From: Prosopocoilus inquinatus
Lineage: Eukaryota; Arthropoda; Insecta; Coleoptera; Lucanidae
Direction of reading: 5' to 3'
NCBI GenBank assembly: GCA_036172665.1
Contig: CM069875.1
Coordinates: 19,251,806-19,315,805 of the forward strand
Length of the DNA stretch: 64,000 bases
Under the pieces are notes generated by a model. It made no database searches. It saw nothing but the letters and a program-made list of their open reading frames with translations, and was not told the DNA's origin. Shown here piece after piece: positions 1 to 64,000 of this stretch (its first letter is position 1; every line of letters begins with the position of its first letter). The position numbers and the translations under genes are program-made.

Positions 1-146
1 TGCACTTTTATAATCTTCCCTACTCTATTTCTAACTTTTCCGGTTTTTGGAAAAGTAAATGCACCATAATACCTTTTAAAATTTAATAAAACAAATTATT
101 CTAAAATAATCACAAAGCAACACAAAACCTGTGGCTGTAATCCAAA

Positions 147-311
147 TAAATAGTGAGAAAACCCCTCGACCACATTAATTCACTGAAAGCGAATACGTAT
201 TTCGGTAACGAAGTTACCATCTTCAGCGCTAAACTGATATATCAGTTACCGAAATACGTATTCGCTTTCAGTGAATTAATGTGGTCGAGGGGTTTTCTCA
301 CTATTTATTTA
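147..311. repeat. Foldback repeat with hammerhead-like core
   Basis: Two arms of roughly 60 bp (about 147-209 and 246-311) are inverted copies of each other around a 35-bp spacer. The flanks are AT-rich and no target duplication is clear. The left arm read on the minus strand contains a hammerhead-like motif, listed separately. The same core recurs near 5.9 kb. I infer head-to-head copies of a Penelope-type or related retroelement end. The open frame running through the repeat is not a gene. Confidence 0.7.
187..230 (-). ncRNA. Candidate hammerhead ribozyme, stem III palindromic
   Basis: On the minus strand the order is AGCG, then the core CUGAAGA, one extra U, stem II GGUAAC/GUUACC closed by UUC, GAAA, the self-complementary UACGUA, UU, and CGCU pairing with the opening AGCG. 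This matches the type I hammerhead layout with a palindromic stem III, known in Penelope-like elements and thought to act as dimers. The extra base between CUGANGA and stem II is a deviation. Activity is inferred only. Confidence 0.55.
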
Positions 312-1204
312 AATTATTCTAATATCGTTTTATTCAAAAATACGAGGGCCAATATTTGCAAACATTTTCATGTTCACTTGAACATGTTCCCTTCTCTGAA
401 AAATGAATCCACACATTGTAAAACAGTATTTAAAAGAACCAGCACTGATTGAACTCATTTGTATCCACCTATTCGCAAAATTCTTTCTGGAACCTTAGGT
501 AATAATAGGTCGTTGAAATTTTATTTCTTTTGATTCTTTCTATTCGCAGCTCGTTTCTTTCACTATTCATTTTTCATCTTTATTTTCTCATTTTCTGCTG
601 TCTGCAGGCACTTAGCCCTGGGTCACCCTACCTACTATCAGTTTGTTTTAAAGTTGTTTTGACTAATTCTAAACGGAGGTGGAAATTTGTAAACAACTAC
701 TCTTTATCATAATATTTTATTTAAAAAACAGCCTGCATATTTATATAACCGTATAACTTTTAGAATTGATTTACATAATTTGAATCTAAGATTTAAAGGT
801 ATGATTACTCCACCTGCTCACAAAACTGCAATCTATGACAGAAGTTGCTCCTACCAAATAGCCAAAACATAAATTCTGTACCGCTGCATGTACGCAACGG
901 TTGTTCAGAGTGCCTTTAATAAATAAATACATTCACTCACTAACTTAAATTTTGATGCAAATGTTACTTTATTTTTGTTTCATTCTATTAAATGCAACAC
1001 TTCACGATTTAGTTTAGGGATTATTTCAATTTATTTTTGTTTTTTAAAACTTAGGTTATAGTGGAAGAACAATCTAGCAGTAGTTAACTACTGCTAATTG
1101 AACTATCGCCTAAAGATTTTCAGTCTCTTATGTTAGTAGACAATTACTGTTCTCTTGTAAATTGATGGAGCTGAAATAAAGGCATTTTTCATCGTTTATT
1201 TTTA
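312..1204. other. AT-rich intergenic DNA, no gene seen
   Basis: Short open frames here (for example near 530-712) have no recognisable domain, and their composition matches that of the surrounding noncoding DNA. No repeat structure was seen. Confidence 0.6.
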
Positions 1205-2511
1205 TAAAGGGTTTTCCAATAAGGTCGGGTCGATCTTGGCAGGCTGCGGCGGCAATGTTGTTTTAGCGACGTCTGTCAAATCTGTTGTTTATTATTCTGT
1301 CACTGATGCCAAATCACCATGGCAAGTTACACGACTGAGCAACACGTCCAAATGATAAAACTTTATTATCAAAACGAGTGTTCGTTTGCGCAAACGTTGC
1401 GCGCGTTGCGCCCATTTTACGGCAGACGGGGTGGCCCTTCAAAGTCGACCCTCCAACGCTTGGTGGCCAAATTCGAGAAGACCGGCTCGGTAAATAATCA
1501 GCGAACACCCGTACGTCAAAAGAACGCCAGATCGGCCGAGAATATCGCCGCTGTCCGTGAAAGTGTGCAGGAGAACCCGAGGCAGTCAATTCCTCGCCGT
1601 GCACAAGAACTTGGCCTTTCGCAGACTTCAGCTTGGAGAATTCTGCGTCGGGACTTGGGCCTGCACCCGTACAAGATCCAACTGACCCAGGAGCTCAAAG
1701 TCAATGACCATACACAACGCCGTTTGTTCGCTGAATGGGCTTCGGAGCGTTTGGAAGAGGACCCCAGTTTTGGCCAGAAAATCATCTTTAGCGACGAGGC
1801 GCACTTTTGGATGAACGGCTATGTTAATAAGCAAAATTGCCGTATATGGGACGACACCAACCCACACGAGGTTCAGCAGGTGGCAATGCATCCACAAAAG
1901 GTTACCGTTTGGTGCGGATTTTGGGCCGGCGGTGTCATTGGTCCGTACTTCTTTGAAAACGACGTTGGTGAGGCCATTACTGTCAACGGCGAGCGCTACA
2001 GATCGATGATAACCGATTTCTTTTGGCCCGAATTGAACGATATGGACGTGGACGACATGTGGTTCCAGCAGGATGGCGCTACGTGCCACACAGCGAGCGC
2101 CACGATGGACATTTTGCATGAACGATTTGAGGGTATGGTTATTTCTCGCGGAGGTGACGTGAATTGGCCACCAAGATCGTGCGATTTGACCCCACTAGAC
2201 TTTTTCTTGTGGGGTTTTCTGAAGTCGCAGGTCTACGCCAATAGCCCGCAATCGACCGATGCCCTCAAACTCAACATAACTCAGGCCATTGCTCAAATTC
2301 AGCGGGATCTATGCGCCAGAGTCATTGAAAATTGGGTCTCACGGATCCGTGCCACCCTGCGAAGCCGCGGCGGACATTTGAACGATATCATCTTCCGTTC
2401 ATAATGGCACATATGGGCCTTTCAAATAAAAAAAGTATTTCGTTAATTTCTCACACACAGCTTGTTTTATTCTATTTCAACATCGACCCGACCCTATTGG
2501 AAAACCCTTTA
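1205..2511 (+). mobile_element. Complete mariner-like DNA transposon
   Basis: Inverted terminal repeats of 28 bp lie at 1207-1234 and 2482-2509. They begin AAGGGTTTTCCAATA and agree at all but one or two positions. TA lies directly outside both ends (1205-1206 and 2510-2511), which is the IS630/Tc1/mariner target duplication. The 1,303-bp element carries a single uninterrupted transposase gene. Near-identical ends and an intact frame suggest a recent insertion. No second copy is visible in this window. Confidence 0.93.
1319..2404 (+). CDS. Mariner-like transposase (361 aa, intact)
   Basis: It catalyses cut-and-paste transposition of the surrounding element. Residues 5-60 form an N-terminal helix-turn-helix of the DUF4817 type, and a second helix-turn-helix lies around 90-120. 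The DDE/DDD catalytic core follows, with D159 (IFSDEAHFW), D252 (FQQDGATCHTA) and D289 (PPRSCDLTPLDFFLWG). The spacing between the second and third Asp is 36 residues by my count, larger than the 34 of classical mariner, so this is probably a divergent Tc1/mariner lineage. The ATG lies 113 bp inside the left terminal repeat, and the stop is about 78 bp before the right one. All catalytic residues are present and there is no frameshift, so it could be active. The gene is markedly more GC-rich than its flanks, as expected for a recent arrival. Antisense frames over it are shadows. Confidence 0.93.
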   Translation: MASYTTEQHVQMIKLYYQNECSFAQTLRALRPFYGRRGGPSKSTLQRLVAKFEKTGSVNNQRTPVRQKNARSAENIAAVRESVQENPRQSIPRRAQELGLSQTSAWRILRRDLGLHPYKIQLTQELKVNDHTQRRLFAEWASERLEEDPSFGQKIIFSDEAHFWMNGYVNKQNCRIWDDTNPHEVQQVAMHPQKVTVWCGFWAGGVIGPYFFENDVGEAITVNGERYRSMITDFFWPELNDMDVDDMWFQQDGATCHTASATMDILHERFEGMVISRGGDVNWPPRSCDLTPLDFFLWGFLKSQVYANSPQSTDALKLNITQAIAQIQRDLCARVIENWVSRIRATLRSRGGHLNDIIFRS

Positions 2512-4227
2512 CTTGTAAATGATGATTTTATAACACATTTAACAATTGTTACTAAATTGTTTCAAATCAACGTCAGCCGTTTCAAATTTTAAATAAGGAA
2601 AACGAAAAATCTTATTTTACTGTGTGGGGCGTTAATTTCTTGGAGTTAATTTCTTGGAGCAATGTTTCAAATTTCTGGGAACAATTGATGAGAAGGCGGT
2701 AAGGCAAAATAAAATAAAATAGAAAAGACCATTAGGGAAGTGTATCCTTAGAAAGCTGCCGTCATTCAAACTAAGAAGAAAAAAAAAACAAATATCTAAA
2801 AATCCAAAAGAAGTAAGAGAATATTTTAGGTTTTAGTTACTCCTAAATCAAATGATTAGTTTTTGTTCTCGTTATCCTTTGCTGTATTAAGCTTATTTTG
2901 AATCTGTATTCTTCCCCAGTCGAGGGTTCCAGCGTTAAAAAAAAGTTATCTAACTAATCAGCCAAGAACCCAATCAATAAAATCCACGACTACCTATGGA
3001 TAAGACTCACTTGATGAAATTTATTCTTAAACAATGACGTGAACAGATTGATTACCTTGTGAAACAAACCGTCGGAAATACGCTTTTGCCACAATTTTCT
3101 GCTGATAGTCACCACAATTAATAAGTCAAGCCAAGCATGAGCCGCATAAACTGCCTTTGTTTATGTTAAAATTTGCCGACAATTACATATTTTGCCTGAT
3201 GTGAACATATATTTTATTTATTTACATGGAATTGAAAAAAATTAGATTAAATGTGAAAGTATTAGTTTGCGACGTAGATGTTTGCGTTCATTTGCCTATT
3301 ACGCAATTTTAGATCCTTGCTAGGAATGACTTTGCAAATCGCACGCCATTCTACCGCATACTTTTGCTTGGGAATTCTATATTTAATTGTGGTGTCATAT
3401 CATCTAAGAAACTTCGTCATGTTAATGCAATTTGTATGTCTTTTAAGTTGACTTTCTAAGCATACTTATAAAGAGGTTTTTATAATAGAAACATATGTGT
3501 ATGAAAACTTGCATTTTCTCTACTATATGTAGATACCTAGTTTCTATATTATTTGCAGATTTCTAAAAAAATCAATCGAAAATTTTCATACTTATACTTT
3601 AATACTCCTATCATTTTCAATTTCATTTATTTGTTTTTTGTTTTAAAAGCTAGAATACTGGTTTGCATAGAAGCACAAATAGAAGAGGGTGTCAGAGTTA
3701 GGTTATTAGTTTATTTGATTTATTGACTATGTCATTTGACATGACGTAAATGCTAGGGTCCCTAAATGATCTAATTGATAGGATTGTACCGTGGATTAAA
3801 AAAAAACAAAACCTAGAACTGCTACATCGTGAACGATACGGAGCTCCGAAAAGGGCGGATCTGACATTGTGTTTCTGAATCCTCTCCGATATGTTAAATG
3901 TCAATCAAATCTACGACATGTTAAATGTCAATTAAATTCCCGATATGTTAAATTTCAGTCAAATCTAGGGGCTCTAGTAAATAGAGTTACTGACGTAACA
4001 GCAAGGCTTTGCAGTAAAGTAAGTCATACGTCTTCTGTCTGGCGATAATGACCGATGCATAGAGTTTCGTAGATTTGTAAGAAACCAGTTAGAAAAAAAT
4101 AAATAAATTGTGATATAAATTGACCAATCGAATACAAATTCACTAACAACAGAGACAACGACCATAAAAATTCTCGTTGACTGAAAATTTTTAAGCTCGT
4201 GGAATTTCTTAGACGTTTACAATTGCA
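2512..4227. other. Intergenic DNA with no gene
   Basis: AT-rich sequence in which I see no domain-bearing frame. The only structure recognised is the small tandem repeat at 3888-3967, listed separately. Confidence 0.55.
3888..3967. repeat. Short tandem repeat, about 3 copies
   Basis: A unit of roughly 27-30 bp built on GATATGTTAAATGTCAATCA is repeated three times with a few substitutions (near 3889, 3917 and 3946). No coding or regulatory role is visible. Confidence 0.75.
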
Positions 4228-4506
4228 GACCATAACTTCAAAAGGGTCTAAGTGCCAAAAACATGTTTAGAAGTTATAAAGAAAACTGATTTATTAAATC
4301 TTAAGCGCGCATACAAATATCGCCAACTATGATTCATTTATTACACTTTTTATTTAACCACAGGTACAGAGAGCATTTTGCATGACATTAGGCTTTGCCA
4401 TATACCAAATGCCAAATACCCATTTGCTTTCCCAGCAAATGGGTATTTGCTATGAAAATATATTTTTTTTAATTTTTGGCACTTAGACCCTTTTGAAGCT
4501 ATGGTC
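4228..4506. mobile_element. Palindromic miniature element with internal hairpin
   Basis: Inverted arms of about 33 bp (4228-4260 and 4474-4506, beginning GACCATAACTTCAAAAGGG) enclose 213 bp. Inside lies a hairpin of about 15 bp (roughly 4410-4453) in which AAATACCCATTTGC is mirrored. It has no coding capacity. It resembles a foldback or miniature inverted-repeat element. I could not define a target duplication. Confidence 0.65.
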
Positions 4507-5343
4507 TTCAATTTTATTGGTACAGCTAGCGTCATATAAGTGACAAAATCTTGATTGTTCCCATGGTGCTCTTCGTAAAATTTAACAAATAGAAATTTCG
4601 CCCAAAAGGCAAAATTAACACTACATTATTAGAATCGGAGAAAAAAATCTTTATTTAGAAATATGAAAATCCAATCTGGCACCCTTAAGAAAAAAAATTT
4701 GACATTTGTATCTCTACAATTTTGACAGTTTCGGAAAATCTAATGATAAATTTAGATTATCAGTAAGAAAGTGCTTTAATAATGTTGCTAATAATTAACT
4801 TAATCGGTTTTCGATTTCAAAAATTCAAAAACAAAATCGCTTTTTCTCAGTATCTTCAAAGTGAAAACTTTTCAGATTATTAATTAATATAAAAATACGC
4901 AACTTTTTCTTTGATTAAACCAACTTTATATTTCTTAAAATAAATGAGATTCCCAAGTTTAGGTTCGAAAAAAGGAAAACTCTGTGTACAGGATACTTAT
5001 TCTTTAGTATGTTCTATGTCCCCGCATTGAGTTTATAAGAGGGAAAAAAATGCATATTTTTAATTTTACAAAGAGATGCCAAAGAAAGTTTTGTTTAATT
5101 TAAAAAAAAATCGAAAAAATTTTTTTTTCTATTTATACATAACATTTTATTTTGAGGATTTTTAGGTATGATATAACGAAATTTACACTTATTTATTCGT
5201 TAGAATAAGAAGTTTTTTTGGGTCTTTGGACTATTTAATTCCGTATTTTCGTGTTGTTTGGTTAGCTCTTATTTGTAAGGTTTTTCTAACAGTTAATTTT
5301 AGATATTTACATATTAATTTATATTTACTTACACTTAGACATA
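4507..5343. other. AT-rich intergenic DNA, no gene seen
   Basis: Contains poly-A/T runs and only short random frames. No repeat or RNA gene was recognised. Confidence 0.55.
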
Positions 5344-5769
5344 TACAGGGTGTCTCTAGATTAAGAACTTTAAATCAGCTTGTAATTCTCTTTCAAAGGA
5401 GCTAAAGTTCGTTAACTTCCGATGAAAAGTACAGAAGTTATGATATTTTATAAAGTAAATAATTCAACTGTTTTCTCCAACCTTATTAATGGTGATACGA
5501 TAATAAGCCTAAAATCAAAGTTATGCAGAATTAATTCAGCCTTCTAATGACGCTAGCAAAGCTGCACCTTATTCTGAGACTTTTGTTAGTAAGATTAATT
5601 TTTATTGATGAGCCCATTGATTGCGCCCCCTTACGGTCAATTCAGATACTTAAAAATATTTTCTTGGAATTTCTCTTGGCCACTTTTACTATAATTTTTT
5701 TCTCCTGAAGCTATAGATATTACGGTTAGCTATATACCGCTGGTCGCCGCCCATCCTAAGACACCCGTA
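5344..5769. mobile_element. Tc1/mariner-type miniature element
   Basis: The left end reads TACAGGGTGTCTCTAGAT, and the right end in reverse complement reads TACGGGTGTCTTAGGAT. TA lies at both borders. The interior is noncoding. The TIR starting CAGGGTGTC is common for nonautonomous TA-inserting elements of insects. Confidence 0.6.
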
Positions 5770-5871
5770 TATTTTTTAGGATGATTAGATTGTTGTTATT
5801 TTTACATTTTTATGATTTATTAGCATGATTAGGTTATTTTTAGATCTTTTTAAGTGCTTTTAAGTTGGTAG

Positions 5872-5914
5872 CGTACTGAAGATGACAGCTTAGCTGCCGA
5901 AATACGTATCTACG
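5872..5914 (+). ncRNA. Candidate hammerhead ribozyme
   Basis: Reading +, CGTA is followed by core CUGAAGA, one extra U, stem II GACAGC-UUA-GCUGCC (one mismatch), GAAA, palindromic UACGUA, UC, then UACG pairing with the initial CGTA. The layout is the same as the minus-strand motif at 187-230, and the stem III core is shared. Stem II sequences differ while the pairing is largely kept, which favours a real structured RNA. The surrounding sequence (about 5770-5960) is probably the tail of a Penelope-type or related retroelement. Confidence 0.5.
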
Positions 5915-6101
5915 GATATAAAATTATTGTGGGCGGAGATTAATTTCCAGTTACATTTAATTCCGATCAATTATAATATCGTCTAAAAAAAAGTGTCTTC
6001 ATGTGGGAATGTTTCGATTATTGCATAAACAAGTTTTTATATCCAGTCGACCAGAACAGTAATGGTTATTGCGTGCCGTAGAGACTTCTCGGGCTTCGAC
6101 T

Positions 6102-6423
6102 GGTTTATTGTTTGTTTTACAGGGTAGACGCGTTAAAGATTCGAACTTATTCCGTTGCAGCTTATTAGTTCCTCGTATATTTAAGTATATATGGTTGGTT
6201 ATGAGAAACCCAGTATAATTAACTTGTTGCGGTCACTTATCTTTAAATTTCGACAAAAAACTCAATTTTTCCAAGAGTCCGCAACAAATTAGTTTTATTG
6301 GGCGAATTTTAGGAGGAAAGTCTCGTTAAATATTCGAGGAACTACTAATAAGCTGAAGCGACCATAGTCGGAAGAAGTTCGAATCTTTAACGGGTCTGCC
6401 CTGTAAAAACAAAACAATAAACC
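6102..6423. mobile_element. Long palindromic miniature element
   Basis: Arms of about 50-85 bp (from 6102 and ending at 6423) are inverted copies. Outer parts read GGTTTATTGTTTGTTTTACA, and inner parts share GTTAAAGATTCGAACTT. TA dinucleotides sit just outside CAGGG at 6118-6119 and 6404-6405, suggesting TA target use, although the similarity continues outward. No gene lies inside. Confidence 0.65.
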
Positions 6424-6918
6424 GAAACAAATTACTTAGATATTTTATATTAATTTTCATCTGACAAGACGGTGCTTTAATTATTATGCTAGGGCCGCAC
6501 TAGCGCGTATTGCCGTTAATTACTGCGCTATTTGGCATTAGACATAGGTGTAGCTACGACTTAACACGCTAATTTGTTATCGTCGTTATGAATGGCGTTA
6601 AACGTTAGACGATAGCTCGGGTGGCGGTCTGTTTTGACACATCAAAAGTATTTAGCGCGTCATTTAACGCTTATTTTAGCCACACTAGCTAGCATTTGTG
6701 AATTAACTCATCCAACAGGTTTTAGCTTAGTTGTTATGAGTTCAAGCTTGAGCGTAGTTAGAGCTTGAGCTTGGTTAATAATTTTAAATACAATGGGCCG
6801 TATTCAAATCTCATGATTAGAGTCGTTTCTAACTAAAGCCGTGATTAAAATAAACAAAAACGATATAGCTTTATGCGAATTTAATGAGTAAGAGAGTGAT
6901 AGAGAATTACACGACAAA

Positions 6919-9505
6919 TTAACCCTCGCCGCCCGTCTGGGGTCTTCTTTGACCCCACGTAAACTAGAATCTATTTTTTTATGTTTATTCCGGGTGTATT
7001 GTCTTACACCCCTAGATATGCTTCTATCTAACTTCATAGAACACCGTCACAATTGTTTTTTTTGTTTTTGTTGTAGTAAAATATATTTATGGCACAAAAT
7101 ATGCGTTTGGGGTTAATTTTGACCCCCGGTGGGTAATACGTAATAAATTCTTAGCTACGTTTTTATGAAGTTTGGAATGATGTTTAGCATAAATGTGCAA
7201 TTTTTCATGTTTTTACAAGTTGGGGTTTGTTAGTTGGTTGTTGAAATTTATTCTTTTGTAATTGGAAATAAGATTCGGTATAAACTTATAGTTATTCCTG
7301 TTTCTGCAAGTTGTGATTTGTTCGTTGTGACTGTTCGTTGTGTGTCGCAGTATGTTTCGTAATTTTGTGTAATATTAAGCACAAACATGTAATAATTCAT
7401 GTTTCTGCAAGTTATAACATGAAACATGCCAATAGTCAATACTTATAAATGTAGCTCCATGGGAAGCGTTCTCATTCAAAGTTTTACTGAGTGATAAGTG
7501 CTATGAAAATTTATTATGGCGGATTATAATATAAACTTTGCAAGAGGCTACAGTGAAGAACAAACTTTGATGGATGTATACAATTCTGATTTTGAGATCA
7601 TAGATAACGAGAGCGATGGTAGTGATGCAGACGAAGATTTCACTGAACTGCAGGTAGTCGAAGCAAATGCAGCAAATCTAAGAAGCTCAGATACTGATAA
7701 TGAAGACGGGAATGAAGAAGTTTGGATTAGCAAGGATGGAATAATACAGTGGAGTAGTATGGAGCCAGGACGTAAAAAGACACAGTCAAGGAATATTATA
7801 AAACAAATTCCTAGTATATCAAAACATTTAAATTTGTCCACCCGCACAGACTGCTTTTGTGCATTTATGACGAACGAAATCATAGACAAAATATGCTTGC
7901 ACACCAATGAAAGGGCAAATGAACAAAAGGAAAAGAAGTCAAGCCTAAAAAATTGGAAGGAATTACAACGTAGTGAGTTTTATTCAGAAGGGTCACGGGA
8001 AAGATCTAAAAGAATTTTGGTTGGTTATCCAATTTTTAGAGCTACAATGTCCAGACATCGTTTCACGAGCATACTTAGCTGTCTACGATTTGATGACAGA
8101 GGTACACGACAAGTTAGAAAAGAAGCAACTAAGAACAAGACTGAACCTATAGCTGAAATAACTAATATGTTCGTTAGTCAATGCAAGAATGCTTATATAC
8201 CACGTCCAAATATTACTGTGGACGAACACCTGTGTACTTTTATAGGAAGATGTGGTTTCAAGGTTTATATTCCTTCAAAGCCGGGAAAATATGGTATAAA
8301 AATATGGATGGCTGCAGACTGTGACCCTCGATACATTACAAACCTGCAAATATATTCTGGCAAAATAGGAAACACAAAGGAACAGGAACAAGGAAAGCGA
8401 GTGGTGTTAGATTTGGTAACGCACCTAAACGGCTCTGGTCGCAATATTACTACTGATAACTTCTTTACTGGCTACAGTCTTGGGCAGGAATTATTGAAAC
8501 AAAAATTAACTCTTGTCGGAACTGTCGTAAAAACCGTAAAGAGCTTCCTTCCTGCATGCTGCCGTCAAAATGTCGTGAAGAGAAATCATCTGTTTTTGCT
8601 TATGCCAACAATACATTATTAGTTTCTTACGTTCCTAAAAAAGGAAAGGCTGTAGTTTTGTTGTCTACTCAACATAATAGATTTGACGTATCCGACGAAG
8701 AGCACAGAAAACCGGAAGTAATACTAAATTAAAATTCCACTAAATTCGGTGTTGATACTATAGATCAAATGGCTAGGACCTATTCAACAACAAAATCGAC
8801 AAGAAGATGGCCACTTGCAGTATTTTTTGATCTTGTGGATTTTGCTGGAATTAATGCTTACGTATTATTTTCTGTGCTTGACAATACATACAAAAATAAA
8901 ACTGGAAGACGCCGCTTCTTGCTAGAACTAGGTGAGGAATTAGTAAAACAAGAAATAGAACATAGAATTCAATATCCCCAATCCAAGATAAGGAAAATTC
9001 ATAAGGTCATTGAAAATGCAGGGTTTGGAAACTTACTTCAACAATACAAACACCCGGACCTACCACAAAATAAACGAGGAAGATGCAGCATTTGTCCACG
9101 GCAAGCAGACAGAAAAACAAATATTTTATGTGATATGTGCAGTAAATTCGTTTGTAAGGAGCACCTTGAAATGCGCACATTATGTTTTACATGTTCTAGT
9201 TTAACGTTAGATGACAGTGACTCAGACTCATATATTTACTACAGCAAAGTATTCACCTCATAAATAAATTTGCTTTAAAATTCATTTTGTTTATATAGTT
9301 TAGCTTGTATATATAGTTTATATACATTTAGTTTATTAAAGTTTATTAATAACTATCACATACAGACTAATCAATATATATCTTTAAACATTAACATGAG
9401 AAATACGTTTTTTTATAGCAAACCAACGCAATTTTAGGTTTGGTGTCAAAAGTGACCCCAGACGGGCAGTATATAATTTTAAGGTAGACGGGCGGTGAGG
9501 GTTAA
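6919..9505 (+). mobile_element. piggyBac-like transposon with TTAA ends
   Basis: TTAA lies at 6919-6922 and 9502-9505. The termini CCCTCGCCGCCCGTCT and its inverted partner CCCTCACCGCCCGTCT differ at one position. Subterminal motifs around GGGTC...GACCCC occur near both ends. This is the classic piggyBac structure. The transposase inside is broken, so this copy needs a transposase supplied in trans. Confidence 0.93.
7516..9263 (+). pseudogene. piggyBac transposase, frameshifted with one stop
   Basis: The first frame (7516 to about 8525) holds an acidic N-terminus and the start of the DDE_Tnp_1_7 domain, with D236 (NITVDEHLC) and D314 (NITTDNFFTG). Around 8525-8530 a one-base shift moves the conserved reading into another frame, so the open frame runs off to a false stop at 8622. 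The shifted frame continues with an SYVPKKGKAV-like stretch and meets an in-frame TAA at 8730-8732. It resumes with the third catalytic Asp (VDTIDQM) and ends with a cysteine-rich C-terminal domain (CxxC, CxxC, CxxH, CxxC pattern) at about 9085-9200, stopping at 9263. All domains are present, so decay is recent. Family assignment is secure; the lesions could in part be sequencing errors. Confidence 0.9.
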
Positions 9506-9832
9506 AAACGAAGTTAGAATATGGGCCATTTGCACGAAATGGACTGATAAAACAAATCGAGTAATTATGTAATAATCGAGTTTTTAGCCTTGGGTTTTGT
9601 CTGGTCCGGCAATAATACAATAAATTCATAATATAATAATTTACACTCATAGAGTACACTAGTTTCCATCTTGAAATTATTTTATTAAAAAGCGCGTCAT
9701 TTATTGACTTGACGTCAAATGCAACTGTAGCTATTCAATTTATCGCGTAGTTTAATCTATATTTTTTGACGCCTTAATTATTACGATAATGGACGTTAGA
9801 CGTTAACGTTAGTGTCGCCCTAGCATTAAAAT

Positions 9833-12121
9833 TAATGTAATTTGAAGAAATTGTTAATAGTTTTCAATCATCCTCATTTTTTAGTGGTTATTGTAATGCT
9901 ATAAGTTTACTAAACCTACATTTGTAATAAAAAGATTAATTTTAATTTTTTAATGATAAAATTGCATACGACATTAATCACAGAGATGTCGAGAAGGCAA
10001 GGGAAACGGGTAAGAATCCTAATCATGACGTAATATTTTCTACCAAGTTAAGGCAGTGACGATTTGACGTGTGTGGGCTCGTAAAAATTCATGTAATTTT
10101 TAACTGTTGATTTTCTAAAAATTTGCAGGTTCCTAATTGAATTTTTTGATGAAATGAAACTAAAATTTCAAAAAAACTATATAAATATTACCCATGCCTT
10201 TGTAAATCCGCCCCTGAACTAATTTTAATAATAGTGTAGGAATGTAGTCAATAAAATAATCCGCACCCCATTTTCGGAATAAATAAATTTGGCTGGGAAT
10301 AAATACCCGAAATACTCAATCATATAATAGTCACGGCATGTAGTTATTAACGGTAAAGAGTAGTTTTATTACCGTTAAAGTCGGTTTAACAAACCCGACA
10401 GCACCGACCACTGGTAAATTAACTTGGTTCTTTAAATGCAACGGCTATTCAGTACTGAATCGTGCGAAAAATCTACGCTCTGTACGGTCTCACATTTTAC
10501 CTTGATCCAAATTGCATTGAAACCAAGAAAGACGGCGAATTGCGTCAATGTCGTTGAAACGGAAAATTAATCAGCTTTTACGCAGGAACGTGTTCGAAAG
10601 AACGATCTCGTAGTAAAAGTGCTTTCTTTTTTTCTGAATGTGAATCTCAAAAATCGTCGTATCCCATCACGGGTTCGATGAATGCGTTGTGGTCGGTATG
10701 TGTCAGATAAAGACAGCCAGTATCAGGTACTTACAGGTGAAAGTTTCCCGTAAATAGGTAAGTAGGTTGTTACCCCCACGAATAGATTTCTCCATCACCG
10801 TCTCGTTTTACTCTTTACGGCTTAAGTGCCTTAGAACGAGACACCGGTTGTCACGTGTCCGTTTTCTAAGATCGTTACCCCACTTTTGAATCGTTCGTTT
10901 TGCCACACTACATTTTACACCACCTCTGCCTGTGTTTGATTTTATACCACTCTTCCTTGTGGTTTTCATCCCCTCTTGGTATTTTCGGGGGTACTCCCAA
11001 GGACACCGTTGTCAAATTTGTGTTTTGTTTATAGTGATTAATTCTGTGTTTTTTTGAAAATACTATTTTCTGTGCAATTTTGTTTTGTGATATTTTCGAT
11101 TTTAAGGTTGGTTGGATTTTCTTATTTTCATCTATACTAATTTTATTTCAATTATCTAAAGAGGACTTTGAAAATTTAAATAATATCTAGATAAAAATAA
11201 TTTTGTTTTTGTTTTCAAAATTAAGCGGAAACCAACGAATTTTTTGGAGGGCATGTCTGTCACTATGCAACCAGATTTTCTACATTTTCTTCCCAAATAA
11301 TTTTAATATTTACTTTTAAAATAATACTTAGAGAGAGAGGTAGACAGTATCTTGTCCCTTACTTACACTCAATACATAAGGAAGGGAAAGAAATGTTTAT
11401 AAAATGTAGTATTTACATTTTGGTGGGGAATCAGTTGCTATGTAACAGATTTACAACCAGTGAGTCAGTTGTAAAATCTGCATTTCATATTCTTTTCGTT
11501 TCAGTTTCTACGCATTATTTACTTAAATTTAATTTTTACATTATATTAATAAACATAAATTCGGCGTAAAAACAACTACACAAGCAAAAATATTTAAATT
11601 AATTAGAAAAACAATTCTAAATTTCCATTTCCAATTCATCAGTTATTGGAACAAAAAAAGAATTTTAGAAATTATTTTTAATAGAAATACACTTTTAACA
11701 TGAACTTTTCACAAAAGCAATTTATGAAGTAAAAACGTTAGATTAAACAGAGAAACAATTGAAATTTCTATGCCCACCATTTTCTTTTTATATTTTTTTC
11801 GTGGAAGAATTAAAAACTTATAATTACTTGCTATCAAAATTAGGATTATTTTATCAATAACTTCACATCTCTTTTAATTAAAATAATGTGACAAAAAAAA
11901 CATGAAAAGATTTTTTGTTGCATTTTAAAAGAAATTAATGAAATATTTTATCTTTTATTTAATTAATCTTTCACTTTTATTGTTTCTTCCACTAAGTAAT
12001 TTTGTTATTTCACATAAACCCAACCCTAAGAAGATGTGTACATAAAAGAAAACTCCAAAATAATTTATTTGTCTTGGTGACTGTCCATTATTAGTTATAT
12101 AATGTTAACTAAAGAAGAATG
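9833..12121. other. Long intergenic stretch, possible distal promoter of zinc-finger gene
   Basis: No protein-coding frame is supported. A less AT-rich patch at about 10450-11030, including a CACGTG box near 10853, would suit a promoter or 5' noncoding exon for the + strand gene whose coding begins at 14884 after a clear acceptor. This is inference only. The remainder is AT-rich and unremarkable. Confidence 0.35.
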
Positions 12122-12315
12122 TACAGTCGCGAGCATTAAATTAGAAATTGTTGTTTCACCAAGACTAAGTGTCAAAAATAAATTAAATACGTACCTATTA
12201 AAGAGGCTATTCGTAGCATTCAATTAATATACGAATCTACGTATTTTTAATAAAATATGTTCGGTGCCAACGTTTGACAATCAACGACGACCAAAATTTA
12301 TTGCTCGCGAGAGTA
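12122..12315. mobile_element. 190-bp TA-flanked miniature element
   Basis: TA at 12122-12123 and 12314-12315 bracket inverted ends built on CAGTCGCGAGCATTAAATT (left) and CTCTCGCGAGCAATAAATT (right, inverted). The interior is noncoding. Tc1/mariner-derived by TA use. Confidence 0.7.
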
Positions 12316-12469
12316 CTTTTCCTTACAGAAAAATTTTAAAAAATAAGTCAGAGCTTATTAGTCACCGAAAAGCGACAAATCAGATAAATAATTTCTATTC
12401 AATTAAATAAATTAAGGCGGCCATGCTTGCTGTTAAAGCATAATGAATGTTTTAAAAATTTTGTGCAAT

Positions 12470-12760
12470 CGTTTTTGATTGCACTGAATCCCTCGAGCAG
12501 TCTCTGTACAGCTGTTTCAGCCCTATTTGTGGCTTTATCAGCAGAAGCGAAGCTCGAGAGTTTCACTGCAAACCAAAACGATTCGACCAAGGATAATCAA
12601 ATAGGGCTGAAACAGCTGTACAGAGGCAGCTCGACAGCAATCATGATCGCCTTGCATGGGATGACTTATTATATAGCAAACTGGCTTCAATTTGTCAATC
12701 CAAATGCAATGTTAGATCAAAAAGCGATCGTTGGATGTCGGTGTTTAAACCATCCATTAG
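12470..12760. repeat. Dispersed repeat shared with 26.4-26.7 kb
   Basis: This stretch resembles 26440-26720: both contain CTCGAGCAG, GACAGCTGTTTCAGCCCT or its variant, and a later CTTCAATTTGTC...AAAAAGCGAT block. A second inverted piece of the same motif lies at about 12600-12640. The 183-codon frame starting at 12427 runs through this repeat and has no recognisable domain, so I do not call it a gene. A degenerate hammerhead-like motif lies on the minus strand at about 12500-12547, with a core altered to CUGAUAA. Confidence 0.6.
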
Positions 12761-13430
12761 AAAAATTAATGTTTTTCAAAGTTATAAACTATAAACCATA
12801 TTTGACTATACAGAATGTCTCAAAAAATAATATTCAACCTTCAACCGCTGATCATAAATTCTTTGAAGCAAAAATGGGACGGGGGTATGTTATGTTCAAA
12901 CAGAATATTTTAAAATACACATTTCTGCATTTCTGTAATACTTTTCTTATTAATAGAGATAAGGTAACAAGCTTTTAAGAAATATTGTTTGACATGTCAA
13001 GTATTATAAGTTTGTTAAATTAGTTAACGTCGATCTGCAACTGTTGCACGCCTGCTTCATTTTTTTAACAAAGTTATAGTCCTTGACATGCCACTACGCC
13101 AGATAATTTTTCTTAAAAGTTTATTGATAAGAAAGTTATTACAGAAATGCAGAAATATGACTCACGCGGTATATTTTATTTATATACCGCATGTCCATTT
13201 GACAATGAGACTTGGGAATTTAACAATTTATATTGCCTCCCTGAAAAAATTCGTACGAATTTGTGGCTTGCAATTGGAAAAGAAATTGTATTTAATTTTG
13301 ACATTAAATTAATATTTATTTATTTATATTATTTTTTGCTGCAAAACAGTTTTTTTTAGAAACAAATAGAGAATCATGTACGTGGCCAAGCAATTAGCGT
13401 CGAAGTTGCTGTGGCTTTTATCATTGACAA
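12761..13430. other. Intergenic, no gene recognised
   Basis: AT-rich; short frames only. An imperfect inverted similarity (12890-12980 against 13095-13170, around TTTCTGCATTTCTGTAA) suggests repeat debris. Confidence 0.45.
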
Positions 13431-14040
13431 GTCAGGAGTAGAGTTGTGTCGTTCATGAACGAATCGTTCATATTATTATTCGTTCTTAAGGAAACGAACG
13501 AACGAATCTTTGAGTCGATGAACGATATGAACGAAATGAACGAGATGAACGATACGAACGAAATGAACGAGATGAACGAAAAAGCGGATCGGGTCGCTCG
13601 CTATACATGTTATATCGATTCGCATCATACTCATTTTTTTCAAACAATAATTACATTTTTCTTTATTTAAATTAAAAACGTTAAAGTATTTCCAACCAAC
13701 ACTTCTTTTACGCTCAGACATAATTTTCAAATAATCTGACTGAGATTTGACAGAAAATTTAAATTGTTTAAAAATCTTCACTCACACCCTACCTGAACAT
13801 TGTAAATGTTATTAAAAGCCGAATATCTCACAAACTTTTTGATTAATATACTGTACTATGTTCTTGATAAATTATTTTATTCTTCGAACATGAAAAAATA
13901 TACAGGATGATTCATATAATATATTTTAATAATTTAAATATATGAAAACAAGAGGTGAAAAATGCTGGAACAAATCTTTACTCAAAAGATTTGTTCGAAA
14001 CAACTCAATCGTTCGTGAACGACACAACTCTAGTCAGGAG
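13431..14040. mobile_element. Nonautonomous hAT-like element with 8-bp duplication
   Basis: GTCAGGAG occurs at 13431-13438 and 14033-14040. Directly inside are inverted ends TAGAGTTGTGTCGTTCATGA (13439 onward) and the same with one change, ending at 14032. An 8-bp duplication with a TAGAG-type end is diagnostic of the hAT group. The 594-bp interior has no transposase. It contains a tandem array of ATGAAC/GAACGA hexamer-like units near 13490-13585, giving spurious MNE-rich frames on both strands. Confidence 0.9.
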
Positions 14041-14870
14041 TACAAATCCGAAACAAAAAACTTTTTTACTTTCTTTAACGTGACATTTTTTTCTGATTAA
14101 ATCAGGCCTGTGAAACAAACAGAAAAGAGACGAAAGCTTGTTCTAATTCTCTTTAAGTAACTAATTCAAGTTTATATCCGATGGGTTCATTCATCAATAC
14201 ATGCGAATAAAACTGGACTGTCCGGTGAAAACGGATATGAAATAACCATTCTTTTTCAAAATTTGAGTTAAAGAAAAAATTTAACAAAGCTTTGTTTAAC
14301 TGTGACCCATTATAAACGATTGTCACCTAAATGTTTGGAAGAATGTTAGAAATAAAGAGCCTGCTTGCACACGCAACTTCATCCTCTTGTGACTTAAAAA
14401 ATAACCATCATAGGAAAATTCTATTTGCGATTTAAGAGCTTGTTCGTAAACTGTCGTCTGCGTTTCTTTGGTAATATTCTTTCTTTCTTTTGACATAAAT
14501 GATTTTGCGTATCCCTTTTTATGTTATTTACTCCTGTGCGCTACCCAAGTAGATTTTACGAACTTAGTCTTGGAGTCGGATTGGTTAGCAATATGCGACG
14601 CATAAATAACTTTTTTGAGACATCCAGTATTCTGCGTTTGTAATGTTTTTTCTTTAATTGTTTTTCTCAGCAGCTGAGTTTCAGAAATATTTGATAAAAT
14701 TATGTTTCTAGAAAATATTTTCTATAGTTTTAAAATAGTTTAAACTAAACAAACATGTACTCTACATAATAAAATTGACATTTTAATAAAACAAATGTAG
14801 AAACTTTTTTAATACAATTTATTGTAAAAGTTTCTTAATAACTATACCTGAGCTTTGTTTTCCTTTACAG
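14041..14870. other. Upstream region/intron of zinc-finger gene 1
   Basis: No coding frame seen. It ends with a pyrimidine-rich acceptor (GTTTTCCTTTACAG at 14857-14870), implying that this is the 3' part of an intron within the 5' UTR. Confidence 0.5.
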
Positions 14871-14883
14871 GTAAATTATAAAA

Positions 14884-16851
14884 ATGAATTTTACTCCGTT
14901 TGGAGTTGGAGTACCACTTTCAGCAGCACTTCCAGTTGCTACCCAATTCACAGCGGGTAAAATAACCCAGAGTGTGACTACACCAAATGGCCAAGTTGTT
15001 GGAGTCTTGCAGGGTGGAGAAAATGGCGTCCATTATATTAGACCAATCGACACAAATGCTTTTGCCACAGCAACGACTCAAGCTCAAGCAGGCCAACAAA
15101 CCCAAACTTTGATTACGCTACCTATCACAATGCCAGGTGCCAAGCCTGGCGATCCTCAACAAACAGTCCAAATTCAAGTTGTTAACCCTGCCCCACAAGT
15201 TCCGACGAGTCAGGCTCAATCCCCAAAATATCAGATTTCACAAATTCCCATACAAACTTTCGGCCAAGGAACCACCGTATTAACCGTGGCTTATAATGCA
15301 AGTCAAGATGGTATTCAAATTGTAAGTAGTCGAAACAAAAAAATGTATATATTAATTAATAAATATTATTACAGTTGGACGGTCAAAATGGTATACCTGA
15401 AGGCATGACAGTTGTAGCGGCTTTGCAACCACAAGATATCCAATTAATCCAAACCCATCAACAAAGTGAATGCGACAAAGGCGGCAAAGATATAAGCGTG
15501 ACGCCAGTGGCGTTAATAAAAAACGAAAATGGTAAAGAAGATTCCACGGACGCCAGTACATCAATAACCGCCATACCTGCTAGTTATATCCAGACGAATG
15601 CTGCTGTCCAAGAATACTTGCAAAGAATGCAGAATACAACTTTACCGTTGAGCTTGCAACAATTTCTAAAATTCAACACAGATGTAAAACGCGAACAAAT
15701 AACGGAAGAAGGTGTGATAGAAACTGTGGTGGAACCAAGTGAAAGTTCTGAATCCGGGACACTCATAATGAATGGACTGACTGAAGAAGTTGAAGAAGAA
15801 AATCCGGACGACCCTGAAAAGGGAAAGAAAAAGAAAAAGTACAAAAAGAAACCACCAAAACCAAAGAAGCCTAAACCTGGACAGGTTCATATAGCCACAG
15901 CATTAGATGGTACCACATTATTTTGCTGTCCTGAGTGTCACATGGCTTATCCAGAAAAGGAATTACTCGAACAACATTTAGTAGGACATAAAATCGAAAG
16001 ACGTTTCATTTGTGATATATGCGGAGCAGGTTTGAAAAGGAAAGAACACTTGGAAAGGCATAAATTAGGGCACAATCCTGAGCGACCTTACGTCTGTTCT
16101 GTTTGTATGAAAGGTTTCAAACGCAAAGAACATTTAAACCTTCATTTTGTTATTCACTCTGGTCAGAAGACGGAGATTTGCGGCGAATGTGGTAAGGGAT
16201 TCTACAGGAAAGATCATTTGAGAAAACATGCTCGGTCACATATTGCTAGAAGGGCAAAAGAACTTCTACAGCAAGCTCAAAGTGCTACAGTTACTATACA
16301 GGTAAAATAATATAATACATTTAAAATCTAACTAACAAAAGACAATTCAATTTATTCACTTTATTTGTGGCATATGGAAATAAATTAAAACATTTGCGTA
16401 ATCGGACTTTTTGGTATACTGTATGCAAAACGTGCGTACTCAGGGATATCTGATATCTTCATCTTGTTTCATTACATAAAGTTAGAATGAGATAAAAATA
16501 CTCTTCGTTATTAATACTGCACGAAGCAAGGAAAAGTTTAGTTTACTCATAAGGGTTAAATTTGACAATTTTTTTTAAAGCGTAGTTGATGTACAAACGT
16601 TAATTACAGAGTGTTACAAAATTTATCTGAAAAATAAAATTATTTCTGTTTTTGAAAAATTAATTACTTAATTTTTTAAATGATTGTTGTAGGTTCCAAC
16701 ATCTCAAATGTCTGAAATACAGATTCCTGTCCAAATACAAGTTCCCCAACACCACATTCAAGTCGCGACCAATAACGAAGAAGATGGCAACCAAGTGAGT
16801 ACGGTAGTTCTACCTTCAGCTTCAGAAAGTATCTCCATAATACCACATTAA
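14884..16851 (+). CDS. C2H2 zinc-finger protein 1 (3 coding exons, about 507 aa)
   Basis: Predicted nuclear DNA-binding factor. Coding exons are 14884-15321, 15375-16301 and 16693-16851. Donors GTAAGT and GTAAAA and acceptors TTACAG and TTGTAG keep phase 0 throughout. The start ATG lies 13 bp after a clear acceptor, so 5' noncoding exons are upstream. The protein starts MNFTPFG. A Gln/Thr-rich region fills residues 1-290, a psi-K-x-E site (VKRE) that could be sumoylated is near 250, and a Lys/Pro-rich block spans 297-315. Four C2H2 fingers follow at about 329-351, 357-379, 385-407 and 413-435, and the tail is Gln-rich. The fingers have the GLKRKEHLERH / GFYRKDHLRKH style. A paralogue lies immediately downstream. 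If intron 2 is retained, translation ends after three extra codons at 16310. I do not assign an orthologue name. Confidence 0.9.
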
Positions 16852-19214
16852 TAAGAACTTTTTCGACAACACTTGTTACCTACAGACAGAACTTAAAAAT
16901 ATATACCGATGTGATCTACAATATTTAAACTTTAAAGAAATGACTATAACTTATTTTAATGTTATAATGGTGAATTATAATGTTTATATATTAGATCTGT
17001 ACATATATACATATATATAAATGATAATGTATATTTCATAACTGGTAATCATGAAGGAAATGATTTTGAGAAACATATTTTTATTAAAATTATATTAAGG
17101 TTGTTTCCGATTGTTACTGTAATATTTAATTTGACATTATTTCTTTATTGAAACTATAGACGTGTACCAATTTCGGAAAGTGATGAATTTACAAAAAGTA
17201 TTTTTTAGTTTAAAGAAGGACAAGATCTGAATAAAAAGGATTCAATTTAATTTTCTTTTTTCATATAGTTATTACAAATAAGTAGATATTATTTAAAACA
17301 GAGATACCAAATCAAACCCCAAAATTTCATAGGAAGCCATCAAATAAACAAACAAATCAAATCAGTATAGAGTTTGCACACATTCTTAAAATCATGAGTG
17401 TATTATTAATAACCTTTTTGGCAATGATCAACAACTTTGATGCACCTGGTTTGAAGTTGTTCAATTAAAGCTGTGTTACAGTTATAGTTTACATTTACGA
17501 TCATTTACGTGCGACAGAATTTGCTTTTAATTTAATGACATATTTTATAAAGTAGGGTAACAAACTATATTCTAAATATAACAGAATAAATATATATGTA
17601 TATTTTGAGTTATCATTTACTATCTGTACAAAATAGAATATTTATTTTATATTAAGCGGTTTTGGGTCTTGTTATTTGTATATTATTACAATGCTCTTAA
17701 GAAATTTCTTTTGCTAGAAAACAAGGTCTCTCTCATATGCAAGAAATAATACTTTTTTAACTACCTATTCTTTGCATAGAAATAATCTAAAAAGTGGCAG
17801 CAGTTTTAATTTTTGTTTACAATTAATGTTTAAAGAAATATTTCTAGAGCATTTGACTTGAGATCTTCAATTATATTTTATAAAAATTGTTTGCAAACTT
17901 TTTCTTGCGAACACGTAATTAGAGAGAACGTTTTTTAATTTAAAACTTCTTTTTTCGGTAAAATTATCATGACGATTTATTTAGATTATCGATTATATTA
18001 GCATAAATTAACTTATTCATATTTAGTTTTTTTTTTTTTTTGGTAAGCCTATTAAGTATTAGGTATAAATATGTTTGCGTCATATCATGTTTTTCGTATC
18101 GAGAAAAATATAGTTCATTATTTTTACTACGAACTAAAAATTCTTTTGATGTTTACCAATCAGTGTTGTATTAGATAGGATTTTTATACAATGTTGACCA
18201 GGTTATTTTCTTTATACATACAAATAAATAAAATGTTTTATAAAATTTTATTTTATTTTACCAGCAATCTACTACCGCACTCTTCAAACCATTTAAAGGA
18301 ATTCAATGAATTTTCCTTATAGTTTATTAATTTGTTTGGAGGAAGGCATTTAAAAAATTAATAGTTATAAGAGCTTTCTCGTTAACATTACAAATTAAAA
18401 ATTTCAGTCATTTTATTCTTGGGCTTGGTATTTGATTTTGTTGCAGAACGGTGGGTCTTGGAGATCTAATGTGTTCTAACATCTTCACGAGGCAGTACCT
18501 CTTATTTCGTATTCTTAAAATTAACGCTTTCAAATCAAAATATGAAATGGTGATTTTTAATAATGACATTACTATTTAAACAAATTGAAACAAATTACTC
18601 GTTGCTAGGCGCACCAACGTAAACAGTGGCATTAAAGTTATTCAAACATTTCAAAAATCAACCAAACATATTTCTGTAAAGTATTAAAAATAATTGCAGG
18701 CCTAGATGATATAGAGATAATTTTTGTATAAAATTTGTTTAAAACAGAGAAAAGTATTGGAACAACCAATATACATTTACTAGAGTAACCTGTATCTCTC
18801 ACTTTGTAGCAATTAATCTTTTTTGTTATATTTTCTCGCTGTACACCGACTTTCAATTTTTAAATTTGGGGTGAGTTTCCCGCCTAATTTCGAAAAATGT
18901 TTTACCGACTAACCCCTACCCCATTTAACACAGAAATGGCGATTGTCAAAGATTTTATTAATGTTTAGAAAGTTCGTGCGGCAAAAATTTATTTTGACAG
19001 TTCCTTTAACGTATCAGTAATGGTAAGAAAAAGTTTATTCTAGTGTCACATGCAATTAATCCCACTTCTGACACACGTTGTAAACGCCGATGTCATTCCC
19101 TGCAGTGGCAATGGCGGGCAATGATTATTTTTGTAAAACGTTCGTAATTTGTTTACATTCACGTGCGAAAATAAGTTATTTTTGATTTGTTAATAGTACT
19201 GATGACTTTGCAGA
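16852..19214. other. 3' UTR and intergenic region between paralogues
   Basis: AT-rich. Several AATAAA-type signals (for example near 17585 and 18226) could end the first transcript. The less AT-rich part at about 18870-19180 is a candidate promoter region for the second gene. The short minus-strand frame at 18638-18856 has no recognisable domain. Confidence 0.4.
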
Positions 19215-19232
19215 CAATATAAAGCAATCATA

Positions 19233-22200
19233 ATGAATTTCTCACCGTTTGGGGGGCACTTTCCCACTTCCATCCCTACGATTCACCAGTTTGCTGCGAA
19301 GTTTTCTCATGACAATGCAGGCAATGCAATTTGTTCAGCCCAGGAGACCAACAGCAGTCGTTACACTGCAAATGGGGTGCCTTCTTTCACTCAGCATCAT
19401 CCACCTACTCAACAGCAGATGATAAACAGTACGAAGTATCAGACCATCAACTACACCAATCAGGCTGTGTATGGTCACCAGAACAACAGTGTGAGGCAAG
19501 AAAAACGTCAGGCATATGAACACCAAGAGCTTACACCTGAATTATGTGCAGTTATGTTGCAACATCAGCAACATGAGAAACAACAAAGTAACGAAAAGGT
19601 AAAAATATTAAATGCAGAGACTTTACAATCCTTTAGTAAAATTAAGAAATCAATGACTTACATTAGAATTATTAACGTAAATAGGGGGAAACACTAATTT
19701 GGTCAAGTACTTTGTTGAAGATTATGAATTAAAATTAGCACTTTGATACTTGATCTTAACAACATACATAAATTAAACTGGAGCATTCTTTAATTGATAA
19801 AATCACGAGATCAAAAGAATAATTCGTTCGATCAGATCTGCTTGTTATATTAGGAAACGTGTTTAATTTCATTTCTATATCTCAAGTTAGTAGGCATTTA
19901 AATTATAAATACAATTTATCTGAAGTAGGTTCGGCTATTTATGTGCCAAGTTCTTTAATTTTTTTGTTAAAAAACTAAGTATTGATAAAGGGCCGGATGA
20001 AGGGTAGTTGGCGCCTTTATGGAAAACGATAATTTCTACTGTTGTCTGAAAAAAATAGTGTGCATTATCTATAAGCTGACATTAGTTCTTATAGTGTGAG
20101 AAATCTATTGCAGTAGTTGCCAGTTTTTTTTTTTTTTTTTTGAATATACATTATTTTTCCAAAATTTTTGTCGGAAAGTTAATTTTGACATATTTTTGCT
20201 TAACTTTGAACGAGTTTAAAACCGAATTTAACTTGTAACCACTAGAGATAAATTTCTTATTATGTATCTTTAGACCGTTTCTGTTTTAGAGTCAGACAGT
20301 GTCGCCAACCGTGGAAATTTATCGCCAAATGAGCTGCTTTTGGTAACCGTTTGGCTTACTATAACGGCGGGTAACTGACGACAATAATCGGCGAATTAAT
20401 TTTGATTTGATTGTGGGTGACATTTCTAAAATACAAAAAAAAATATGTCTGGCATTTAATGCATTTGTTTAGTTTCTCATCTTAATTTATCTTTAATTTT
20501 TGCATCGGTTGAATAGAACTAGGTTGGGTTATGTTGACGTTGAGATTGGTTGAACTCTATTTTAATTTTTCTTTCTAATTTGTATTTTTCTACTTGTGAA
20601 AGATGAAGTTAATTTTTTGTCAGTTGGATTGGATTGACCATGAGATTTGTTGAGCTTACCTTTAAACCATGTATAATTTTTTTTTAATTTTAATTTTTTA
20701 AGTATTTAAAAAATGCTCATGTAGAATTGATATCAAAATACGATGTAAGTTGGATGAGTTCAGTTGACCTTGAAATTGATTGAGGTTCATTTTAATCCAT
20801 TCATGAATTTTTTTTTACTTTTACTTTTTTTAATACTTGTTTTAATTTTTTTATTTGGGTAGAACGCAGTTAGGTTGGGTTGACATGGATTTTTTTTTAT
20901 TTAAATTTTTTTTAAGTAAATGGTTTTTAAACTTAAATTATAATTAGAAGAGCACTCAACGTTTCACTATCCATTGATAGCTTCAATCGATAGTGAAACT
21001 TTTGGACAGTTCTTGTTCGTGACAATTGCAGAGGATATGAAACAAATAAAAATGCTTTTTAAAAACAAGGTAAAAGAGTAATTTATTGACTTACTTGACG
21101 TTTCGCAAATATAATTATTTGCTTTATTATATTTGCGAAACGTCAAGTAAGTCAATAAATTACGATTTTAGCTCGTTTTTAAAAAGCCTTTTTATTTGTT
21201 TCATATCCTCTGATACTGAAACGTTGAGCGCTCTTTCCAATTTGAATACTGTTTAGTTAGAGTAGATAACTTCAATTGATAATGAAACGTTGAGTGCTTT
21301 TCCAATTATAATTCTGTACTGTTAGAGTTTAAAAGCCATTTACTTACAATTTTCATCGGACAAGAGTCGACATCAATTTAATTTTTTTGTTTAGATTAAA
21401 TAGAATCGAGTTCAGTTGTTGGGTCGGATTTGGTTAGTCAAACTTCGACTTCATCGTTTTTTTTTTATTTTTTGCAGTTTCGATTGATTTAATTGGTTAA
21501 ATTCAGTTGAGTAGGATTAACTTTGAAATTTGTTGAACTTCATTTTCACATTTTTGTTTTTTTTTTTAATACATATTTCTTTTTCTTGATTTTTTTGCTT
21601 GGGTTCAATGGAATTTTATTTTTAATTTTTTGCTTGGATTAAATAGAGTTGAATTCTCTGTTGTTGGACAGAGCTTGGTGTATCTTGAGATTGTTCGAGC
21701 TGCGCTTTAATTAAGATATTTTACTTTTTATTTTTTTTTAACTTGTTTGGATTGAATACATATTTTTGATTTTTAATTTATAACAATTTTTACTTTTAAT
21801 TTTTTATAATTGTTATCGATTCAGAAGTTTTGCTGTACGTCAACTTTTGAATTGAATCAATTTTTACGTGTTTTGTTTTTTGTGAAAAAGAAAATAATTT
21901 TAATTTTGTCGGAAATGGCGTGGGAGATTTTTCCTGTGAAGAGTTGGCAGTTTTATACCGTTTAGGTGCCCCTCTTGCATCGGCGCCCTTATGCCTTGCT
22001 TACCTTCTTAACGCCGGCTCTATGATAATTTTTAATATGCTTTATTTTTAATTTATATAGATATGCAGTTATGCATCGCAAGCATTATCAAAGTATTTAT
22101 GTTTACCTATTTGTTATTGCTTGTATTCTTAATTTTTTTTTAGTCGTTTACCCGCTTTTTGAGAAATCACAATATTTTAATATATTATGCATTGGTTCAT

Positions 22201-25200
22201 ATCTGAAATGTAGAGACCATGACTTGGTTCAATTTCTATAATAATTGTGTAGCAAAAAATTCTTGGATTCCAAATATTGTTTACACCACGCCCTCCACGA
22301 AACGCCTGTACACTGTGATTCAGAAGGACCGCACCATCACTTAGGTGGTCTTTACACTCATTTTTGTTCTCAAAAATCTAAACAAAATTTGTCTAGAAGA
22401 TTTCATTACGTAGATGTACGCCTTCAAAGATGAAAAATCGAGTCCTTTACTTCGTTTGAATTGATAATCACATGGGTGATATGGTGACATTACGTCGCGG
22501 GAGACCCGGTATTTCTGTAAACCACGACCTACTAGATACTAGATTTCACAAGACGGACTCTTACCCGGTCTTCATAATTTGTTTATTTAGTGCGAATTTT
22601 ATCCGTTTTGGCGCTAGTTACCCAAATTAAATAAGGCTCTCGATCTTTGTCTAAGGACACAAGTCTGCCATCATATGTTTTTGACACGCGACAGTGGGTA
22701 TTTGACCTTGAACGAGTGAGTTGTCAAGAATGACAAACTGGAATATTTTATGTAAATCAAGACGAAAAATTTCCATTTTATTGAGACAAAATATAAATTT
22801 ATAATAACTCCAAGCGTTTACAATAGTAATATGACATAATAAACGGAAAACTAAGTTTTTAATCTTTAACCGAACAAGAGTCAATTGCTATTATGAGAAA
22901 CTGTAAGTTCTGCTTAAAAAGCATCTGTTTTGGTCAAGTATTACCTACGGTTCTTTGGACTGAACACTGAACCTCGTTTTTATCCTCATTGGTTATGGAA
23001 TTTGCTAAATCTAATTATTTTTCAAGTTCGGAAAATTACAATTAGTCCACAGTTTTTTTTATTTTTAATATTAACAAATAAATTATTGAAACTTCTATTC
23101 ATACAGTTAACTATTTAGAAATTTATGCATTGAAATAATTTCTGAGTTTTAATCTTATCAACGTAAAACTTTTAGTGTTATTAATAAAATAGAGAAATCC
23201 GTTGAAATTAGTAATATTGTCGCTAAATCTCTTAAAGTACAACATCCCATATTTCCTAAATTATACTGTATTCCAAAAATTCATAAACCTAATACACCTC
23301 TTCGTCCTATAGTTTCCACTATTGGTTCTTCTCCATATTTCATATCTAAATTTATTTCAAAAATCATTACTCAGGTTACTAGTAAATCAGAATATTTTAT
23401 AAAAAAATTCTTTTGCACTCATTGAAAAATTAATACAAATAACTGTACCAAATAATTGCATTATAATTTCTTTAGATGTTATTTCTTTATTTACTAACAT
23501 TCCTAAAGATTTAGCTTTAAAAAGTATTAATAATAGGTGGTTAGAGATTAAAGATTTTACTGACATTTCCAAAAGTAACTTTTTAGAAATAGTTGATTTA
23601 TGTTTTGAAACATCTTATTTTGCTTTCAACGATAAATTTTATAAACAGATTTTTGGTACAGCAATGGGTTTTCCTTTACCGGAGATAAAGGAGAACCCAT
23701 TGCTGTACCAAAAATTAATATTATTGTTACTACAGCTGATAAGAGCAATGTAACTGTTTTAATTGATAAAACTGATTATTTTTCAAAAGTTCAAACTATG
23801 CAAACATCCCATATTTCCTAAATTATACTGTATTCCAAAAATTCATAAACCTATAAATACACCTCTTCGTCCTATAGTTTCCACTATTCGTTGTTCTCCA
23901 TATTTCTTATCTAAATTTAATTCAAAAATCATTACTCAGGTTACTAGTAAATCAGAATATTTTATAAAAAATTCTTTTGAACTCGTTGAAAAATTAAAAC
24001 AAATAACTGTACCAAATAATTGCATTATAATTTCTTTAGATGTTATTTCTTTATTTACTAACATTCCTAAAGATTTAGCTTTAAAAAGTATTAATAATAG
24101 GTGGTTAGAGATTAAATATTTTACTGATATTTCCAAAAGTAACTTTTTAGAAATAGTTGATTTATGTTTTGAAACATCTTATTTTGCTTTCAATGATAAA
24201 TTTTATAAACAGATTTTTGGTACAGCAATGGGTTCTCCTTTATCTCCGGCTTTAGCTGAAATTGTTATGCAAGAACTAGAAAAATCTGTTATTAACTCTT
24301 TATCATTCGATTTAACGTTATATTTTCGTTATGTAGATGACGTTTTACTGATTTTGCCTTCTGATAAGGTAGATTTTGTTTTAAATAAATTTAATTCTTT
24401 TCATAATAGATTACAATTTACAGTAGAAAAAGGAAATAATAATTCATTGAGTTTTCTTGATATAAATATTATCAGACAGAATGATAAATTAATTACTAAT
24501 TGGTTTCATAAACCTACCTGGTCAGGTAGATACATACATTTTCACTCGTACACACCCAAAAATTATAAAATTGCAACTATTATTTCATTAACTGATCGAG
24601 CTATTTTACTTTCTGATAAAGTTTTCATTTATGATAACTTAAATTTAATAAAGAAAACTCTTATTCAAAATTCTTATCCAACAAATCTTATTGAATCAGT
24701 AATTAAAAATCGTATTAAATACTTACAAAACTCAAATGTCTCTAATAACATTAGACAAACTTCGAACCATAAATACATATCATTGCCTTATATTGAACCA
24801 TTACACAATACATTTAAACACATTTTCAAAAAACATAATTTAATTTTAGCCAGTAAATCTGTGAATAATTTAAATTTAATTTTTTCGAATTTAAAAACCA
24901 AAATACCGAAATTAAAACAACCTAACATGGTTTATGAAATCAAATGTTCAAATTGTAATTCTGTTTATATAGGTGAAACGAGCCAAAATTTAAAGAAACG
25001 TTTAGACCAACATAAATATCATATCCAAAAAAATAATCAAAATCATTCAATGCTTGTAGAGCATTCATTAGTAAATAATCATAATTTTGATTTTGATAAT
25101 ACTGACATTTTGTACAGTGAATCTAATATTTTTAAAAGACATTTCATAGAAATGTGTAAAATTAAAATGTCTCCAAATTCTATTAATAAACGTACGGACT

Positions 25201-28200
25201 TTAAATTTAAATGACATATTTTGTAGTTTTCTGGACTCTTTAAACAGAATATAGATCTGTCAATTATTAAAAAAAAAATAATTTTAATTTAGTTCTATTT
25301 TAGTTTAAAATCACCTTTTCGTTTCTCTTGACGACTTGTTTCTCTTGACAACTTGTTTATTTACTTTTTTTCACTCCTGACGAAGCTATACATCTATAGC
25401 GAAACGTTGAGTGTTTTCCCTTCATTTTTCTGTCCGGTTTAAGATTAAAAAAAACTTTGTACTTATTATTATTTGTGTTAATAAAATAGAAATTTAAAGT
25501 GATTTGCGCTACATCTGCATTCTGATGTACTATGGCTTGCAAAAAGATCGCGTACACCTGCTTTTCGTTGTATTAAGTTGGTCTTGAGATTTAATTTGTC
25601 AGTGTCCAACAATTAAAATTCAGACTGACAGAAAACGAGTAAGTTAGAAGACGAAGAGTGATTCTCAGTAGTAGCGAATGATTATAGCTTAAATAAAAAT
25701 GCTATGATGCACAAATAATATGTGGGAAGAAGAAAGATTTGCAAATAGAAAAAATGGTTGGAGACAGATGTCCAAAAATATCGATTTACGACTCGGATAA
25801 TGCCCTTCTGATTCTATGTTTTAACAAATTTTCCAGTACTTTTGGTACCAACACGTCGAAAATTACAAATTCAACTTTTAAGAGTCTTGTCAAGTGTTAA
25901 AAAAATATATTAATAGCAAAACATAAGCAATCGACAATTCTATTTCGATTAAATTATTTTTATGGGCCATATTTGTGGAATAGCATAATATTTATTGAAC
26001 AAATCATACTGTCTGACTCATACCTTGTCAAATAGTATTCATTTCAATCTCAGTTCCTAACCTGTACGTTTGGAAACATGACAAAATTCTCAAAATACCC
26101 ATTTACAAAGCAAAAAATAGGTAAAAACTCGGCTACTTGATTTTGAAGGTGTACGCGATTTTATTGCAAGCAAGTGTACATAATGTATTCAGCTTGTCAT
26201 TTTTGACAACCCGCTCGTTCAAGGTGAAATACCCACGGTCGCGTGGCAAAACCATATGATGGCAGTACCTGTGCCCTTAGACAGAGATCGAGTGCCTTGA
26301 AATTAAAGTTTTCTGACATTTAAACGTCACAAACGTTAAATGATGCATATTTGTGAGAGTGCAAATTAATGAGTAAATGATTACTATTGAAAATAATAAC
26401 GTAATTTAGAACTTAGAAAAAATTTTTTTTTTTTTTTGTGCAAATCGTCCTTGATTGCAGTGAGAACCTCGAGCAGCCTCTGGACAGCTGTTTCAGCCCT
26501 GCTTGGGGCTTCTTCAGCAGAAACGTAGCTCGACATTCCCACTGCAGACCAAAAACGACTTGCCCAATTTATTCGCAAATGCGATGTAAGAATGATGAAC
26601 ATATAAAATAGCGACATCTTACTATCGCTTTTTGACCATTAGGAGCAAATCCCGCTTCAATTTGTCTATCCTACTGCAATGTTAGGTCAAAAAGCGATAG
26701 TAAGATGTCGCTATTTTATATGTTCGTAATTTAGAACGAAATTACATTATAAAGCTTCGCAAGCCTGGATTAGAATAAAAAAAATTGCCAAGGCCGTATA
26801 CACTCTGATTCAAAAATGTCGCACCATCGCTTAGGTAGTAATAGAGAATGTTATTAGGAGTTTTTTACTCAGTCTGAATTAGTCATCAAATTATTATTGA
26901 TATAATAGCTGCTTTCGATTATGCGTGCTAGAGTACACCTGAGTAGCTCCAAGTTTCTCAGACAATGGAAATTTGTGAAAATCGAAAATCTCCAAGCAGT
27001 TTAGAGTGCTCTGGAGTATTCCAATAATTACGTACAATCGAAAGTAGCTAACGGTTTCCAAGGATATTGGCGATATTGAATGGCAGATAAATTTATCAGG
27101 AGGTGGAAACATTGGGCACAAACCTGATACAAATGCTGTACTCTAAAATGGCCGTTAAAATATTTTTAAACAAAAGTTCAAAAAAAAATATATATAGAAA
27201 TACGTTAGTTTTTAAAATATAGTACCTCTAGAATCTTTTCCATTAAGAAAGTAATTGTTTAGCTTTTTATCATCTACCAATTTTAGGGTTTATCAGGTAA
27301 AAAAAAAATGTCTAAAAGAATTATTTCTTTACACTATCTGACTTGTTCATTTTTTTAAGTCGATGGAACTAAAAATATGAGAACTCTGAGATCATCACAA
27401 TTTAAGTCCCTGCTTTAATCAGTCAATGAATGCTTCATTATCATATCTGATAAATTGGATTGATCCTTGAAAAGGTCACATGCTACCTAAATTAATTGTA
27501 TTGTATAAAACAAATCTTCACTTCTAAATAAAGTTATAAACGTTTCTATTCTGATATTCCAGGTAAAACAGGAAGTGCAAGATGAATGCAGAAGCCGCCA
27601 ACATCAGCAGCAACAAAATTCAAGTCAGGCTCAGCAACAACAAAATCAAGTGCAAGCATCGCAACAAAATCCAACCAATCAGAATCAAATCATCAGTACT
27701 TCGTCAGCGATGCCAACAACATGGCAGTCATTAGCAACACCTGGTTCAACGGTAGCCGATTATTTATCCCACTTGCCAGCATCTACTCTACCTCTAAGCT
27801 TACACCATTTTTTAAAATACTCCGCAGAGAGCATAAAAAAAGAAACTACTCCACAACAGTTGAACCTCCAAAATAACGATAACATCAATTTATTGCACAC
27901 GAATACACTCAGTGCAAATGGTTTAACAAGTACAATAAATACCACAGCTTTAACATCCAACAGTAATGTGTTGGGAGCGAACGCAATAACTACTTTAAAT
28001 AATTTAACTACAATAAATACGTCTCAGTTACAAAACACGATTGTTATAAAAAAGAAAAAAAAGAAAAAACCAGAAAAAGAGAAGAAGCCAAGGCCGAAGC
28101 CGGGTGAGATACGATTAACCACTGCCTTGGATGGTTCAACGTTGTACTGTTGTCCTGAGTGTCACATGGCATATCCTGAGAAGGAGCTACTCGAGCAACA

Positions 28201-28597
28201 CCTAGTTGGGCATACGCTCGAGAGACGTTTTGTTTGTGATATATGTGGAGCCGGCCTGAAACGCAAGGACCACTTGACAAGACATAAGCAATCGCACAAT
28301 CCTGAACGACCCTACGTTTGCACTGTATGCCTGAAAGCTTTTAAACGTAAGGAACAGCTCACTTTACATTTTGTTATACACTCAGGTGAGAAGAGACATG
28401 TGTGCACTGAGTGTGGTAAGGGTTTCTACAGAAAAGATCATCTGAGAAAGCACACAAGGTCACACATTGCAAGACGAGTTAAAGCTGAACTGTCTCAGCA
28501 AGGAAATAGCAATACAACAAGTTTACAAATTCAGGTAGCCGCTCCTATTAATATAAATTCTTCCAGTGGTAATGCAACGCAAGGTATTTTATCCTAA
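19233..28597 (+). CDS. C2H2 zinc-finger protein 2 (paralogue, large intron, about 466 aa)
   Basis: Coding exons are 19233-19598 (ending AAG|GTAAAA) and 27563-28597 (after TTCCAG), both phase 0, separated by a 7,964-bp intron. The start lies 18 bp after an acceptor-like TTTGCAG. The protein begins MNFSPFG, like its neighbour, and has Gln/His-rich residues 60-165. The new exon opens with VKQE, a possible sumoylation site. A poly-Lys block lies at 285-300 and four C2H2 fingers at about 317-339, 345-367, 373-395 and 401-423. The finger block is very similar to that of the upstream gene, including the CCPECHMAYPEKELLEQHL stretch, so the pair arose by tandem duplication. At 28533 a GT follows LQIQ at the position where gene 1 has its second intron, so an alternative 3' exon is possible. 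The intron holds a Penelope element and other repeats. Confidence 0.87.
19599..20945. other. Intron of zinc-finger gene 2, 5' part
   Basis: AT-rich with long T runs and repeated GGTTGGGTT/GATTGA-like text at 20500-20890. No gene seen. Confidence 0.5.
20946..21362. repeat. Foldback of Penelope-type 3' ends
   Basis: Two inverted copies of a retroelement tail meet here. GAAACGTTGAGTGCTCTT is read on the minus strand at about 20946-20965 and on the plus strand at about 21217-21235. A further plus-strand copy follows at 21282-21299. Between them is a near-perfect palindrome with arms of about 34 bp at 21079-21112 and 21128-21163. The plus copy continues to ACTTACAATTTTCATCGG near 21337, and the same tail occurs at the old fragment near 55.5 kb. 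No ribozyme core is intact here. Confidence 0.65.
21363..23150. other. Intron sequence with dispersed repeats
   Basis: T-rich low-complexity DNA to about 21900. A repeat at about 22600-22750 is an inverted copy of 26195-26305; the common part includes CCATCATATG and a GTGGGTATTT-like block. A short shared motif at 22313-22345 also occurs at 26803-26840. No gene recognised. Confidence 0.5.
23150..23690 (+). pseudogene. Partial Penelope RT copy
   Basis: Encodes the segment from an NKIEK-like stretch through PKLYCIPKIHKP to the QIFGTAMG motif. The frame is broken, for example by an extra A in a run near 23400-23407. It stops at the inversion point, just before the YVDD region. It contains a stretch (about 23150-23232) that is missing from the second copy. 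Confidence 0.75.
23763..25214 (+). CDS. Penelope-like reverse transcriptase with GIY-YIG endonuclease (N-truncated)
   Basis: The listed frame is 483 codons, but sense coding begins slightly upstream (from about 23724), and no convincing natural start is present. The reverse transcriptase has FYRKP-type finger motifs (YCIPKIHKP, about 22-30), a FTNIP motif, GTAMGSPLSP (about 154-163) and the catalytic YVDD (near 190). The C-terminal GIY-YIG nuclease has YEIKCSNCNSVYIGETSQ followed by KRLDQH at about 399-425 and ends in a conserved-looking HFIEMCKI stretch. Compared with full Penelope proteins, N-terminal sequence is missing: after a TADKSN-like motif there is a jump directly to HPIFPKLYC. The enzyme would prime reverse transcription at a nick made by the GIY-YIG domain. 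Probably a defective copy. Confidence 0.85.
   Translation: MIKLIIFQKFKLCKHPIFPKLYCIPKIHKPINTPLRPIVSTIRCSPYFLSKFNSKIITQVTSKSEYFIKNSFELVEKLKQITVPNNCIIISLDVISLFTNIPKDLALKSINNRWLEIKYFTDISKSNFLEIVDLCFETSYFAFNDKFYKQIFGTAMGSPLSPALAEIVMQELEKSVINSLSFDLTLYFRYVDDVLLILPSDKVDFVLNKFNSFHNRLQFTVEKGNNNSLSFLDINIIRQNDKLITNWFHKPTWSGRYIHFHSYTPKNYKIATIISLTDRAILLSDKVFIYDNLNLIKKTLIQNSYPTNLIESVIKNRIKYLQNSNVSNNIRQTSNHKYISLPYIEPLHNTFKHIFKKHNLILASKSVNNLNLIFSNLKTKIPKLKQPNMVYEIKCSNCNSVYIGETSQNLKKRLDQHKYHIQKNNQNHSMLVEHSLVNNHNFDFDNTDILYSESNIFKRHFIEMCKIKMSPNSINKRTDFKFK
25372..25413 (+). ncRNA. Hammerhead ribozyme in Penelope tail
   Basis: CACUC pairs with GAGUG (stem I, 5 bp). The core is CUGACGA, stem II is GCUAUA/UAUAGC with loop CAUC after one extra A, and then come GAAAC and GUU, giving a two-base-pair stem III (AC/GU) and predicted cleavage after GUU. 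Minimal stem III hammerheads of this type are known in Penelope-like elements. A related copy with compensated loop changes lies at 55569-55609 on the other strand. Confidence 0.7.
25528..26178. mobile_element. Tc1-like nonautonomous element, copy 1
   Basis: TA at 25528-25529 and 26177-26178 flank inverted ends built on GGCTTGCAAAAAGATCGCGTACACC and its partner (GCTTGCAATAAAATCGCGTACACC), each shown here only in part. The 647-bp interior is noncoding. Related copies are at 38510-39198 and 39770-40109. Confidence 0.8.
26440..26730. repeat. Dispersed repeat with foldback arm
   Basis: Related to 12470-12760. It ends in a foldback in which TAAAATAGCGACATCTTACT (from 26601) is mirrored near 26690-26722. 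It contains a hammerhead-like motif, listed separately. Probably the end of a Penelope-type or retrozyme-like unit. Confidence 0.6.
26477..26523 (-). ncRNA. Candidate hammerhead ribozyme, second family
   Basis: On the minus strand UUUCUG is followed by core CUGAAGA, stem II AGCCC/GGGCU with loop CAAGCA, GAAA, palindromic CAGCUG, UC, then CAGAGG, which pairs with the initial UUUCUG (two G-U pairs). Here stem II closes directly on the core with no extra base. The related copy near 12.5 kb is decayed in the core. Confidence 0.55.
26906..27050. mobile_element. 141-bp TA-flanked miniature element
   Basis: Ends TAGCTGCTTTCGATTATGCG and the inverted TAGCTACTTTCGATTGTACG, with TA at 26906-26907 and 27049-27050. 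The interior is an imperfect palindrome. It is noncoding. Confidence 0.6.
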
Positions 28598-31217
28598 AAT
28601 GTTTTAACTTTTTTATGTGAATATCTTCTCCTAGTTTTTATCACACTTTTATTTATACACTTGAATACTGGGCAGACATTATTTTATCTATTTGATTAAT
28701 AATAGGCAGAAATTTTGCTTTATAAAATTCTGTTTAAAATGTCTTAGGAAAAATTTAATATTACTAAATTTATAAATATTTGTTTTTTTATATATTTAAG
28801 TGAAACTTTTGTACTTTTGTAATAAATTTAGCGGGCAACTTGAACAATGAAGTGGAAAATTTTTGTAAAATAACACGTTAAAAAAATGACAATAGCAAAA
28901 TACTGAAATAGTGTATGTCTGGTATAAACATTGTTTATTTTTTAAAGGTATATTATGAAATGCATTTCTTACGTTAGTGTTTATTTATAACTATAATTTT
29001 TCGCTTAGTGCAAATTATGAATGAAAAAGTTGCCTTATTTCATTTTGTTTGGCATCTTTTGGTCATACCATTTCAAAGGTCTTCTAAGGTCAATTAATGA
29101 TCAACATAAAGATCTTATTGTGTTGTAGTTACAAAATTATTAAATTAGTATCAATAAAGATTAATTTGTTTTTGATTGACTAGGCGAAAAATGTTTTGAA
29201 ACCTTTATTTTATAGTACAAAATTTGCTTTAAATATTTATTTAATGTTGTTAGGAATTTGCTCATTTATTTATGAAAAGAAAATTTTTTATAAATTATGT
29301 ACATTTGGAGAAATTTAAGAAGTCCTCAAAGGGCGGTATGTTTTTTCTAAATAAAAGAAGAAAATGAAAAAAGACTTGATCGGTTGAGTGATTTTTAGAT
29401 TTTCTAAAGCGAGAGGTGAAAAATTTTATATATAAATTGGAGTTTATAGAACAGTAGAATTTAGGAACATGACAATTAATAAAAGTATTATTTAAATAAA
29501 ATAAACAATCGAAAGTCTGCCATTTTATGTATAGGTTATAAAAAGGAGCTTTGAGAATACCACATTCCAACAAACGTATAGATTTTTATTATTATCGGAA
29601 AGGAAATTTAGGGTTTTGATAGTCTTATGAGAACAGTAAAATAACTTAAATGCTATTACCAAAATATGCTTTATAATTTTTTAATTTTAAATTCTTACGC
29701 AATAATTTAAGATGTTTTTTAATCAGTTTACTCGCATCAAAGAATAAATAAAATTTGTGATAACATACTCGGCATAACAAATTCTAAAATTTTGCAATAT
29801 TTGCGAAATTGGTTTTGCATTGAGCTATATGTACAGTCAATACCAAAAAAGAGTTAGATTAGGAATTATCTGCCAACCCCCACCAAATAGACGAGTCGGT
29901 TGTAATAATGCATTAATTACGTTATGTTTTTTTTAATTATGTTGTAAATTATTTTAAAGAATGTTTAATTTTTAAGCTTTTGTTATCCATACACTTATAA
30001 CATTAATTAAAAAATTGGATCTTTGAAACAAAATTTACTTAAATAAATGTTTGATAAGTGAATTCAGCAGGAAATTTTTTGACAATCAAATTCAATTATT
30101 ATCACATGAAAATTTAATTAATGTGCTTCAAGAAGTCCTTTATTTGTTTATAAGACAAGAATGTTGAGACATATCGTGTAATTATTTCAAAATGCAACGT
30201 AGGGATACAACAGACAACTACATAATTTTTTGGTATTTTTTTATTGCGCCATACATTTTGCATTGCATTTTAAAATCATGTGAAAACATTTAATCTTTGT
30301 TTTAATTTATTTATTTATCTTTATTTATCCTAACTCCTTCGTGTGTGGTTGGTCGCCTAACTACACAGAATGCTTGGACGTATCTCTTTGTTGTATTTTC
30401 AAATAATTGCACGGTATACGTCCCAGTGGTGTAGGGATTATCCTGAGTTGTAGGATGTCGCTGTTTTAACTATTCATAAATTATATCATATAATAAATAA
30501 CCTCTCTTTTGTTTATGGTAACCCCCACGCTGTTATATATCGTGATAACTAAACACTTATTTTGAAAACATTTTACCAATTTTTAATTTGCTCACGTTTA
30601 TTTGTACCTAAGGAATGATTTATGTGTATATAAGCGATAAATTGCCAGATTAAATATGTTTCACAGCAAATGGTATAAAATACAACAATAAGAAAAATAG
30701 TACAAAATGTATGCCATATTAATACCATAATACTAAATATATACTTCATAATGTAACAAATGCCTATATACCAAAAAAGTTTATAAATTAGTTACTAGTT
30801 AAGAAAAACAAATGCACCGAAAAATGGTATGTTTTTGTAACAACCCTGAGTATTTACAGAGCAGAAATGTAAACTTATATGTTTGTCAGTAATATTATTT
30901 ACTACATGCAAGACTGTTTTTGATGTAATTGTTTTTCTTATAATTGCTTGTAGCCAAGAGCTTCCTATGTATTTGCTTTATTACATATTAAAAAATATAT
31001 AGCCCAAGTTAGTTTTTTTTTTATTTTACTGTCTGCAACATAAAAAACTAAAAAATTAACTAAACATAAATTTAATAAAACAAAACAAAAATTTAAAATA
31101 TTGAAATATTACGCAAATGTCATATATGTATAACTACAGTTAAAAAAATAAATTATGGAATAAAATTTGAACATTCTAATTATATCACATTGTACTTATT
31201 TCTCTAACTAAAACACT
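28598..31217. other. Convergent 3' region, no gene seen
   Basis: AT-rich DNA between the 3' ends of zinc-finger gene 2 (+) and UMP synthase (-), including presumed 3' UTRs with several AATAAA-type motifs. Open frames such as 29295-29573 lack any recognisable domain. Confidence 0.5.
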
Positions 31218-34200
31218 TCATTCTATAACTATTCTTTTCATGTAAGCATCCCATAATAAGTCTTTATATTTTTCGGCGGCTACACCTGGTTCAGGTGCGC
31301 GTGTAATTCCTCGCCCCACCACTGCAATATCAGCACCCTTTTCCAAAATGACACTCTCAGGAGAACTGTAACGCTGCCCCAAATTATCACCAGTTGCATC
31401 CAGTTGAACCCCCGGTGTTAGCTGAATAAATCCAGGTTTATCTAAAAACAGTGGAGTCTGACACACGATACCAGTTATTATATCTGAGTATTCCGCAGCT
31501 AACTTCAAAGTAGACGCTGTATAGTTCTCATTAATTAAATTGTCAGCTGCGCTCGTTTCAGCTAACAAGAACACTCCACGCTTTTCTACTCCCGTGCTTT
31601 GTTTTATAGCATCTAAAACGCTTCTGCCAGTTAATGAATGAGCCGTCACCAATTTCGCCCACGAAGAAATTCTGTAGATGCCTTTGCTGTATTGCAACTC
31701 GACGGTTTTCCCAATATCAGAAAATTTCCTGTCTTCGAATATTATAAAATTGTGTCTCTCTGCTATGTCTCGTAGTTGTTTTGGGAAATTCACATGAAAA
31801 TCGTCTATAATATCAACATGGGTTTTAAAGAGGCAAATGTGTGGCCCAACTTGCTCAGCTAAGTTTAATATATCAGTCACATTTGTCAGGTCTGCGGCCA
31901 CACATAAATTAGATTGTTTTTCATACATGATTTTAAACAGTTCGACGGTCACTGGATTCGAGGTGCATTCTAAGCGTTCGTGGAATGTCATTTTTAAACG
32001 ATCTGAAAGGAAATAAATTTATGAATTTCATTAAAGGGCAGAAATTATAAAAAAAATACACTTATCTTTATTGATTTATTTGATTAATTATTCAGGGTTC
32101 CCACTTTATTTTCATTGAAATGTTTCCTGACTCTCAGGTTTTTCCCGACTTTTCATCAAGAAACTCTCATTATTAACTGCGCTTACGCAACCTTACTAAT
32201 TTTTACATTTTTAAACATGTGCAAAAATTTGTAATTTATGTACTTTATTATGTGTATTACGGAGAAAAGAGTTGAATTCTTTTAAAAATAATAAAAAAAA
32301 TTAATAACGCATGTATAATTTAACAATGATTAATAATAAATTAGATTCTAAAAAAACAAGAAGTCTTAGTTTAGGCAACCTAACGAACATCGTCGTTTGT
32401 ACAGGTTTTTTTTAATTATTTTGCATCCTATCTAGAGGGTTTATTTTAGAAGGCAGAGCAAACCTTTAAATACAAAAGTTGTAGGGTTTTATGGCTATTA
32501 TCTTTTAAAGTTATCATAAGAAACAAAAGCGCATCGCAAATTGAAGAAAAAGATACAACTTTTGAACACCCTGTATAATGTTTACTACGATGAAAGTATA
32601 TATTTTCCGGATCTCAAAAATATATAATACCTTGACATTTGGAGGGCCCGTTCATCATATAATTAAGTTTGAAATGTTAGTATAATGACGTTTAAAAATC
32701 AAGACGGCCTGGAAAGGTGCTTACAAAAGTTCTAAATGGCCGTTTTTCCGCTCCGAAGAGGGAGCCACACTACTGTTATCTGTCAAAGATTCAAAGGTTA
32801 ACTTCAATCACAAAAATGTCTAGCAAGATACGGTTTTATGTTATAATAATTGAAAATTACCGACGCACAATCAAGAATCATAGATAAATAACACTCCTAT
32901 TAAAAAAAGTGTCACAATATTTTCAAATTAAGTATGTCTACATGACAACGGAAATTGTAAGCTGGAACATAAAACACGCTAAGTAAACATTTAAAAATCA
33001 ATTTAATAATTTAATTTGACCACTTTTCTTTGCTCAACGGTTCAAACGAAAAGTTTTATTTTCGTTAATTTGCAAATACAAAGTTTTACACCTACCTACT
33101 TATAATCTCTCCAATTTCAAATTTAAAACAAAGTCTGCGGGCAAACAGCGACAAGAAACAAATAACTTTTGGATTGCAATCAACACTTTCGCATATTTGA
33201 TGGTAAAACGCAATATTATTTACGATTTAAATTGATAAAACTGCAAATTCGAATTTATAATTGTCATAATAAAGGTGGCAACTATAGCAACAGCACGTAT
33301 TTAATCCAAAATAGTGCAGAGGGAGCCACGCTAACGACAAATGTCATAGAACAGATTTTTTTTCAAACGCGGCGGTCCGTAATAACACAACGTATTCATC
33401 CAGGCGGTCGTGCAAAATACAATAGAGATTCGAAAACTGGAAACCCTATACAATGAATTAGTAATAAAAAACAAAATTCCAGGCCGCCTTAATATTTTAA
33501 ACATTAATTTATTGATAATCTAACCTCAAATATTTCACAAATAGCTCTTCCAAATATCAACACGTTCTATATTTTTGAAATCAGGAAAATAAGATCTTTT
33601 ATGTTAGCAAACAATATACAGCCTGTTTTATTAAAAAAAAAAAAAACAAAAATTGTATCTTTTTCTCCAATTTGCAAAGTGCCTTTATTTCTTATGATAA
33701 CCCTAAAAGATAATAAGCATAAAACCCTACAAATTTTGCATTTAAAGTTTTTCTTCAGCTCCTAAAATAAACCCTCTAGATAGGGTGCAAAATATAAAAA
33801 AAAAAACCTGTACAGATGGATGTCTGTACAGTACAGAAGACCCAAAGAATATGTTTTTATTAAAAACGTAATATTTTTTTCACAATTCACTTAAATTATG
33901 CAACTTTCCTAATTTTTATATCTAAAACAATTTTCCATTTTTTTTAATTTTAGAAGTTTAGAACAAGAAAATATTTGTATTCAAATTTCTAGTTCTTCAA
34001 TTAATTTCACTGACTCCTGATTCAAAAAAGCAAACTCTCTGACCTTTCCCTATATTGAACCTTTTCTCAATTCCCTGACTTTTCCAGGTATTTCCGATGA
34101 GAGGGGAACCCTGTTATTTACCTATTAAAAAAAAATTGTGAATAATTATAAGATAAATTGGTTAAATAAATGAAATTCATTATATTTATTGATCCACTTT

Positions 34201-36012
34201 ACTAAAGTAATTAACGAATTGACTTGTTATATGATTAATCAAAAAGTTTATCAAATAATTAATTAACTTTTATGCGATCCATCCATTTTGAAATGTAGCT
34301 CTAATTCTTGTGTATACAATTTTTACAATTAAAGTTTAATTTGAGTCTTTAGAAATTAAAAAAATACAAGAAAATGGAAATATGAATCGGTGAAAGAATA
34401 CAAATTTACAGGATGTAATATTTAGAGATTTAAATTATATATTTGAACTGATGAGAATTTGAGGATTTGAGTAAGAAGGAAGAAACATTTAAGTTTTTTT
34501 TTTTTTTCAAAGATTCATTTTTATAATGCAACAATGAAGTTATTAATTCTTTATTGAAATAATCTATTTATTTGTAGTTTGTTACTTTAAAAGTGCATCC
34601 CGAATCTGCACTAGATATTTTTGGAAGTTTAGCTGTAAAAATCTACAATACTTTTAACTTTATATCCAAACATAAATTAACTTTAAGTTTGTGATATGTT
34701 TGTTTTTATTATTATTTCCCTTTTATTCTAATATGAATTTTATTCCAAATATGTCAATTTATGATTTTTTTGAAGTTCAGATAAATATAAATTCTGTTGA
34801 CTTACTTTTAAAATTGTCAGCTAATATGCTTGAATCGACTTGAGTAGAACATATATAATCGGCAACCTTCTGACACATCTGTTCATCGACATAATTTGCT
34901 TCTTTCAAAATCGTCAACATTTGTGTTAAAGTTAGAATTGCGTGCACGGTAATTCCATTTTCATTTAAAATGGTCCCTCCACCTTGCTCACGATTCAGCA
35001 AGACAATTGCATTTGTAACTTTAATTCCTGCATTCGATAAATCTTTCACCGTCTCTAAGATGCTGCTCCCCGAAGTGACAACGTCCTCAATAATAATACA
35101 CAAATCACCTTCCTTATATGTTCCCTCAATTAAATTTTTTGTTCCATAGTTCTTAGCCTCTTTACGTCGCATAACCATTGGTACTTTGGTCTTCAAGGAA
35201 ACAGCAGTGGCAATTGGCAAAGCTGTGTATGGCACACCGCAGATGATGTCATGAGGTACGTTTTGTGTATGTTCAGTAATCAATTCTGCTAAAAGTTGCT
35301 GAAATTTATGAGAATACATTTTAAGCCCTTGATAAAAATAATAAAAAAAAAGGTGTTTACTGCACAAATATGATATATTTTCATCATAATATAGAAACAA
35401 AACAGTAAAATCACTCAGTATCAGCACATCTGACGTAGTTGCTTTCTTTTGCTTAAAAGTTCAAATCGTGATTCGAATATTTTGAATCAGAATTTCATAG
35501 TTGTTACAATTGTTACAATTTGAATATGATTGAAAGAATTATTAAATGACAGGTTATTTCTAAACAGCTGTGATTCAATTCAAACGAGTCGTGAAAATAA
35601 AAAAATTCAGAGAGGAATGAAAAGAAAGCAGCTATTAAGGGGGCTGGGGAAATAAAAAAAGATCAGTTCAGTGCACTTAGCTGTGTGTACTTGAAATGCA
35701 TGGATCTCAGGATTAGTTTTAAGTGACTTGTGAAACTGGAAAGTGGCTTAAACATTTGATGGACAGTTTCAAACCAGTCGGGAACCAATATTGGCAAAAG
35801 TTTTATATATTTTTAAACGATTGTTAATGGATACTTTATGTTACTGTAAGTACCTTACTCACCATTAAATTAGGATAACTAACTAATAGCCTCAGATCGC
35901 AATACACAGGTGTCATTAACCCTACTTTCGTCTTGTATTCGCCGAATTTTACAGCATTGATTTTGAATAATTCCATGGTGAATTTTATGAGTTTTTCTTC
36001 GTACGAAGCCAT
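31218..36012 (-). CDS. UMPS: UMP synthase (OPRT plus OMP decarboxylase), 3 exons, about 486 aa
   Basis: It performs the last two steps of pyrimidine synthesis, orotate to OMP to UMP, in the cytosol. On the minus strand, exon 1 is 36012-35859, exon 2 35327-34806 and exon 3 32002-31218. Lengths of 154, 522 and 785 sum to 487 codons including the stop. Exon 1 starts [11 protein letters not shown] and holds the FGEYKTK...DLR substrate region. Exon 2 has the PRPP loop [11 protein letters not shown]. Exon 3 is the decarboxylase, with the catalytic [10 protein letters not shown] motif and the phosphate-binding [10 protein letters not shown] and VGRGI motifs. A nearer GT at 35862 is the stronger-looking donor but would break the frame, so I chose GTAAGG at 35858. 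Length matches animal UMP synthases of about 480 residues. Drosophila calls this gene rudimentary-like. Intron 2 is full of transposon remnants. Confidence 0.93.
32093..34113. mobile_element. Nested terminal-repeat elements in UMPS intron 2
   Basis: Outer ends CAGGGTTCCCACTT (32093) and the inverted CAGGGTTCCCCTCT (ending 34113) look hAT-like, but the flanking octamers do not match, so the outer boundary is uncertain. Inside, a roughly 180-bp repeat occurs twice in opposite orientation (about 32400-32576 and 33618-33818), starting TACAGGTTTTTTTTAATTAT or similar. Between them is a further pair of ends around GGCGGCCTGGAA/GACGGCCTGGAAA (about 32702 and 33492). No protein-coding gene is supported; the 33169-33456 frame is spurious. 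Confidence 0.5.
34114..34805. other. UMPS intron 2, remainder
   Basis: AT-rich intronic sequence. Nothing recognised. Confidence 0.5.
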
Positions 36013-36181
36013 TTTGGCGATATATAAAAATGTTGGAAGCTAAAAATAACGAAATAGACACCTGTTAATTAACCACGTGTTGAAAATTCAATGACAGCAA
36101 TTACAGAGAGTGTTGCCAACTTACGATAACCAGGATTGCCACTTTAATTTTCAAAAAGTGTACTAATACCCGGTAATACAA

Positions 36182-36551
36182 TAGTTGTCTTTTATTTGCA
36201 CGTCAGATCAGTTCACTTTTACCCTGGATCACTTTTTCAAAAATTTGTCTGTTTTATTTGGCTACATGATCTAACTCAAAGTGATCCAAAAGTTTGGATC
36301 AGTTGGTTCACTTGTAGAGGGGATGTTATTTCAACTGTTTGTCAAATTACATTACTCGTCCAAATAACCTTTTGTTTTTGCTTAACTCGCTGTAAAGTGA
36401 TGCAAAAGTAATATCTTCATCTTAAGATTAAATTGCACCAATCGCATCTCGCATGTTTTATTTACTATTAAATCGGTCACTTAAGATGAGTTCACTTCGG
36501 GTTAAACTGAACTGACCTGGAACTAATCTGCGTTGCAAATAAAAGACAACT
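36182..36551. mobile_element. 366-bp TA-flanked miniature element
   Basis: TA at 36182-36183 and 36550-36551 surround inverted ends GTTGTCTTTTATTTGCA. The subterminal parts (CAGATCAGTTCACTT and its inverted relative) are also mirrored. It lies just upstream of the UMPS start and is noncoding. Confidence 0.75.
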
Positions 36552-36554
36552 ATT

Positions 36555-37943
36555 GGGGTCTATTCTGTAACATTAGGTATATTCGTTTTAGAAATGTTGG
36601 GTTTGCCACAATAGGTATATTCGTTTTAGAAATGCTGGGTTTGCCACAATTGCGTCATCGTCAAGTAGTTGATGCCCAACTAGGTCAAGTTACGGTTGCA
36701 TCAGAAATTGCTCTAAAACGAATAGTTTGTGATGGGCAAGTTGGTACATAGAGAAAAGAAAAATGTATGTTCAATGTATTCATTTATTAAAAAAAAACTA
36801 TGTATTCTATTCAAGTAAAAAAATGTTTGAATCAACAAGAAATTGCTTAAATGAAAGTAAAGTGTGCATCTTTCAAACAAATAAATGCATCGACTGTATT
36901 TAAACAAAGAGTTTTCTGTGTAATGAACACCGACCTTTCAGAAAAATAACTAAATTAAGGTTAAGTAAATAATATTTTGGTGGTGACGCAACTAAACCCT
37001 ACTCTGGAGTAGGTGCATATTGCGTCAACACCAGCGTTGCCGCAGGGGCAATGAAAACGAATATGCCGATGTCAAATACAGCATGCCGGAAATCTAAAAC
37101 GAATACACATTTCGTTGACGCAGGTAACTTGCGGCAACCCAAGTCATCTAAAACGAATATACCTAAAGGCGTCATCCTCAAGTAGCTGATGCCCATTTAG
37201 GTCAAGTTATGGTTGCATCAGAAATTGTTCTAAAACGAATAGTTTGTGACAGGCAAGTTGGTACACAGAGAAAAGAAAAATGATAAATCAACATAATTTT
37301 CGTTTGGATACGTTCAATGCATTCATTTATTTAAAAGAAAAACCATTATGTATTCTATTCAAGTAAAAAATGTTTGAATCAACAAGAAATTGCTTGATTT
37401 AATGTAAAGTGTGCATCATTCAAATAAATAAATACATCGACTGCATTCAAACAAAGAGTTTTTCTATGTGATGAACACCGACCTTTGAGAAAAATGAGTA
37501 AGTTAAGGTTAAGTAAACAACACTTTGGTGTTGACGCAACTAAACCCTACTCTGGAGTTAGGTGCACATTGCTTCAACACCAACGTTGCCGCAGGGGCAA
37601 TTAAAACGAATATGCCAATGTCAAATACAGCATGCCGAAAATCTAAAACGAATACACATTTCGTTGACGCAGGTGACTTGCGGCAACCCAAGTCATCTAA
37701 AACGAATATACCTATTGATATGGACTTGATATTGGTACCTTTCAAGTGACCTTGCAAAATTGGTATTCTGTAAATAGTTTCGTAACAACTTGCAATCCGT
37801 TTCAAGTGTAATCTCGAGTTATTGTGCATCTCTCTTCAATTTGCGATCGACAATCGACGTAAATTTATGAAATCGTAACAAATTCTCTTCAATTATTGAA
37901 AAACATATCAACTGATGTGCATATCAATGTTACAGAATAGCCC
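36555..37943. mobile_element. Terminal-repeat element with internal tandem duplication
   Basis: Left end GGGTCTATTCTGTAACATT and right end, inverted, AGGGCTATTCTGTAACATT. Inside are two tandem copies of a unit of about 520-540 bp (about 36650-37170 and 37171-37715). Each contains GGTCAAGTTAYGGTTGCATC, a CGAATACACATTTCGTTGAC block and several copies of CTAAAACGAATA. A short repeat carrying GGTATATTCGTTTTAGAAATG occurs twice at the left end. Frames over it are not genes. The superfamily is unknown. Confidence 0.6.
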
Positions 37944-37984
37944 TGAATGTCTGTTAATGATTGTACGCCACTTATGTTGATAAC

Positions 37985-38106
37985 ATTGGGCGCGTTCAGC
38001 GGCTGAGTTGCTTACTCAGCAATCGATTGTGATTGGCTCACATGAAGGTGATAGCCAATCACAAACGACTGCTAAGTAAGCAACGCGTCCGCTGAACGCG
38101 CCCATT
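37985..38106. mobile_element. 116-bp palindromic element, ATT duplication
   Basis: ATT lies at 37985-37987 and 38104-38106 around a near-complete palindrome starting GGGCGCGTTCAGCGG. A 3-bp duplication and GGGCG ends resemble PIF/Harbinger-derived miniature elements. It contains two GATTGGCT/AGCCAATC CCAAT-like boxes. Confidence 0.75.
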
Positions 38107-38299
38107 GATTCTAATTATTTTACAGTTGGTGAAGTACAGAGTAGACAGACGCGGTTTCATAATGTAATGGAAACTAGGGTTATGTTTATGTAGGCTTGCT
38201 AATATGGAATTATAATAAACGCTTTATTAATTGAAAACAACACTGATAAGCAGGAAATAATTTTATTTTTATATGTCGGAGGTGTCGATTATTTTGTAA

Positions 38300-38505
38300 A
38301 CACAAGTTCACTCATTGCCTCATGTTTTCAAATACACAGCAAAGTTCTTCCTGCATCGTTTTCAATTTCATGTTTTCATTAATTATTTTTTACATGCCCG
38401 AAAAGTAAATAGTCTGGAGGTGTCAAATTTGGGCTTCTTGGTGGCCATGGTCACAAATCTGCGCATGTGATGCGGTTCCCATGAAACTCTTGTAAATAAT
38501 TTATG
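38300..38505 (-). pseudogene. Relic of a mariner-like transposase C-terminus
   Basis: Minus-strand translation shows PWPPRSPNLTPPDYLLFG at about 38398-38451, preceded by an in-frame stop and an LQEFHGNRI-like stretch. This corresponds to the third catalytic region of DUF4817-type mariner transposases, including the one at 1319-2404. The usual catalytic Asp of the SPDLTP motif is Asn here. Stops interrupt it on both sides. An old, separate element. Confidence 0.6.
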
Positions 38506-38509
38506 CTGG

Positions 38510-39198
38510 TACACTTGCTTGCAATAAAACCGCGTGCACCTTCAAAATCAAGTAGCCGAGATTTTACCTATTTTTTACTTGGTAAATGGGTATTTTGAGA
38601 ATTTTGTCATGTTTCGAAACATACAGGTTATGAACGGCCATTGAAACTATTATTATTATACCTGATATGAGTCAGACAATAGCTATTCAATAAATATCAC
38701 GACATTCCAAATATTTAACGGCCCGTAAATGTAATGTAATTTAATAGAAATACAATTTTCGATTGCTCTCCTATTCATATAATTTTTTTAACACTTGTCA
38801 AGACGTTTGAAAGCTCAATTTGTAATTTTCATCGTGTTGGTGATAAGAGTATAGCAAAATTTATTAAAACATGGAATCCCTTGCTGTTCATAATGGATTT
38901 TTTCTTAATTCAGAAGGGCATTATCCGAATCGTAAATCGACATTTTTTGGACTTCTATCTTCAACCATCTTTTCCACTTGCAAATTTTTACTCTTCCCAC
39001 ATATTATTTGTGCATCATAGTTTTTATTTTATTTAAGCTATAATCATTCGCTATTGCTGTGAATCACTATTTGTTTTCTCAGTTATTTGTTTTCTGACAG
39101 TCTGAATTTTAATTGTTTGACACTGACAAATAAAATCTCAAGACCAACTTAATACAACGAAAAACAGGTGTACGCGTTTTTTTTTGCAAGCCACAGTA
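38510..39198. mobile_element. Tc1-like nonautonomous element, copy 2
   Basis: TA at 38510-38511 and 39197-39198. The ends CACTTGCTTGCAATAAAACC and, inverted, CTGTGGCTTGCAAAAAAAAA match copy 1, but the element is inserted in the opposite orientation. 685 bp, noncoding. Confidence 0.8.
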
Positions 39199-39769
39199 CA
39201 TGCAGAGAACAAGATTATCAGGTATAAATCGGTTTGAACAAAAGAATGAGGATTCTCCGTGGCACACGTTCGGTAATTCTGGCCTGGCTACGTAACTAAC
39301 GCCTACAAAAACCGCATAATTCAGGATTTGCATTATTTTCAATGGTGTGGCGCACGTATCTGATTGTGTGATCGTGCTAACTTTCGCAATGATTCTTTGG
39401 TCCATTTGTGCTTGAAGAATGTTGAGAACAAGTTTAGTTAAGTCACCCAGCTGATTTACATCGAGGTTTCGAGTTGTACTCCGAAAGAACATACTTATGC
39501 ATCTTGTTCAGCCGTGAATATTTTCAATAAAAATGGAGAAATTTGTCTAAAACTAAAGTAATAAATTATCTATTTAAACGTAATTTGAAATTTATATGAA
39601 ATTATTACTTACATCTGATCCAAAAATGTTAATTGAGGAGTCTTGAAAAGAACTTCGAAATTAAAGAAATAAACATATCAAGCATCTTCTGTAAGACCAG
39701 TGAGAAAATTATTAACGAACCGCCAATGTACTCTGCCAAAATTGACACCACAGTGCCAAAATTCCAAAA
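39199..39769. other. Unclassified spacer
   Basis: Between two related miniature elements. The minus frame 39109-39492 has no recognised domain and overlaps the end of the preceding repeat. Confidence 0.4.
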
Positions 39770-40109
39770 CTCTTGGCACCAACACGTCGAAAATTACAAA
39801 TTTAACTTTTAAGAGTCTTGTCAAGTGTTAAGAAATTATAATAATAGCAGAACATAAGCAATCGACAATTCTATTTCCATTAAATTATATTTATGGGCCA
39901 TATTTATGGAATGGCGTAATATTTATTGAACAAACCATACTGTCTGACTCATACCTGGTCGAATAGTATTCGTTTCAATCTCAGTTCCTAACCTGTACGT
40001 TTGGAAACATGACAAAATTCTCAAAATACCCATTTATAAATCAAAAAATAGGTAAAAACTCGGGTACTTGATTTTGAAGGTGTACGCGATTTTATTGCAA
40101 GAAAGTGTA
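39770..40109. mobile_element. Tc1-like nonautonomous element, copy 3 (truncated)
   Basis: About 340 bp matching the right half of copy 1, from TTGG(C/T)ACCAACACGTCG to the terminal GTGTACGCGATTTTATTGCA and TA at 40108-40109. The left end is missing. Confidence 0.75.
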
Positions 40110-40649
40110 CACACTAGACGATACTAGACAGAACGAAATAGTACTACAAGATTTATTTAAGGTGGAAATATGAAAGAAACGGAACTTATTTCTATTATGA
40201 TATCCGGTAATTTACTTTACTGAGTTATCAATTACACTTTTAACTATAAATGTGGTATTTATTCTATTTTCGGATTAGTTTGGTGTCGAATATGCATTAA
40301 ATTTTGACTTTTGCTAGAAAATAATGTTTCCAGTATTTATTATTTATTTATTTATTACGCATTTCCACTAAATAATTTCATGTCTAAACGAAAATCATTT
40401 TAAGTTAGGAAGTATTTTAAGTCTTTTTTGAATATTTACGTTTTTCCTAAATAATAAAAATATATTCCTTAACCATTTGTTTCATTGTTTTGCTTGCATT
40501 CTGTAAGTGCGCAACTACAAATTACATTATGTTGACAACAGAGGTAACAAACGGTAACAAATGAATATTACCTTACCGGTAACATTTGAAATTTACCGGA
40601 AGGTAATGTGGTAATATTACCAACTCACCACACTAAACGATACTAAAAC

Positions 40650-40851
40650 TTTTGCTGGGTAGCTGTAATTATGAATCATTTACGAATGACAAACAAATTA
40701 GTTTTGCGAAGGTAAGTTCGTTTTCCATTTTTGCCTTATCTATTTGGCTAATACGAGCCGATATTTTTCAAAATAAAATAATGACTGAACATTATTAATT
40801 ATTGTTTATCATCCGTAAGTGTCAGTTCATAATTACAGCCACCCAGCAAAA
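40650..40851. mobile_element. 202-bp miniature inverted-repeat element
   Basis: TTTTGCTGGGTAGCTGTAAT at the left is mirrored at 40825-40851 with one change, followed by shared ATGAA. Noncoding. Target duplication not resolved. Confidence 0.6.
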
Positions 40852-41712
40852 TTCTTAGCATTACTAAATTTACATCACAAAAAGTGTCCAATTTCTTTTG
40901 GCGGCGACAGTAAATTCCGTTGGCAACAAAAGTAAGGTTCCAAATCAACCGTGGAGGGAATATTAATACTCCATCCACGAAATCGACACACTTCGTGTTC
41001 AGGTAGCGACATTAGTGATTTTTTCTATCTATCCTTGTCGCACCATAATCTCGTCTAGGGAAAAAAAATAGTCGATAGTTTGTTTAATCAAAGTGACGTT
41101 TTACAAATGGCATTTTACTATGGCTGCGGAGAACAACATAGGCTAATACATTTTTGACCAGACAGTCGGCCATAAACTACTACCATCGTAGTAAACAGAA
41201 TCCCCTAAAAATATTGATTTCCTTGTTGCTCTTGCGATATTTGCATTTGTTATTTCTGTTACACAGTAATCTCGGAATGGGAATGTGATGGCCTTACCTG
41301 AACACTTAAGTGTGTTGATTTATGTTGCGGTAAGTTAACGGTCGAAATGGTCAAACCAAACCACGTGATCACCTATCTCAATTCGTGATTGGTCAGAGGG
41401 TTTAGTCTGACCGTTGACTTGACGATTTGTTGCAATTTGAGTGTTCACTTAACTCGGCCTTTGTGACCTTAAACAAAAGTGACAATTAGAGCCTCTGGTT
41501 TTCGTCAGGTTAACTTCAGGTATTAGCAGGCTTTTTAAATTATATGTTTTTTACAGAAAATTAATTTTTAGCAATAACTAAAACTAGTTTATTGAATAAA
41601 ATAAATAGCGTTGGGTTTAAATGACCTTATTGCTACCTAAATTTACGCTTACTTTACTTGTAAATGTCAATGCAAACGTGTTTAAAGAAAAACAAAATAA
41701 GATTGTTAAAGG

Positions 41713-42087
41713 TACTATTGCGGCCTTAAAATTTCCCACGATTTTTTATCAAATAATCTGATTTTGTCGAAATTTTAGTTTTCTTTCAAATTTGACACTA
41801 ATGACATAACATTGAAAAGTCATTTGGTTTTCAGACTGTTTGGTTATATTTGAATTACAGCAAAAAAGTTAGGTATTAGAATGGAAGTAATAGAATTTAA
41901 TAGGATAATAAAAGAAACGTAAGCAAAACTACTTCAGAAAGTATAAGATTTGGCATTTTAAAAATTTTCATCTTAAAATTTCAATTCAATTACCATTCAA
42001 AATGATTAAATAATTTCAACAACTTAATTAAAAATCTTATTTACGATGAAAAACTGAATCGTGCGAAATTTTAAGGTCACAATAGTA
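41713..42087. mobile_element. 371-bp TA-flanked miniature element
   Basis: TA at 41713-41714 and 42086-42087. The ends CTATTGCGGCCTTAAAATTT and CTATTGTGACCTTAAAATTT are inverted partners, followed by matching CCACGATT/GCACGATT. Noncoding. Confidence 0.75.
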
Positions 42088-42661
42088 GGTGCTTTCTTTT
42101 GCTTAAAAGTTGTTGCAATAAAACACCTGTCTTGAATGTTTGATTGGCAGTTCATTTGTAAATGACCATAATTCAATCCAAACAAGTTTTAAAAATAGAG
42201 AGATTCAAAGAAAAGAAAGTCTGTCTGTTTGTGTCAAAAGACGTTTGTATCACGATTTTGTGAGCCAGAGAAAACCCCTAGGATGTACTATGCCCACCAA
42301 ATAAATCTGGGACATGTAATGTGTCCTATTGTAAATATGTTAATTATTGTTGCTATAATGTATTCGTCCGCTTATTTATTTAAGCGCTTTTTCGTTACTG
42401 TAGAAACAAGTTGCATTCAAACTAATAAAATAACTCCAAAATTATATTATGTATGTAAAACATAATAAAATAACAAAATGGAATGAGTGCAAAACTTAAA
42501 CTATCAGATTCAGAATAAATGCTATTAAAAACTGGGGAAAATTAATGTTTCTTGATTTACTCACAGGTCGAAGGAACTTTCACTATAAAAATGATAATAC
42601 ACTATTAAATATTTCTTGTTAATAAATAAAATGTAAGCACCATAACTGAAAATTAACAAAG

Positions 42662-42746
42662 AAATTTCTAAGTAAAATCTTTTTAAATCTAAAACCAGAC
42701 AGAATTATAAATGGAAAACCACTCAACGTTTCACTATTATTGCAGA
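42662..42746 (-). repeat. Penelope 3'-end fragment
   Basis: The reverse complement reads GTGAAACGTTGAGTGGTTTT and then a CTGTCTGGTTTTAGATTTAA block, like the tail at 25400-25460. The ribozyme core is missing. It lies about 200 bp left of the giant palindrome. Confidence 0.6.
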
Positions 42747-44159
42747 CTCTGTACGGACACATATAACTCGGCATAGTACTTCGTTGAGTCGGCTGGCCGA
42801 CTACGCGTGTCTTCGTCATCCCATAAGAATCCCGCTGTCTGGTTATAAAAGGCGTGTGAAAAATATTATTTTTTGGCAATGTATTCTGAATACTTTAACT
42901 ACTGGAGCCATTCCGAAAGTAAATTTTAGTAACTTTTACTCTTTAAGGCTGTTTGCTCGGCCCCAAAATCGTTTTTCCCATTTCCTGGGCTTATTTTTCA
43001 TTAAAATCGTACCAATTTTTCGCGAAAAATTTTTAAATAGATTCTGTTAGGCGGCTAAAGGCTCGTTTTTCGAGAATTGCCAAAAAGGCCTTAAAAAAAA
43101 ATTAAAATTAAAAAAATTCGAAAATGTAAGCCTTTAGCCGAAATTTCGCAGTATTCAATAATAATAAACCGTTTAGTTTTATTTTCTATTTTTAAAAATA
43201 AGGTCAGGAAATGGGAAACAAATTTGAAATTTTCGGAATGAAATCGCTGAAATCAAATGTGGTATGTGATACACGCTAGCTCCGCCTTCGGGCCTAGTGC
43301 AAGAGGGGCGAATTCGCACATTCATTCTCCCGATTTAGTGACAGATGAAGAGTATGAGTGAGAGCGAATGCGTTTCAGTGCGTGTATGAGTGAAACACAG
43401 AATACACGCACCGTAAACACACGAACGCTACCGAGCGCTGCCAGAAAATAATTCTACAAAGATTTCTCTTTTCAGAGTCGTGCTTTTTGGTAAATTTTTT
43501 TACGGTACATTGAAAGAAACATTTTTGTCATAATAAACTTCTGCAAATCTGGTAGTCATGCACTTAATTAGTTTTAAAAAGGGGATGTTCAATATTTTGC
43601 TCAATATTTTGTTATTTATTTGTGTACACATTTACCTTGACATCATTAAAAATGCCTGTTAATGCATGTAATTAATATTATGTGATAACACAGGAATAAA
43701 CAATAAGTAAAATGGGTCGGTGATGTAACATTTTGAATATCAAGTTCACCCAAATAGTGAAACGGAACTGCGTCAAATAATTTTTGTTTCTACACAACTA
43801 ATTGAATAAAATATAAATACTTGATGAATACGAGGATTCAGATCTCATCAACTGTAACCTAATCTACAACCACGGTTTCAAATTTGTAAGTGCATCTGCA
43901 TTATACGATATTTTTAAACATTCGTCAAGCATCTCAAAAAAAAAAATTAAAAGCTTGTTTTTGATCCTGTTAATATTAACATTCTGGTGATAATAGTGCG
44001 GCCATTTTGAATCATATTGTACTACACACCAAAAGAATCTGGAACACGTAATACGTTCTGTTAGGAGTTAATTATTGTTGCTATCATGTATTCGTCCGTT
44101 TGTTTATTTCCGTGTTTTTTAAGTTTCTGTAGAAACAAGTTTAAAATTGCATTCAAATT

Positions 44160-44288
44160 AATAGCGTTTTCCACTGGCTGCACTAGTGCGCACTGAGTGT
44201 ATTTCCAACTCGTTTCAGCTTTATGTAATAAAACGAGATGGAGATACACTCAGTGCATACCGGTGCAGCCAGCAGAAAACGCTATAAT
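44160..44288. mobile_element. Miniature element inside left palindrome arm
   Basis: Inverted ends built on ATAGCGTTTTCYRCTGGCTG enclose about 125 bp; the whole unit is mostly a palindrome. The mirror copy is at about 51200-51328. It was therefore present before the arms were duplicated. Confidence 0.65.
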
Positions 44289-44838
44289 AAAATAACTCAA
44301 ATATGTATGCACAACAATTGTCTCAATTTTTTTTTAGTGGACATAGTACAGTTAGATATTATATGGCATTATATAATATAGAATCTTGCAGAGCAGATTT
44401 CAAATACAGATCTATTTCAGAATTGTCACCAAATTATCAGAAAGAGGTTTCAACTGTCCAGATCGATCAGGATCGTTATTTTAATTTTCTTTTAAAGCCA
44501 GTATAGGCAGCATATGTTCTAAATGAAAATATTTTAACTTCGGCTTAATTTTATGCCAAAAATTGTCATCTTTTTTAATCTGAAAAAGAAAACGTATTAC
44601 AGGTGTGTTGTAAATGTAAATTGCTTGTTATTTTTTCTAAAATCGTCTATAATTTCTATTTTATACACTAGTCTTCAAAACCAAATCGGTTTTACTTATT
44701 TTATTGTCAAAATTATAGCTTTCGTGTGCTTAAAAGTTGAAACTATTACAAAAATAATCTTATAAGATTTCAGAAAAAAATAATGTATTATGATGAATTC
44801 AGAACTTTCTTGACGTTTATGTAAATAACATTACTTGT

Positions 44839-45435
44839 TCACATATCATTCCCAAAGGTGTCCATACAACGAATACAACTATTCGTTAAAGCCAACTGCC
44901 CTTGAATCCGATAATAGTAGATATGTGTTTTCTTCAGTTTCACAGTATTGCCATCCAAAAAGAAATAGGGCATAACTTTCATCTTTGCTGCTTCCTGAGG
45001 AGTTATTTTGAACTTCGCTAACTTATAGGGACACTTGATCTCAATTATAGCATCCTCACCAACTAGTCCATCAGGACTAGCTCCAAGATACGGCATTTCT
45101 TTAGATATAAATAATCCGCCGTTCAACTTTATGTCCAAATTCCTGTGAAAATTGTTTTCTCGCAATTTCTTCATGGTTACGGCACCAATTTGTAACTATA
45201 CTTTCGAAAAATTAGAGGAAATTAATTTTTACGCCAATTTTTTGGTATCAGTTGTTTGACGTCTTTTACAGACAATACCAAATTTCGTTGCTGTTAGTCT
45301 TCGCTCTTTATGCCATTTCACTTTGGTGTTTTGGCCAACAGTGTTTCCCTCTAACGATTCTAACTCTACCTGGGTCCTGCTCAAGTAGTTCATTAAAGAT
45401 GATTTATTTTCTTCTAAATTTTTAAGAGGGATCAC
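44839..45435 (-). pseudogene. YqaJ-type nuclease relic, left arm
   Basis: Mirror image of 50053-50649. Two frames cover it: 45435-45229 (RRLTATKFGIVCKRR) and 45174-44839 (GASPDGLV...IIEIKCPYK...YYYRIQGQL). They are separated by a stop and frameshifts. See the right-arm entry for interpretation. Confidence 0.85.
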
Positions 45436-45557
45436 CTCTTCTATTAGTCCGTAGTCACCCTCAGCTTCGGCTGCCTGTTTTCTTTTCTACCTTGCCCAAG
45501 AAATAGTCGTGCTCTGCATTTTCGGTAAAAACGTCTCCTACGCAACTTTGACGTATA

Positions 45558-47056
45558 CAGTGTACCCGGATAGAAAGATGATTAAATTAGCAAAAGGTGC
45601 AGGTTCGAGAGCTTATTAAGAATCCATTTTCAAATATTACTTGTCATGGCCAACTTGATTATATTGAGATGCGGTTTGAACTAGTTTGCACGATAATTTA
45701 AGTACTTTTATGGGCACTTAATAAAACTAATCCCATTTTTACAAATTTTCAATAATCTAACCTAACCTTAAAATTTTAAATTGGTGATTTTGTTGGCCCT
45801 ATTAAGAGAGACTTTTTTTCTAAATGCAATGATGTATCACATGATATGGAAACTTCTTCAAAATTTTGGGAAACAGAACTTATTCTTTTTATGAATAGAA
45901 ATCGCTAGTGCCATGATCACAAAACTTTGTTATCGAGACTGTTGCAAGCTAACCGCGCCCTTGTTAACGTTGGTAATAAACGGGCGTTTACATTACATAC
46001 ATATTTGTATTATACATGTGTCCTACATATTGTTTGACAAGTCTGGAATGAATCTGAAATTTAACTCATACTACTATTACATTTTTCATGTATTTGACAT
46101 GTATCCGACATGTTTTACCAGACAGATTTGTATTCCAAATTAATGGAAAACACAGCGATCGCAGACCATACAAAGGTACTTTACGCACGTGCAGAATAGT
46201 TAGCTGTTTTAAACTATTAAGCGATCTGATGGTTTGTGACGATGGAGTGATCCAAAAAGAGCATAGTAATATTATGCTGCCGCGGCAAAAAACAAAAATT
46301 GATTGTCATCTTTCACGAGCGATACTTTTTCTTATTATTAAATACTAGATATGTAGCGAACAGGTCACATAGTGTAAACGATGTCCTGTGCTAGTATTTG
46401 TCGAAGACTTGTGCTAAAGATTCATCAGGATTTGTATGCGACAAGTCGACAGTTTTGTAAAGATTTGTTTTTGAATTTATTGAAGACATGTATGTAATAT
46501 AAGCACTCCTTAAGGATTGCAGAACTTTAAATAGGTCTCGATTCACTTGATTGCGACTATACGTATACCAAGTGCTACAAGAACGTAGAACTTACTCGTG
46601 AAATATACGAAGCTCAGTATCCAGAAAAGGCTACACAGATGAAGCTGCAGTGCCACTGATCGTTCGTGGACAATCGTGTACAAGCGATTAAAATTTTAGA
46701 CCAATGAAATTCTTATCTTTTTGGCACATCATACCCCTAGCTGATGTGATATTGGTTTAAAATTTTAATGGCTCGCTCACCATTGGCTGCAATCGATCAG
46801 TGCCACTGCAGAATAACTTGATAAACAAAAAGCAAAATTTCTGTGATCATGGCACTAGCGATTTCTGTTCGTAAAAAGAATAAGTTCGGTTTTTCAAAAT
46901 TTTGAAGAAGTCTCCATATCGTGTGCTACATCATTGCATTCAGAAATAAATTTTCTCTTATAAAGGTCAAGAAAATTAGGGAGTACCAATTTAAAATTTT
47001 AAGGTTAGGTTAGATTATTGAAAATTTGTAAAAATGAGATTAGTTTTATTAAGTGC
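45558..47056. mobile_element. Truncated mirror of the TA-flanked insertion
   Basis: Inverted copy of 48432-49930, the insertion that splits the transposase/YqaJ gene. Its inner end is cut off at the arm boundary 47056, which shows that the palindrome junction lies inside this insertion. Plus-strand frames at 45913 and 46088 are mirrored and have no known domain. Confidence 0.75.
46647..46815. repeat. Small inverted-repeat unit in left arm
   Basis: CTGCAGTGCCACTGATCG is mirrored about 165 bp later (GATCAGTGCCACTGCAG). The mirror copy lies at about 48673-48841. Probably a tiny miniature element. Confidence 0.5.
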
Positions 47057-47760
47057 TTACAGCTGAACTCGATTTCAAATGGGCGTATCACTATTTTTCG
47101 CATATATTTAGAAGAAACATACGTTCAACATGTGTTCCTGCATTTTTACCCACAAACGAAAAGAATTGAGAACAGAATTACCACCTAAACATTTTCCTTG
47201 TAATTTATGACTCTGCTGTCACTGATCTTTATTTTTGATTGGTTTACGTGTCAGTTTGACACACCCACAAGAGAATATTCCGATAAGGCCTCATTCACAT
47301 GGCTACCGCCCGCGGCCTCCTGCAAATTCTAAGGTCGAGCGCACACTCAGATGAGTAAATTTTTTTATGTAAAAGTGATGTAAATAAAAACGGCGACCTG
47401 ATCTAACACAGAAACTATGTAAAACTCGGAAAATAAAACTACATCTGTCGGAAAGTGAAAGTTTATCAGAATTGAAACGACACAAAAAAAAACGCATAGC
47501 ATGTTCCTCTCTAAATCAATAACGTCATTTTGTTGTTTCATTACCGTTATTATTACCCCTATAAAATTGTTTTTTTTTTTTTAATTTTACGTGGGTTGCT
47601 TTTTTTATCTAGACTACACTAGACTAGATCCTGCACTAAAATTAGGCACAATGAAGTATTGCGGTTTAAAGTGGACGTAAAGAAAAAATATACATTATAC
47701 AGAATAATTGTGCTTATGATTATTGGAATAGGAATTAATACTGCTCTAATGTACCGACGC
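47057..47760. other. Unique left part of palindrome centre
   Basis: No second copy in the window. The 47303-47497 minus frame has no recognised domain. Nothing else seen. Confidence 0.4.
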
Positions 47761-48168
47761 TCATAGAGCAAGTTAATGCGTTAAAAAAGAGGATAATTCA
47801 TTGCCCTAAGCACGTAATCGGCGATCATTCTGATTGTGACGTTTATTTTTGCACCGGGTTCAAAGATAATGAAATTAATTCAGTTCCAGACTTAGTAGAA
47901 TGTGGATGACTTCATGATATTATTGCTTGCTGCAATCATTTGACGCATAATGCACAGTTTACTTTTAAATATGAACATTAATGCAGCAGAGACGTACATT
48001 TCAATTGTTTCAAAATTTGTTGGTGGAAAAAGAGTTAACTTCTCTTTGAAAAATAGCTACGAAGTGAAATGCCACGCTGCGAGCCTTTCTTAAAATTTCA
48101 GTGAGCAATATCACCACCGCATTTATAAGAGAATGATCGGGAAAAGTCCAGGCAAATATACCAAAGTA
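47760..48168 (+). pseudogene. Mutator-like transposase relic
   Basis: Frames across this interval give HVIGDHSDCDVYFC-like and KFVGGKRVNFSLKNSYEVKC text, recognisable as the C-terminal part of the Mutator-like transposase domain that in insects is often followed by a YqaJ nuclease. Several stops and frame changes break it. It ends at the TA where the 1,760-bp insertion begins; beyond the insertion the YqaJ part continues on the same strand. The 5' part of the gene is absent. Confidence 0.65.
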
Positions 48169-49932
48169 TACAGTGTGCCCGGATACGTAGGGACAGCATG
48201 GGTAACTTCTGTCTTTGAAGAGATAGAGAGATGATTAAAGTAGCAAAAAGATGCAGGTTCGAGAGCTCATTAAGAATCCATTTTCAAACTTACTTGTCAT
48301 GGCCAACTTGGTTAAAATTTTACTAAAACCAATATCTCCTCATTTCTTTTATTTGCCGTAACTTTTTTGTTATTTAAGATATTGAGATGCGGTTTGAACT
48401 AGTTTGCATGATAATTTAATTACTTTTATGGGCACTTAATAAAACTAATCTCATTTTTACAAATTTTCAATAATCTAACCTAACCTTAAAATTTTAAATT
48501 GGTACTCCCTAATTTTCTTGACCTTTATAAGAGAAAATTTATTTCTGAATGCAATGATGTAGCACACGATATGGAGACTTCTTCAAAATTTTGAAAAACC
48601 GAACTTATTCTTTTTACGAACAGAAATCGCTAGTGCCATGATCACAGAAATTTTGCTTTTTGTTTATCAAGTTATTCTGCAGTGGCACTGATCGATTGCA
48701 GCCAATGGTGAGCGAGCCATTAAAATTTTAAACCAATATCACATCAGCTAGGGGTATGATGTGCCAAAAAGATAAGAATTTCATTGGTCTAAAATTTTAA
48801 TCGCTTGTACACGATTGTCCACGAACGATCAGTGGCACTGCAGCTTCATCTGTGTAGCCTTTTCTGGATACTGAGCTTCGTATATTTCACGAGTAAGTTC
48901 TACGTTCTTGTAGCATTTGGTATACGTATAGTCGCAATCAAGTGAATCGAGACCTATTTAAAGTTCTGCAATCCTTAAGGAGTGCTTATATTACATACAT
49001 GTCTTCAATAAATTCAAAAGCAAATCTTTACAAAACTGTCGACTTGTCGCATACAAATCCTGATGAATCTTTAGCACAAGTCTTCGACAGATACTAGCAC
49101 AGGACATCGTTTACACTATGTGACCTGTTCGCTACATATCTAGTATTTAATAATAAGAAAAAGTATCGCTCGTGAAAGATGACAATCAATTTTTGTTTTT
49201 GGCCGCGGCAGCATAATATTACTATGCTCTTTTTGGATCACTCCATCGTCACAAACCATCAGATCGCTTAATAGTTTAAAACAGCTAACTATTCTGCACG
49301 TGCGTAAAGTACCTTTGTATGGTCTGCGATCGCTGTGTTTTCCATTAATTTGGAATACAAATCTGTCTGGTAAAACATGTCGGATACATGTCAAATACAT
49401 GAAAAATGTAATAGTAGTATGAGACAAATTTCAGATTCATTCCAGACTTGTCAAACAATATGTAGGACACATGTATAATACAAATATGTATGTAATGTAA
49501 ACGCCCGTTTATTACCAACGTTAACAAGGGCGCGGTTAGCTTGCAACAGTCTCGATAACAAAGTTTTGTGATCATGGCACTAGCGATTTCTATTCATAAA
49601 AAGAATAAGTTCTGTTTCCCAAAATTTTGAAGAAGTTTCCATATCATGTGATACATCATTGCATTTAGAAAAAAAGTCTCTCTTAAAAGGGCCAACAAAA
49701 TCACCAATTTAAAATTTTAAGGTTAGGTTAGATTATTGAAAATTTGTAAAAATGGGATTAGTTTTATTAAGTGCCCATAAAAGTACATAAATTATCGTGC
49801 AAACTAGTTCAAACCGCATCTCAATATAATCAAGTTGGCCATGACAAGTAATATTTGAAAATGGATTCTTAATAAGCTCTCGAACCTGCACCTTTTGCTA
49901 ATTTAATCATCTTTCTATCCGGGTACACTGTA
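48169..49932. mobile_element. 1,760-bp TA-flanked element inside the transposase/YqaJ gene
   Basis: TA at 48169-48170 and 49931-49932 flank ends CAGTGTGCCCGGATA and, inverted, CAGTGTACCCGGATA. Similarity of the two ends continues for several hundred bases, with deletions (48171-48650 against 49563-49930). The plus-strand gene reads up to the left border and resumes after the right one. No transposase of its own is recognisable; minus frames at 49140-49575 lack domains. Confidence 0.75.
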
Positions 49933-50052
49933 TACGTCAAAGTTGCGTAGGAGACGTTTTTACCGAAAATGCAGAGCACGACTATTTCTTGGGCAAGGTA
50001 GAAAAGAAAACAGGCAGCCGAAGCTGAGGGTGACTACGGACTAATAGAAGAG

Positions 50053-50649
50053 GTGATACCTCTTAAAAACTTAGAAGAAAATAAATCATCTTTAATGAAC
50101 TACTTGAGCAGGACCCAGGTAGAGTTAGAATCGTTAGAGGGAAACACTGTTGGCCAAAACACCAAAGTGAAATGGCATAAAGAGCGAAGACTAACAGCAA
50201 CGAAATTTGGTATTGTCTGTAAAAGACGTCAAACAACTGATACCAAAAAATTGGCGTAAAAATTAATTTCCTCTAATTTTTCGAAAGTATAGTTACAAAT
50301 TGGTGCCGTAACCATGAAGAAATTGCGAGAAAACAATTTTCACAGGAATTTGGACATAAAGTTGAACGGCGGATTATTTATATCTAAAGAAATGCCGTAT
50401 CTTGGAGCTAGTCCTGATGGACTAGTTGGTGAGGATGCTATAATTGAGATCAAGTGTCCCTATAAGTTAGCGAAGTTCAAAATAACTCCTCAGGAAGCAG
50501 CAAAGATGAAAGTTATGCCCTATTTCTTTTTGGATGGCAATACTGTGAAACTGAAGAAAACACATATCTACTATTATCGGATTCAAGGGCAGTTGGCTTT
50601 AACGAATAGTTGTATTCGTTGTATGGACACCTTTGGGAATGATATGTGA
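50053..50649 (+). pseudogene. YqaJ-type (PD-(D/E)XK) nuclease relic, right arm
   Basis: The first piece (50053-50259) has the ERRLTATKFGIVCKRR helix seen N-terminal in YqaJ/alkaline-exonuclease proteins. Open text upstream (about 49990-50053, containing EGDYG) joins it. The second piece (50314-50649) holds the nuclease core: SPDGLV (Asp), EIKCPYK (Glu-x-Lys) and the YYRIQGQL Gln motif. Between them lie an in-frame TAA (50257-50259) and at least two frame changes, the latter near 50363. Both arms share these lesions. YqaJ enzymes are lambda-type exonucleases. Here the gene is part of a transposon, and its role in the transposon is not known to me. Confidence 0.85.
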
Positions 50650-52653
50650 ACAAGTAATGTTATTTACATAAACGTCAAGAAAGTTCTGAATTCATCATAA
50701 TACATTATTTTTTTCTGAAATCTTATAAGATTATTTTTGTAATAGTTTCAACTTTTAAGCACACGAAAGCTATAATTTTGACAATAAAATAAGTAAAACC
50801 GATTTGGTTTTGAAGACTAGTGTATAAAATAGAAATTATAGACGATTTTAGAAAAAATAACAAGCAATTTACATTTACAACACACCTGTAATACGTTTTC
50901 TTTTTCAGATTAAAAAAGATGACAATTTTTGGCATAAAATTAAGCCGAAGTTAAAATATTTTCATTTAGAACATATGCTGCCTATACTGGCTTTAAAAGA
51001 AAATTAAAATAACGATCCTGATCGATCTGGACAGTTGAAACCTCTTTCTGATAATTTGGTGACAATTCTGAAATAGATCTGTATTTGAAATCTGCTCTGC
51101 AAGATTCTATATTATATAATGCCATATAATATCTAACTGTACTATGTCCACTAAAAAAAAATTGAGACAATTGTTGTGCATACATATTTGAGTTATTTTA
51201 TTATAGCGTTTTCTGCTGGCTGCACCGGTATGCACTGAGTGTATCTCCATCTCGTTTTATTACATAAAGCTGAAACGAGTTGGAAATACACTCAGTGCGC
51301 ACTAGTGCAGCCAGTGGAAAACGCTATTAATTTGAATGCAATTTTAAACTTGTTTCTACAGAAACTTAAAAAACACGGAAATAAACAAACGGACGAATAC
51401 ATGATAGCAACAATAATTAACTCCTAACAGAACGTATTACGTGTTCCAGATTCTTTTGGTGTGTAGTACAATATGATTCAAAATGGCCGCACTATTATCA
51501 CCAGAATGTTAATATTAACAGGATCAAAAACAAGCTTTTAATTTTTTTTTTTGAGATGCTTGACGAATGTTTAAAAATATCGTATAATGCAGATGCACTT
51601 ACAAATTTGAAACCGTGGTTGTAGATTAGGTTACAGTTGATGAGATCTGAATCCTCGTATTCATCAAGTATTTATATTTTATTCAATTAGTTGTGTAGAA
51701 ACAAAAATTATTTGACGCAGTTCCGTTTCACTATTTGGGTGAACTTGATATTCAAAATGTTACATCACCGACCCATTTTACTTATTGTTTATTCCTGTGT
51801 TATCACATAATATTAATTACATGCATTAACAGGCATTTTTAATGATGTCAAGGTAAATGTGTACACAAATAAATAACAAAATATTGAGCAAAATATTGAA
51901 CATCCCCTTTTTAAAACTAATTAAGTGCATGACTACCAGATTTGCAGAAGTTTATTATGACAAAAATGTTTCTTTCAATGTACCGTAAAAAAATTTACCA
52001 AAAAGCACGACTCTGAAAAGAGAAATCTTTGTAGAATTATTTTCTGGCAGCGCTCGGTAGCGTTCGTGTGTTTACGGTGCGTGTATTCTGTGTTTCACTC
52101 ATACACGCACTGAAACGCATTCGCTCTCACTCATACTCTTCATCTGTCACTAAATCGGGAGAATGAATGTGCGAATTCGCCCCTCTTGCACTAGGCCCGA
52201 AGGCGGAGCTAGCGTGTATCACATACCACATTTGATTTCAGCGATTTCATTCCGAAAATTTCAAATTTGTTTCCCATTTCCTGACCTTATTTTTAAAAAT
52301 AGAAAATAAAACTAAACGGTTTATTATTATTGAATACTGCGAAATTTCGGCTAAAGGCTTACATTTTCGAATTTTTTTAATTTTAATTTTTTTTTAAGGC
52401 CTTTTTGGCAATTCTCGAAAAACGAGCCTTTAGCCGCCTAACAGAATCTATTTAAAAATTTTTCGCGAAAAATTGGTACGATTTTAATGAAAAATAAGCC
52501 CAGGAAATGGGAAAAACGATTTTGGGGCCGAGCAAACAGCCTTAACGCTTTAAATTTTAAAGTTTAAAGTTTAAAGTATTAAAGAGATTCTTAAACTTGC
52601 TTTCTGAATAGCACCATTTAACACTTTCTTTTAAAGTTTTCTTTAACTTAAAT

Positions 52654-52857
52654 TGTCGGGAGCACCTTTGGGTTGGTAAAAATAATCACCGTGGTCCATT
52701 TAGCAAAATAACTTGGTCTTTATTTTATACTTGCTTTACATGTAACAAAACAATTCACTTCTTCCGACATCAAACTTCTTATTATCACTATTGCCAACTG
52801 TGTGTTGGGTGGCGCGAGATCGCCGGCAAAGCGGGAAATTCAAAATAATTCTCTACA
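52654..52857 (-). repeat. 3' LTR of the old Ty3/gypsy element
   Basis: Begins TGT and ends ACA in both readings. On the minus strand it carries a TATAAAATAAAG-like stretch and ends GGTGCTCCCGACA. It lies 35 bp beyond the integrase stop. The partner LTR would be outside the window to the right, so the call rests on structure and position only. Confidence 0.55.
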
Positions 52858-52892
52858 GTAATTAAATTTCCTTACTAACTAACAAACAAATC

Positions 52893-54080
52893 TTATTTTT
52901 TAGAACCGCTAACATATAATTTCATTTGGTCGGGGGCAACGATACCGGTATAAGGGCGTTGTGTCACCTGATGCCCTTCCACATCACTGACAACATAACG
53001 ATCTCGATCAAGTACATTCTTAATAACATAGGGACCCTTAAATCGTGGTATTAGCTTTTTATTAACACCTGGAGTAGTATCGACATTTGTCACCATTACG
53101 TAATCACCAATGTCGTACTTAGTTGGGCTTTTACGCTTTTTATTGTATCGTCTCTCATTCTCCTGTTGGGATTTGGAGATAGATTGAGCTGCAGCTTCTC
53201 TAATTTTACAAAGGCTTCTATCATTCTCTGATTCCTTCTCCAAAATCAAACGCAAATTATCTTTTACTACGCCGAATTGACCTACACCAAATAACAATCT
53301 ACTAGGAGTTTCTCCAGTTGTTCGACAAACTGTATTGTTTATGGTGAACTCGACCTTATCAAGCACCGAAGCCCATTGGTCTGGAGTGTCACATAGTTTT
53401 GACAGCATGGGCACTATTGTGCGATGCACGCGCTCAGCTTGTCCATTAGCCCGCGGCGTGCCTACAGCAATTAAAACATGATCTATCAACTCATCTTTCA
53501 AAAACTGTTCAAATTCTTGTGAGGTAAAGGCAGCTCCTCGATCGGATACAATTTTCTTTGGTTTACTATACATCCGATGATACGTTTTGAGGTGTCGTAT
53601 GCATTCTTCGGCAGAGGTGGACTTACAAGGGAACAACTTTAAAAATTTTGTGAATCCATCTATGACCGTTAATATGTATTTGTCACCGTTTGGCGTTTTT
53701 TCAAAAGGACCGCAATGATCAATATGGAGACCTTGAAATGGTAACGAACCTTTCTCTAAATTATGCAGAAATCCTTCGGCCTTTCCACTTAATGGAGAAA
53801 AGGTAATGCATTTCAAACAATTAGCAATATAGTTTTTAATCTTAAGTTTCATGGACGGAAACCAATATATTTGAAGAATGCGTTCGGCAACTTTATCTGG
53901 TCCGACGTAACCCAAATCGTCATGACATGATCGGATCATGTTATTCTCCAAACACTCTGGCACGTAGAATAACATCTTATCTGCCTGTTTTCGATATACA
54001 CAGCCGTCGCGTAACTCAAACAATTTATGTTCTACCTTTTGTAGGCCTTCGCGCAGTTTAGCTATTTCGGGGTCTCTGTT
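52893..54080 (-). pseudogene. Old Ty3/gypsy integrase region
   Basis: An uninterrupted 376-codon frame (54023-52893) follows an in-frame TAA at about 54078-54080, which cuts it from the RNase H part; the reading phase is otherwise unbroken. It has the zinc-binding N-terminal region (CHDDLGYVG...CLKC, where a Tyr stands at the usual second His), the catalytic core D (HIDHCGPF), D (VSDRGAAF) and E (NGQAERVHRT), and a C-terminal IPRFKGPYVI motif. It would insert reverse-transcribed DNA. The element as a whole is dead. Confidence 0.88.
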
Positions 54081-55490
54081 TTATTCAATCATTAGTGTCT
54101 GATCCAGCGTGTTTGGTTCTAACACAAATATGCCGTGGCATCTACTTAGGGCATCTACGTGTCCCATTCGTTTACCAGGGCGATGCACTATTTCATAATC
54201 GTAGTTTTGAAGAAACATAGCCCATCTAGAGATCCGCGGGTTAATATTGCGTTTACTGAGTGTTAGCCTAAAGCTATCGCAATCCGTAACAATACGAAAT
54301 CTTATACCAGACAAGTAAATTTCAAACCGTTTGATTGCATACACAACGGCAAGGCATTCTAGTTCAAAGCTAGCATACTTGGATTCAGCAGCAGTTGAAC
54401 GCTTGCTAAAATAAGAAATTGGTTTAAAAACACCATCGTGTTGCTTCTGCAAAAGAATTGCACCAAACCCTAACGAACTCGCGTCGCAATGTAACTCTGT
54501 CTCCAATTCCGGTGAAAAGACTGTTAATATGGGCTGTGAAGACAATTTTTCTTTAAGCGTTTCAAAAATCTGTGCCTCAGTCGGGCCAAATATAAATTTA
54601 GAATCTTTTCTAATTAAATCGTACAAAGGTTTCGCGATTACTGAGAAGTTGGGCACAAATCGCCTCAAATAGCTAGCTAGAGCTACAAAACGATGGACAT
54701 CTTTCGTGCAACGTGGTACAGGATAATTCACGATAGATTCGATATTTAAACTACTCGGTCGTATACCGTGTTCGTCAATCAAATAGCCTAAGTAAGTTAT
54801 TTCTGTATAGAGAAACGAGCATTTGTCCAATCGAAACATTAGTTTGTTTTCCAGCAAGTTCGAAAATCTCACATAAAATCTCAATATGTTCTTCAATTGT
54901 TTCCGTAGAGATTAAAATATCGTCAAGATAGAGTAAAATTTTGTTATGACGAATCATTGGTTCGAAAATGCTGTGCACATATCTTTGAAATTCTCGCGGG
55001 GCATTGGTTAGCCCGAACGGCATATGGAGGTATTCGTACTGTCCCAGTGGAGTAACGAATGATGTGTACTGGACAGACGAATCGGCCATTTTTACATGGT
55101 GGAAACCATTCTTTAAATCAAGACTACTAAAATAGCGTGTATAATTTTATTCAATTCGCGAAAATCTACACAAAGTCTAGTTTCGCCGTTCTTTTTCTTG
55201 ACCAAAACAATAGGGCTGGCGTAAGGCGACTTACTTGGTCGAATTATTTTGTTTTTCTCTAAGTCGTCTAAAATTTGGCGTAATTTCTCTTTGTCGGAAA
55301 ATGATAGTCGTCGCGGATTAGAACTAATAGGTTGATCGTGCTTTAACCTTATTGTCATTTCCCATTCCCCTTCTGTTTTATCAGAATCTAATCCTTTCGT
55401 ATAAACCGAGTTATAAATAGATTTGACCTGATCAGAGATGTCATAAGGGATTTTCGGGTTAACATTAAGATTATGTTTAACGTTAATTGA
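54081..55490 (-). pseudogene. Old Ty3/gypsy reverse transcriptase and RNase H, broken
   Basis: Pieces read in order on the minus strand. 55358-55113 holds the IVLVKKKNGETRLCVDFREL motif. A frameshift near 55135 follows, with apparent loss of the conserved segment between FREL and the next palm motif. 55089-54840 has MPFGLTNAP and catalytic YLDD. Another frameshift near 54830-54860 leads into 54896-54081 with the thumb, RNase H (ELHCDASSLGFGAIL, FELECLAVVYAI, TDCDSF) and HVDALSR. Multiple independent lesions indicate an old copy. Confidence 0.88.
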
Positions 55491-55723
55491 AGTTTGTTCT
55501 TGTCCGATGAAAATTGTAAGTACAAAGTTTTTTTAATCTCAAACCGGACAGAAAAATGAATAGAACACATTCAACGTTTCGCTATAGATTTATAGCTTCG
55601 TCAGGAGTGAAAAAAGAGAAACAAGTCGTCAAGAGAAACGAAAAGGTAACATGATTTTAAACTAAAATACGAGTTGTCTGGAAAAAAGAGAAAAGTAACT
55701 AGAACTAAATTAAAACTATGTAT
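55490..55723 (-). repeat. Penelope 3'-end fragment inside old gypsy
   Basis: The reverse complement matches the Penelope tail at 25260-25460: the same CTCCTGACGAAGCTATA ribozyme region, TTTCTGTCCGGTTT and an AAACTTTGTACTTA end. It is a 5'-truncated insertion. The inner border is uncertain by about 30 bp, because ACTTACAATTTTCATCGG is also found after the related tail at 21337. The younger gypsy inserted at its other edge. Confidence 0.8.
55569..55609 (-). ncRNA. Hammerhead-like motif in Penelope fragment
   Basis: Minus strand: CACUC, CUGACGA, A, stem II GCUAUA/UAUAGC with loop AAUC, GAAAC, GUU, GAAUG. The stem II loop and stem I differ from the 25372-25413 copy (one stem I mismatch), while the core is unchanged. 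Confidence 0.6.
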
Positions 55724-56050
55724 TGTTACGTTTCTAGGGTTTGAGTTTATTTATTTAAACGAATAAAACACTCGATAAAAACTTAACCGTAATTTAATAA
55801 AGCTTAAAAACTAATTTATTTCTAACAATTTATTTTCACACTAAAATCTAACTTCGACTATCGCTGTTCGAATTCGACTGACTGGTGAGTCAACTCCGGG
55901 CGATTTTATATCTACTGCTGGCGTCTGGAAGTCTCTATGCTGGAAGATTCTAGTTTGCTCGATATAGGCCCCGAACGCGTGACGGCCGATGACACATCGA
56001 AGCGGACCGACTTCTTGACGCCTTGCGCTAAGTCAGGTTGGCTCGCCACA
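55724..56050 (-). repeat. 3' LTR of young gypsy
   Basis: 327 bp, TG...CA. The polyprotein stop (56033-56035) lies inside its first 18 bp. Identical to the other LTR by direct reading. Confidence 0.95.
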
Positions 56051-59000
56051 CTGTCCCCTTCTTAGAAACGTTTCGTCTCGAAATGTTCCTGGTGATAGTC
56101 TTGAAGGAGGGTGTCGGAATCTACATGCTGGCCCATTCTTGCAACTTCCCGCCTGGAAGAAGTAACAGTCTACGGTTTTGCTGTTGCTGACTGTTGCCTG
56201 TGGGTGGTGGCTGCAGACTAGGACTTCAATTCCCGTTCTGTGGAAGATGACTTCCAGCATGCTTCGAATTACTCTCCAGTCTAGTCCGTCCAATCCGCAG
56301 CCCAATTTGGGGATGGCTAACTTCATCTGATGGTTCTCTATTAGCTGTCTCCTCAGGCTATATAGGGCTCTCCACATACTTTGATAGTCAGGTTTACCGC
56401 TTGATGTCTTCTTAGTGACTAAATAATGCACGTGGCGCCTCCGATCTGCCGTCGAATCAATGATCTGCAAGCTCTTGCCTACCACGGGATGCTGTCTTCG
56501 TAGCTCCTCGATTTGGCCAAATTTCTTCCTAAACACCTGAGCGATTCCTTTGGACATTTTCAGGTCTTCTGCTACGCAGTGGGCCAGACTGTACTCCAGT
56601 GGCACTTTAAAGAGATCTTGTTGCTTCTCCGTGGTCACTCCAAACCGTGCCTTGCTTCCTTCGGCGTGATGAGACATGAAGGTTTCGAAGTTCACTTCGG
56701 AAACTTGCGCCCTTTGTACTGTCCCTTCATCTGCTTCTCCATGGTAAGGGGCTATCCGGTTGAAGTGGATTACTTTGGGTTTGCCATGGGGGACCTTCTT
56801 GATGCGGTAAACGACGTCGTTGATCCGTTTCATCACTTTGTAAGGACCTTCCCAAGAGGTCTGTAATTTTGGGGAGAGGCCTCGACGTCTTTGGGGGTTA
56901 TAAAGCCAGACCAGTGCTCCAGGTTGGTATCCCCCGTGTTGAGCGTTGATGTCATAGTGTTCCTTCATTCGATCGCTGGCCGTCTGTATATTGTGACGCA
57001 CTTGGTTGTGGATGTCGTCCATTTTCCTGCGTAATTTCCTCACGTAATCTTCGTCGGCAGAGACTTCGCCAGGCTTCACACCAAACTTCAGGTCGCAGGG
57101 CAGTCTCGGCTCTCGCCCGAATACCACTTTCGCGGGAGTCTCCCCTGTTGTCTCATGAAAAGATGAGCGGTATGCCATTAGAAACAGGGGAATGTACGTG
57201 TCCCAGTCCCTCTGATGATCGGAAACGACCTTGGACAAATGTCGGTTGATGGTTCTATTGAACCTTTCCACCATTCCGTCCGACTGTGGGTGGAGTGCAG
57301 TTGTTCTAGTTTTTCGTACGCCGAGCAGAGTACACACGTTCTTGAACAAGGCCGATTCAAAGTTCCTTCCTTGGTCTGAATGCAGTTCCATAGGTGCACC
57401 ATACCGACTGATCCATTCCCTGACAAGGACTTCCGCAATAGTGACTGCCTCTTGGTTAGGTAGGGCGTAAGCTTCAACCCACTTGCTAAAGTAGTCCATT
57501 ACCACGACGATGTACTTGTTTCCACCATTCGTTTCTGGAAACGGGCCGGCTACATCGATGGCAACTCTCTCAAAAGGACTTCCAACGTTGTACTGTCTCA
57601 TGGGAGCCTTACCCCGCCTGTGGGGACCGTTACTGGCTGCGCAGACTGTACACTTTCTGCACCAATCCTTCACGTCTTCCTTGCAGTTCACCCAGTAAAA
57701 TCTTTCGCGCACCTTCTCCATAGTCTTCTTAACTCCCAGATGCCCTCCCGAAGTTCCATCGTGAAGTTCCCTCAGAACTTCTGGCACCCTATTCTTGGGG
57801 ATCAGTAACTGTGTCTTCTGTTCCATGCCTTCCTGATTCTCTATGCTTCGTCTCAGAAGACCACGATCCAACACTATGGAGTCCCACTGCGCCCAGTATG
57901 ATTTTACGGACGGTGCACATGGTGCTACCTCTTCCCAGGTAGGCCTCGCGTCCCTGCTTTTCCATTCTAGCACTAATTTCAAATCCGGGTCGTTCTCCTG
58001 GTCTCTTCGCAGTTCTTCGCCTTGCCATTTGTCATCAACAATGGCTGTCCTCGCAGTCGTGGCTATCTTCTCGTCCAAACGACTACAGTGCTTACAGTCT
58101 TCGGCACAGGGTCTTCTCGACAGAGCATCGGCATTTCGATGGCTAGTTCCTGCCCGATGCTGAATTTCAAAATCGTACTCCTGAAGTCGTTCGATCCATC
58201 GTGCAACTTGCCCTTCTGGGTTCTTGAAACGGAGAAGCCATTTTAGAGCGGCGTGGTCGGTCCTCAGCAGGAAGCGTCTACCATACAAGTACTTGTAGAA
58301 GTGTTCTATCGTTTTTACGACGGCTAGCAATTCCCTTCTTGTGACGCAATAGTTTCGTTCCGGCTTTGATAGGACTTTACTGAAGTAGCCGATCACCTTC
58401 TCTTGCCCCTCTTGTATCTGGGAGAGTACGCCACCAATCCCAACGTTGCTAGCATCTGTGTCCACGACGAACTTGCCTTCCGGGAGAGGATAACTCAGAA
58501 TAGGAGCACTAACCAAGTACTGCTTTAGTTGTTCAAAGCCAATTTGACACTGTTGGTCCCATTCAAATGGACGACCTTCTTCAGTGAGTTTTGTTAACGG
58601 CTTAGCAATGTCTGCAAATCCAGGAACGTAGCGCCGATAGTAAGTGCACAGGCCAAGGAAACTCCTTATTTGGTGTTTATTTCTGGGAGTTGGCCAGTCT
58701 TTCACCACCTGAATCTTCACAGGGTCCACGGCGATTCCATTTCCATTAACAATGTGCCCCAGGTAATTCACTTCCTTCTGGAACAGGTGACACTTCTTGA
58801 GGCTAAGCTTTAGTCCAGCTCCGCGAAGCCGCTGGAACACTCCTTCCAGGTTCCTTAGGTGGTCGTCGAACGTCTTTCCCACGACAATTATGTCGTCAAG
58901 GTACACCATGCACGTTGTCCAGGACAGACCTTTCAGAACCGTCTCCATTAACCTCTCGAATGTCGCTGGGGCATTACATAATCCGAATGGCATCACTGTG

Positions 59001-61363
59001 AACTGCCACAGACCCATACCAATGGAAAACGCCGTCTTTTCTCGATCTTCGGGCGCCAGCTCCACTTGCCAATATCCACTCTTTAAGTCCAAAGTTGAGA
59101 AGATCTTTGAGCCGGCCAGGGTGTCCAGGGTATCATCAATCCGTGGCAAGGGATAGCTGTCCTTCTTGGTGACATTATTGAGTAACCGGTAGTCTACACA
59201 GAACCTGGTGGACCCATCCTTCTTCTTCACAAGCACTACTGGTGACGCCCACGGGCTGCTTGATGGTTCTATTACATTATCCTTTTCCATCTCGCGAATA
59301 ATGCGTTCCGCTTCCTCACGCTTCGCCAACGGTAATCGCCTTGGAGCTTGACGGATAGGTCTTTCTTCTCCAGTCTCTATTTTGTGTTTCACGACATCAG
59401 TTCTTCCCTTGGATCCATTTTCTACCTCAAATACATCTTGATAGCGGCCGATCAGATTCTTTGCTTTTGTCTTCTGGTCTGCAGTCAATTCCTGGGCTGT
59501 TGACATAACCATTTCCCATAATTTCTTTGGGACTTTCGCTTCTGGCACGTTTGTTTCAAGTTGCCGGGAGATGGAGGACACCATGGTGCAGCTTCCCAAG
59601 ATTGTTCCTTTCTTGATATTGACGGAGAAACAATTGACGTTCATCAGGCGGACAGGTACTTCCTTCTTCGCCATCAACAACATTTTTCCAACGAGGACTC
59701 CTCTTCCAATCCTTTGATCATCAGTATTAGGTTCAACCATAATGACTTGCCCATCTTGAAAAACACCGTCCAGTTTTGCGTCGACGATAACCTCAGTCCT
59801 GCTGGGTAATACAACGTCTTCAGCGAGGACTACTCGAGCGGCCACGTCCCCTCGTTGATGAAGAACCAACTCCTCATTATTGACCGCCATCACGCCACTC
59901 TTTAAGTCCAATTGGAACCCGTGGGCACACATGACGTCCATGCCCAAAATTGCCTCGTCCTCTATATCTGCCACCAGTGCACGGTGTTTTATTGGAGTTG
60001 AACCAATGGTGATGATAACCTCTACTTCACCGTGGACAGTTGCTGATGTTCCAGTTGCAGTTTTCAGTCTCCACTTGGTCGGCTCGGTGCGTCCAGATGA
60101 CTTAATGACGTCGGGTCTTAGGATGGTCTTCGTCGCACCCGTATCCAACAACATGGTGTGAGGAATGTCATCAATGGTGACATCCACGAAGACACTGCTG
60201 GTTAACTGCCGTAGGAATATTACTTGGTTGGCTTTCGTCTTTGGGGGCCTTTGAATACGGGTCGACGTTTGCCCCTCTGCACCGACCCGGCTTAGTTTAA
60301 CTGTGGCTTCCTTGGATCCTGTCTGGGCTTTGGACATCGCCTGCGAACATGTCCTTCCTCCTGGCAATTCCAGCGGCTTCTTCTGCTTGAAGACCTGTTC
60401 CACAATGCGGCGAACATCCTCGGCGGTGGCATACTCTCTGGCTCGCTCCTTTATAGTAGATCCCACCTTGGCGTTAGCGGATTCTTCCTCTTCATCCTCT
60501 TGGAAGTCCATAGCCGCTCGCACCTTGACATGCCCTCTTGAGACTCGTCTCGCTGCTTCAAATTCCAAGGCATAAGCTAATGCGTTCTTGGACGTCTTCG
60601 GATGGGTCATTCTCAATGCCTGCTGGTTGTCTGGGTCACGGATTCCATCTATGAAGGTCTGCACCGTCAAACATTTGAGGAATTCAACAGGAGCTGTGGG
60701 ATATGCCAACTGGGCCAGACGCGCAACGTCTGCTTCGAATTCCTGAAGACTTTCTCCGGATTTCTGACAGCGATTCCTCAACTGCGCATGGTATACCTCG
60801 GTCAGATGGGCCTGTCCGTAACGCATTTCCATCCTATTCACAAGCTTGTCGAAGTCTTCTTGTTCCTCTGGCGGCATCGTCTGTAGCACATCGATAGCGT
60901 CTCCTCTCAAGGCCACAATTAACGAAGTGGCTTTTTCGCTGGCCGTCCATCTGTTCGCCTTTGCTGCTGCTTCGAACTGTTTGAAGTAGTTGGGCCAAGA
61001 AGATTTTCCATCGAACGTCGGTGGTTTTATTTTTAATTTCGAATTTGCTGCTGGTCCTTCCACAATTCGGGTTTCATTATTTTCTAGTACTTCTATTGGT
61101 GGCTGATCCCCGAACACTCGCAACCCCGCCATGATTTGTTCCAGATTTTTGATTTTGTTATCCTGCTGGAATATTATTTCTTCCACATTTTCTTGCAGGT
61201 TTCTTGTTTCTTCCGATATTTTTACCACTAGTTTATCTTCGAGTCCTTTCGTCTGTTCTAGAAATTCACCCTTCAAATTTCCGGACTGTTCTAGAAGTTT
61301 CTCGTCGAAATTTCTGGATTGCTCCAGAAATTTCTCGTCTAAGTCTCTAGATTGTTCCAACAA
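56033..61363 (-). CDS. Gag-Pol polyprotein with C-terminal macrodomain and CCCH finger
   Basis: 1,776 codons as listed, but the frame is open further upstream to the frameshift near 61510, so the listed first codon (TTG) is not the real start. Order by residue: coiled repeats 1-80; capsid-type Gag 115-280; protease with LLDTGAT at 405-411; RT 690-870 with YLDD at 821-824; RNase H about 960-1080 (DTDAS, ADALSRR); integrase with H1201/H1208/C1235/C1238 and D1270, D1330, E1366; GPYKV motif near 1506; macrodomain 1585-1720; CCCH finger 1733-1751. No CCHC knuckle lies between capsid and protease. The stop falls within the 3' LTR. Antisense frames over this region are shadows. Confidence 0.95.
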   Translation of the reverse strand: MLEQSRDLDEKFLEQSRNFDEKLLEQSGNLKGEFLEQTKGLEDKLVVKISEETRNLQENVEEIIFQQDNKIKNLEQIMAGLRVFGDQPPIEVLENNETRIVEGPAANSKLKIKPPTFDGKSSWPNYFKQFEAAAKANRWTASEKATSLIVALRGDAIDVLQTMPPEEQEDFDKLVNRMEMRYGQAHLTEVYHAQLRNRCQKSGESLQEFEADVARLAQLAYPTAPVEFLKCLTVQTFIDGIRDPDNQQALRMTHPKTSKNALAYALEFEAARRVSRGHVKVRAAMDFQEDEEEESANAKVGSTIKERAREYATAEDVRRIVEQVFKQKKPLELPGGRTCSQAMSKAQTGSKEATVKLSRVGAEGQTSTRIQRPPKTKANQVIFLRQLTSSVFVDVTIDDIPHTMLLDTGATKTILRPDVIKSSGRTEPTKWRLKTATGTSATVHGEVEVIITIGSTPIKHRALVADIEDEAILGMDVMCAHGFQLDLKSGVMAVNNEELVLHQRGDVAARVVLAEDVVLPSRTEVIVDAKLDGVFQDGQVIMVEPNTDDQRIGRGVLVGKMLLMAKKEVPVRLMNVNCFSVNIKKGTILGSCTMVSSISRQLETNVPEAKVPKKLWEMVMSTAQELTADQKTKAKNLIGRYQDVFEVENGSKGRTDVVKHKIETGEERPIRQAPRRLPLAKREEAERIIREMEKDNVIEPSSSPWASPVVLVKKKDGSTRFCVDYRLLNNVTKKDSYPLPRIDDTLDTLAGSKIFSTLDLKSGYWQVELAPEDREKTAFSIGMGLWQFTVMPFGLCNAPATFERLMETVLKGLSWTTCMVYLDDIIVVGKTFDDHLRNLEGVFQRLRGAGLKLSLKKCHLFQKEVNYLGHIVNGNGIAVDPVKIQVVKDWPTPRNKHQIRSFLGLCTYYRRYVPGFADIAKPLTKLTEEGRPFEWDQQCQIGFEQLKQYLVSAPILSYPLPEGKFVVDTDASNVGIGGVLSQIQEGQEKVIGYFSKVLSKPERNYCVTRRELLAVVKTIEHFYKYLYGRRFLLRTDHAALKWLLRFKNPEGQVARWIERLQEYDFEIQHRAGTSHRNADALSRRPCAEDCKHCSRLDEKIATTARTAIVDDKWQGEELRRDQENDPDLKLVLEWKSRDARPTWEEVAPCAPSVKSYWAQWDSIVLDRGLLRRSIENQEGMEQKTQLLIPKNRVPEVLRELHDGTSGGHLGVKKTMEKVRERFYWVNCKEDVKDWCRKCTVCAASNGPHRRGKAPMRQYNVGSPFERVAIDVAGPFPETNGGNKYIVVVMDYFSKWVEAYALPNQEAVTIAEVLVREWISRYGAPMELHSDQGRNFESALFKNVCTLLGVRKTRTTALHPQSDGMVERFNRTINRHLSKVVSDHQRDWDTYIPLFLMAYRSSFHETTGETPAKVVFGREPRLPCDLKFGVKPGEVSADEDYVRKLRRKMDDIHNQVRHNIQTASDRMKEHYDINAQHGGYQPGALVWLYNPQRRRGLSPKLQTSWEGPYKVMKRINDVVYRIKKVPHGKPKVIHFNRIAPYHGEADEGTVQRAQVSEVNFETFMSHHAEGSKARFGVTTEKQQDLFKVPLEYSLAHCVAEDLKMSKGIAQVFRKKFGQIEELRRQHPVVGKSLQIIDSTADRRRHVHYLVTKKTSSGKPDYQSMWRALYSLRRQLIENHQMKLAIPKLGCGLDGLDWRVIRSMLEVIFHRTGIEVLVCSHHPQATVSNSKTVDCYFFQAGSCKNGPACRFRHPPSRLSPGTFRDETFLRRGQCGEPT
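56111..56167 (-). other. CCCH zinc finger at polyprotein C-terminus
   Basis: Residues 1733-1751: CYFFQAGSCKNGPACRFRH, pattern C-x7-C-x5-C-x3-H. This is a typical RNA-binding CCCH finger. I infer that it may supply the nucleic-acid binding normally provided by the missing Gag knuckle. Confidence 0.85.
56204..56611 (-). other. TARG1/OARD1-like macrodomain in Pol
   Basis: Residues about 1585-1720. Seen: SLAHCVAEDLKMSKGIAQVF, then YLVTKKTSSGKP and IPKLGCGLDGLDW. These match the diagnostic blocks of the terminal ADP-ribose protein glycohydrolase TARG1 (OARD1), whose catalytic Lys and Asp lie in the TKK and GCGLD motifs; both are present here (K1651/K1652, D1692). It would bind ADP-ribose and might remove ADP-ribose from proteins or nucleic acid. 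The enzymatic role is inference. The fold call rests on motif matches, not on a search. Confidence 0.85.
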
Positions 61364-61640
61364 TTTATTTTGTAATTTGTCGAAATTTCCAGATTGTTCT
61401 AGAAGCTTCTCCTCTAAATTTCTGGATTGTTCTCGAAGTTCTTCCTTGAAACTTCCAGATTGTTCTCGAAGTTCTTCCTTGAAATTTCCAGATTGTTCTA
61501 GAAGCTTTTCTCTAAATTTCCAGACTGTTCTTGAAACTTCTCGTCCAAATTTCTGGATTGTTCTCGAAGTTCGTCCTTGAAATTTCCAGATTGTTCTAGA
61601 AGCTTTTGCTCTAAATTTCTGGATTGTTCTCGAAGTTCAT
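61230..61640 (-). repeat. 33-bp coding minisatellite in gag
   Basis: About a dozen units of 33 bp encode 11-residue repeats of the form LLEQSGNFKDE or LREQSRNLDEK, probably a long coiled coil. Units differ by a few substitutions. The frameshift of this copy falls in one of them. Confidence 0.85.
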
Positions 61641-61845
61641 CTTTCAGGATTTTATTAAAATCGGCGGGACCACACGAAATTTCGAAAAGGAAGGTCTCTG
61701 GATCTTCGCCAGCTGTCAACAAATCGGATCGGAGACGCTGTTGAAGTGCGCCTTTCAAACCACAGGTTTCTAACTCTCGTTCTTCCAATTCGGTTTTTAA
61801 TTCGGCCACTTTTAAGTCTTTCAACAACACTTTTCTCGTAGCCAT
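61498..61845 (-). CDS. Gag N-terminus with SAP-like domain, ends at a frameshift
   Basis: 116 codons beginning MATRKVLLKDLKVAEL. Residues about 8-45 form a SAP-type helix-extension-helix (LKVAELKTELEERELE...LQQRL), a DNA/chromatin-binding fold seen at the N-terminus of some insect Gag proteins. The 11-residue coiled-coil repeats follow. Compared with neighbouring repeat units, one base is missing at about 61508-61513, so this frame stops at 61498-61500 while the Gag-Pol frame continues. It could be a real lesion or a sequencing error in a T-rich run. A programmed shift here, upstream of the capsid, seems unlikely. Confidence 0.88.
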   Translation of the reverse strand: MATRKVLLKDLKVAELKTELEERELETCGLKGALQQRLRSDLLTAGEDPETFLFEISCGPADFNKILKDELREQSRNLEQKLLEQSGNFKDELREQSRNLDEKFQEQSGNLEKSF

Positions 61846-61938
61846 TGTTTTTTTTTTTTTAATAATTTAATAATCTGATTAAATTTAATTTACTTTAAAT
61901 TGTTTATTTATTTGCACAAACCCGCACACCGACACCAC

Positions 61939-62265
61939 TGTTACGTTTCTAGGGTTTGAGTTTATTTATTTAAACGAATAAAACACTCGATAAAAACTTA
62001 ACCGTAATTTAATAAAGCTTAAAAACTAATTTATTTCTAACAATTTATTTTCACACTAAAATCTAACTTCGACTATCGCTGTTCGAATTCGACTGACTGG
62101 TGAGTCAACTCCGGGCGATTTTATATCTACTGCTGGCGTCTGGAAGTCTCTATGCTGGAAGATTCTAGTTTGCTCGATATAGGCCCCGAACGCGTGACGG
62201 CCGATGACACATCGAAGCGGACCGACTTCTTGACGCCTTGCGCTAAGTCAGGTTGGCTCGCCACA
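61939..62265 (-). repeat. 5' LTR of young gypsy
   Basis: 327 bp, TG...CA. It drives minus-strand transcription. Identical to 55724-56050 and followed by target duplicate GTAT. Confidence 0.95.
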
Positions 62266-63848
62266 GTATGTTTAATATTCACAGGTTCATCTACATAACT
62301 AATGTTCATAATTTGATCAACAAAACTAACGTTCTCGGTTGGTAACAATTCGGGCTGCTCACATTTAATTTCTGAATTTTTCCCAAATGAGACTTTTACA
62401 CTTAGGGACGAGACAAAGTCTCTTCCTAAAAGTGCAGGACAATTTAAAGTATCATTTGTTACTACATATAAGTCAAGGTTAACACTAATACCATCGACTT
62501 CAACATCTTTCTGAAATATACCTAAGATATCAAGCTTAGATCCGTTAATTCCACAAAAAGAATGATTACTCGGTACTTTCCCTAATTTTGAATCAACCGT
62601 GACATATTTATTTTTAATCAAACTTATTCGCGAGCCCGTATCAATCATAGCCTTGAAAGAATATTTACATTTGCTTACATTATCATCTGAGGTGTGGTAT
62701 TTTACTGTTACCATATACGGGTTAAGTAAAGTTGTTGTTGGAGCGCCAGGCGTACTAGTGTAGGCAACATTCGTTGAGGTAGTATGGCTGGATTGTTTCT
62801 TCTTTTTCTTCGGACAATTTTGGATGCGATGATCTAACTCACCACATTCGAAGCAAGATCCCTTCTCTCGTCGTGGTTGTCGGCAATCCGAAGATAGATG
62901 ACCCATTCTATTACAATTGTAGCACCTTACAGCGCTATGACGTGGTTCAGATGTATTCTTCGGCAGTTGTAGAATACGGTTAGACGTCTTGACTACTTTC
63001 TGGACTGTCGACTTTTCATCTAAGGAAATGTTCTCGAAAGCAGCGAGAAGGTCTCCTTCGTCCGAAAAACGGGCCATGTTCGCCTGTCGGCTTAACTGAT
63101 TGTCTGATATTCCTTCAATCACATATTCAATAATCTCCTCATCGGGTATTGGGATGCGATTTCCATGGTAATAGTCACTAAATGTTTCATTAGAGCGCCA
63201 TATACGCTTCTCGAATTCCTTTCGTAACATCATCTTCGCGGGGCGGTGATCAAACATGGTCTTCATCTGCTCCAACAATTGCGCATAAGTCATCTTCAGA
63301 TAGTCTGGTTTTGAGTGAAACCAGTCAAGAGCTTGGCCTTTTAGTTTAGAGCTGATAAGAATCTTCATCATGGCATCGTCCAGCTTGTATGTTTCTCGTA
63401 CCAGTTCCAGTCGTTGCTGCCACGTGGAGTATAAACCAGTGTTTCCGTGAAAGTCACTCAAAAGTCCCCCAACTGCTTTTATATTCACGTTGGTCGGTAA
63501 AGAAGCTCTCTCCCTAGTATCAGGGATTTCGTTGACTTGAGAATTTTATCCTTGTCGTAATAAACGAAGTTCTCGTTCCAAGATATCTCGTTCTCGTCTA
63601 AGCAGTTCCATCTCGCGGCGCATAAGATCTTATTCGGTGGTAATGGCGGAGAGTCCTTTACCGATATAATTGTAGCATTTGGTTTATCTTTTTGTTGCGC
63701 TGACTTGGCCCAAATGTCCAAGTCACGTTCCTCTAATCTGGCTACTTTTCGTACCTGACGTAGATAAATTAAATTCATGAAGCACATCTTTAAGTTCAAC
63801 AACGGTGTACGCGTTCCCATTTTTTGCAGCCATTTCGTAATAACTCAT
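62127..63848 (-). pseudogene. Old Ty3/gypsy Gag-protease, interrupted
   Basis: Read on the minus strand, an ATG at 63846-63848 starts a SAP-like N-terminus (YTVVELKDVLHEF), soon broken by frame changes. A later coiled segment (MELLRRERDILERELR) meets an in-frame TAA near 63550. From 63488 a long frame runs to about 62270 with capsid, two CCHC knuckles (CYNCNRMGHLSSDC, CFECGELDHRIQNC), protease MIDTGSR and LLGRDF. It is cut at 62269 by the young element; the remaining codons to 62127 belong to that element's LTR. The RT part resumes beyond the Penelope fragment at 55490. Multiple lesions indicate an old copy. Confidence 0.9.
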
Positions 63849-64000
63849 ATATTTAACAGCAGTCAATTAAGCGTTAATGCACAAAGCAGAACAAAAAGGT
63901 CGGTTACATAGGTACGTGTATGGCGGTGATATGCACAAAGCAAAATGTCAAAAAATTTACGCGTACTTAAATGCGTGATGGCGTACCTATGCACACAGCA
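63849..64000 (-). other. Leader of old gypsy or flank
   Basis: Upstream of the old Gag start. GTACCTATG and a TGCACAAAGCA-like motif occur more than once. The 5' LTR is not visible in the window. Confidence 0.4.

What the first reader, a model, noticed from the sequence alone, without database searches (positions are those of the whole stretch)
56204..56611. Retrotransposon polyprotein carries a TARG1/OARD1-like macrodomain
An ADP-ribose hydrolase-like macrodomain sits after the integrase, in frame, in a young Ty3/gypsy element with RT and integrase intact. The lysine of the TKK motif and the GCGLD aspartate, the catalytic pair of TARG1, are conserved. Macrodomains in RNA viruses counter host ADP-ribosylation; a retrotransposon with one may oppose PARP signalling at integration nicks or in antiviral defence. 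I know of no standard gypsy clade defined by this module.
Basis: partly seen in the sequence, partly recalled or inferred. Interest (0 to 1): 0.92.

Follow-up and report, generated by a model that had tools for sequence, protein, structure and literature searches.

The report
Retrotransposon with built-in ADP-ribose eraser
A young jumping gene present in at least 150 near-identical copies in a likely beetle genome carries, fused behind its integrase, a domain of the TARG1 type that is predicted to remove ADP-ribose tags and that shows the DNA signature of being kept by selection, so such elements would likely be resisting a host tagging defence.

The parts
61939..62265 (-). 5' LTR, 327 bp, TGT...ACA
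   Evidence: exact repeat of 55724-56050
62266..62269 (.). target site duplication GTAT (other copy 55720-55723)
61723..61824 (-). SAP domain in a 115-aa ORF 61498-61845; in this copy in another frame than Gag-Pol
   Evidence: Pfam SAP 1.6e-07; frames differ; SAP and IN p58C are listed in one predicted protein for many Aromia rows
61202..61670 (-). array of 33-nt (11-residue) repeats between SAP and gag, across which the frame changes
56033..61363 (-). Gag-Pol-macro-CCCH open frame; last 6 codons (stop included) lie inside the 3' LTR
60704..60916 (-). Retrotransposon gag domain (weak), no CCHC knuckle found
   Evidence: Pfam 2e-04, 22.0 bits against a cut-off of 24.1; no CCHC pattern
59930..60187 (-). 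aspartic protease, DTG
   Evidence: Pfam 1.2e-10
58748..59230 (-). reverse transcriptase, YLDD
   Evidence: Pfam 9.9e-39
58175..58561 (-). RNase H
   Evidence: Pfam 3.8e-34
57629..57802 (-). integrase zinc-binding H2C2
   Evidence: Pfam 6.3e-21
57296..57577 (-). integrase core, D-D-35-E
   Evidence: Pfam 4.8e-13
56747..56848 (-). integrase p58 C-terminal domain
   Evidence: Pfam 6.8e-12
56213..56623 (-). TARG1/OARD1-type macrodomain with the K84 and D125 equivalents
56105..56179 (-). CCCH zinc finger, C-x7-C-x5-C-x3-H
   Evidence: Pfam 3.1e-06, above cut-off
55724..56050 (-). 3' LTR, preceded by a purine-rich tract (about 56051-56063)

Best explanation
The element is a Ty3/gypsy-type LTR retrotransposon whose Gag-Pol frame ends in a TARG1-type macrodomain and a CCCH finger, and this tail is predicted to travel in the particle with Pol, to bind the element's RNA through the finger, and likely to strip host-added ADP-ribose from the element's own RNA, cDNA ends or proteins. 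Shown: the domains, their order and frame, the intact catalytic pair, recurrence in many beetles, depletion of replacement changes, and other families in the same genome with the macrodomain at two other positions in Pol. Inferred: packaging with Pol (because Pol is what the three architectures share), RNA binding by the finger (it is the only zinc finger found outside IN, and Gag shows no CCHC knuckle), hydrolase activity (by homology to TARG1, which removes ADP-ribose from Asp/Glu and from phosphate ends of RNA and DNA), and a host ADP-ribosylation that hinders the element. One old capture of TARG1 by insect retroelements, moved later between positions in Pol, is the simplest reading of the careful trees; several captures are not excluded.
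For: TARG1 by sequence and fold. In 28 representatives chosen for having K84 and D125 equivalents, D20, H32 and G43 equivalents also never vary. Fusions: 203 of 324 macro-bearing rows have an IN tail before (BLAST or short motif) and/or a CCCH pattern after; of 178 with at least 110 macro residues 169 keep K and D (many are near-copies); of 34 representatives at 80% identity, 28. Four predicted proteins hold PR, RT, RNase H, IN, macro and CCCH together. The 28 catalytic IN-macro rows are one clade: 99/89, 99% of bootstrap trees (92/86 and 90%). Own genome: the 150 best-ranked macro copies (of 1,420 first-look candidates) are 98-100% identical, 148 without inner stops. Selection, in 44 ungapped of 50 copies sampled by an integrase core of 100% identity: 48 replacement and 41 silent changes against 62.5 and 26.5 expected (P 0.0015); shared variants 8 and 14 against 15.7 and 6.3 (P 0.0005); wrong-frame controls 1.26 and 1.81; K and D 44 of 44. 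PR-macro-RT at L099-L101. RNase H end-macro-IN: 10 places match P0317 over its whole length in one stretch, 6 of them with one stop inside. TARG1 activities: PMC8501950 and PMC8053099, passages.
Against: No activity, packaging or RNA binding was tested. Six of 34 representatives (P0259, P0270, P0253, P0260, P0019, P0256) have lost K and/or D yet keep the fusion; they are one sub-branch (92), while P0259 falls apart from the other five. So hydrolysis is not needed in every lineage. Some branches lack the CCCH finger (P0024, P0025, P0027). The macrodomain (59-61% identity to four full-Pol relatives) changes faster than RT (81-86%) and about as fast as PR (49-63%). The p58C and linker tests for selection were not significant (0.70, P 0.15; 0.66, P 0.23). 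In parp-1 mutant flies mobile elements go mostly up, some down, many without significance, and the authors cannot exclude an indirect effect (PMC7712786). Overexpressed PARP1 did not inhibit human LINE-1 (PMC4441479 passage).
Confidence: 0.5

Rival explanations
1. The macrodomain works as a reader, not an eraser: it likely binds mono- or poly-ADP-ribose at damaged or open chromatin and guides the integrase there.
For: It follows the integrase in the window family; six representatives keep the fused domain without K and/or D; TARG1 goes to damage sites in a PAR-dependent way (PMC8053099 passage).
Against: 28 of 34 representatives and 44 of 44 own-genome copies keep the catalytic pair, which binding alone would not require; in other families of the same genome the domain sits between PR and RT or before IN.
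Confidence: 0.15
2. The macro-CCCH tail likely serves mainly as an RNA-binding substitute for the missing nucleocapsid knuckle, with ADP-ribose chemistry secondary.
For: No CCHC pattern in the pieces of Gag and Pol of the window copy; the CCCH finger is the only zinc finger found outside IN; TARG1 itself binds RNA oligomers (PMC8053099 passage).
Against: The CCCH is missing in the P0024/P0025/P0027 branch while the macrodomain and its catalytic pair stay; L096 has both CCHC knuckles and a macrodomain.
Confidence: 0.15
3. The domain would undo PARP-1-dependent silencing of the element's chromatin and so raise its transcription.
For: Mobile elements, gypsy-superfamily ones among them, are mostly up in parp-1 mutant flies, several of them without significance (PMC7712786 passages).
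Against: That effect may be indirect (same paper). Whether TARG1 acts on chains is told differently: MAR only in PMC8053099, mono- and poly-ADP-ribose in PMC8501950. A domain tied into Pol is an awkward chromatin factor (inference).
Confidence: 0.1
4. A passenger: a captured host domain without a role that spreads with a successful element.
For: High copy number alone would carry it.
Against: Depletion of replacement changes, conserved pocket residues over deep divergence, and the same domain at three positions.
Confidence: 0.06

Closest known systems
TARG1/OARD1 (C6orf130), human and insect host genes
   Different: host gene is a free small protein (or a longer host protein in insects); here fused into Gag-Pol with a CCCH finger, and on a branch of its own
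Macro-domain ORFs of fish endogenous retroviruses (Basta et al. 2009, seen only as cited in PMC4977317)
   Same: an LTR retroelement with an added macro domain
   Different: vertebrate retroviruses, additional ORFs; whether those are TARG1-type or part of Pol I could not check (paper not held)
Bdelloid rotifer LTR retrotransposons with DEDDy nuclease or GDSL esterase ORF3 (PMC5408684, passages)
   Same: captured enzyme in an LTR element; the DEDDy type looks exchanged between retroelement types, as from a pool
   Different: other enzymes, separate ORF3; here in frame within Pol, at three positions
Macrodomains of alphaviruses, rubella and other viruses
   Same: fold; reversal of host ADP-ribosylation shown for several (PMC8053099 passage)
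DarG antitoxin macrodomain
   Different: 21-23% identity, bacterial toxin-antitoxin context

Membership tests
TARG1/OARD1-type macrodomain | best match to TARG1 among macrodomains, sequence and fold | tested here: met
TARG1/OARD1-type macrodomain | catalytic Lys84 and Asp125 equivalents | tested here: met
   44 of 44 own-genome copies. K84 is named in PMC8501950; the D125 label is recalled
TARG1/OARD1-type macrodomain | Pfam Macro above its gathering score (general macro profile, not TARG1-specific) | tested here: inconclusive
   20.1 bits against 22, so below; relatives P0002 24.1 and P0025 32.7 pass, others such as P0003 and P0009 (17.4) do not
TARG1/OARD1-type macrodomain | ADP-ribose hydrolase activity | not testable with these tools
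   bench assay needed
Ty3/gypsy (Metaviridae) LTR retrotransposon | LTRs with target site duplication | tested here: met
Ty3/gypsy (Metaviridae) LTR retrotransposon | order PR-RT-RNase H-IN | tested here: met
Ty3/gypsy (Metaviridae) LTR retrotransposon | place on an RT tree with named clades | not tested
   no named reference set was at hand
Errantivirus-like (env-bearing) element | env gene after Pol | tested here: not met
   macro-CCCH, stop and LTR follow IN directly; Pfam finds no env domain in the pieces
Fish macro-domain endogenous retroviruses | shared origin of the macrodomain | not tested
   sequences of those elements not at hand

The most novel reading that the evidence does not exclude
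Insect LTR retrotransposons own a mobile TARG1-derived eraser module: captured early, moved to three places in Pol (after IN, between RNase H and IN, between PR and RT), and needed to clear host ADP-ribose from the element's genome or proteins. This would make ADP-ribosylation a general anti-retrotransposon defence of insects, with retroelements carrying the counter-defence in their particles.
Probability: 0.3. Interest if true: 0.9.

Novelty: new variant of a known kind. Interest (0 to 1): 0.74.

Why it matters
ADP-ribosylation as a defence, and macrodomains as its counter, are known from RNA viruses and phages. A lineage of abundant, recently inserted retrotransposons that keeps a TARG1-type domain under selection, with relatives that have it at other positions in Pol, would extend that conflict to mobile DNA in insects and gives a direct way to ask what PARPs do to retroelements: the substrate of the captured enzyme should point to the modified target. 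It also warns annotators: some insect proteins named OARD1-like (for example of Macrosteles, Diabrotica, Leptinotarsa) look like pieces of retrotransposons.

Tried and rejected
Passenger or chance: disfavoured through recurrence and codon statistics. A first count of variants in L008-L045 (26 sites, 17 at third positions) was set aside because those loci had been picked by similarity of the macrodomain itself; I resampled through the integrase core. In that sample IN cannot be compared, as it was picked for 100% identity, and 6 of 50 copies were left out for gaps or truncation. The 50 are the 30 loci and 20 of the next 24 of its 150 rows (4 passed over by hand). One search is the same count on the first 30.

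Number of captures: open. In one search (58 hand-picked rows, without the six non-catalytic ones) the AU test rejects IN-macro plus PR-macro-RT alone as one clade (p 0.012). With P0317, P0323, P0035 and P0038 added they are one side of a branch against host and other rows (99/95), and (61 rows) the same kind of split stands at 99/95, P0095 lying on the host side. But in the larger quick tree (130 rows) L096-L099 lie beside insect host genes (80-91) and P0317 elsewhere, apart from IN-macro. Groups were named after seeing trees. Further AU tests: PR-macro-RT as one clade p 0.037; IN-macro with P0317 and P0095 p 0.14; IN-macro with the long insect host genes p 0.07. Support for the IN-macro clade varies: 99 (28 rows), 94 and 86 (37 rows), 92/86, 99/89. 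P0323, P0035 and P0038 are unassigned.

Diverged fusions in viral contigs: none; seven macrodomain loci were not read. Rfam: nothing at gathering scores. The priming tRNA and the RT clade were not identified. Papers: searches list no paper on an insect gypsy element with a macrodomain, none on SAP-gag gypsy elements; the library is open access only, searches list 25 of 14,095 and 20 of 2,231, and only a few listed papers were opened. PMC6338049: word search only, no macrodomain. PMC7016691: passages, macro domain in an endogenous shrimp nimavirus.

Full report
What is there. Between 55724 and 62265 on the minus strand lies an LTR retrotransposon: two 327-bp LTRs, identical base for base, flanked by GTAT on both sides. 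Identical LTRs mean a recent insertion. From 5' to 3' the internal part has a SAP domain, an array of 11-residue repeats, a weakly scored gag, aspartic protease, RT, RNase H, integrase (H2C2, core, p58 C-terminal domain), a macrodomain and a CCCH finger, with a purine-rich tract before the 3' LTR and the stop codon just inside it. From gag to CCCH it is one open frame. In this copy the SAP part is in another frame, the change lying within the 33-nt repeats; some other copies in the genome have open frames of 1,900 to 2,000 codons around the macrodomain, so one frame is probably the family's state (inference).

A lineage, not a curiosity. Three protein searches gave 119, 212 and 803 matches, of which 119, 120 and 120 are listed. 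Many listed proteins have IN tail, macrodomain and CCCH finger in that order. Source names are Aromia moschata, Molorchus, Exocentrus, Callosobruchus, Acanthoscelides, Gonioctena, Diabrotica, Leptinotarsa, Harmonia, Brassicogethes and Pyrocoelia (beetles by my own knowledge; some entries are fragments that lack one of the three parts). Macrodomains of Macrosteles and Nilaparvata, annotated OARD1-like, fall in the same group. Of 324 rows with a macrodomain (the window and 323 of 329 proteins) 203 have an IN tail before and/or a CCCH after it; 178 of these have at least 110 macro residues, and 169 of the 178 keep K and D. As a large part are near-copies from Aromia, the fair count is by representatives at 80% identity: 28 of 34. 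The six exceptions sit together (92); one of them (P0259) stands apart. In the 28 others, which were chosen for K and D, the D20, H32 and G43 equivalents never vary either. In the careful tree these 28 are one clade, 99/89, in 99% of bootstrap trees; in the other trees, with other rows, support for the group is 86 to 99.

In its own genome. The window lies in a 650-Mb assembly. The 150 best-ranked macro copies are 98 to 100% identical, 148 without inner stops; 1,420 first-look candidates suggest many more. All 150 scored integrase cores are identical in protein (of 4,050 candidates). Fifty of those copies were read; 44 align over the macrodomain without gaps. Replacement changes are fewer and silent ones more than random placement gives: 48 and 41 against 62.5 and 26.5, P 0.0015; for variants shared by copies 8 and 14 against 15.7 and 6.3, P 0.0005; the two wrong frames give ratios of 1.26 and 1.81; four copies have a stop. 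The p58C and linker pieces show weaker, non-significant trends. So the sources of these copies were under selection for the macrodomain's protein.

Three places in Pol. Searching the same genome with a long beetle protein that carries a TARG1 domain (P0329) found the likely host gene (C5:3752541-3753233) and further retroelement families. In L099-L101 the macrodomain lies between protease and RT; in L098 between a short protease match and RNase H; in L096 and L097 after the protease. A metagenomic protein, P0317, has it between the end of RNase H and the integrase. Ten places in the window's genome match P0317 over its whole length in one stretch, 6 of them with one stop inside; their macrodomains were not read one by one. 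A family with 1,784-codon frames matches in two pieces, RNase H end with macro and then IN; four further places match RNase H end and IN with only about 95 bases between. In the careful trees all of these that were included, except P0095, lie on one side of a branch against host and other TARG1 rows (99/95); the larger quick tree does not show this. One old capture followed by moves within Pol or between elements is the simplest reading; several captures are possible. The host gene of this genome sits next to that of the weevil Rhynchophorus (95/82), which is why I call the genome likely beetle; no name was available.

How it most likely works. What the three arrangements share is membership of Pol, which in LTR elements is taken into the particle (general knowledge). 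TARG1 removes ADP-ribose from Asp/Glu, from thymidine in DNA and from phosphate ends of RNA and double-stranded DNA (PMC8501950, PMC8053099; passages). In the window family Gag shows no CCHC knuckle and the only zinc finger found outside IN is the CCCH next to the macrodomain. I therefore favour an eraser carried with Pol on the element's nucleic acids, keeping RNA, cDNA ends or particle proteins free of host ADP-ribose (inferred). Host pressure of this kind is plausible but not shown for insects: in parp-1 mutant flies mobile elements are mostly up, perhaps indirectly and many without significance (PMC7712786); the PARP relative ZAP (PARP13) restricts human LINE-1, largely through its CCCH fingers, while overexpressed PARP1 did not (PMC4441479 passages). 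The rows that lost the catalytic pair warn that binding alone may suffice in some lineages.

Novelty. Captured enzymes in LTR elements are known, also as a shared pool (PMC5408684 passages), and macro-domain ORFs are reported for fish endogenous retroviruses (PMC4977317 passage). I found no report of a macrodomain-bearing gypsy lineage in insects (open-access text, long lists cut, few papers opened). New variant of a known kind.

Noticed in passing
52893-55202 and 62127-63488, minus: An older gypsy-type element (weak gag, CCHC and PR on one side; RT, RNase H, IN on the other) flanks the young one, so the young element probably inserted into it.
   Followed up: partly
P0259, P0270, P0253, P0260, P0019, P0256 (Diabrotica and metagenomes): Rows that keep IN-macro-CCCH but have lost the catalytic Lys and/or Asp: a possible switch from eraser to reader.
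   Followed up: partly
P0095 (metagenome): RNase H followed by a TARG1-type macrodomain that groups with a Biomphalaria row, not with the insect elements: perhaps a separate capture.
   Followed up: partly
P0323, P0035, P0038: Macrodomain proteins on the element side of the careful trees whose own nature is unassigned; P0323 starts with a cysteine-rich stretch.
   Followed up: no
61202-61670: Eleven-residue repeats (33 nt) between SAP and gag, the place where this copy changes frame.
   Followed up: partly
L001-L007: Seven IMG/VR contigs of 19 to 394 kb encode TARG1-like macrodomains (31-38% identity).
   Followed up: no
Kadipiro virus VP8 (BFVD A0A8E0KJF2): Best viral structure match of the model, 40% identity: a TARG1-like macrodomain in a virus that I recall as mosquito-associated.
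   Followed up: no
G000:C5:32925636-32927039 and similar (1,238-codon frames): Elements related to P0317 with RNase H end and IN only about 95 bases apart, so no macrodomain there: a with/without pair for dating the insertion.
   Followed up: no
23763-25214 plus; 7516-8622 plus: RT with GIY-YIG (Penelope-type by its domains) and a DDE_Tnp_1_7 transposase (piggyBac-type, recalled).
   Followed up: no
31218-31991 minus; 15375-16310 and 27575-28597 plus: Orotidine-5'-phosphate decarboxylase and two C2H2 finger reading frames, likely host genes.
   Followed up: no
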